Shown here: piece by piece, positions 1 through 39,267 of the stretch
How positions within the stretch are numbered: the first letter of the stretch is position 1
How the letters are laid out: every line of letters begins with the position of its first letter
Translations under genes and position numbers: made by a program
Source of the DNA: a candidate division KSB1 bacterium
Lineage (GTDB): Bacteria; Zhuqueibacterota; JdFR-76; DREG01
NCBI GenBank assembly: GCA_022566355.1
Contig: JADFJB010000027.1
Coordinates: 1-39,267 of the forward strand
DNA: 39,267 nucleotides
Direction of reading: 5' to 3'
Notes under the pieces: generated by a model
Databases searched by the model: none
Seen by the model: the letters and a program-made list of their open reading frames with translations, nothing else
Told to the model about the DNA's origin: nothing

Positions 1-42
1 TATTTGCATTTGTGATAATTTCTCCTACTTGCGACCAGCCAT

Positions 43-1026
43 TTACTTTTTATTATCAATGCTGATAATCTCGTCCCCTTTAATTAATCCTATAGAGTGT
101 GCTATGCTCTCTTTCTTTATGCTTTCTATCCGGGTCGAAGCAGAAGATAAACCGATCATCCATCTTGTAACCGGCATTGGCGTGATATTAAGTCCTATCT
201 CCTCTCCATCACGAATAAACTTCATTTTAAGTTCTTTTCCCGCATTGGCTGAAATGTAATGAATAAATTCATTACCATTCTTCATTATTTTGTCATTTAC
301 CGATACTATTCTATCTTCAACCTGGAGTCCGGCTTCGATTGCCGGGGAAGTTGAATCCTGAAACATCGCAATCTTCTCTATTTCCAGGCTTGCCGCCGGT
401 CTGATTCCTATTCGCTGAATGCCAATCTGATCGTCATATCTTGGATAAACAGTGAGATCTATAATCCGGTTGTCTCTTTCCACACTGATGTGTACACCCG
501 AACTTACGTCAGACAGAGCTATTTCAGTAAAAATATCTTCAAAATCAGGGTCAGAATTATTATTAATGCGGACAATCTTGTCGCCATCTTGCATTCCCGC
601 CTCCCATGCAGGCCAACCCGGCGTAACATCTCCTATTTCAGAGCCGATGAACGGAACGCCAACATTGAATGCCACTATAAACGCGACAAATGCAAGTAAG
701 GCATTTAACGCGACGCCGGCGCACAGGACAGCAGCGCGCTGCCCGATTGTTTTTGACACAAATTCCCATTCTTCACCTGTATTTTCTTTAGAGTGCATCT
801 CGCCGGCTAGTTTTACATAACCGCCTAAAGGTAAGATGGATAAACAATATTCAGTTTCACCTACTTTCTTCTTGAAAATGGCTGGCCCAAAGCCCAGTGA
901 AAATGCATAGACCCTGACGCCAATCTTTTTTGCTACCAGGAAATGCCCTAGTTCGTGAATAAAAATTAGCATGCCAATCCCCACAACTACAAGGAGAACG
1001 TTTGAAGATATACTTAAGAAATGCAT
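43..1026 (-). CDS. rseP: RseP-type site-2 intramembrane zinc metalloprotease, frameshifted and incomplete at window edge
   Basis: Membrane-embedded S2P protease that cleaves anti-sigma factors or signal-peptide remnants within the inner membrane. The N-terminal membrane helix carries the zinc motif HELGH at residues 24-28. Typical family blocks follow (LGFGP, LPLGGYVK), then a second helix (about 95-120) and two PDZ-like regions (about 125-200 and 205-275), with a third starting near 295. The ATG at 1026 has an AGGAGG box seven bases upstream and overlaps the end of dxr by 13 bp. The frame stops at 43-45 after about 327 codons, whereas the family is about 440-450 long with a C-terminal LDG motif. 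In the next frame the bases down to position 1 read VNGWSQVGEIITNAN, a natural continuation of the PDZ domain. The gene therefore appears to continue beyond the window after a one-base frame change. The function call is firm; whether this copy is intact is not. Confidence 0.9.
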   Translation of the reverse strand: MHFLSISSNVLLVVVGIGMLIFIHELGHFLVAKKIGVRVYAFSLGFGPAIFKKKVGETEYCLSILPLGGYVKLAGEMHSKENTGEEWEFVSKTIGQRAAVLCAGVALNALLAFVAFIVAFNVGVPFIGSEIGDVTPGWPAWEAGMQDGDKIVRINNNSDPDFEDIFTEIALSDVSSGVHISVERDNRIIDLTVYPRYDDQIGIQRIGIRPAASLEIEKIAMFQDSTSPAIEAGLQVEDRIVSVNDKIMKNGNEFIHYISANAGKELKMKFIRDGEEIGLNITPMPVTRWMIGLSSASTRIESIKKESIAHSIGLIKGDEIISIDNKK

Positions 1027-2162
1027 TTATAAACCTCCTGTCTTGCCCAACTATCAGATGCAATTACATCGTCTAAAGTAGGGTTATTAATTACCGTATG
1101 ATTCATCATGGCCATTTTAACCAATTTTGTTATATCTGTAAATTTAATTTGATTGTTAAGGAAAGCGTCAACGGCAACTTCGTTAGCGGCATTTAGCGTA
1201 GAGCCCATTGTTCCACCGATTTTAGCCGCCTCATAACCAAGTGTCAATGAAGGAAATTTGTCAGTATCCGGTGATTTAAAAACAAGGTTTTCCACTTTTG
1301 TCAAATCTAATCGGCCAACATTAACCGGTTTACGCTCAGGGTAAGTAATAGCAAACTGAATTGGTACCCTCATATCCGGCAAGCCCATCTGTGCGATTAC
1401 CGAACCATCACAGAATTCAACCATAGAATGAATAATGGATTGAGGATGAACTACTACTTCAATTTGTGAAACGTCCAGGTCGAAAAGCCATTTAGCTTCT
1501 ATTATCTCCAATGCCTTATTCATTAACGTCGCCGAATCAATCGTAATCTTTTTACCCATTTCCCATGTTGGATGCTTCAAGGCCTGATCGCGTGTAACAC
1601 TTGAGAGCTTTTCTTTCGGAAGATCGTAGAAAGGTCCGCCTGACGCCGTTAATATAATCTTGCTGATTTCATTCGCATTTCCTGCTCTGAGTGATTGAAA
1701 AATTGCGCTATGTTCACTATCAATGGGTATCAAAGAAACATTGTGTTTATCGAGTTCACTGTTTACTAATTCACCTGCCATCACCATCGTTTCTTTGTTC
1801 GCTAAAGCAACTGGTTTTCCCTGCTGAATAGCAGTAAGAGTTGGTACGAGTCCAATACCCCCAACAAGTGAATTCACCAATAAATCATAATGACAATTTT
1901 TCAGTGCTTCTTCAAGACCGTCATCGCCAATATATACGGCTATGTTTTGTTTTTCTAATAGATCGATGGCATCATAAACATCGTTATTATCTGTAAATAT
2001 AACCGCTTCCGGTTTTAGTTCCTGGGCTTTTTCTACGGCAAAATCGACTTGTGTGTGAACGCTTAATAAGCTGACCTTAAATTTTTCCGGATAATTGCTA
2101 ATTACCTCAAGAGTATTTCTTCCAATTGATCCACTAGCACCGAGGAGCGCGATCCGTTTCAT
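1014..2162 (-). CDS. dxr: 1-deoxy-D-xylulose 5-phosphate reductoisomerase
   Basis: Cytoplasmic enzyme of the MEP isoprenoid pathway. It converts DXP to MEP with NADPH and a divalent metal. The N-terminal NADPH-binding loop GASGSIG is present. The metal site PIDSEHSAIFQ, the TASGGPF loop, the HPTWEMG and IDSATLMNK blocks and VVHPQSIIHSM are all intact. Length (about 382 residues) is normal. The frame also allows an ATG at 2168, but the GAGG box at 2170-2173 lies only one base from it and seven bases from the ATG at 2162. The 2162 ATG gives the family-typical MKRIALLG start and forms a TGATG stop-start overlap with the gene upstream, which suggests translational coupling. It feeds isopentenyl units to UppS, encoded in the same block. 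Confidence 0.97.
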   Translation of the reverse strand: MKRIALLGASGSIGRNTLEVISNYPEKFKVSLLSVHTQVDFAVEKAQELKPEAVIFTDNNDVYDAIDLLEKQNIAVYIGDDGLEEALKNCHYDLLVNSLVGGIGLVPTLTAIQQGKPVALANKETMVMAGELVNSELDKHNVSLIPIDSEHSAIFQSLRAGNANEISKIILTASGGPFYDLPKEKLSSVTRDQALKHPTWEMGKKITIDSATLMNKALEIIEAKWLFDLDVSQIEVVVHPQSIIHSMVEFCDGSVIAQMGLPDMRVPIQFAITYPERKPVNVGRLDLTKVENLVFKSPDTDKFPSLTLGYEAAKIGGTMGSTLNAANEVAVDAFLNNQIKFTDITKLVKMAMMNHTVINNPTLDDVIASDSWARQEVYKCIS

Positions 2163-3013
2163 CAACATACCTCAATAAATTGTGACTGGTAGTTTAGATT
2201 GATATGAAATTCCTCGGTTTCCAGCAAGCTATATTTTGATTGAATAGATTCAGCTGCCTTCATTTCGGAATTGGAAATTCTTCCATGATGCACACTCACT
2301 TGAACCATTTTTTCCCAAATCTGAGACATCATTTTTGCAAAATCATTAATATCAGGAATATGGCACAGAAATTCTTCTAAACACGCAGTATGCTTTTGCA
2401 AGTATTTCTCCATCATTTTTCGAGCTTGCTGGTTATTGTCAAAAACCTTAGCAGCTTTGAGGTGTTCCGATCCAATTAATATTGAACCGTGTTGTAAAAC
2501 AACACCTGGAAACCGGCGTTGAGCGCTTCCTATTAACTTCCTATTGTTAACCATAATTTCATATCTTAGTGGCAAAGCAAAACAAAATTTTTCGTAATCA
2601 GGATTTACACTGTTACGATCCCGTTTCTCACTTTGTTGTGCATTTATACCAAGTTTTCGTAAACCTTCCAATAACCAATCTGATATTATTTGATAAGTTC
2701 CCAAAATTGATTTACGAAAAACCGGATTACCCGCAGGAATTATAACTGCATAAGTAAATTCTTTAGCATGTAAGACAGCTCTGCCACCGGTGGGTCTACG
2801 AGCTACATCAATTCCTAACTCCTGACAACTGACATATTCAATTTCAGAAATGGTTTGGTTAAATCCGATGGATAAACAGTAGGGATTCCAATCATAGAAT
2901 CGAATTGTCGGCGGAGACAAGCCTTTCGCCACAGAATCGGCGATTACCGAATCCAGCGCCATATTGATCGCACCTCTTTTTTGAGGAGTTACTAATAATC
3001 GCCATTGATTCAT
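2162..3013 (-). CDS. Lipoate/octanoate transferase family protein, LipM-like (or lipoate-protein ligase A)
   Basis: BPL/LplA/LipB-fold protein of 283 residues. It probably transfers an octanoyl or lipoyl group to the lysine of a lipoyl domain such as those of 2-oxoacid dehydrogenases or GcvH. Visible motifs are RRPTGGRAV at 72-80, the substrate lysine in NNRKLIGSAQRR (K159), and LQHGSIL at 173-179. A cysteine at residue 144 (KFCF) lies just ahead of the YE/RK block, where the catalytic cysteine of LipM octanoyltransferases sits. That favours LipM over an ATP-dependent LplA ligase. The ATG at 3013 overlaps the TAA of lpxA (TAATG) and its stop overlaps the dxr start, so it is embedded in the lipid A/isoprenoid operon although its reaction belongs to neither pathway. 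The exact enzyme type is inferred from one cysteine position. Confidence 0.82.
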   Translation of the reverse strand: MNQWRLLVTPQKRGAINMALDSVIADSVAKGLSPPTIRFYDWNPYCLSIGFNQTISEIEYVSCQELGIDVARRPTGGRAVLHAKEFTYAVIIPAGNPVFRKSILGTYQIISDWLLEGLRKLGINAQQSEKRDRNSVNPDYEKFCFALPLRYEIMVNNRKLIGSAQRRFPGVVLQHGSILIGSEHLKAAKVFDNNQQARKMMEKYLQKHTACLEEFLCHIPDINDFAKMMSQIWEKMVQVSVHHGRISNSEMKAAESIQSKYSLLETEEFHINLNYQSQFIEVC

Positions 3014-3819
3014 TATTTTAGAATACCTCTTTCACTTGATTCAATAAAATCGATGATTTCTTTGATTTCATCAATCACTTCAAATTCTTCTTTGATTCTA
3101 CTAACTGCTTGGGACACGTTTAACTTACTTCGAAATAATATTTTATATGCTTTTGAAATGCGATTAATTGCTTCTTTGCTGAAATTACGACGTCTAAGTC
3201 CTACGCTATTTGTTCCGGCATATTCTAAAGGTTCACCCGCTGCTAGTAAGAACGGTGGTATATCTTTTGGAATTCTAAATCCACCACCAATAAAAGCATG
3301 TTTCCCGATTCGCACAAATTGGTGGATAGGAACAAGTCCGCCAATTCCAACATAATCTTGAATTTCAACATGGCCTGCCATGTTTACTGAATTGGCAATA
3401 ATAACATGATCACTTAATATACAGTCATGTGCAACATGCACATAAGTCATAAGAAAACAATTAGATCCAATTACCGTTTTAAAGCGATCAATGCTTCCCC
3501 GGTTAAGTGTGCAGTATTCGCGAATGATGGTATTATCTCCAATTTCAAGAGTTGTTTCTTCAGAATGATATTTTATATCTTGTGGAGCTGCGCCAAGAAT
3601 TGCACCATGGTGAATTTCGCAATTATCGCCAATGCGTGTGCCCTTTACAATGAGAACGTTTGAACCGATCGACGTATTATTACCAATTATTACTTTATCT
3701 TCAATGATACTAAAAGGAGAAATTCTTACATCGTTACCTAATTCCGCACCTGGATTAACCAGTGCGGTCGGATGAATTTCAGCCAATGTTTTATTCTTTT
3801 GTGTTGGAAGTGTTATCAT
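3013..3819 (-). CDS. lpxA: UDP-N-acetylglucosamine O-acyltransferase LpxA
   Basis: First enzyme of lipid A synthesis in the cytoplasm. It moves a 3-hydroxyacyl chain from acyl-ACP to UDP-GlcNAc. The protein has the left-handed beta-helix hexapeptide pattern starting at IHPTALV, the LGAAPQDIKY block, and the catalytic histidine in YVHVAHDC. It also has the HQFVRIGKHAFIGGG and NSVGLRRR blocks, followed by a C-terminal helical region. The ATG at 3819 is chosen because it gives MITLPTQK just before the IHPTA start, as in the family. A longer frame opens at a TTG at 3846 without a clear ribosome-binding site. The start lies inside the end of lpxC-fabZ (29 bp overlap) and the stop overlaps the lipM-like gene. 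The start choice is moderately sure, the function very sure. Confidence 0.95.
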   Translation of the reverse strand: MITLPTQKNKTLAEIHPTALVNPGAELGNDVRISPFSIIEDKVIIGNNTSIGSNVLIVKGTRIGDNCEIHHGAILGAAPQDIKYHSEETTLEIGDNTIIREYCTLNRGSIDRFKTVIGSNCFLMTYVHVAHDCILSDHVIIANSVNMAGHVEIQDYVGIGGLVPIHQFVRIGKHAFIGGGFRIPKDIPPFLLAAGEPLEYAGTNSVGLRRRNFSKEAINRISKAYKILFRSKLNVSQAVSRIKEEFEVIDEIKEIIDFIESSERGILK

Positions 3820-5224
3820 TATCGGTTTTCGGGTTGCGATCAACAACTGCAGCCATTAAATCGGCCTGAGCAACCATTCTATCATCAACAAAAGCCTTAC
3901 CTTTCATTTTACAAAATCCTCTACGATACTTAACCATCTCTAATTCAAACCGGATTTGGTCTCCAGGAACGACAGGTTTGCGAAACCGAACATTATCAAG
4001 TCCTGTGAAATACATTAATTTATCTTCCGGATTTTCTTCACTGTCAAGCATCATAAATCCACCTACCTGTGCCATTGCTTCAATGATTAATACTCCCGGC
4101 ATAATTGGGTGTCCTGGAAAGTGACCTTGAAAAAACGGTTCATTGATTGTCACATTTTTAATTCCTACTACTTTTTCTTTTGGAACAATGTCAACAATTC
4201 GATCTACCAAAAGAAATGGGTAGCGGTGGGGCATCACTTTTAGAATCGACTGAATATCAAATAGAGATTTATTGTCTCCACTTTTGTATTTCTTGGCAAG
4301 CATTTTCTTATCATACAATTTACGAATTTGTTTTACCAATTCTACATTTGCTTTATGACCGGAACGAGCACAAAGCACATGTGCTTGAATAGGCATTCCA
4401 AGAAGTGCCAGATCACCAATCAAATCTAGCGTTTTATGACGTACAGGTTCATTTTTAAAGCGAAGCTGTACATCATTCAACATACCATTTGTGCTTGGCT
4501 TTATTTTGTCATTGAGTTTAAGTAGATCCTTAAGCCGATTCAATTCATTATCATCAAGTTCTCTATCGATAATCACCAACCCGGAATCTAAATTCCCCCC
4601 CTTAATTAGACCATTGTTTGCAAGTTCTTCAACCTCATGCAAAAAACAAAAAGTACGAGCGGAAGCATATTCCGATTCAAATTCATCATTTAACGAGTAC
4701 ATGGATGTATATTGTGTTCCTAGTGCTGGGTTTTGATAATCTACCATAAACGTTATACGAAATTCATCTGATGGAAAAACAACAATATCAACTCCACGAT
4801 TCTCTTCGCTATATGTTATAGTCTCATCAATGACGAAAATATTTCTTTGAGCCTCTTGGACTTCTACCCCGGCTTCTTTTAGTTTTTCTACAAACAGTAA
4901 GGCGCTTCCATCAAATACTGGTGGCTCGTTTCCATCCAGTTCGACATATACATTGTCAATATCCAATCCAAATATTGCAGCCAATACATGTTCAACAGTA
5001 TGGACCTTATCCTCACCTTTTGCAATAGTCGTTCCGCGAGAAATATCTACAACATAATCAATTAAAGCGGGGATTTCAGGCCGATGATCTAAATCAACCC
5101 GAACAAACCGAACCCCTGTATTTTCCGGAGCCGGACAAAATTTTAAATGAGTCATATTTCCAGTGTGTAAACCAACTCCTGCTAAGGAAACCGATTTTTT
5201 AATCGTTCGTTGTTTTTTTATCAT
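3791..5224 (-). CDS. lpxC/fabZ: Bifunctional LpxC (UDP-3-O-acyl-GlcNAc deacetylase) / FabZ (3-hydroxyacyl-ACP dehydratase)
   Basis: A 477-residue natural fusion. Residues 1 to about 300 are LpxC, the zinc-dependent committed step of lipid A synthesis. Zinc and catalytic motifs are HTVEH at 75-79, HKTLDLIGDLALLG around 275, and a later GHKAN histidine. Residues from about 325 are FabZ, with PHRYPFLLVDRI holding the active-site histidine and GHFPGHPIMPGV followed by the glutamate in IIEAMAQ. FabZ draws 3-hydroxyacyl-ACP into fatty-acid elongation while LpxC commits it to lipid A, so the fusion joins the two fates of one pool. Such fusions are known from Bacteroidetes, Chlorobi and relatives and support an FCB-type organism. 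Both active sites look intact. It is 30 bp downstream of lpxD. Confidence 0.96.
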   Translation of the reverse strand: MIKKQRTIKKSVSLAGVGLHTGNMTHLKFCPAPENTGVRFVRVDLDHRPEIPALIDYVVDISRGTTIAKGEDKVHTVEHVLAAIFGLDIDNVYVELDGNEPPVFDGSALLFVEKLKEAGVEVQEAQRNIFVIDETITYSEENRGVDIVVFPSDEFRITFMVDYQNPALGTQYTSMYSLNDEFESEYASARTFCFLHEVEELANNGLIKGGNLDSGLVIIDRELDDNELNRLKDLLKLNDKIKPSTNGMLNDVQLRFKNEPVRHKTLDLIGDLALLGMPIQAHVLCARSGHKANVELVKQIRKLYDKKMLAKKYKSGDNKSLFDIQSILKVMPHRYPFLLVDRIVDIVPKEKVVGIKNVTINEPFFQGHFPGHPIMPGVLIIEAMAQVGGFMMLDSEENPEDKLMYFTGLDNVRFRKPVVPGDQIRFELEMVKYRRGFCKMKGKAFVDDRMVAQADLMAAVVDRNPKTDNDNTSNTKE

Positions 5225-5254
5225 TCATCACCATCATGATTTTATTTATTTTTC

Positions 5255-6280
5255 TTAATCCACTAACTTTTCCAACTGAGCCACTTTTTCTTCAAGCTCT
5301 CTAACTCGTTTTATTAACTTTTGGACCTTACCGATAGACGCTTCCAATTTTAATTGTTCTTTGTGTGGCCGAGCTGGAAATCCAGATAAAACTAAATTAT
5401 CCGGGTGTGATTTGGTTACACCAGCCCGTCCTCCAATTGCAACATTTTCACCAATGATAATATGTCCAGCCAGTCCAACCTGTCCACCAAATTTTGCATT
5501 TCTCCCAATTTTAGAACTTCCCGAAATCCCAGTTTGAGCAGCAATGACAGAGTTTTCTCCAATTTCTACATTATGGGCAATCTGAATAAGATTATCCAAC
5601 TTAACTCCTCGTCTTATTGTAGTTGCACCAAGGGTTGCCCGATCGATACAACAATTGGCGCCAATTTCGACATCATCTTCTATAATCACTCTGCCAACTT
5701 GTGGAATTTTTGAGTATTGACCTTCATTCTCAGCATAACCGAATCCATCATTGCCGATTACCGAACCTGCATGTATAATAACACGATTGCCAATTTCAAT
5801 TTCTTCTCTAATGGTTACATTCGGATAAATTGTTACTTCATCACCAATTAAGGTATTTGAGCCAATAAAACAATTCGGAAAGATAGTTGAATGATGACCA
5901 ATTTTGACACCCTCTTCAATGTAAACATTAGCGCCTATTGAAATTCCATCTCCCAATCTCACCTTTTCTTCAAGAATTGCTGTTGGATGGATCCCTTCCT
6001 TTTGAATTTTAACATGATTATAAAAATGCTGCATCAACAGGGCAAATGCAACATTTGGATTTTCGCAAAGAATAAAAGGGATTTTACAATCCCAATTATC
6101 AAGCGGTAAAATAAGAGCAGAAGCTTTTGTTGATTCTATGAAATGATGATATTTACGATTGGTTAGAAAAGAAATATCACCTATTCTTGCGTATTCTAAA
6201 GATGCAATACCCTTTATTTCGGTATTTCCATCGCCAATAGTCTTGCCATCGACCAAATTGGCTATATCCGAAAGTTTCAT
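5255..6280 (-). CDS. lpxD: UDP-3-O-acylglucosamine N-acyltransferase LpxD
   Basis: Third step of lipid A synthesis: N-acylation of UDP-3-O-acyl-glucosamine by 3-hydroxyacyl-ACP. The N-terminal uridine-binding domain ends near residue 95. A long left-handed beta-helix of hexapeptide repeats then starts at GIHPTAIL. The diagnostic block HAGSVIGNDGFGY and the catalytic histidine in QIAHNVEIG are present, with GGRAGVTKSH near the end of the helix. The last 30 residues form a charged coiled-coil-like tail (RVRELEEKVAQLEK), typical of trimerising LpxD enzymes. Length 341 is normal. It sits 51 bp after ompH and 30 bp before lpxC-fabZ, in the usual bamA-skp-lpxD order. Confidence 0.96.
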   Translation of the reverse strand: MKLSDIANLVDGKTIGDGNTEIKGIASLEYARIGDISFLTNRKYHHFIESTKASALILPLDNWDCKIPFILCENPNVAFALLMQHFYNHVKIQKEGIHPTAILEEKVRLGDGISIGANVYIEEGVKIGHHSTIFPNCFIGSNTLIGDEVTIYPNVTIREEIEIGNRVIIHAGSVIGNDGFGYAENEGQYSKIPQVGRVIIEDDVEIGANCCIDRATLGATTIRRGVKLDNLIQIAHNVEIGENSVIAAQTGISGSSKIGRNAKFGGQVGLAGHIIIGENVAIGGRAGVTKSHPDNLVLSGFPARPHKEQLKLEASIGKVQKLIKRVRELEEKVAQLEKLVD

Positions 6281-6331
6281 TAATCGATAGCGATTTATAA
6301 GATTCCTATTCCAGGGTAACTTGACAGATAG

Positions 6332-6865
6332 CTATTCCGTGATACTTTTATTTAATTCTTCGATAACTTTGTCGGTTAAATTAGGTTGTTTGTCACTGGC
6401 ATAAAGAATGTTTCCAGCAACACTATCAAAAATAAAGTCGAAATTCTCTGCTACACCGATATCCTTAATAACCTTGTTGATTACGTCAAAAATAGGTTTC
6501 AATAATTCGTTTTGTAACTTGAAGGCATCTCCATTTTGGCCCCATTTTTGATTTTGAAATCTTTGATATGAATCGTACATCGTCTGAATTTCACGTTGCA
6601 ATTCGGTTTTTCTTTTTTCACTGAGCATTAATCCTTGTTGCTCTAACTGCTTATTCTTTTCCTGCATTGCAGTTTGCAAATCTTGCAATTCCTGCTGCCA
6701 TTCCTGATTTTTGGCATCCAATTGTTTTTGCACATCTTGGGCTCCTTTGTAGCTCGCTAATATCTTTTGAGAATCGACATATCCAAATTTTTGTTGTGCA
6801 ATTGAATTACCAACTATAAGAACACTACTGATTATAACCATCGATAATAAATTTCGAGCTTTCAC
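6332..6865 (-). CDS. skp: OmpH/Skp family periplasmic outer-membrane protein chaperone
   Basis: Small periplasmic chaperone that holds unfolded outer-membrane proteins on the way to BamA. The GTG at 6865 gives a protein of 177 residues that starts MKARNLLSMVIISS, a signal peptide with a basic start, hydrophobic core and likely cleavage after NSIA. It has an AAGGAGAG ribosome-binding site just upstream. A longer frame opening at 7006 would run into bamA and lacks a signal peptide at its front. After the FGYVDSQKIL start of the mature protein comes a long Gln/Lys/Glu-rich helical region (about 45-110) like the coiled-coil arms of Skp, then the C-terminal beta-body part with FDFIFDS. It lies 46 bp downstream of bamA, the standard neighbour. 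Confidence 0.92.
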   Translation of the reverse strand: MKARNLLSMVIISSVLIVGNSIAQQKFGYVDSQKILASYKGAQDVQKQLDAKNQEWQQELQDLQTAMQEKNKQLEQQGLMLSEKRKTELQREIQTMYDSYQRFQNQKWGQNGDAFKLQNELLKPIFDVINKVIKDIGVAENFDFIFDSVAGNILYASDKQPNLTDKVIEELNKSITE

Positions 6866-6911
6866 TTTATCACCACTCTCCTTTATTTCAAGTACTATTA
6901 ATTCACAAAAT

Positions 6912-9242
6912 TTAAAACCCCCGGCCAAATACAAAATGAGGTTTCCAACCACCAAAACGTTTACCATCTTCAAAATTGTCAAAACCATATGCATAATCAA
7001 AACCAATCAACCCCAACATGGGCATGAAGATTCGAATTCCTACTCCTATTGATCTTTTTAAATCAAATGGATCCGTATCACCAATATTACTCCAAATATT
7101 TCCAGCTTCTGCAAATACCAATCCATAAGCTGTCGGATTATCTAGAAATGGCATTCGAATTTCCAACTGTTGTTTTAATAAAGTTCTTCCACCACTTACC
7201 AAAGCAGCCCCACCGTTTCCGGAAAGTGGGTCATCATATCCTCTTAACGGTGTTGATCGAGTTAATCCTGCACCTCCAATAAAGAATAATTCTAAATACG
7301 GAATTCGAGAGTCAGATCCAAAACCATCAAGATAACCCACATCCGTATTCGTGTGTAGAACCAATTTCCAAAGAAATGGATAATATCCGTTAAACGAAAA
7401 TATATGTTTATGATACGCAACATTACCACCGAGAACTTTTCCAGCGAATTCATTGGTTATAGAAAACTCAGAACCTCTCGTCGGAAATTCTGCGCGATCC
7501 CGGCTATCTCGAGAAAGAGCATAGGTTATACTGCTGCTGGTTAATGGCCAATTTTCAGTAGCAATTCCATTGGGATTAAGCTTTGCGATTCGCTCTGAGA
7601 AATCTGAGAGACTGGTTTGGTCAATCCTATAGATGAAATCGCTACGAAAATAATTATCCGGCCATCGCATTCTTCGTCCAACTCTAAACGTTCCACCACG
7701 ACTAGTTTGCTTATAACCGTAAAAAATGGAATTGTCCCGCTTTGAATCATAAAGTGAGATACCTGCCAAAGTTGGGGTATCGAAAAGCCATGGCTCTGTA
7801 AATCCTATTTGAAAGTTTCTAAAATAACGGCCAAATGTCCAATCAAAATTTAATCGTTGTCCATTCCCAAATAGGTTATTCATACCGACTCCGAGACTTC
7901 CTATAAGGCGGTCCCGTTCACTCCATCCAGCCGACATGTTGGCTTGGTCAGTAGATTTTTCTTCTACCGTAAATAGTATATCTACTTGCTCTTGGTTAAC
8001 AGTGCGAACATCAGGGATTACATTACTAAAATAATTCATAATGAATATTTCACGATGGCTACGCATAAGAGCAGCACGACTAAATACATCGCCTGGTAGA
8101 ATCCTCAACTCTCGACGTATTACTTTTTCTTTGGTTTTGGTGTTTCCCTCAACAAGAATCTTCCGGACTGTTACAGGATCACCTTCGTGAATAATGAATT
8201 TAATATCTAATTGATCTTGTCCTACAGGAATTTCTTGCGGAACTACTTGCGTAAAAATATAGCCATAATCATAATAGATACTGCTTAATTTATCCGTTAC
8301 TGCTTTCTGTAATTCTTCCTGGTTATAATAATCTCCCTCTTTAATGTTCAGTAAATTGCTTAGCAGAACTGTATCAAACAGTTCATTTCCTTCCCAAGTA
8401 ATTTTTCGTATTCTGTAACGAACACCTTCTTGAACCGTGATATCTATGAACAAATTCTCACGAGTTTCATCATAATAGATAGAATCTTTGACGATTTCCA
8501 CATCTCGGAAACCATTTTTTCGATAGAAAGCAAGCAGTCTATCTTTATCTTCCTCATACTCTTTCTTTTTAAAATCTCCCCCAAACCACCACCACTTGTT
8601 TTCTTTCGTGTCCTTTAGTTGCTTTTTTAGCTTTCCATCATCGAAGTTTGTATTACCCGTGAAGGATATTTTTTTAATATTTACTTTTTGCCCTTCATCG
8701 ATATTGAAAACAAGTTTAACACGGTTTGGTTTATCGCTTTTATTGGTATCAGCGGCCACACTTGTCAACAAAAAACCCTTTTCCTCATAGAGCTTAAGGA
8801 TTGTATTTTCATTTCTTACGATTTTTGAAGGATTATAGATTTGGCCCGGATAAAGGTTCAAAGCTTCTTGAAGATCTCTTTCTTTAATTTTTTTGTTGCC
8901 TTCAAACGAATAACTCTCAACACGTGGATGTTCAGTTAATTCCAATCTTAAGTAATAATTATCTCCTACTTGACGTTCCACTCTTAATTGAATATCAGAA
9001 AAAATACCCAATCCCCAAAGCTGTTTTATTGACTTTTGGATTTGATCTCCGGATATTTCACTTCCTTCTGTCAATCCGGCTGTCATCAAAATAATATTCG
9101 CGTCGGTGGTTTGATTACCTACTACAGAGACACTAATTATTTTAATAGATTTCTTTTGTGCAATTGTCAAAGAACAAAATACCGTAATGTTTAAGCAAAA
9201 AAATGACAGAAATATAATAATTTTGTACGATCGTTTCAACAT
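6912..9242 (-). CDS. bamA: Outer-membrane protein assembly factor BamA (Omp85)
   Basis: Central component of the machinery that inserts beta-barrel proteins into the outer membrane. A signal peptide occupies about residues 1-28. Five POTRA domains (about 30-430) follow, recognisable by repeats such as SVVGNQTTDANI, FEGNKKIKERDL, FTGNTNFDDGKL, WEGNELFDTVLL and VEGNTKTKEKVI. A 16-strand barrel completes the protein, with the L6 loop motif STPLRGYDDPL, where the family has VRGF/VRGY. It ends in phenylalanine, the normal outer-membrane barrel end. Length 776 is typical. The ATG at 9242 has a GGAGGT box nine bases upstream. It follows tamB by 23 bp and precedes ompH. Confidence 0.97.
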   Translation of the reverse strand: MLKRSYKIIIFLSFFCLNITVFCSLTIAQKKSIKIISVSVVGNQTTDANIILMTAGLTEGSEISGDQIQKSIKQLWGLGIFSDIQLRVERQVGDNYYLRLELTEHPRVESYSFEGNKKIKERDLQEALNLYPGQIYNPSKIVRNENTILKLYEEKGFLLTSVAADTNKSDKPNRVKLVFNIDEGQKVNIKKISFTGNTNFDDGKLKKQLKDTKENKWWWFGGDFKKKEYEEDKDRLLAFYRKNGFRDVEIVKDSIYYDETRENLFIDITVQEGVRYRIRKITWEGNELFDTVLLSNLLNIKEGDYYNQEELQKAVTDKLSSIYYDYGYIFTQVVPQEIPVGQDQLDIKFIIHEGDPVTVRKILVEGNTKTKEKVIRRELRILPGDVFSRAALMRSHREIFIMNYFSNVIPDVRTVNQEQVDILFTVEEKSTDQANMSAGWSERDRLIGSLGVGMNNLFGNGQRLNFDWTFGRYFRNFQIGFTEPWLFDTPTLAGISLYDSKRDNSIFYGYKQTSRGGTFRVGRRMRWPDNYFRSDFIYRIDQTSLSDFSERIAKLNPNGIATENWPLTSSSITYALSRDSRDRAEFPTRGSEFSITNEFAGKVLGGNVAYHKHIFSFNGYYPFLWKLVLHTNTDVGYLDGFGSDSRIPYLELFFIGGAGLTRSTPLRGYDDPLSGNGGAALVSGGRTLLKQQLEIRMPFLDNPTAYGLVFAEAGNIWSNIGDTDPFDLKRSIGVGIRIFMPMLGLIGFDYAYGFDNFEDGKRFGGWKPHFVFGRGF

Positions 9243-9265
9243 TAGGTCTGTACCTCCAAACTATT

Positions 9266-12200
9266 TTAAAATTCAAAAAAATGTCTAATTTGAATCCGTT
9301 TATCATCTCTTTCAGTGAGAAGTAAACGATCATAATTATACTGTAGTTCCAACAACAAATTTGGGTAAATTCTATATTCCAGATCTAATGAATGTCTTAA
9401 TCCCAGGCCATCTCTCTGGTAAATTGGATCCAGCCCAACTTCTAATTGTCCCGAATATAATAGAAATACATTTTTACTGAGGTATTTGCCAACTGTCAGC
9501 TGTGTACTTCGGAAGAGTAAATACCTACGATGCCTGGTATCTATTTTGCTGTACGCATTTGAATTTAGAAATATAATATTTTTTGCAAAACTTGATCGAA
9601 ATCGAATAACATCTAAGCCCAAAGTCTGCTCTAATTTCCTTTCAACTGGGCGAAAAAGCGGTCTAAATATTAGATTGTCAGTGCTAATACCAATCACATC
9701 CTTAGCTTTATCCGGGAAACTTTGCACAGAATAACCCAAACTCGCTAAAACCTGGATTTCATTTGATCCTACTATATTAGGATTATCAGAAGACAATCTA
9801 AATCTGACATCTTCATCCCATCTACCTTTTTCTAACTCTTGTTTTGTTTCAGGATCATAAAGATACATCGTTAAATAAATATTAGATGGGATTCCCAGAG
9901 AATCAGTAAATGTTGTTCTAGCTCTACCGTAAACTATTGGGAAAATATCATTTTTATCGAACTCGGCTGCAAATTTTTCAATTCCAAAATTGAAATCCAG
10001 GTATTCAATAGTACCTCTCGTCGATTGGAGTACCCCTTCTGAACGAAAGGTATCATCCTCAAATATACCTGTGAAATGCAAATCGCTTATCGGATCGATT
10101 GTTGCATTAATCCAAATATTGTCAAAAAAACCAGGTAACTGCTTTACGTAACGAACATCCTTAACCGGCACTAAATGCACATCCCAAACCATACTATCTA
10201 GTATTTTTTCTGTCAAACTAGGCTCAAGTGGAATGGGCTCCTCAAATTCAAACGGAAAAGTAAACGCTGCATTACTGACAAAGATTTCTCCTGTTGCTAC
10301 AGGATGTTCTTCAGGACCTGATATCGTAAAATATTCCTTATTATCTTTCCCTTTAACCACGAACCACCCATTTTCATCGGGCTTCATTGCACCTGGGATA
10401 TTCAAAGGAACACCCTTTTGATCTGTTTCATCAGATTTAAAATAGATAGTTCCGAAATTAAGCCCCCATTCTGTAATGAATAAGGGATTCGAATTATTAT
10501 TATAGTTTAATGAATCAAATTTAGTAAATGCATAAAAAGAATGTTTTTTAATTGTACCACTTAAGTTAGTTACTGAAACAAATTGATTAACCGGGTTTAA
10601 TTTCACGGTTGCTTCAATATTTTCTACAACCTGGGCAATACTTTTTAATTTAACCTTTCCATTTTTCAGGAGAACTTCACCCTCCGTATAAACGGGATTG
10701 CTATAACTCCCTCCAAATTCCCATTTAAATTTTGCTTCACTCTCTGTTTCCAAAACTTCAGGCATGTCACTAAACAAAATTGCTAACGCGTCTCCCTCGC
10801 CATTAAGTCGAATGTCCATATCTAATTCAGAAGTAAATGGCAAATAGCCTGTACCTGTAATTATAAATTTTTCATTTTTTTGAATGGTAGCATTTTGAAT
10901 ATAAAGTCCGGCAAGAGTACTATCATTTTCTGACTTAGAACCGTTTGTCGACAAATAATTCCCATTTGAAGCGATTAAGTTTGGAAATTTTCCTATTTTC
11001 ATTTTTAATGTATCATATGGTATAAAAAATAACCATCCATCCCTAGCGGTGATTTCTCCGTTAATTTCAGGTTGTTTAAAACTATCTCGAATCGTTAGGT
11101 CAAAATCTCCTGAACCTTTTAGATAATCAAAGTCTTTTAAGATTAAATTCAAAACAGTCGAAATGTCTGTATCTGTTCCCTTAACCTTGACATCCAACAT
11201 CTGTTTCTTGAGATCAATAGTTCCGGTTGCTTCAAACAGAGGGTTGTCTTCTTTAAACAAATTAAGCCTTTCAATAGTAAGCTTATTTCGAACCAGGTTC
11301 AACAACGCCTCTCCGGAATAATACCCCTCTCCTTTAAAAATAATATCTGAAAAACGTAAATCACTATCTACAATTGGAGCATCCACAGATCCACTGAGAT
11401 TAATTTCGCCGTTAATTTGGCCCAGCACATCAAAACTGGGGTTAAGTAAAACACCATCCAAAATATAGATAATATCTGCATTTTTTAGCTCTAATTTACC
11501 TTCAATTTTGCGATCCCCGCTTAATTCGAGCCTTCCATTTGCAAAATAAAAATCCCCTAATTGATACTGTTTCACATTCAAATACTCAGGCCCAATCTCC
11601 AAATCCAGGTAACCGGGGATATTCCCACCAGTATCAGAATGATAAGAGATATCTCCCTGGATTTGCGTATTTTCATCAGATGAACTAAACACACCATCTA
11701 TTTTAAATAATAAATTTGATTCACCGGTATAGATTGTTCGATTTGCGTTAAGGGTATAAGTAGAATAATTCCTGTCTCCGGTTACTTCTCCGCTTAACAG
11801 CAGTAATTTTTTTAAATGATGATGAAGTGGAATGTTTGCTATTTCCCATAAATTTCCACCGAAATTTTCAAATTTGACGAAAAACTGCGGAGAATGATTA
11901 TTGAGTTTTACTTTTACATCAAGCTTGAATGGATTTTCGTCACAATCAACAATCAATTCAAAATTGTCATCATAAAAATTCAGTTTGCCCTCGATCACAG
12001 GTATCTGGCTACTGTCTAAAGTTACACCTGATATTTGAATATCAGAAAAAAATGAATACTTTTTAAAATCACTTTCAAAATGACCGTTCACATTAAATGG
12101 AAGAGTAACCAATTCTTTGTTGAGCTTTTGTGCAACTTTCTCAATTTTAGTAAGATCGCCCGAAACTTTGATATCCATAGATAATGTTGGATTCTCAGGT

Positions 12201-13477
12201 TTTATTGATATGACGCCTTTGCTATCCAGAAAAAGATTATGATAAAAACCTTTAGCTTTTTCAATCAAGAATTTGCCGGAAGAATAATTAAAATAAGTTT
12301 CCACCGAAGTAAACTTTTCACCGAAGATTTCAAAATTTGCAAGATCTATTGAACCGGAAAAAATAGGATTTTGGGTAGTATTTGTCACATGTACATCAAA
12401 ATCCGCCAATCCTTTTAAACCAATTGTTGTTTTACCTCCCCAAATTTCATTATAAACTTTTTCCAGATTTGTTTGATTCGATTGAACAGTTAAATCAAAT
12501 TCAGGATGAAAAATGTTATAAATATTTCCAGCAATTTCAAAATGGCTATCATAACAATTAAAATTACACGATATGAGTTCCAAATTCCAATCGTTAATTT
12601 TAACTTTAGAATTAAAATAATCAAGTTTCAATTTGCCTTGGAAAAGGGTCAAATCGGCGTCTGTAATAGAAATTTCACCATCCAGAGTTAAACTACCGTT
12701 TGGTTTTTCCTTTAAAACCCCACGGCCCATCAATTTTCCTTTTTCAATTTTCAATATCTTTGGATAAATCGATGGAATAGATGTTGATAAGTGGTTATCC
12801 CAAAGACTGACAGAGACGGAATCTATCCTCCCGGCCAGTAAATTAGCTTGACCTTCAAGAATTACATTTTCATTCCTTGAAGCAAACAACCTTCCGGATA
12901 GCCTCACAACAGATTTTGACATGTCTTTTGTACTTATCCAACCCTCAAGATTACTAATAAGAGATATTTCTTCATTCAAGCTATTAACCCAAACGACGGA
13001 GCCTTCTTTTATTACAAGCTTTCCAATAAAATTTATATCTAATAAGGTATTTTCATAAGTTTGTTTTAAGTTCTCCAAATCGATTTTGGGCTGTTCAGAT
13101 TTGCTATTTGGATCTTTAGTGGGATTTCTTTTTATCCGGAAAACAGGCTTTTCCAACACTACATCGGAGATAATTCGGATTGGACTAAAATTATATTTTA
13201 AGGCATTGTAGTAACTAAATCCAAATTTGAGATTTTCAATATTTAGTTGGACTGATTGTTTTGGAAGTTCTAGTGAGACTCTTTTTAATGATATTGATTT
13301 TGGAGATAAATAGAGCTTGTCAATTTTTAACTTGCCTTCAAAATATGGCTGCACCTCAGATAAAATGTATTCTTTCAATCGATCTTCAACCGAATAGCTT
13401 TTCCAGAACATAAATATCCCGATTAGAATAATTACGAATCCAATGGTTGTAAAGGATAATATTTTTCGAAATTTCAT
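9266..13477 (-). CDS. tamB: TamB/AsmA-like intermembrane bridging protein (DUF490 C-terminus)
   Basis: Very long (1403 residues) inner-membrane-anchored protein of the TamB type. Such proteins span the periplasm as a beta-groove and are linked to barrel-protein assembly and phospholipid transport to the outer membrane. There is one N-terminal membrane helix (about 8-25), then an AsmA-like start (LKIDKLYLSPKSI), more than 1000 residues of repeated beta-strand pattern rich in phrases such as GEINLSGS and GDFDLTI, and a C-terminal DUF490-type region ending in a barrel-like segment with terminal Phe. It lies directly before bamA. No tamA-like second Omp85 gene is present, so BamA itself may be the partner (inference). 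The ATG at 13477 has only a weak ribosome-binding site. Confidence 0.9.
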   Translation of the reverse strand: MKFRKILSFTTIGFVIILIGIFMFWKSYSVEDRLKEYILSEVQPYFEGKLKIDKLYLSPKSISLKRVSLELPKQSVQLNIENLKFGFSYYNALKYNFSPIRIISDVVLEKPVFRIKRNPTKDPNSKSEQPKIDLENLKQTYENTLLDINFIGKLVIKEGSVVWVNSLNEEISLISNLEGWISTKDMSKSVVRLSGRLFASRNENVILEGQANLLAGRIDSVSVSLWDNHLSTSIPSIYPKILKIEKGKLMGRGVLKEKPNGSLTLDGEISITDADLTLFQGKLKLDYFNSKVKINDWNLELISCNFNCYDSHFEIAGNIYNIFHPEFDLTVQSNQTNLEKVYNEIWGGKTTIGLKGLADFDVHVTNTTQNPIFSGSIDLANFEIFGEKFTSVETYFNYSSGKFLIEKAKGFYHNLFLDSKGVISIKPENPTLSMDIKVSGDLTKIEKVAQKLNKELVTLPFNVNGHFESDFKKYSFFSDIQISGVTLDSSQIPVIEGKLNFYDDNFELIVDCDENPFKLDVKVKLNNHSPQFFVKFENFGGNLWEIANIPLHHHLKKLLLLSGEVTGDRNYSTYTLNANRTIYTGESNLLFKIDGVFSSSDENTQIQGDISYHSDTGGNIPGYLDLEIGPEYLNVKQYQLGDFYFANGRLELSGDRKIEGKLELKNADIIYILDGVLLNPSFDVLGQINGEINLSGSVDAPIVDSDLRFSDIIFKGEGYYSGEALLNLVRNKLTIERLNLFKEDNPLFEATGTIDLKKQMLDVKVKGTDTDISTVLNLILKDFDYLKGSGDFDLTIRDSFKQPEINGEITARDGWLFFIPYDTLKMKIGKFPNLIASNGNYLSTNGSKSENDSTLAGLYIQNATIQKNEKFIITGTGYLPFTSELDMDIRLNGEGDALAILFSDMPEVLETESEAKFKWEFGGSYSNPVYTEGEVLLKNGKVKLKSIAQVVENIEATVKLNPVNQFVSVTNLSGTIKKHSFYAFTKFDSLNYNNNSNPLFITEWGLNFGTIYFKSDETDQKGVPLNIPGAMKPDENGWFVVKGKDNKEYFTISGPEEHPVATGEIFVSNAAFTFPFEFEEPIPLEPSLTEKILDSMVWDVHLVPVKDVRYVKQLPGFFDNIWINATIDPISDLHFTGIFEDDTFRSEGVLQSTRGTIEYLDFNFGIEKFAAEFDKNDIFPIVYGRARTTFTDSLGIPSNIYLTMYLYDPETKQELEKGRWDEDVRFRLSSDNPNIVGSNEIQVLASLGYSVQSFPDKAKDVIGISTDNLIFRPLFRPVERKLEQTLGLDVIRFRSSFAKNIIFLNSNAYSKIDTRHRRYLLFRSTQLTVGKYLSKNVFLLYSGQLEVGLDPIYQRDGLGLRHSLDLEYRIYPNLLLELQYNYDRLLLTERDDKRIQIRHFFEF

Positions 13478-13604
13478 TCGGTTTTATGAATTACTAAAGT
13501 TAAAGTTAAAATACTTATATGTAAACAATAGATCATTATCTCTTATTTTTTCCTTTAAGACCAACCTATTGAATATAATAAAGTTCCCCTGCTATTCATA
13601 TTTC

Positions 13605-14387
13605 TTATGATGGCAATAATTGCTCGCTGACCCTTCCATATCGTCGTTCTCTTTTCTGGTACGACTGAATAGCTTGATATAAATTATCTCTTCTGAAATC
13701 CGGCCATAGTACATCTGTTATATAGATTTCTGTATAAGCTAGTTGCCATAAAAGAAAATTACTCAAACGAGCTTCACCACTTGTTCTCACCAATAGATCT
13801 GGATCCGGCAAATTTGCCGTGTAAAGGAAATTTGAAAATAATACCTCATCAATATCATCAATGGATATTTCGCCTGATTTTACTTTTTGCGAAATTACTT
13901 TTGTTACGTCGACAATTTCTCTCCTTCCGCCATAGCTCAGGGCGAGATTTAGTGTTAATCCAGTACAATGTTGAGTCTTTTCAATCGCATAATTCAAACT
14001 TTTTCGAGTAAGTAAAGGCAAATCTTCTAATTGGCCAATCGTTATTAAACGAACATTATTTTTAATTAAATCATTTAACTCATCTCTAATAGTATTGACC
14101 AATAAATGCATCAATGCACTAACTTCATCACGGGGACGTTTCCAATTCTCCATTGAAAAAGTATACAATGTAAGAATATCAATTTCTAATTCAGCGCACG
14201 CTTCAACGACGTCACGAACTGATTTAATAGCTTCCCGATGGCCTTTTACACGATTCAAACCTCGTTGCCCAGCCCATCTGCCATTCCCATCCATAATAAC
14301 AGCGATATGGCGAGGTAAATTATCGGCATTTTTTAGTTGATTTAGAATTTCTTCATTTTTTGTCATTTTTTGCACTTTTTTTATCAT
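13605..14387 (-). CDS. uppS: Undecaprenyl (polyprenyl) diphosphate synthase, cis-type
   Basis: Cytoplasmic cis-prenyltransferase that builds the C55 lipid carrier for peptidoglycan and surface polysaccharides from isopentenyl diphosphate. Family motifs are HIAVIMDGNGRWA with the catalytic aspartate at about residue 33, GHREA, TLYTFSMENWKRP, LSYGGRREI, and PDLLVRTSGEARLSNF. The C-terminal block VLWPDF is also present. At 260 residues it is slightly longer than usual because of the N-terminus; a second in-frame ATG at 14366 is an equally plausible start and neither has a clear Shine-Dalgarno box. In many bacteria cdsA follows uppS, but here tamB does. Confidence 0.97.
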   Translation of the reverse strand: MIKKVQKMTKNEEILNQLKNADNLPRHIAVIMDGNGRWAGQRGLNRVKGHREAIKSVRDVVEACAELEIDILTLYTFSMENWKRPRDEVSALMHLLVNTIRDELNDLIKNNVRLITIGQLEDLPLLTRKSLNYAIEKTQHCTGLTLNLALSYGGRREIVDVTKVISQKVKSGEISIDDIDEVLFSNFLYTANLPDPDLLVRTSGEARLSNFLLWQLAYTEIYITDVLWPDFRRDNLYQAIQSYQKRERRYGRVSEQLLPS

Positions 14388-14485
14388 TCACAATAATAAA
14401 AGTTTTATTGTCTAAAATCAAGGTAAAGTATTGAATAGAGCATTATAATAACGTTAGAATTAACTTTGTGTTATCTCATTCATAT

Positions 14486-16399
14486 TTACCTCAGGTCAAT
14501 TTTTCGGATTGAATTGTTCTGAAACTGTAAAAACGTTAAATTGGTATTAACTCTTTGGTTCTCCTCAAAAATATATCTACTTACTATTCCATCAAAAGAA
14601 CGAATATTTTTCAACCTGTTTAGTAGCTCTTTTCGAGAGTTTGTAGCGGATTTTAGACCTTCCAGCAAAAAATTCATAGAATCAAATCCTGTTATCTCTA
14701 ATTTCCCTGGTGTAGTCCCCATTGCCAGTCGAAAATTATTCCTGAATCTTATATAGTTTAAATCGGTCTCGTCAATCATAATATCTGTTGAAAATATAGC
14801 ACCATCTACATATTTATCGTTGTCATTCAAAACGTCATAATCATTCCAATAATTACCACCCAAAAGTTGGGCTTTAATATTATAAAGTGCCAGTTGAGGT
14901 GTTACGTAAGATATTTGCTCTGTATAAACCGGAAGAAAAATTCCATCTATTGAAGTAACGGGCGTGGCTGTGGAATCAACAGGTTTGATTATTTTCTTTT
15001 TACCTTTTTTCTCTTTTTCTTTTGATTCAATTCTTTTTAATTCATTTATAACCGAGTCCACTTCACTGCGATTGTAAAACGGGTTTTCGAACAAAATTGA
15101 ATCCCGCGTCATTTTTTGTAATCCAATTTTTCGAAACTGGCTGATTTGCTTACGCACGTCAGTAACACCCTCATAATACCAGGTTTCCGCCACAATGGTC
15201 CCATTTAACTGATCAATCTTTTGGGCAAAACTGTCAGCAATATTTCTCCCATATTTATCAGCTGGCGCAAGAATCGCGAACGATTTCAAATCTAAATAAT
15301 TAAATGCAAATTCTGCTGTTTTTTCACCAATTACAGAAATATCCGGAGTCATCTGGAAAAGATTATTGCTGATATTGCTCAAACCGGATTCTATCGCAGT
15401 AGGTGCAATAACCGGAATTTCTAAGCGTTCTGTTATCTTAGCTACAATTGCTGTCTTATCACTCTCTAATTCCCCAATTATCCCGATGACATTATAGTTC
15501 TCGACCAGGGCCGTAGTTAAACCTATAGTCGGTAATATTTCACCTTGGGTATCAATTATATCTAACTCAATCCCTAACTCTTTAGCGATAGGATTGTTAT
15601 TTAAAGCAAACTGAATCCCTCGCAACAAACTTTTTGCTTCTTCGGCAAAAAATCCAGATAACGGCAAAATTACACCTACTTTCAAATTCGCATGCGGTGC
15701 ATTTTTAATAGCCACTAAATACTGATTGAATTCTTCTCTCAATCCTTCATTTTGAATATCCTTTATAATTTTCTCTAATATTAAAATCGCATTCTGAACA
15801 TCACCCTGACGATAGGTTTTTATGGCGTCCGACAGTATAAATAAACTTTGGTTTTGCGCTGAAATATATCTATTTCGTAATGCTTGAACATTTTCATAAT
15901 CTACATAATCGACAAGTAAGACTGAAAGGTTTTTCAGAATTGTAGTTTTAGGATTCATACCAGGTTTGTTTTCAAGAATTTCAAGGAGTGAACGAGAGGC
16001 ATCTAAATATCGATTTTGCTTGAATGCAATGATTGATTTTAGGTAAAAAGCGTCTTCTAAGTATTCACTGGTTTTATAATTTTCGATTAGTGTTTGCAGG
16101 TTAACTACTGCTTCCCGGTATTTTCCCTGTTCATATTGTGATCTACTTAAAATGTAGAGCATTCCGGTAATCCGGTGATTAATTGGATAAATTTCCAACA
16201 AACTCTTTAATACTTCATCTACTAACTCATATCTACCGTTTGTAAAGTGATCCAGTACCTTTGGAAATATGTTTTCAACCTCTTTGATATATGGCACTTT
16301 TTTTAGCTGAGTTTGACTACCAAAGCTAGAATTTTGGAAAGCAAGTAGATTATTTGAGAAAAGTATGAATAAAACTAAGTAACTAACCCGGTTAATCAA
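14486..16399 (-). CDS. TPR plus periplasmic-binding-fold protein (LpoA-like / penicillin-binding protein activator family)
   Basis: Exported 637-residue protein. A signal peptide (about 1-20) precedes a TPR-like helical region (about 30-235: NGRYELVDEVLKS, QGKYREAVVNLQTL, QNRYLDASRSLLEIL, RQGDVQNAILILEK). A type-1 periplasmic-binding domain begins at KVGVILPLSGFFAEE (about 240), with GIIGELESDKT and IPVIAPTA, and runs to the end. This is the arrangement of LpoA, which stimulates peptidoglycan synthases. The fold is shared with branched-chain amino-acid receptors, but no transporter genes lie nearby. A lysine-rich insert (KEKEKKGKKK, about 465-480) interrupts the binding domain. Translation likely starts at the TTG at 16399, which has a strong AGGAGG box nine bases upstream. 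It is 58 bp after glmS. Ligand and partner are unknown. Confidence 0.75.
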   Translation of the reverse strand: MINRVSYLVLFILFSNNLLAFQNSSFGSQTQLKKVPYIKEVENIFPKVLDHFTNGRYELVDEVLKSLLEIYPINHRITGMLYILSRSQYEQGKYREAVVNLQTLIENYKTSEYLEDAFYLKSIIAFKQNRYLDASRSLLEILENKPGMNPKTTILKNLSVLLVDYVDYENVQALRNRYISAQNQSLFILSDAIKTYRQGDVQNAILILEKIIKDIQNEGLREEFNQYLVAIKNAPHANLKVGVILPLSGFFAEEAKSLLRGIQFALNNNPIAKELGIELDIIDTQGEILPTIGLTTALVENYNVIGIIGELESDKTAIVAKITERLEIPVIAPTAIESGLSNISNNLFQMTPDISVIGEKTAEFAFNYLDLKSFAILAPADKYGRNIADSFAQKIDQLNGTIVAETWYYEGVTDVRKQISQFRKIGLQKMTRDSILFENPFYNRSEVDSVINELKRIESKEKEKKGKKKIIKPVDSTATPVTSIDGIFLPVYTEQISYVTPQLALYNIKAQLLGGNYWNDYDVLNDNDKYVDGAIFSTDIMIDETDLNYIRFRNNFRLAMGTTPGKLEITGFDSMNFLLEGLKSATNSRKELLNRLKNIRSFDGIVSRYIFEENQRVNTNLTFLQFQNNSIRKIDLR

Positions 16400-16457
16400 A
16401 CAGGTATACCTCCTCTCGTATGAATATTATGAATAAGCTTCAGAAATTCAGATGTGT

Positions 16458-18284
16458 TTATTCTACTGTTACACTTTTGGCTAAGTTTCTTGGCTGGTCA
16501 ACATTGCATCCGCGTAAAATTGCAATATGATAAGCCAATAATTGTAAAGGAATGATTGTTAATAAGGGAGATAGAAAATCTAAAGTAGCAGGAACATAAA
16601 TCACATGATCTACTAATTTAGCTATATCTTTATCACCTTCTGTCGCTACAGCAATTACTCTGCCACGTCGTGCTTTCACCTCTTGGATATTACTTAATAT
16701 CTTTTCGTAGCTTTTATCTTTATTGGCTAAAAAAACGACTGGCATATTTTCATCTATCAATGCAATGGGGCCATGCTTCATTTCAGCGGCTGGATATCCT
16801 TCAGCATGAATATAGGATATCTCTTTTAACTTTAATGCACCTTCCAATGCAACGGGAAAATTATGGCCTCTGCCAAGATAAAGAAAATTTCTTGATTCGT
16901 GATATAAATTTGCCAACTCTTGTATTTGTTCATTTGCATCAAGGATTTTTTGAATCTTGTCAGGAATAGATTGCAATTCTCGTATTATGTCCTGTCCCTC
17001 TCGCCTGCTCATCCATTTCTTGCGAGCCAAAAGTAAAGCAATGAGTGTTATGACTGTTACCTGGGCAGTAAAAGCCTTTGTAGAAGCAACTCCAATTTCC
17101 GGTCCCACATGAAGATAAACGCCGGCAACGGTTTCTCTTGCGATGCTACTGCCGACTACATTACAAATTCCATAAACCGGATAGCGTAATTTTTTTACTT
17201 CACGTACTGCAGCTAGTGTATCCGCAGTTTCTCCGGATTGACTGATTGCCAAAACGATCGTTTCATGATCAAGAACCGGATGCCTATACCGAAATTCTGA
17301 GGCATAGTCTACTTCAACCGGTATTCGCCAGAATTCCTCAAAAATATATTCACCGATCAGGCTGGAATGCCAGCTGGTTCCACACGCTGTAATTATAAAT
17401 CTGCTTGCTTTCAATAATTGATCGATCCTACTTTCTAAACCGCCTAAACGAACATTACCTTCTTCCGGTATTAATCTTCCTCGCATTGAATTGGCAATAG
17501 TTTCCGGTTGATCAAAGATTTCTTTAAGCATAAAATGTTCAAAGCCACCTTTTTCGACTGATTCAAGATCAAATGAAACTTTTTCTACATATTTTTCTAC
17601 AGGCTGATCTCCAATTGTTTTGGTTGTAAAGGATTTAGAATGAAGGATTGCTAACTCTCCATCGTCAAGGTATACAACATCCCGAGTATAATTAATAATA
17701 GCAGTTGCATCCGAAGCCGCAAAATTCTCATCCTTCCCAATTCCGATTAGTAAAGGACTGCCATTTCTAGCAGCAACTATGCAATCAGGCTCATCTTTTG
17801 AAATGACAAGGATACCATAAGTCCCCTCAATTTCAGCCAATGCATAACGAATAGCTTTTTCAAAATTATCAACATAAAACGCTTCAATCAAATGGCAAAG
17901 AACTTCCGTATCTGTCTCAGTAGTAAAAATATGGCCACTCTTTTCTAATTCAGTTTTGATTGAAGAATAATTTTCAATAATTCCATTATGGATGAGAGCA
18001 ATTCGTTGGTTGCAGTCCGAATGTGGGTGTGCATTTATTTTATTCGGTGCACCATGGGTTGCCCAACGGGTATGTCCAATACCAAGATTACCTGAAAGCT
18101 CAACTGATTGTATTTCATCTTCAAGTTCCGCAATTTTCCCGGAACGTTTTGCCACTTGAATATGAGAATCAGTTTGTACGGCTATGCCAGCTGAATCATA
18201 TCCACGGTATTCCAGTCTTTTTAAACCTTCCATGATAACTGGAACCGCTTGCCTTTTACCAATATAGCCGATTATTCCACACAT
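16458..18284 (-). CDS. glmS: Glutamine-fructose-6-phosphate aminotransferase (isomerising)
   Basis: Makes glucosamine-6-phosphate from fructose-6-phosphate and glutamine, the entry to UDP-GlcNAc for peptidoglycan and lipid A. The N-terminal class-II amidotransferase has the nucleophile Cys directly after the start Met (MCGIIGYIG), with GHTRWATHG and HNGIIENY. Two SIS sugar-isomerase domains follow (TACGTSWHSSL, SQSGETADTLA, GVASTKAFTAQ, AEGYPAAEMKHGPIAL), and the protein ends in the usual NLAKSVTVE. Length 608 is standard. The 193 bp upstream, between it and guaA, contain no recognisable glmS ribozyme or other structured leader. Supplying this precursor fits the envelope genes downstream. Confidence 0.98.
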   Translation of the reverse strand: MCGIIGYIGKRQAVPVIMEGLKRLEYRGYDSAGIAVQTDSHIQVAKRSGKIAELEDEIQSVELSGNLGIGHTRWATHGAPNKINAHPHSDCNQRIALIHNGIIENYSSIKTELEKSGHIFTTETDTEVLCHLIEAFYVDNFEKAIRYALAEIEGTYGILVISKDEPDCIVAARNGSPLLIGIGKDENFAASDATAIINYTRDVVYLDDGELAILHSKSFTTKTIGDQPVEKYVEKVSFDLESVEKGGFEHFMLKEIFDQPETIANSMRGRLIPEEGNVRLGGLESRIDQLLKASRFIITACGTSWHSSLIGEYIFEEFWRIPVEVDYASEFRYRHPVLDHETIVLAISQSGETADTLAAVREVKKLRYPVYGICNVVGSSIARETVAGVYLHVGPEIGVASTKAFTAQVTVITLIALLLARKKWMSRREGQDIIRELQSIPDKIQKILDANEQIQELANLYHESRNFLYLGRGHNFPVALEGALKLKEISYIHAEGYPAAEMKHGPIALIDENMPVVFLANKDKSYEKILSNIQEVKARRGRVIAVATEGDKDIAKLVDHVIYVPATLDFLSPLLTIIPLQLLAYHIAILRGCNVDQPRNLAKSVTVE

Positions 18285-18477
18285 CTTAAGCCACTAAATT
18301 TAAATAATTAATAACCTAATGGAAAGTGCATATTTATTATTTCGATTAAAACCGGTAATTCCTTAATGATAAAGAGTGATAACATTTTAATTTTTCATTA
18401 GCTTGATTTGTAAAATTAAAGAGAAAAACAATGAAATTCAAACTTATACACAATGCTTCAAATGTTTTATAAACCAG

Positions 18478-20025
18478 TTATTCCCATTCAATTGTACTTG
18501 GAGGTTTAGAACTGATATCATAAACCACTCTGTTAACTCCCTTTACTTCATTAACAATTCTAGTAGATACTTTTGCCAACAGTTTAGTGGGAATTTCTGC
18601 CCAATCAGCTGTCATGCCATCAACGCTAGTCACTGCCCGTAAAGCTATGACATTTTCATAAGTCCTTTCATCACCCATAACCCCGACGGAACGTACGGGT
18701 AACAATACTGCAAATGCCTGCCATACATTGTTATAGTATCCAAATGATTTTAACTCATCAATGAAAATTTTATCAGCACGCCTTACAATAACAAGTTTCT
18801 CATCGGTAATATCACCAATAATTCGTACCGCTAATCCGGGCCCCGGGAACGGATGTCGATTTAATAACTCATCGGGTATATTTAGAAACTTACCGATTCG
18901 CCGAACTTCATCTTTAAAGAGCTCACGCAATGGTTCCAGCAATTCCAAATTCATAGTTTCAGGGAGGCCACCTACATTGTGATGAGATTTTATTGTGGCT
19001 GATGGCCCAACACTAGACTGGCTTTCAATCACGTCCGGATATAAAGTACCCTGTGCTAAAAATTGTATACCTTTAAATTTCCGTGCTTCATGTTCAAAGA
19101 GATAAATAAAAGTTTCACCAATGATTTTTCTTTTTTCTTCCGGATCAAATACATTTCTCAGTCTTTGTAAAAATATTTCAGTCCCATCTACACAATTCAG
19201 TGGAATTTTCAATTTACTATCAAACATATGTATTACTTGTTCTGCTTCATTCTCTCGCAACAAGCCATTATCAATAATAATTGCTACCAGTTGGTTACCA
19301 ATGGCCCTGTGGAGAAGCTCGGCAAGAACAGTCGAATCTACACCGCCACTTACTCCGCATATTACCTTTGAAGATCCAACAACCGTTCTTATTTTTTCTA
19401 GCGTCGTATGTAAAAATGATTCCGAAGTCCATCCTTTATTTAAATTACAAATATTAAATAGGAAATTTGAGATGATCTTTTTTCCATTGTGAGTATGAGC
19501 TACTTCAGGATGAAATTGAATTCCAAATAATTTCCGATCAAAATGCTTGATGGCAGTAATGGGTGAATTATTTGTATGAGCAATTATTTCAAAACCCTTT
19601 GGGAGTTGGGTTAGTTTGTCTCCATGACTCATCCAAACAGTATTATTGCCAGGGATGGAATGGAACAATTCATTTTCTCGGGTAAAATGCAATTGTGCCG
19701 GGCCATATTCCCGTTGTGTTGATGGATCAACTTTACCACCTAATTGCTTAGCCATTATTTGCAGCCCATAACAAATCCCTAAAACAGGTAAACCTAGGTT
19801 AAAAATATTGGGATCGGAAATTGGAGCATTATCTTCATAGACTGAAGACGGCCCTCCCGATAGAATAATTGCTCCAGGTGGGTTTTTCTTTATATCAGCA
19901 ATCGAGAAACTGTATGGCTTTATTTCCGAATATATCTCACATTCTCTAACCCTTCTCGCAATAAGTTGAGTATATTGCGAACCATAATCTAATACAAGAA
20001 CCCAACCATTCGTTTGTTTAGACAT
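18478..20025 (-). CDS. guaA: GMP synthase (glutamine-hydrolysing)
   Basis: Final step of GMP synthesis from XMP, ATP and glutamine. The class-I glutamine amidotransferase domain (about 1-200) has [10 protein letters not shown], the nucleophile in GICYGLQ (C85) and the HPEVAHT histidine. The ATP pyrophosphatase domain has the P-loop [12 protein letters not shown]. The dimerisation domain has [12 protein letters not shown] and ends KPPSTIEWE. Length 515 is standard. The ATG at 20025 directly abuts the stop codon of surE, so the two are translationally linked. All active-site motifs look intact. Confidence 0.98.
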
Positions 20026-20814
20026 TTAAGAAAATTCGAAGTCCCACGATCTCAGTTCATCAAGCGATTCATAATGAGTCAAATCATAATGAATAGGTGT
20101 AATTGATATCTTGTTATTTAAAATTGCAATATCATCTGCATCGGGTGGTTCCTGATCCAGGTTCACTTTTTGACCCGTTAGCCAATAGTATGTTTTTTTA
20201 TGGGGATCTACCCTCATGTCAAAATTTTCACGATACATCGCCATACCCTGGCGAGTAATTTCTATACCCTTAATTTGATCTTCCGGAATTGCTGGAATAT
20301 TGACATTTAAGTAAGTTGCCGGCCGCATTCCATTATTCAAAACTTTTAATGCTAATTTTCCGGCAAACTTTGCAGCGAATGAAAAATCTGCAGGCTCATA
20401 TGTTGCCAGGGAGAAGGCAATAGAAGGGACACCCAAAATTGTTCCTTCCGTTGCTGCTGAAACAGTTCCGGAATAAAGAACATTAATCCCAGTATTGGAG
20501 CCGTGATTAATTCCCGATACGACTAGATCCGGTTTTCGCTCTTTTAATAATGCCCAATATGCTATTTTTACGCAATCAGCAGGAGTACCACTAACTCCGA
20601 AACCAAAAAATTCGCCGTTTTTATCGCATTTTGTAACTCTAAGAGGCGACAGCAAAGTAATGGCATGGCCAACAGCGCTTTGCTCACTTAAGGGAGCCAC
20701 AACAATAACCTCGCCAATATTTTTCATTTCTTCGGCTAATGAGGCGATCCCCGAAGCATAAATACCATCATCATTTACAACCAATATAAAAGGAGGTTTT
20801 GTTTTATTTTGCAT
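20026..20814 (-). CDS. surE: 5'/3'-nucleotidase SurE
   Basis: Metal-dependent nucleotidase/exopolyphosphatase linked to stationary-phase survival. The N-terminal metal-binding block ILVVNDDGIYASG (D15, D16) is present, followed by VVAPLSEQSAVGHA with the metal-ligand serine region, SGTPADCVK, and SGINHGSNTG with a metal-binding asparagine. GTVSAATEGTILG is also typical. Length 262 is normal. Its start lies inside the last codons of accD (11 bp overlap) and its end touches guaA. Confidence 0.97.
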   Translation of the reverse strand: MQNKTKPPFILVVNDDGIYASGIASLAEEMKNIGEVIVVAPLSEQSAVGHAITLLSPLRVTKCDKNGEFFGFGVSGTPADCVKIAYWALLKERKPDLVVSGINHGSNTGINVLYSGTVSAATEGTILGVPSIAFSLATYEPADFSFAAKFAGKLALKVLNNGMRPATYLNVNIPAIPEDQIKGIEITRQGMAMYRENFDMRVDPHKKTYYWLTGQKVNLDQEPPDADDIAILNNKISITPIHYDLTHYESLDELRSWDFEFS

Positions 20815-21661
20815 AAGAGTTAGCGTTCCAAAGAATTCGAATGATCTGACTAATTTTTTCTTTTAATTCTACCCTCGGAACAATTGCATCAACAAAACCA
20901 TGCTTAAGTTGAAATTCAGCTCTCTGAAATCCCTCAGGTAAATCTTCACCTATCGTTTGTTTAATAACTCTTGGACCTGCAAATCCGATTAATGCACCGG
21001 GTTCTGCAAGTATAATATCACCTAACATAGCATAACTTGCGGTTACACCACCGGTAGTTGGATTTGTTAAAACCGAAATGAAGAGACCGCCACTGTCAGA
21101 ATATCTAGCCAACAAAGCTGATGTTTTGGCCATTTGCATAAGGGATAAAGCCCCTTCCATCATTCTTGCGCCACCGGATGCTGAAATAATTATAAGTGGC
21201 CATTTTTCCCGGTAAGCAAGCTCAATAGCTCGTGCAATTTTTTCTCCGACAACACTCCCCATACTTCCACCAATAAAAGCAAAATCCATTACCGAAATAA
21301 TTACCGGAATTCCATCAATCTTCCCACGTCCGGATCTTACGGCTTCATTTAGCCCGGATTTCTTAGCATGATCTCGTAATTGATCTGCATATTTCTTTGC
21401 TCCCTTGAATTTTAAGGGATCAACGGAGGAAATTTTTTCGTCAAACTCACTAAAGGAACCTTCATCAAGAAGCATTGAAAAATATTGATGACTTCGAATT
21501 TTGAAATGAAGATCACACTTTGAGCAAACATACAAATTCCGTTCCAACTCCTTTCGATAGAGAATTTCACTACATTGATCACATCGAATCCATAAACCAT
21601 CGGGAATATGTTTTTTTTCGGTGGTTATTACACCTTTTTCTTTTCTTTTAAACCAAGACAT
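20804..21661 (-). CDS. accD: Acetyl-CoA carboxylase carboxyltransferase subunit beta
   Basis: Beta subunit of the carboxyltransferase that makes malonyl-CoA for fatty-acid synthesis, working with AccA (not in this window). The N-terminal four-cysteine zinc ribbon is complete (C27, C30, C46, C49). The crotonase-fold carboxyltransferase domain has the blocks MDFAFIGGSMGSVVGEK, ISASGGARMMEG, TNPTTGGVTASYA and GFAGPRVIKQTI. Length 285 is normal. It sits 17 bp after rimI and overlaps surE. Malonyl-CoA ultimately supplies the hydroxyacyl chains used by LpxA, LpxD and FabZ, encoded downstream. Confidence 0.98.
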   Translation of the reverse strand: MSWFKRKEKGVITTEKKHIPDGLWIRCDQCSEILYRKELERNLYVCSKCDLHFKIRSHQYFSMLLDEGSFSEFDEKISSVDPLKFKGAKKYADQLRDHAKKSGLNEAVRSGRGKIDGIPVIISVMDFAFIGGSMGSVVGEKIARAIELAYREKWPLIIISASGGARMMEGALSLMQMAKTSALLARYSDSGGLFISVLTNPTTGGVTASYAMLGDIILAEPGALIGFAGPRVIKQTIGEDLPEGFQRAEFQLKHGFVDAIVPRVELKEKISQIIRILWNANSYAK

Positions 21662-21678
21662 CTAAGCTCCAAATTCGA

Positions 21679-22209
21679 TCAAAACGATGCAACTTCAAAA
21701 TTTGAATCATGAGTGTGTGGTAAATATCTTTGCATAACAATCGCATTTTCACCGTTTCGATAGTATTTTCTTCTTACACCAATTTCTTCAAAACCAAATT
21801 TTTTATATAAATTAATTGCCGCTAAATTTTTTTCTCGTACTTCCAGGAATGCTCTAATTAATTTTCGCTTCAATCCTTCCTCAAAAATAACATTCATAAA
21901 CAAACTGGCTAGTCCTAAATTGCGATATTGAGGATCAATCGCAATATTTGCTAGATGTAATTCATCCTGGATAAACCATGTTACCGCAAAACCTATTACC
22001 TTTGTCTCTAATTCCATTACTAAAGTATAGCTCACTTTGTTTTCCATAACTTCGTGACAAAAATGTGAAAAAGTCCAGGGATCAGGATAAATCTGACATT
22101 CAAGCTTATGTACTTCTTCAAGGTCTGCTATAGTCATTTTTCTAATTACAATCTCGCAGCCATTTGGTAATTTATACCGATTGCCAATACCATTGTTTGT
22201 GTTTGTCAT
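21679..22209 (-). CDS. rimI: GNAT N-acetyltransferase, RimI-like
   Basis: A GCN5-type acetyltransferase of 176 residues, most like RimI, which acetylates the N-terminus of ribosomal protein S18. Features are the N-terminal RKMTIADLEEVHKLE block, PWTFSHF (family PW motif), LHLANIAIDPQYRNLGLAS with an acetyl-CoA pyrophosphate loop, and ALEVRE-like FLEVREKNLAAINLYKKFGFEEIGVRRKYY. The neighbours tsaB and tsaE commonly accompany rimI in bacteria, which supports the name. About 15 extra residues at each end distinguish it from the shortest family members. The protein target is inferred from family and context. Confidence 0.88.
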   Translation of the reverse strand: MTNTNNGIGNRYKLPNGCEIVIRKMTIADLEEVHKLECQIYPDPWTFSHFCHEVMENKVSYTLVMELETKVIGFAVTWFIQDELHLANIAIDPQYRNLGLASLFMNVIFEEGLKRKLIRAFLEVREKNLAAINLYKKFGFEEIGVRRKYYRNGENAIVMQRYLPHTHDSNFEVASF

Positions 22210-22218
22210 TTTTTTAAA

Positions 22219-22887
22219 CTAATTCTTAATCGGAAAATCATGCATATAATAAGGTGTAACATGTTGAATATCTTCTTTTATCCCTTGTTTTAGATTCAGC
22301 TCACCCAACAATGCAATCCATCGTGCTTCGGGAAAACTATTCGATAAAACGTAATCTCTTCCATTATTCATCAAAGAGGATAGCTTATCCTTATCTTCTT
22401 TTCTTAATAGCCCAACAAAATAGACGGGTTGCTTCAAATCCTTCACAATATCATCCAAAGTATTCGTAAAATATTCACTTTGTCTTTCAACCTTTGAATT
22501 TGACAACGTAAAAAATGCATAAAAATATTCATTACTGCGAAATCGAATCAACGGACAAATTAATTTATTTTGATTTCTTCCATGTTGCGCTAATGCATCC
22601 AGACTATTCACGACCGTTAATGGTTTTTCCCAGCAAAAAGCCAACGACTTTGCGATACTCAGGCTGATTCTTAATCCCGTATAAGAACCGGGACCGATTG
22701 AAACTGAAATCCCATCCAGTTCTCTTCCATTCACATTTGCTGACTTTAATATATAATCCATCAATTGGATGAGATTATTCTTTTTTGATTTAGCTTGGTT
22801 AATAAGGAATTGCCCTTTTAATTCACCGTTTTGTGTAACTGCCACAGAATTCATAAAAGTAGATGCTTCCAAACCTAAAACAAGCAT
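22219..22887 (-). CDS. tsaB: tRNA threonylcarbamoyladenosine synthesis protein TsaB
   Basis: Partner of TsaD and TsaE in making t6A at position 37 of ANN-decoding tRNAs. The N-terminal ASKHA fold begins LVLGLEASTFMNSVAV and contains the hallmark GPGSYTGLRISLSIAKSLAF. The C-terminal half is variable, as usual for TsaB. The ATG at 22887 is chosen because it gives the family-like start; the frame also opens with a TTG at 22920, but no ribosome-binding site supports it. It lies between tsaE (69 bp away) and rimI (9 bp). TsaB and TsaE being adjacent strengthens both calls. Confidence 0.94.
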   Translation of the reverse strand: MLVLGLEASTFMNSVAVTQNGELKGQFLINQAKSKKNNLIQLMDYILKSANVNGRELDGISVSIGPGSYTGLRISLSIAKSLAFCWEKPLTVVNSLDALAQHGRNQNKLICPLIRFRSNEYFYAFFTLSNSKVERQSEYFTNTLDDIVKDLKQPVYFVGLLRKEDKDKLSSLMNNGRDYVLSNSFPEARWIALLGELNLKQGIKEDIQHVTPYYMHDFPIKN

Positions 22888-22956
22888 GACTGATTTTCGA
22901 AATTTTAATTCCAAAAACAATAAAAACTGTGCATAAAAGTTTTTGAAAAATAATCG

Positions 22957-23487
22957 CTAATCTTTTTCATCTACATTATAATCGTGATATTTTCTCAATG
23001 GAATATCAATTATTTGATCGGAGATAATTTCAATTTTACGCTCATTCACTTTCATACTTTTTTCGTATTCTAAATTAATTTTTATTGCCTGGTCAGGTAT
23101 TTGATCCATTATTCGATCCGGCCACTCAATTATAGAAAGTCCATCGTTATAAAAATATTCATCCAAGCCTAAATCAATCAAATCAGAATTTGATGTCAAC
23201 CGATAAAAATCAAAATGATAAATTACAAGTTCGCCTGAATATAAATTCATAATTGTGTATGTGGGGCTAGTTATAGGCTCGAAAACCCCCAAACCCTGGC
23301 TGATACCCCTCACCATTGTAGTTTTACCGCTGCCTATATTTCCAAACAATGCAACGATCATTCCTTTTTTAAGCTGTTTTGCCAGTATTTGTCCAACATG
23401 AAGGGTTTCATCTACTGAACGACTTTTTAAGCAGATTTTATTCTTTGAGGGTAATTTTATTTCCCCCAAATTTAAATTCAAAACCAT
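22957..23487 (-). CDS. tsaE: tRNA threonylcarbamoyladenosine synthesis ATPase TsaE
   Basis: P-loop ATPase that resets the TsaB-TsaD complex in t6A synthesis. Walker A is GNIGSGKT at residues 49-56. SPTYTIMNLY, HFDFYRL and SIIEWPDR are the characteristic family motifs, in the usual order. At 176 residues it is slightly longer than typical because of an N-terminal extension of about 20 residues. Its ATG follows the porX stop codon with no gap, so translation may depend on porX. Confidence 0.95.
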   Translation of the reverse strand: MVLNLNLGEIKLPSKNKICLKSRSVDETLHVGQILAKQLKKGMIVALFGNIGSGKTTMVRGISQGLGVFEPITSPTYTIMNLYSGELVIYHFDFYRLTSNSDLIDLGLDEYFYNDGLSIIEWPDRIMDQIPDQAIKINLEYEKSMKVNERKIEIISDQIIDIPLRKYHDYNVDEKD

Positions 23488-25050
23488 TTATTTTGGATCC
23501 AATTTAAGGACAGGCAGAATTATTTCCTCCATCGAAACACCACCATGTTGAAAGCTGTCTTTGTAATAATTCAAATATTTATGGTAATTTGTAGGGTAAA
23601 CAAAATAATAATCTTCTCTTGCAATTATATAATGAACATTAACACCCCTAGCAGGCAATTTATAATCCTTTGGATTTTTTACCATGATTGCATGTTTAGA
23701 ATCACACTTAATATTTCTGCCAAATTTGTACCGTAAATTTGTTGATGTTTCACGATCACCAATAACTTTAGCACCTCTCATGCTGCGAATACTTCCATGA
23801 TCCGATGTCATCACCACAGTAACATCTTCTTGGGCCAACAGCCTCAAAACTCTGAATAAAAAAGAATGGGTAAACCATGAGCGGGTTAAGGATCGAAATG
23901 CAGCTTCATCAGGTACGATTTCTTTAAGAATATCAGATGTACTGCGGTTATGCGCAAAAATATCTACGATATTGACGACAACAGAGAGTAAAGGCGACTG
24001 TAAATAAGAGGCTAGATTTTTCTCCAGGTTTTTACCCTCCTGGCTGTCTAAAATTTTGATGTACTTGGGTTCCGGTTTTAAATCCAAACCTTTCGATTTT
24101 AGTTGTAAGTCTAACAACTGCCTTTCATATCTATTCCGACTAAAATCATCTTCACTTCCATTTGTCCATAAATCTTTGTATTTACTTTCAACTTCACTGG
24201 GAAAAAGCCCACTAAAAATTGCATTCCTGGAATATGGTGTTGCTGTGGGAAGTATTGAATAATAATAATCTTTTCTAATATGAAAATATGGAAAAAGTAA
24301 TGATTCGATCGCCAGCCATTGGTCCAATCGCATATTATCAATTATGATAAAAACTATTTTCTTCCCTCCTTCAATTAAAGGAATAATATGTTTGCTAACT
24401 ATTTGGTGTGATAAAACCGGGGCATCGCTGCTGCCATTGACCCATTGTATATAGTTCGCTTCAAAGAATCGCCCAAAATCAATGTTACAGGATCTCTTTT
24501 GTTCGAATAGTACTTCCCCAAGACCTAAATCCGGGTGCTGTTCAAGCTCAATCTCCAAACCGACTAACTTTTGGTATACTTCTAGCCAATCTTGCCAGTT
24601 TAAGAAATCCATCATTTTTGTTACGATGGCGTGGAACTCCTGGGTGTAATCTTTTGTAAATCTATCCCCTGTAATTTTTTGTCTTTCAAGTATCTTTTTA
24701 CAAGTCAGAAGAATTTGACTTGGGTTAACCGGTTTTGTCAGGTAATCATCGATTTTACTCCCAATCGCATCTTCCATTAATGATTCTTCTTCATTCTTTG
24801 TAATCATTACTACTGGCAAAGAAGGATTGATTTCTTTTATCTCCACCAAGGCCTCCAAACCGCCTTTGCCACTCATCATTTCATCAAGTAGAACAAGATC
24901 AAAACTCTCTTGATGTAACAATGCAATCGCATCATCTGCGTTGGTCACCGGTGTTACTAAATATCCTTTCTCTTTTAGGAATAAAATGTGAGATCTGAGA
25001 AGTTCAATCTCGTCGTCAACCCAAAGAATTTTTCCTTTTATCAGATCCAT
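23488..25050 (-). CDS. porX: PorX-like response regulator with PglZ domain (type IX secretion regulator)
   Basis: Cytoplasmic two-domain regulator of 520 residues, close to the roughly 520 of PorX, which controls the T9SS in Bacteroidetes. The receiver domain (about 5-125) has the acidic pair WVDDE, the phospho-acceptor D56 in LVLLDEMM and the lysine in YLTKPVNP. A helical linker leads to a PglZ/alkaline-phosphatase-superfamily domain. Its likely metal site comprises the aspartate in IIDNMRLDQW (about 238), a threonine in TATPYSR (about 269-271) and TSDHGS, and it ends near SFQHGGVSMEE. The ATG at 25050 gives the PorX-like start MDLIKGKILWVDDE; a longer TTG start at 25089 is possible. It heads the long minus-strand block. 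A T9SS cargo is encoded at 35036, so the system is plausible here. No PorY kinase is in the window. Confidence 0.9.
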   Translation of the reverse strand: MDLIKGKILWVDDEIELLRSHILFLKEKGYLVTPVTNADDAIALLHQESFDLVLLDEMMSGKGGLEALVEIKEINPSLPVVMITKNEEESLMEDAIGSKIDDYLTKPVNPSQILLTCKKILERQKITGDRFTKDYTQEFHAIVTKMMDFLNWQDWLEVYQKLVGLEIELEQHPDLGLGEVLFEQKRSCNIDFGRFFEANYIQWVNGSSDAPVLSHQIVSKHIIPLIEGGKKIVFIIIDNMRLDQWLAIESLLFPYFHIRKDYYYSILPTATPYSRNAIFSGLFPSEVESKYKDLWTNGSEDDFSRNRYERQLLDLQLKSKGLDLKPEPKYIKILDSQEGKNLEKNLASYLQSPLLSVVVNIVDIFAHNRSTSDILKEIVPDEAAFRSLTRSWFTHSFLFRVLRLLAQEDVTVVMTSDHGSIRSMRGAKVIGDRETSTNLRYKFGRNIKCDSKHAIMVKNPKDYKLPARGVNVHYIIAREDYYFVYPTNYHKYLNYYKDSFQHGGVSMEEIILPVLKLDPK

Positions 25051-25179
25051 AATTCTAAAATAACCCAGTAAGTGTTTACTCCTAGCCAATATCTCAATTA
25101 TTGAAGTCCTATGTTAATAAAATTCTGCAGCATTTTCAATACTTTCTAACTTTCACACAAACATAAAATGTTGCACAAC

Positions 25180-25208
25180 TTTATAATTATTTTATACTTA
25201 TAAATCAA
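25180..25208 (-). promoter_or_regulatory. Possible sigma70-like promoter for the porX block
   Basis: On the minus strand TTGATT (25208-25203) and TATAAA (25185-25180) are separated by 17 bp, a good match to the -35/-10 consensus. It would start transcription near 25173, about 120 bases ahead of the porX start. In such AT-rich DNA chance matches are common, so this is only a candidate. Confidence 0.35.
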
Positions 25209-25382
25209 TCTTTCTAACTATTTTATCGGTGGCATACTAAACTTGAATGATTCTTGATATTCTTTTTTGATCGTTGTAATATTTAGTTAGTGATTTTGGT
25301 TTTTTCAGACTTCCAACAACAATGAGTTTTATACAATAACCAATGGAGACGGACATAAAATTTTGAGAAAATTGAAGTTTTT

Positions 25383-25565
25383 ACTAACCTGGATAATTCA
25401 TAGCCACCAAGACTCAAAGACACAAAGCTTTAAAAAATAAAGGTTAAGAAAGATTGATTTTTTATATTGACCGAAAATTTATTCATAGTAATCTTATTTA
25501 TAACTTTAATATTTTTAGTGACTTAGTGTCTTTGTGGCAAGAATTCATGAATAGTGCAGGCTAAT
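25383..25565. repeat. MITE-like inverted-repeat element, copy 1
   Basis: About 183 bp with imperfect inverted ends. The left end reads ACTAACCTGGATAATTCATA and the right end, reversed and complemented, ATTAGCCTGCACTATTCATG (14 of 20 match). Just inside, a second inverted pair continues the arms: GCCACCAAGACTCAAAG (from 25403) against GCCACAAAGACACTAAG (complement of 25522-25538), 14 of 17. The inner motif is a short AAAGACAC-type repeat. The outer ends are shared with copy 2 at 34598-34778, which has a different core but nearly the same length. It has no coding capacity. It ends 33 bp before the next start codon and could influence both divergent genes. Confidence 0.65.
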
Positions 25566-25598
25566 TATCCAAATACTATTTTTCTCGTAAAGGAGATT

Positions 25599-27941
25599 AT
25601 GTCCACTCAAAGCACCGACAAAATAAGCAGCCGATTCCTCAATTATATCAAGCAATACCCTCATCTTAAAAATAAACTTTTCCGCCAGCTTCTCATAGCT
25701 CTTCACACCCGTGAAATTGTAACAATTGACCAAATTTATTCTGAAGCCAAAAAAGGTGGATTTCCATCCTCAAATAATCCGAACAGGAATATTTCAAAGC
25801 GAAGCCGGTGGGACGAGAAAGAAAAGGGCCTAATACAAAATATCACCCTGGAATATGCCAATAAACACCTAACAGAAAATGATATTGATCGAATAGTTGC
25901 TTTATCCCAACGCCGGCATGCAGCCAAAGCACTTGAAGATATCCTGAGTCTGCCTAATGTATCTTATAAATTGTTGGCTGACAAAGTTGAAGAATTTTGT
26001 CAACCTACAGAATATAAACAATCCTTGCCAGAAGCTGAAGAAATTGGAATTCGAGCTGCATTGATTCGTCATTTTATTAGCGACCAGTTAGAATTTATTG
26101 GAATTGCAAAATACAATTTCAAAATCGAAGATATGGTTCCAATTATTCGAAGGTCTTTTGGCCCTAAAACCGGGATTGGCAAAATTGGCGGAAAAGCGGC
26201 AGGAATGTATTTAGCATTTAATATATTGCGAGAGGCATTAAAAGAAAACGGATCAAAAAATAATTCCTGGAATATTAAAATTCCGGAAACTTATTTTATT
26301 CGCTCTGATGCATACCAGGAATTCATTCACACCAACGGCTTAACGGGATTCTATGACGAAAAGTACAAGCCGATGTACCAGGTTCGTCAAGATTATCCTA
26401 TGATCCGTGAGATGTTTAAAAACGCTGAATTCCCTCCACGAATTGTAAAAAAATTATCTAAACTACTTAAAATGTTTGGCAATCAGCCTCTAATTGTTAG
26501 ATCAAGCAGCCATTTGGAAGATAATTTCGGGTCCACATTCTCAGGAAAATACGATAGTATCTTCTTAGCCAACCAGGGAGATTTTAATGATCGTTTAGCA
26601 TCATTGTTGGATGCGATTGCCAGTGTCTATGCAAGCACCTTAGGACCGGATCCGATTCTATATCGCCGTGAAAGGAACCTGATTGATTATGATGAAAGAA
26701 TGGGGATTATGATTCAGAAAGTAATCGGAATTAGATACAGAAATTATTTTCTTCCGACTTTTAGCGGCGTCGCATTTTCCAGGAATGAATATAGATGGAA
26801 TAAGAAAATTCGAAAAGAAGATGGCTTTGTTCGTTTGGTAATGGGTTTGGGAACCAGGGCTGTAGATCGCGTTGGTTCGGATTATCCAAGGATGGTTGCA
26901 CTTTCCGCCCCTACACTTCGCCCTGAGTCCTCTGCATCCGCCATGCAAAAATATTCACAGCGATATATTGATTTAATTGATTTGGAGGAAAATTCATTTT
27001 CTCATAAGAAAATTACCGAATTATTGGATGAAAATACTGTATTCCCCGATTTGGATAAAATTGTTTCCATAAAGCAAGAAGATTCACTCATGCCACCCAT
27101 AGGAACATTGATATCTGAAAGTCCGGATAAATTAGTGATCACCTTTGGAAAACTTCTCGCAGAATTACCGTTTGCACAAAATATGCGTTGGATTTTACAA
27201 ACTCTCGAAAAAAAGTATCAAACCCCTATAGATTTGGAATTCGCGATTGACGGAAATGATTTTTATATTCTGCAATGTCGACCCATAAAAAAAATTGCAC
27301 CGAATAAACCTGTAAAAATACCCATGAATATATCCAATGAATCATTAATTTTTTCAGCCGAAAAAGATACTCCGATGGGTATTGTTGAAAATATCGAATA
27401 CATCATTTTTATAGATCCACTGGACTACAACCGAATCGACAAACCTGAAAACAAATCAATGTTAGGCAAATTAATCAGTCAATTAAATGACCAATTATAT
27501 AATCATACATTTATTTTGATGGGACCAGGGAGATGGGGAAGTAATGATATTAACCTGGGTATTCCGGTAAGATATAGTGATATCCACAATACCAAGGTAC
27601 TAATAGAGATTGCCAGGGTAAAAGAAGGTTATACTCCCGAGGTTTCTTTTGGTACACACTTTTTCCAGGATTTGGTTGAGGCCGATATTTTTTACCTTCC
27701 TTTATACCCGGATGACCCTCAGGTGATCTTCAATGAGAATTTCTTACATAAGTCTGAAAATTTAATTTTGGAATATCTACCCAATTATCCTGAATTTGCA
27801 GAATATCTGCGTTTGATTCACGTTCCAAGTGCTTCCAACGGCAAATACCTGCAATTACATATGGATAGTGATAGTGATAAAGCAATTTCTTTTCTTAGCA
27901 ATAAGGTTGAAAAACTAGTTCCCCCTATCAGGATAATTTAA
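25599..27941 (+). CDS. PEP/pyruvate-binding (PPDK N-terminal type) protein with an unassigned C-terminal domain
   Basis: A 780-residue cytoplasmic protein. Residues 1 to about 180 are helical and unassigned. The nucleotide-binding domain of PEP synthase/pyruvate phosphate dikinase follows, with GGKAAG (197-202), VRSSSHLED and the FGSTFSGKYDS loop (from 300), SGVAFSRNE, and IDLEFAIDG ending in ILQCRPI (557-563). In PEP synthase a phosphohistidine domain with a TSH motif and a PEP-binding barrel would come next. Both are missing. Instead about 200 residues contain GPGRWGS (642-648), DINLGIPVRYSD and GTHFFQDLVEAD, which I do not recognise as a named domain. It is therefore unlikely to be a complete PEP synthase. 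The ATG at 25599 has AAAGGAG three bases upstream. It converges on the cyclase gene with a 9 bp gap. Confidence 0.8.
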   Translation: MSTQSTDKISSRFLNYIKQYPHLKNKLFRQLLIALHTREIVTIDQIYSEAKKGGFPSSNNPNRNISKRSRWDEKEKGLIQNITLEYANKHLTENDIDRIVALSQRRHAAKALEDILSLPNVSYKLLADKVEEFCQPTEYKQSLPEAEEIGIRAALIRHFISDQLEFIGIAKYNFKIEDMVPIIRRSFGPKTGIGKIGGKAAGMYLAFNILREALKENGSKNNSWNIKIPETYFIRSDAYQEFIHTNGLTGFYDEKYKPMYQVRQDYPMIREMFKNAEFPPRIVKKLSKLLKMFGNQPLIVRSSSHLEDNFGSTFSGKYDSIFLANQGDFNDRLASLLDAIASVYASTLGPDPILYRRERNLIDYDERMGIMIQKVIGIRYRNYFLPTFSGVAFSRNEYRWNKKIRKEDGFVRLVMGLGTRAVDRVGSDYPRMVALSAPTLRPESSASAMQKYSQRYIDLIDLEENSFSHKKITELLDENTVFPDLDKIVSIKQEDSLMPPIGTLISESPDKLVITFGKLLAELPFAQNMRWILQTLEKKYQTPIDLEFAIDGNDFYILQCRPIKKIAPNKPVKIPMNISNESLIFSAEKDTPMGIVENIEYIIFIDPLDYNRIDKPENKSMLGKLISQLNDQLYNHTFILMGPGRWGSNDINLGIPVRYSDIHNTKVLIEIARVKEGYTPEVSFGTHFFQDLVEADIFYLPLYPDDPQVIFNENFLHKSENLILEYLPNYPEFAEYLRLIHVPSASNGKYLQLHMDSDSDKAISFLSNKVEKLVPPIRII

Positions 27942-27962
27942 AATTTTATCCTATTTTGTTTC
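27930..27962 (+). terminator. Weak hairpin terminator candidate after the PEP-binding gene
   Basis: AGGATAA (27930-27936) and TTATCCT (27946-27952) form a 7 bp stem with a 9 base loop, followed by a T-rich tail. It spans the stop codon and the last codons of the convergent cyclase gene. The stem is AT-rich, so efficiency is doubtful. Confidence 0.35.
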
Positions 27963-30068
27963 AAATTTTATGACAGGCTCCCATTCTTCGGTCGGTGGAT
28001 TTTCCATAAGATCTAAACATCTACGAATATAGAGTTTTGCCGGTCCATCTGTTGGGAATTCTTTCAAAATTTTATTCATATCTCTCAGGCAATTATACCA
28101 TTTTTTATCATAATAATAATTGAGCGCTTGATTATACAGGTTTACACGCAGATCCATGACAATATCCGGAACTTTATCAATTCCTATCAACTCAAATATT
28201 CGGATTGGTTTATCTTTACCTTTGACTTTTACAGAATCCAATTCACGAGAGATTATTGAATTGCCAACAGACTGTTTGGTAAATTCCGAAATGATAATTC
28301 TCGTTCCATAATATTTATTGAGGCCCTCCAATCTCGCACCTAAGTTGACCGCATCACCAATTACCGTATAATCAAATAATTGCTGAGAACCAAGGTTACC
28401 GACAACCATATCTCCAGTATTAACTCCAACGCCAATATCAAAGTAATCAGCTCCGTTATTACTTGTATAAACTTGTCTCATCTCATTCAATTTTTCGATC
28501 ATTTTAAAAGCAGTGCGACAAGCTTGTTCCGCATGATTCTCATAGTAATGAGGCGCCCCATAGATTGCCATGATCTCGTCGCCGACAAATTTGTCAAGCG
28601 TACCATTGTGTTGAAGGACGATTTCAGTCATCTCAGTCAAATATTCCGATAGTTTATTCACAACCTCTTCAGGAGTTAATTTTTCTGAAAAATTTGTGAA
28701 TGATCTTATATCTGAAAAAAGTACTGTTAATTCTTTACGCTCACCACCGTACTGAGGTGATGATCCGGAATCGAGCATTTCTTGGACTACACTCTTCGAA
28801 ACATATTTCTGAAATGTCTGGCGAATTCGATTCTTTTCTCTTTGCTCCGTTATATACAAATACGCTGAATTACCCAGGTAACTAAACACAATGGCAAATA
28901 TGGGTGTAAAGGTATTAGCCATTAAACTGTAGGAGGAAAACAAATAATATGTTCCTACGGCTGCGCCTAATATTAAGAATAAGGTAACGATCCCGCCTTT
29001 TAAGGGTTTTAGCCATCTAACCAAAACCGTTACTAATAGTACCAGAATTGGGATTAAAATTAATTGAATGTTCGCCGATAGCGTATTTAAAAATTGCCGG
29101 GTTAAAAGGGTATTGAGGGCATGGGCATGTACCTCTACCCCTGTCATTATTTGTTCATCCCGATGTTTATCAAAAAAAGGTACAAATTTAATATCGTGAA
29201 ATTCAGGTGAAGTGCCGCCAATAAAAACGATTTTATTTTGAAATGTACCCCAAACATATTTGTGTAAATCAAAAATGTCCGTATCATTCTCGCCAAGATC
29301 AAACTCTTCATCATCCAGAATATTCACAAAAGAAAAGTGTTTAAAGGTCTCGTTTGGGCCGGCATAATTAATATAGAAGGAATTACCTTGTACAATCGGA
29401 ATTTTATTGTCCCCCATTAAAAAATGATCTTCACTGTTGTTTATTTGAGAGTCAGTGAGATTCCATAAAAATTTAGCGGTTAGAGTTCCAAGTGAATAAT
29501 AAAGAACACTATTTAGAGAAATTCCAAATATATATTGTCTAACGAAACCATCCGCGTCTTCAGGAATATTCACTAATCCCCATGGTATGGGGTTTAAACT
29601 ATCGGGTTTTGAAATTGGATCAACCGGGTCAACTAAGTATCTATTCACTGTACCGGACCGAGCGACATCCTCCACTAGTTTACCAGCGAAAATCACATTA
29701 CCAGCTTCTCTGGCAGCTTGCGCCAATTCTATATCCTGATTTACATCCAATTCATAAGGTTCGGTGAATTCAATATCAAAGATAATGATACGAGCCCCTG
29801 CTTCAGATAAATTACGAATTAATTTCGCATAATAATTTCGAGGATATGGGAACCTTCTAGGAATTGATTTAAAAGTTTGGTCATCGATACCAACAATAAC
29901 TATAGATGTATCTATATTTGCAAGTGGACCTCTCAGGCGAAAATGTAAGTCTCGAACTTTCAGTTCCAGGTTATTGATAAATGTCAATTGAGAGAATATA
30001 AATGTGATTAGAATGGCACCAAATGCAACAGAGGTAAATCCAATTCTATTTTTGACTTTTTGATTCAT
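27951..30068 (-). CDS. CHASE2-domain class III adenylate/guanylate cyclase
   Basis: Inner-membrane sensor cyclase of 705 residues. A first membrane helix (about 11-30) leads to a periplasmic CHASE2 sensor (about 35-340, with VIVGIDDQTF, IIIFDIEF and VFIGGTSPEFHDIK). Three membrane helices follow (about 345-425), then a short linker (QKYVSKSVVQEML) and the class III cyclase domain (about 440-620). Metal-binding aspartates lie in VLFSDIRSF and VGDEIMAIYG. FDYTVIGDAVNLGARLE carries the substrate and transition-state residues, with Lys in LDKFVGD, more consistent with ATP than GTP. A helical TPR-like tail ends the protein. It is the last gene of the operon with the barrel, FecR and Ig-like genes, 51 bp after the barrel gene. 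The signal sensed and the output are unknown. Confidence 0.9.
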   Translation of the reverse strand: MNQKVKNRIGFTSVAFGAILITFIFSQLTFINNLELKVRDLHFRLRGPLANIDTSIVIVGIDDQTFKSIPRRFPYPRNYYAKLIRNLSEAGARIIIFDIEFTEPYELDVNQDIELAQAAREAGNVIFAGKLVEDVARSGTVNRYLVDPVDPISKPDSLNPIPWGLVNIPEDADGFVRQYIFGISLNSVLYYSLGTLTAKFLWNLTDSQINNSEDHFLMGDNKIPIVQGNSFYINYAGPNETFKHFSFVNILDDEEFDLGENDTDIFDLHKYVWGTFQNKIVFIGGTSPEFHDIKFVPFFDKHRDEQIMTGVEVHAHALNTLLTRQFLNTLSANIQLILIPILVLLVTVLVRWLKPLKGGIVTLFLILGAAVGTYYLFSSYSLMANTFTPIFAIVFSYLGNSAYLYITEQREKNRIRQTFQKYVSKSVVQEMLDSGSSPQYGGERKELTVLFSDIRSFTNFSEKLTPEEVVNKLSEYLTEMTEIVLQHNGTLDKFVGDEIMAIYGAPHYYENHAEQACRTAFKMIEKLNEMRQVYTSNNGADYFDIGVGVNTGDMVVGNLGSQQLFDYTVIGDAVNLGARLEGLNKYYGTRIIISEFTKQSVGNSIISRELDSVKVKGKDKPIRIFELIGIDKVPDIVMDLRVNLYNQALNYYYDKKWYNCLRDMNKILKEFPTDGPAKLYIRRCLDLMENPPTEEWEPVIKFETK

Positions 30069-30119
30069 TATTAACTTAAATAATCAAATAAATATTATCC
30101 TACTGACTACATTTTGCAA

Positions 30120-32597
30120 TCAAAATCGTGATTCAAAACGAATTCTGAATGTACGGTCTTTAAATGAATTATTCTGAGTAAATTGACCATTTGAATCTGT
30201 AATACCACCATTATCAGAATAATCAATAATGGTTCCATCAAAAACCAAGGCTGATTTTGCAGAAACGTCAATCCTTCCGCCAAAATTCAAATTGTTCTTT
30301 GTATAATCAATGACCAATACATCTGCTTGCGGGCTAAGAGCTCCGGTTCCACCTTCAGCTTCAAACCGTCCGTAACCAGCATATAATGTCAACTTATTTT
30401 GTAGAGCTTTATATTCAGCTCTTAAATTTAACATTTTAAATTTAAATTGGGAAAGGCCACCAATCGAATTGTTTTTATTCTCTGAATAACTAATTCTTGT
30501 TGTTAACGGTTGTCTAAATTTGGTTTTCAATGAAAAAGATTGGATATCATTATTTATCCCTATTGGGAGGCTACTACCTAAACGTGAATTTACGAAAACA
30601 TCGTTCTTATCCATAGTCACATAACTTATATTTATTGTGTTGTCCAGATCAAATAGTAGAAAATCATGACTTAGGCTAACAGTAATATCCTTTGTGGTAT
30701 TGTCCTCACGGTTATCAAATTCTACATTGTTTATAAATTTAGTAGCTGTAATTTTATTGTCTCGATTATAGGATTTAAAATTCACAGTCAAATTGGGTAA
30801 ACCATTACCCGGGAATAAATTAACACCTCCACGAAATGTTCGTAACGCTATGGTAGGATTATTATCTTCGGCTTTAAAATTGTCATCATAATTTTCATAA
30901 CTAAGATTGAGATAAACACGATTTTTGAATAGACGAACCCGGTCTGAAATTTTCAATCCTCTGACATTTGATTTTAAGAATGAATTGGCCAGTGAATTGT
31001 ATGCAGCGCCAATGCTTTTGTATTTTATCCTGAAATTATGCCGGGCGGCTCTTATTTGAATAGATGACGAATAAGCCCCGGAAGTGAAATCAGTCGGATC
31101 GAGTGGAGTCGTGCTTAAATTAATGATTAGGATATCTTCATAATCGGCCGGATCAAAACCCACATCCGTATCAATCAGATCTTCAATATCCTGTTTCGAA
31201 AGGGGTCCGGAAGATATATCATCGGTCAAGAGACTTACGGCGATTTCGGTTTTCCACCTGAAACGATTTTTAAATAAAGAGATGAGAAGATCGGCGCCAC
31301 CGATCACATTATCCTTGGGGCGTAATCCTCCGCTGATGGATTCCACATCATCTTTTACTTTAACAGCGCTCAGTCCAAATTGAAAATTTTTACCACTGCC
31401 AAAGCTGGTTCGAAGCCCCCGAAGGTTTCTTTCAAAAGTTCCCGATGAAGTTGTACCTGGACTTATTGAACGATTCACCTTACCCATTACAAAATCAAAG
31501 TTGATGAATTTTAAATTTAGCTGCGCTTCGAATCCACGCACTCTCTTACCCCACAACATTAACTGTGAAAATCTTGGTGATGTATCACCGACATATAAAT
31601 TAACTATACCGGTTTCAACCCAAAACAAGAACCGGTGTCTTGGTTGAAAAACCTTGTCTTCCAAGGAGGTTAGATATACCCTGGAGCCGTATTTTATTTT
31701 TCCGGAATTTCCACGAATTCGTGCTCCTATTTGGTGGTTATTACGCTCATTTCCACTATATTTATCAACTTTAGATTCTATAAAAACACTGCCCGACATG
31801 ATTTTACTAGAGGGTCTACTTACTGTAGTACCTCTTGCAACAGCAGCTTGTGTTCCTGTTACTTGGAAATTCCATTGAATCGGTTTATAAGGATTACCGT
31901 TTGCATCAAATAAATTGACTTGAATGGTGTGAGCACCCACCGGTAAGAATGCCGGCGCGTAGGTGATCAGATCTGAAGTAATCTCAGCAACGACTATGCT
32001 ACCATCTAAATAAAGCTGGGATCGAGTTGAATCAAACGCTGATGCATCAAGAAATACCGATACGGCGATGAAGACATCCTCGGGTGCAACTTTTTCCCCG
32101 GGCTCAGGACCAAGTACCAGATAATCTTCATCGCTTAGGTCTTGGCTTGCCTGTGGAGTAACTGTTGGAGTCTCGATCGTTGCTGGAGTGTCAGATCGAG
32201 GGGTTATTTGAATCGAAAAAGGGTTAAAATAGGGATCACTAACCGGTAAAGTGATAATCTCTGAACCTTTAATAAAGGAAAAAAAGTATTCAATTTTATC
32301 AGCAGAAAATGGGAATGCTGGTAACCTTCCCCGAAATTCGTTGCCAATATTATCTAAAATAATATATTCATAAGAATCTTCACCCGAAACACGGTAGTAA
32401 ACCCGCATTTCATCACCCGAAGTAAACTCACCATCTACTTGAACCATAAGTTCTATAGGCTTGTTTTCTTCAGCCTGGAAGATTTGATCATGTATCAATC
32501 TTACTTGTGCATATGATAAAGACGTAATTGTTAAGAAAAGTAAAAACAAAATCAGACATTTGCCGCTCAACGAAAAAGCGATTGTGAATTTTCTCAT
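30120..32597 (-). CDS. Putative outer-membrane beta-barrel protein with N-terminal Ig-like domains
   Basis: An 825-residue exported protein that I cannot assign to a named family. A signal peptide (about 1-30, ending SYAQ) precedes two beta-sandwich-like regions. The first (about 35-130, VYYRVSGEDSYEYIIL) resembles domains that describe differences in Ig-fold secreted proteins. A Thr/Pro-rich linker and a second Ig-like region (about 155-245, PVGAHTIQVNLFDANG) follow. From about 265 to the end there are alternating amphipathic strands with many aromatic residues, such as YGSRVYLTSLEDK, RFLFWVETGIVNLYVG and KLTLYAGYGRFEAEG. The final stretch FRIRFESRF ends in Phe, as outer-membrane barrels do. 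It starts 4 bp after the FecR stop. A surface or channel role is inferred only from topology. Confidence 0.7.
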   Translation of the reverse strand: MRKFTIAFSLSGKCLILFLLFLTITSLSYAQVRLIHDQIFQAEENKPIELMVQVDGEFTSGDEMRVYYRVSGEDSYEYIILDNIGNEFRGRLPAFPFSADKIEYFFSFIKGSEIITLPVSDPYFNPFSIQITPRSDTPATIETPTVTPQASQDLSDEDYLVLGPEPGEKVAPEDVFIAVSVFLDASAFDSTRSQLYLDGSIVVAEITSDLITYAPAFLPVGAHTIQVNLFDANGNPYKPIQWNFQVTGTQAAVARGTTVSRPSSKIMSGSVFIESKVDKYSGNERNNHQIGARIRGNSGKIKYGSRVYLTSLEDKVFQPRHRFLFWVETGIVNLYVGDTSPRFSQLMLWGKRVRGFEAQLNLKFINFDFVMGKVNRSISPGTTSSGTFERNLRGLRTSFGSGKNFQFGLSAVKVKDDVESISGGLRPKDNVIGGADLLISLFKNRFRWKTEIAVSLLTDDISSGPLSKQDIEDLIDTDVGFDPADYEDILIINLSTTPLDPTDFTSGAYSSSIQIRAARHNFRIKYKSIGAAYNSLANSFLKSNVRGLKISDRVRLFKNRVYLNLSYENYDDNFKAEDNNPTIALRTFRGGVNLFPGNGLPNLTVNFKSYNRDNKITATKFINNVEFDNREDNTTKDITVSLSHDFLLFDLDNTINISYVTMDKNDVFVNSRLGSSLPIGINNDIQSFSLKTKFRQPLTTRISYSENKNNSIGGLSQFKFKMLNLRAEYKALQNKLTLYAGYGRFEAEGGTGALSPQADVLVIDYTKNNLNFGGRIDVSAKSALVFDGTIIDYSDNGGITDSNGQFTQNNSFKDRTFRIRFESRF

Positions 32598-32601
32598 ATG
32601 C

Positions 32602-33276
32602 CTATTGCTCCTGATCTTCTTGTTGAATGATCAAATTTTTAATAGCTCCTTTTGCATCTCGAAATTCAATGCTAAAACCCTGGGCACCTTGAAATTCTGC
32701 TGGAAGATTGTTATTCTGAGTATTTTGCACATCAATATTTTGGCCATCTGATTTGCCAGTCTGACCCGCAACAATTTGGGATTGTGCGAATTGGTTTGCC
32801 AAATCGACAATGCCATCGAAAACAGTCAGGAATAAAGCTTTTAATGTTTCATCAATTCTTGCGAGGCCGGATGTGCCTTTTATAGTAGCAACCCCGTATG
32901 GAGTTTCCAATCGTATGGCCGTTTTTTGCCTCTTCCGAACATTAAAAAACAAAAGACCTGATGTCATTTCGATTCTTTTTACGATGGATTTATCTTCTTT
33001 CTTGCCATGAATCGTAATATTGGAATTTCCCCAAATCCGCATCAATGTTTTATCATCCGTAAAAACCAGGGCGGCTTGTCCAGCTTTTCCGGTTCTGAGA
33101 ACGTCTCCGTTTTTAAAACGGCTGCCTTTTTTCCCTTTCTGAAAGTTTGTGGAATTTTGTTTTTTAACTTCCACATCTCCTTTGGATTTAAATAGTAATG
33201 CAATATTTTGAGCCTGGGATAAGTTAGCGAAAAAGAGCACTAATAAGCTGGTTAAGAGAATTGTTTTTCGTTTCAT
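32602..33276 (-). CDS. FecR-domain periplasmic protein
   Basis: Exported protein of 224 residues. A signal peptide (about 1-22, ending SQAQ) precedes a FecR-type beta domain: GDVEVKKQ, GSRFKNGDVLRTGKAGQAALVF, GLLFFNV, and ETPYGVATIKGTSGLARID with a following FDGIVDLAN. The tail is Gln/Asn-rich and polar. Classical FecR is an inner-membrane anti-sigma regulator with a cytoplasmic start and a nearby sigma factor. This one has no cytoplasmic part and no sigma gene beside it, so it is probably a periplasmic or envelope component. It lies 15 bp after the Ig-like gene (GAGG box before the ATG) and 4 bp before the barrel gene. Confidence 0.87.
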   Translation of the reverse strand: MKRKTILLTSLLVLFFANLSQAQNIALLFKSKGDVEVKKQNSTNFQKGKKGSRFKNGDVLRTGKAGQAALVFTDDKTLMRIWGNSNITIHGKKEDKSIVKRIEMTSGLLFFNVRKRQKTAIRLETPYGVATIKGTSGLARIDETLKALFLTVFDGIVDLANQFAQSQIVAGQTGKSDGQNIDVQNTQNNNLPAEFQGAQGFSIEFRDAKGAIKNLIIQQEDQEQ

Positions 33277-33291
33277 TTTCTTGCCTCTAAA

Positions 33292-34374
33292 TTATTGTAT
33301 GGTTGAACTTGTTTGTTGGTTTTGGGCTATCCAATTTTCAATTGCTGTTTTTAATTCTTCCAAAGAACTGGGTTGACCATCTTTTGTAACCACTCCGGAA
33401 GGAACAAAACCCATTAGCTTATCCGGATCACTAAACCAGCTGTCGACTTCAGTTTGACCATATAAATCATAAAGCAAACCTTTAATGATTTCCAACTGAG
33501 AGTTGCCGGCAAGATCGCCCGGAGAACCGACTTTAAAAGCGTAGGCCTCACTTTTAAATGAATCAAAATCCGGCCCTCCGGAAGTTTGAACATTTAGTTG
33601 AATACGCCATAAGTATATTTTACCAGCTTCAAAAGGAAAAAATTCTGACTGAGGTGTAAAAGTATTTACACCACCAATAAGATTCTCATTAATCAGAGGA
33701 AGACTGTTGAAAGCTGCTTCCTGGTCATCCCCATCTGGCCATTCAACTACAATCAAGTTAATATCTGTACTATTTGTATCCCACGAAAAAGTTGGATTGG
33801 AGAAATAAATTATCGGGATATCCGGATCATACTGGCTTTGAGGATCAGGAATTCCAGGTGAAATTAATTGCACGAGTGTTGGATTTCCTGGATTAATGGT
33901 AAGAATTGTCTCGTCTTCCGGATTCGAATTTTCTACTAAAACTATACCTATTACAAACTGATACACTTTACTTGGCAAGGCGCCAAGCTGTGCAATTTGC
34001 TGTGCTAATCCGCTTACTTCGCTATCTTCAATTGAATAATAATCCATAGCATAAGGAGAAGCACCGAGGTTCTGGTTAGTTATTACCGTGACGCCAGGCG
34101 ATAATCCGAACACTACAGTTGCCCCTTCAGCTAACAAAACGTTATCTGCAAAAATATTAAATGTTAGGACTACGTTTACAACTGCTTGACCCGTATTAGA
34201 CATGGTAATTTGAACCCAAGCAGAGGAACCAGGATCCATTAGGTTAAGGTCATTCAAAAAGAATACCTCAATGGCAGAAAGAAAGACAGCGTCAATAGTA
34301 ATATCCGCCTTAGAATTAGAAAAACCGAACTGGGCAAAAATCAAAAAAACGAAAATGAGTTTAAATCGTTTCAT
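33292..34374 (-). CDS. Secreted protein of unknown function with Ig/FN3-like regions
   Basis: A 360-residue exported protein I do not recognise. It has a signal peptide (about 1-22, FGFSNSKA) and a region like an Ig or CARDB fold (about 45-110, WVQITMSNTGQAVVNV). A second beta-rich region (about 180-290) has paired Trp/Tyr positions such as NPTFSWDTN and GKIYLWRIQL, as in fibronectin-type folds. A helical C-terminus of about 70 residues follows (LEIIKGLLYDLYGQTEVDSWF) and ends Gln/Thr-rich. There is no sorting domain or lipobox. It is the first gene of the four-gene operon; its ATG has a GGAGAT box upstream. Because it is co-transcribed with FecR, barrel and cyclase genes it is probably the periplasmic or surface part of the same system (inference). 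Confidence 0.75.
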   Translation of the reverse strand: MKRFKLIFVFLIFAQFGFSNSKADITIDAVFLSAIEVFFLNDLNLMDPGSSAWVQITMSNTGQAVVNVVLTFNIFADNVLLAEGATVVFGLSPGVTVITNQNLGASPYAMDYYSIEDSEVSGLAQQIAQLGALPSKVYQFVIGIVLVENSNPEDETILTINPGNPTLVQLISPGIPDPQSQYDPDIPIIYFSNPTFSWDTNSTDINLIVVEWPDGDDQEAAFNSLPLINENLIGGVNTFTPQSEFFPFEAGKIYLWRIQLNVQTSGGPDFDSFKSEAYAFKVGSPGDLAGNSQLEIIKGLLYDLYGQTEVDSWFSDPDKLMGFVPSGVVTKDGQPSSLEELKTAIENWIAQNQQTSSTIQ

Positions 34375-34410
34375 AATTAAATCTCCATTTAAATAGTTTT
34401 ATTTTGCATT

Positions 34411-34439
34411 ATTTTAAAATAGATGTAAATAATGTGTAA
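34411..34439 (-). promoter_or_regulatory. Possible promoter of the Ig-like/FecR/barrel/cyclase operon
   Basis: Minus-strand TTACAC (34439-34434) and TAAAAT (34416-34411) are 17 bp apart. This would start transcription near 34404, giving a leader of about 30 bases that includes the GGAGAT ribosome-binding site. The match is moderate and the region AT-rich. Confidence 0.35.
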
Positions 34440-34597
34440 TTCTTGGGATATTTATCATTGCTACAAGTTTATGAATTTATAGTAATATTTGGTAAGAATA
34501 AGAAATTATTTTTAAAAAAACAAGTACTTAGAGTATTTTTTTGAATTAAATACCAAATTACGATTTCATAAATTTTACCATTTATTGTAATTCATCA

Positions 34598-34778
34598 ATT
34601 AACCTGGACTATTCACAAACTTTTTCACCGTCATCCAGAAGGGATTTATTTTGCAACTATTTTATACTTACGATTATGCTTTTTCAAATTTTATGGAAAT
34701 AGATCCCGTCGCGTGACGGGATGACAACTTTGGAAACTTCAAGCTTAAAATTATAATTTATGAATTATCCAAGTTAAC
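34598..34778. repeat. MITE-like inverted-repeat element, copy 2
   Basis: 181 bp with inverted ends. The left end ATTAACCTGGACTATTCACA and the complement of the right end GTTAACTTGGATAATTCATA match at 14 of 20, and three more A residues follow in both. Inside, each arm carries a related block, GTCATCC to GGGATTTATTT on the left and its inverted partner on the right. The right one contains a perfect 8 bp hairpin, ATCCCGTC (34703-34710) with loop GCGT and GACGGGAT (34715-34722). The outer ends match copy 1 at 25383-25565, while the cores differ. No reading frame of note. Confidence 0.65.
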
Positions 34779-34798
34779 AGCTATTCTAAATGATAATC

Positions 34799-34836
34799 AG
34801 GGTAGGCTGATCTAAAGATTTCAGTCCTGCGGTTAG
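34799..34836. other. Imperfect stem-loop of unknown role
   Basis: CAGGGTAGGCTGA and TCAGTCCTG can pair imperfectly around the loop TCTAAAGATT. An overlapping alternative pairs ATCTAA with TTAGAT further right. It is the only GC-richer spot in this AT-rich stretch. It could be a decayed repeat or a terminator remnant; there is no evidence of function. Confidence 0.25.
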
Positions 34837-35035
34837 ATTAATAATATAATTTGAAAGATTGATCATATTATTGTTGATAATTTAGCTTAGTTCATTCATA
34901 GTATTTGTTTCTAACTTATTGGAACTAAATCATTTACTTTGGGTAATAATTTTTAATAAATTTATTGAGATAATCATCATAATTTATAAACTCACGCCAT
35001 CCAGTCCAGCCATTTTAATTATTCCAGGAAATTAT

Positions 35036-37369
35036 ATGAAAATTTTTACTTTTTTTTCTTTCTTATTTTATGCTACGTCATTATTCTCACAAATCAGCTT
35101 AAATACAACACTAATTGACAATATCAATTATGGCCGAAGTGTAAATGATGTTTGGGGCTACACTGATGAAAACGGCAACGACTATGCATTAGTTGGATTG
35201 ATTGACGGCGTTTCGATAGTGAAAGTGGATTCAAACCAAGCTCAGGAAATCGATTTTGTTCCTGGAGTTACTTCAGTATGGAGAGATTTAAAAACACACA
35301 GTCACTATGCTTATGTAACTGCCGATCAGGGTAATCTTGGATTAACCATTATCGATCTATCACCTTTGCCCGATTCGGTAAGACTTGTAGCTGAAATTTC
35401 CACTTATTTTGAGCGAGCTCACAATTTATATATTGCTGATGGCTATGCTTATATTTCAGGATCAAATATTTCCAGAGGAACCGACATTTTAGATCTTTCC
35501 AATCCTGAATCACCAGTCCGAATTGGCGTATGGGAAGATAATTATTTCCATGATATTTATACGAAAGGAGATACTTTGTACGGTAGTGCTGGATCAATAT
35601 CTACTGTAATAGTTTTAGATATCAGTAACAAATCAAATCCGATTTTGATTGGTGAAATTCAATTTCCTGATGGGGGATATTCTCATAATGCGTGGACAAG
35701 TGAAGATGGAAATTATCTTTTGACTACTCAAGAAACAGGCGGCAGAACGGTGAAAATGTGGGATGTGGGTGATTTGGAAAATCCAAAATTAGTAAATGAA
35801 TACTTATCCTCTCCCGGTCAACTGGCTCATAATGTGCATATCAAAGATGACTATGCATACATCTCTCATTATGCGGATGGACTCCGCATCCTGGATATTT
35901 CAGATCCGGAACACATGGTCGAAGTAGGCTATTATGATACTCATCCCAGTGAAGAAACAGGTTTTGATGGAAATTGGGGTGCATTTCCATTCACTGCCTC
36001 AAATTATATCTATGCTTCAGATAGGGAATTCGGACTTTTCATCTTATCATTTAACAATAAAAAAGGCAGTAGATTAAACGGAAATGTTTTGGATTCATTC
36101 ACAGCTCTTCCTGTTGGGGGTGTTAATCTAGAGATTGTTGAACTTGGTCTAAAATCAACGAGTGATGAATTTGGTAAATATAAACTTGGAATGCATTCTG
36201 GTGGGGCCTATACAATTTTATTGTCAAAATTCGGATATGAGCCTGGTGCAATTACAGTGGACATATCCGATGAGGAAACAAAAACACTTGACTTGAACAT
36301 TGCTCCTAAAAAGACAGGCAATTTGCAGGGACTTGTGAGTGATAGTTTGGGCCAAACCATTTCTGATGCGATCATTCTGATGTTGGATACGCCTTTTGAA
36401 GAAATCATCACAGATCTAAATGGTCAATATCTTTTTTCAAATATTCCGGAAGATTCTTATACAATCGCCATTGGCAAATGGGGATTTAAGCCCAGATTTA
36501 TTGATGTCACAATTCAGGGCGATTTAACAAATATTTCTGACATTACTTTAGCCCGGGGAATTGTTGACAATTTTGAATTGGATTTAGGCTGGGACATAGG
36601 GGATGGTAGTAATAATTTTGTAGGGCCATGGAGGCTTACAGATCCGTTAGAGTTAGGATATGGTCTTCCACTTCATCCCAATAATGACAATACAATTGAC
36701 CCTGGAAAATTGGCTTTTTTTGCGCGCACTTTAGCTTCCCAATTACAATTAACATCACCATCATTCGATTTAAGAGAAGTTAACGATCCTACAATCCAAT
36801 ACTCTTATCATTGGTTTCCCCGAGGAGATAATGGAGATGAACTGAGAGTTGATATTTCCAGTGATAATGGACAGTCATGGAACAATCTTGCAGTGTACTC
36901 AGATCCGGATGCTACTTCAGACTGGACAAATGCCGTGCATTCTATTTCAGAGGGCATTGCCAAAACTGAATTCATGAAAGTCAGGTATACAACTGTTGAA
37001 AATGGAAGAAGCTCAAGCTTTGCATTGCTTGATGATTTTAAAGTTGTAAGATCCATTATAGAACCATCAAATGGTGGTACTGATGTTCCGGATAGGTACC
37101 AACTCATGCAAAACTATCCGAATCCTTTCAATCAAGGAACACTGATTCGATTTTTTATTCCTGAAGAAAATCATACGACTTTAACTATTTTCAATGTATT
37201 GGGAAATAGTATTATTAAATTAGTGGATGAAATATTACCGAAAGGTGATTATTCATATCAATGGGATGGTCTTGACAAATTAAAAAAACGGCTACCAAGC
37301 GGAATATATTTGTATCAACTAAAGACTAATAACTTTGAAAAAACTTACAAAATGTTGCTTTTAGAATAG
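35036..37369 (+). CDS. Secreted LVIVD/choice-of-anchor B protein with T9SS C-terminal sorting domain
   Basis: A 777-residue exported protein. The ATG at 35036 gives the signal peptide MKIFTFFSFLFYATSLFSQ and has an AGGAA box six bases upstream; the frame's extension to 34919 adds a non-signal sequence and is not used. Residues about 20-345 are a beta-propeller-like choice-of-anchor B region with repeated phrases such as GLTIIDLSPL, TDILDLSNPESP, VVLDISNKSNP and LRILDISDPEHM. Two carboxypeptidase-regulatory-like domains follow (about 355-425, 430-500), then a jelly-roll-like adhesion domain (about 510-680). The last 90 residues are a type A sorting domain with YQLMQNYPNPFN, IFNVLG and GIYLYQL. 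Such proteins are secreted by the T9SS and fixed to the surface or released. The precise target is unknown. Confidence 0.87.
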   Translation: MKIFTFFSFLFYATSLFSQISLNTTLIDNINYGRSVNDVWGYTDENGNDYALVGLIDGVSIVKVDSNQAQEIDFVPGVTSVWRDLKTHSHYAYVTADQGNLGLTIIDLSPLPDSVRLVAEISTYFERAHNLYIADGYAYISGSNISRGTDILDLSNPESPVRIGVWEDNYFHDIYTKGDTLYGSAGSISTVIVLDISNKSNPILIGEIQFPDGGYSHNAWTSEDGNYLLTTQETGGRTVKMWDVGDLENPKLVNEYLSSPGQLAHNVHIKDDYAYISHYADGLRILDISDPEHMVEVGYYDTHPSEETGFDGNWGAFPFTASNYIYASDREFGLFILSFNNKKGSRLNGNVLDSFTALPVGGVNLEIVELGLKSTSDEFGKYKLGMHSGGAYTILLSKFGYEPGAITVDISDEETKTLDLNIAPKKTGNLQGLVSDSLGQTISDAIILMLDTPFEEIITDLNGQYLFSNIPEDSYTIAIGKWGFKPRFIDVTIQGDLTNISDITLARGIVDNFELDLGWDIGDGSNNFVGPWRLTDPLELGYGLPLHPNNDNTIDPGKLAFFARTLASQLQLTSPSFDLREVNDPTIQYSYHWFPRGDNGDELRVDISSDNGQSWNNLAVYSDPDATSDWTNAVHSISEGIAKTEFMKVRYTTVENGRSSSFALLDDFKVVRSIIEPSNGGTDVPDRYQLMQNYPNPFNQGTLIRFFIPEENHTTLTIFNVLGNSIIKLVDEILPKGDYSYQWDGLDKLKKRLPSGIYLYQLKTNNFEKTYKMLLLE
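37093..37366 (+). other. T9SS type A sorting signal (C-terminal domain) in the cargo protein
   Basis: Encodes the last roughly 90 residues of the preceding protein. The MQNYPNPFNQ start, the hydrophobic strand pattern, the SGIYLYQLKT strand and the short Lys-containing end are the typical FlgD-like C-terminal domain recognised by the T9SS translocon and cut off on export. Confidence 0.8.
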
Positions 37370-37378
37370 GTTAAGATT

Positions 37379-37858
37379 TCAGAAAGTTGATAACGACTCA
37401 ATTTTTTCAATTCGATAACGGATAATCCCAATAGGTACAGAGATATCCACCTCATCTCCTTCTTTCTTCATCATCAGTTGTTTAGCTATTGGAGATTCAT
37501 AACTAATAATGTCATTGTCAATATCAGATTCTGCAGGGCCAAGGATCGTGTAAACATCTTTGCTTCCGTCATCAAGATTATTTAAGTAGACCTTTTTTCC
37601 AACAGTTACCTGACCATCCGGTAGATCTAAATTTTCAATAATCTGAACACCACTCAACATTGCAGACATTTCTTCAATACGCTTTGCAGTAAGCTGTTGT
37701 TTTTCTTTTATCGCTTTATATTCAGCATTCTCTTTTAAATCCCCTAATTCTCGGGCTTCTCCAATTTGTTTCGCAATCTCACCTTGCAATAGTTTCTCCA
37801 TGCTGTCAATTTTATTTTGAATTTTTTCAAAACCAGCGTGCGTCATGTAGTTAGGCAT
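37379..37858 (-). CDS. greA: Transcription elongation factor GreA
   Basis: Rescues backtracked RNA polymerase by stimulating transcript cleavage in the secondary channel. The N-terminal coiled-coil (about 8-75) contains IGEARELGDLKENAEYKAIKE, with the acidic tip (GDLKENAEY) that activates cleavage. The FKBP-like C-terminal domain has GKKVYLNN, YTILGPAESD, ISYESPIAKQLM and KKEGDEVDI. Length 159 is standard. The ATG at 37858 is chosen because the GAGG box (37864-37867) lies five bases away; an upstream GTG at 37864 would lie within that box. It lies downstream of the rRNA operon on the same strand, behind a terminator, and converges on the cargo gene with a 9 bp gap. Confidence 0.96.
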   Translation of the reverse strand: MPNYMTHAGFEKIQNKIDSMEKLLQGEIAKQIGEARELGDLKENAEYKAIKEKQQLTAKRIEEMSAMLSGVQIIENLDLPDGQVTVGKKVYLNNLDDGSKDVYTILGPAESDIDNDIISYESPIAKQLMMKKEGDEVDISVPIGIIRYRIEKIESLSTF

Positions 37859-37865
37859 ATTCACC

Positions 37866-37883
37866 TCATAAGTTTTCTTATGA
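37866..37883 (-). promoter_or_regulatory. Hairpin overlapping the greA ribosome-binding site
   Basis: In the greA leader TCATAAG and CTTATGA form a perfect 7 bp stem with a 4 base loop. The 3' arm contains the first two bases of the GAGG box. When folded it could lower access of ribosomes to greA. The stem is AT-rich, so this is a candidate regulatory hairpin only. Confidence 0.4.
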
Positions 37884-37911
37884 AATTATTTAAGCGAGAA
37901 ACAATATATAT

Positions 37912-37953
37912 TTGAATAAAAAAGGGAAAAGATTCGAAATAATCTTTTCCCTT
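37912..37953 (-). terminator. Rho-independent terminator of the rRNA operon
   Basis: On the minus strand AAGGGAAAAGATT (37953-37941), a 6 base loop and AATCTTTTCCCTT (37934-37922) make a perfect 13 bp stem, followed by TTTTATTC. It begins 11 bases after the 5S 3' end and is the obvious end of the rRNA transcript. Confidence 0.9.
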
Positions 37954-37963
37954 ATAAACTAAA

Positions 37964-38081
37964 TCCCGGCAACGACCTACTCTCCCGCAAGGCTACCCAA
38001 GCAGTACCATTGGCGCTGGAGGGCTTAACAATCGAGTTCGGAATGGGATCGTGTGTTACCCCTCCGCAATAATCACCGGGA
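37964..38081 (-). rRNA. rrf: 5S ribosomal RNA
   Basis: A 118-base gene read leftward. Its two ends pair (TCCCGGTGA with TTGCCGGGA). It holds the conserved loop CCCATTCCGAACTCG and the GGGTAGCC/GGGAGAGTAGG region. It follows the 23S gene after a spacer of about 58 bp without a tRNA and is followed by the terminator. Confidence 0.95.
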
Positions 38082-38139
38082 AAAAGAATTTCTAAAAATC
38101 CATGGAAAAATCTCGAATTATCTGTCGTAAATAAAAATA

Positions 38140-39267
<1,128 letters not shown>

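Follow-up and report, generated by a model that had tools for sequence, protein, structure and literature searches.

The question raised by this locus is whether four adjacent genes for envelope proteins, the last of which encodes a CHASE2 adenylate cyclase, are chance neighbours or parts of one signalling system. The genes lie in a stretch of DNA of 39,267 nucleotides from a candidate division KSB1 bacterium, and this whole stretch is referred to here as the window. ORF calling placed them on one strand in the transcription order Ig_A, FecR_B, barrel_C and cyc_D, with gaps of 15, 4 and 51 bp (Table 1), exactly as a preliminary description of this DNA had stated, and that description was also right in giving signal peptides to the first three products, a CHASE2 sensor and a cyclase to the fourth, and neither a sigma factor nor a TonB receptor to the surroundings of the FecR gene. 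Judged from hydropathy only, the N-termini of Ig_A, FecR_B and barrel_C are hydrophobic and signal-peptide-like, and a lipobox is absent from all three.

Table 1. Genes of the operon and the region preceding it, with positions in the window.
Feature	Position	Strand	Description
Ig_A	33292..34374	(-)	exported Ig-like protein, 360 aa
FecR_B	32602..33276	(-)	FecR-domain protein of 224 aa, small and exported, predicted periplasmic
barrel_C	30120..32597	(-)	predicted outer-membrane protein, 825 aa
cyc_D	27951..30068	(-)	class III adenylate cyclase of 705 aa with a CHASE2 domain, predicted in the inner membrane
Intergenic region 5' of operon	34375..34918	(-)	presumed promoter side; consensus scan only

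Regarding the surroundings of the operon, its neighbours in the window encode a PPDK_N-like protein and an LVIVD protein (Pfam), and neither an ECF sigma factor nor a TonB-dependent receptor was detected among the adjoining genes (Pfam). A cluster of BamA, LpxC, LpxD and UppS genes is also present within the window. The consensus scan of the region 5' of the operon gave its best promoter-like matches at 34777-34750 and 34687-34659, while the total of 34 matches compared with 27.8 expected in shuffles is no evidence of function, and the terminator and promoter scans around the operon were uninformative. The operon is not a product of chance, because the four genes keep their order across several phyla whereas their flanks change.

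Regarding the presumed output of the system, cyc_D has a CHASE2 domain (PF05226, E=9.4e-50) followed by a Guanylate_cyc domain (PF00211, E=1.1e-24) in Pfam, and hydropathy, the only basis for the membrane segments, gives one hydrophobic stretch at the N-terminus and about three in the centre, around CHASE2. The predicted arrangement is a periplasmic CHASE2 domain (residues 20-345), transmembrane segments and a cytoplasmic catalytic domain (residues 445-621). All 26 homologues share the residues D453, K493, D497, T568, N575 and R579, and at least 90% of them keep K618; D453 and D497 are the metal residues, while K493 and T568 form what we take to be the Lys/Thr pair associated with class IIIb adenylate cyclases. 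The catalytic domain aligns with the adenylate cyclases 2w01 and CyaB, and from its residues we infer an active, catalytically intact class III adenylate cyclase. A model search detected cyc_D as the sole CHASE2 protein of its own genome; a recognisable Crp-type transcription factor was not found in this genome, which counts against a cAMP module.

Regarding barrel_C, the AlphaFold2 model, run on 26 homologues (pLDDT 79), has two Ig-like domains (about residues 33-132 and 159-246) and about 26 strands at residues 267-824, and in Foldseek it matches outer-membrane barrels, most closely the MtrB chain 6r2q_B (TM 0.42/0.52). Most members of the family end in a C-terminal F. No Pfam match above cut-off was obtained for barrel_C itself and only four weak ones for its homologues (n=26), and by its sequence the protein belongs to an unnamed family. 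A weak match links its first Ig domain to that of the Porphyromonas peptidylarginine deiminase. On this model the operon contains a predicted outer-membrane beta-barrel receptor; since the Ig domains precede the barrel they are predicted to be periplasmic, and the surface barrel with Ig domains of the preliminary description has to be revised in this respect.

FecR_B carries the FecR domain (PF04773, residues 58-157, E=5.9e-12) as its only Pfam match over cut-off, with neither an anti-sigma domain nor another FecR-type domain detected, and is the sole FecR protein that the model search detected in its own genome. In the AlphaFold2 model of Ig_A (pLDDT 84), two Ig-like domains are followed by a helical domain at the C-terminus. 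Ig_A has no Pfam match above cut-off, none of its 27 homologues has one at E<=0.01, and the fold search returned generic Ig/FnIII matches only; judging from these searches it is a new, unnamed protein family. Close PDB relatives were found neither for FecR_B nor for Ig_A.

The neighbourhood comparison proposed in the preliminary description was run, and the gene order was conserved in the phylum of the window, in Ignavibacteria/Bacteroidota, in Cloacimonadota and in Spirochaetota. Within the own phylum a strong match to the barrel was present in 38 of 59 genomes, distributed over 15 families, and in these genomes FecR was found beside the barrel in 35/38, CHASE2 in 33/38 and at least one of the two in 37/38, several of the loci with incomplete neighbours ending at contig borders. 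All four genes were detected in the same order and on the same strand in 24 loci (BLAST), and 35 of 41 loci had an Ig_A homologue preceding FecR. When neighbouring genes were clustered, each of the four was found in 34-41 loci and the next commonest neighbour in 14; thus the flanking genes vary while the four genes are constant, which makes these four the unit.

Outside this phylum the full cassette is present on contigs of Ignavibacteria, Bacteroidetes, Spirochaetes and, twice, Cloacimonadota. The barrel model matched in 91 of 125 sampled genomes of Cloacimonadota, in 6 of 296 of Spirochaetota and in 108 of 396 of Ignavibacteria/Bacteroidota, some of the last matches being weak and partial. 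Among the best loci, FecR was upstream of the barrel throughout (Bacteroidota 29/29, Cloacimonadota 29/29, Spirochaetota 5/5) and the cyclase was downstream in Bacteroidota 28/29, Cloacimonadota 15/29 and Spirochaetota 5/5, the Ig gene being present in 28/29 of those of Cloacimonadota and the complete four-gene set in 5/5 of those of Spirochaetota. In Ignavibacteria, DXR and RseP genes adjoin the operon.

In Cloacimonadota the cyclase is often unlinked from the other three genes, in part at contig ends, which counts against a module; CHASE2 proteins are present in all 34 genomes searched, and in five Cloacimonadota genomes that were checked the trio and a cyclase of the operon type lie on separate contigs. 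This cyclase type was delimited with quick trees, calculated without bootstrap and without CyaK, in which all 44 operon-linked sequences among 101 CHASE2 cyclases, together with nine unlinked sequences, of which eight are from Cloacimonadota and one is from Bacteroidota, fell on one side of a branch with an SH-aLRT of 100, and the cyclases linked to FecR only as well as all others fell outside. The clade was kept (SH-aLRT 99) after addition of cyclases from own-phylum genomes lacking an obvious barrel-linked copy: among these genomes, five with a clade member have the barrel too, be it on that contig or on a different one, three have only CHASE2 cyclases of a different clade, and a single exception (G026) has a clade cyclase on a very long branch with neither barrel nor FecR.

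These trees bear on the reading that the four are co-transcribed envelope genes and nothing more, with CHASE2 sensing a ligand of its own independently of the other three proteins. Since 55 of 95 own-phylum CHASE2 hits have neither barrel nor FecR nearby, CHASE2 proteins can act alone; the operon-type cyclases, however, form a clade of their own that goes with the trio in several phyla, and a CHASE2 cyclase depends on an outer-membrane protein in the NsrA-CyaK system of the plant symbiont Sinorhizobium meliloti, so that this reading is very improbable. Adjacency restricted to close relatives is ruled out by the same order in several phyla, and a cyclase found mostly alone, although true of other CHASE2 clades, is ruled out by the trees for the operon type. 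The order across phyla, the single cyclase clade and the co-occurrence of unlinked genes thus dispose of both outcomes that had been named beforehand as speaking against a unit.

The same distribution is relevant to a further possibility, that Ig_A, FecR_B and barrel_C form primarily an outer-membrane machine for transport, export or assembly to which the cyclase is an accessory, reporting on it or gated by it, with cAMP as feedback and not as what the system is for. Cloacimonadota often have the trio without an adjoining cyclase, the fold of the barrel, with about 26 strands, is matched best by a conduit, MtrB, and the DXR-RseP genes of Ignavibacteria and the BamA/LpxC/LpxD/UppS cluster of the window would suit such a machine. 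Against it, the clade cyclase is still present in the genomes checked when it is unlinked, clade cyclase and barrel co-occur in the own phylum except in G026, and a recurrent transporter partner is absent from the operon; we consider this reading unlikely.

The four genes probably constitute one conserved trans-envelope signalling module. In this module, barrel_C would be the receiving end in the outer membrane, sensing an external ligand or its own state of assembly or occupancy, and the small periplasmic FecR_B would link the state of the barrel to the CHASE2 domain of the cyclase, with Ig_A as a further periplasmic adaptor in this link. The connection of FecR with the barrel is suggested by single chains of other phyla in which FecR is joined to a barrel-like region. 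CHASE2 in turn would control the class IIIb cyclase, whose catalytic residues are complete, and hence cAMP in the cytoplasm. Such a module would work like NsrA-CyaK, but its receptor would consist of several proteins and an Ig-like protein would be an addition.

How FecR_B would act can also be seen differently. FecR_B, with or without Ig_A, could inhibit CHASE2 while the barrel titrates FecR_B, in which case a failing barrel assembly or outer membrane would change cAMP and the system would sense envelope stress instead of receiving a ligand. This draws on the analogy with other envelope-stress sensors and is a sub-case of the sensing module which does not exclude the remainder of the mechanism. 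FecR_B is small and soluble and is encoded between the Ig and barrel genes, and the operon lies near genes of envelope biogenesis, both of which would fit; NsrA, in the only cousin that has been tested, is reported to be required for signalling and not to restrain it (PMC7529298), and we regard both the inhibitory arrangement and the stress response derived from it as rather doubtful.

A more specific form of the sensing module, put forward tentatively, is that of an ancient, vertically inherited receptor complex of the FCB lineages that represents a separate trans-envelope class, with a wide barrel of about 26 strands unrelated to that of NsrA and a periplasmic relay made of several proteins. 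As part of this reading it is conceivable, with no greater confidence, that the barrel is coupled to CHASE2 through its periplasmic Ig domains, the Ig protein and the soluble FecR, in parallel to NsrA-CyaK and FecA-FecR.

CHASE2 is a widespread sensor domain with unknown ligands (PMC10581220). That one clade of CHASE2 cyclases is tied to a barrel and FecR across phyla suggests that these cyclases may read partners in the outer membrane and not free small ligands, and the operon offers a self-contained four-gene system in which this is testable.

Several known systems resemble the operon in part. FecI-FecR-FecA likewise couples a FecR-domain protein to an outer-membrane barrel, but membership is ruled out, as no ECF sigma factor or TonB-dependent receptor is encoded beside the operon and no cytoplasmic anti-sigma domain is present; FecR_B begins with a signal peptide where the FecR of that system has an anti-sigma domain and an inner-membrane anchor, and the predicted output here is cAMP. 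The resemblance to the MtrB/PioB family is one of fold only: barrel_C has no match to PF11854, which was detected in 1/26 of its homologues and there weakly (E=0.0033), no sequence match to the solved MtrB was found, the N-terminal Ig domains are extra relative to MtrB, and no multihaem cytochrome gene is present among the four genes or their immediate neighbours.

The preliminary description knew of no characterised system of this composition, a statement that does not stand in view of published CHASE2 cyclases with FecR/TPR genes in Campylobacterota and with mtxA in magnetotactic bacteria, and of the closely similar NsrA-CyaK. In Campylobacterota, a CHASE2 cyclase is clustered with FecR, TPR and phosphodiesterase genes (PMC9239204); this cluster shares with the operon a CHASE2 adenylate cyclase next to a FecR-domain protein, there an outer-membrane one, while its phosphodiesterase and TPR genes are absent from the operon and its cyclases fall outside the operon-type clade in the tree. 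In magnetotactic bacteria, mtxA immediately precedes a CHASE2 cyclase gene, and MtxA is exported and has an Ig-like domain but, unlike Ig_A, ends in TPRs; FecR is not mentioned for mtxA, and its deletion had no visible phenotype (PMC4439547).

Regarding NsrA-CyaK, published accounts describe NsrA as a barrel protein of the outer membrane without which cAMP signalling through CyaK fails, with signal perception via the CHASE2 cyclases CyaK and CyaD1/D2 and a ribosomal protein as candidate signal (PMC7529298, PMC13001267). The S. meliloti gene directly upstream of cyaK, annotated only as a FecR domain-containing protein, encodes a FecR-TPR protein of 1190 aa of which the C-terminal half fits a barrel, and we take it to be nsrA by position, length and domains. 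In both systems the gene of a CHASE2 cyclase is immediately preceded, on its own strand, by coding sequence for a FecR domain and an outer-membrane protein, and the FecR parts are homologous: with E about 1e-20 to 1e-24, the FecR family model of the window matches the FecR-TPR proteins whose genes precede those of CyaK-type cyclases. The NsrA candidate unites FecR, TPRs and a putative barrel in one chain, whereas FecR and barrel are separate ORFs in the window, where Ig domains take the place of the TPRs and an exported Ig protein is added. In a sequence search the barrel family model gave no match at E<=1 to the corresponding region of this candidate, which counts against the comparison, and the window cyclases form a different clade from the other FecR-linked CHASE2 cyclases sampled, in a tree from which CyaK is absent. 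Many other phyla also have FecR genes next to those of CHASE2 cyclases, among them single chains that combine FecR with TPRs and a barrel-like C-terminal region (L062) or FecR with such a region (L090; barrel by inspection in both). At the NsrA-CyaK type loci L287 and L288, FecR, TPR and barrel are fused as judged by Pfam and length.

Thus, of the envelope sensing unit feeding cyclic-nucleotide synthesis put forward in the preliminary description, the genomic unit holds by order, clade and unlinked co-occurrence and the sensing role gains from the analogy with NsrA-CyaK, while the surface position of the Ig domains, predicted here to be periplasmic, and the lack of a comparable system do not. 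By this analogy FecR_B, barrel_C and cyc_D look like a split variant of the NsrA-CyaK type, which would extend this single studied case to the FCB lineages.

The CHASE2 cyclase of the window operon is followed on its 3' side by a PorX-like gene on the same strand (see table), and this arrangement, with the PorX-like gene lying downstream within ~1.4-4.3 kb of the cyclase, was found at six loci of the window's own phylum belonging to families f1, f4, f7 and f9. PorX is the response regulator of the T9SS, combining a receiver with a PglZ domain and having phosphodiesterase activity (PMC11320123). In family f16 (L035, L036, L039 and L056) the gene immediately after the cyclase is large, with a product of about 1480-1633 aa that contains TPRs; in the copy at L036 a CHAT domain was detected as well. 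In the window a PPDK_N gene adjoins the operon; this adjacency is retained only in G005 and G006, two genomes of the same order.

Location of features in the window and loci of the second cyclase type
Feature	Position or loci	Strand	Content or orientation
Envelope biogenesis cluster	43-14387	-	RseP-like protease, DXR, LpxC-FabZ, LpxD, BamA, UppS, unassigned 1403-aa protein
PorX-like gene	23488-25089	-	receiver + PglZ domain
PPDK_N-domain protein	25554-27941	+	convergent with operon
First Ig domain of barrel	residues about 30-115 of gene 30120-32597	-	
Second CHASE2 cyclase type	L255-L261, L265, L267-L269, L282, L283		

The window also carries an envelope biogenesis cluster, and in the cassettes of Ignavibacteria (L058) and Bacteroidetes (L060) the Ig gene is directly preceded by DXR-RseP. 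A family of short M50-type (site-2) protease genes is located near the Ig gene, just upstream of it, in family f10 (L029, L030, L025, L040); at L040 the protease gene precedes FecR and no Ig gene was found in between.

CHASE2 cyclases also occur apart from the operon. A second type of about 716-754 aa, present in the same phyla as the operon type, forms a separate clade, and no FecR or barrel gene was detected near it. A further FecR-CHASE2 cyclase pair, with a FecR of about 330 aa, was observed at L262 and L263, and the genomes containing it also have the four-gene operon. The operon-type cyclase of genome G026 (L270) sits on a very long branch, and neither barrel nor FecR was detected in this genome; this cyclase may possibly have drifted after loss of its partners.

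Regarding potential cyclic nucleotide receptors, only two cNMP-binding proteins, of 144 and 550 aa (L137, L138), were detected in the window's genome (98.5% complete), both of which lack the Crp helix-turn-helix. A whole-genome search for HTH_Crp returned only a sub-threshold fragment there; in the same search 47 of the 59 own-phylum genomes had HTH_Crp above the cut-off.

Of the Ig domains in the barrel family, the first is similar to the one in Porphyromonas peptidylarginine deiminase (E 2e-5).
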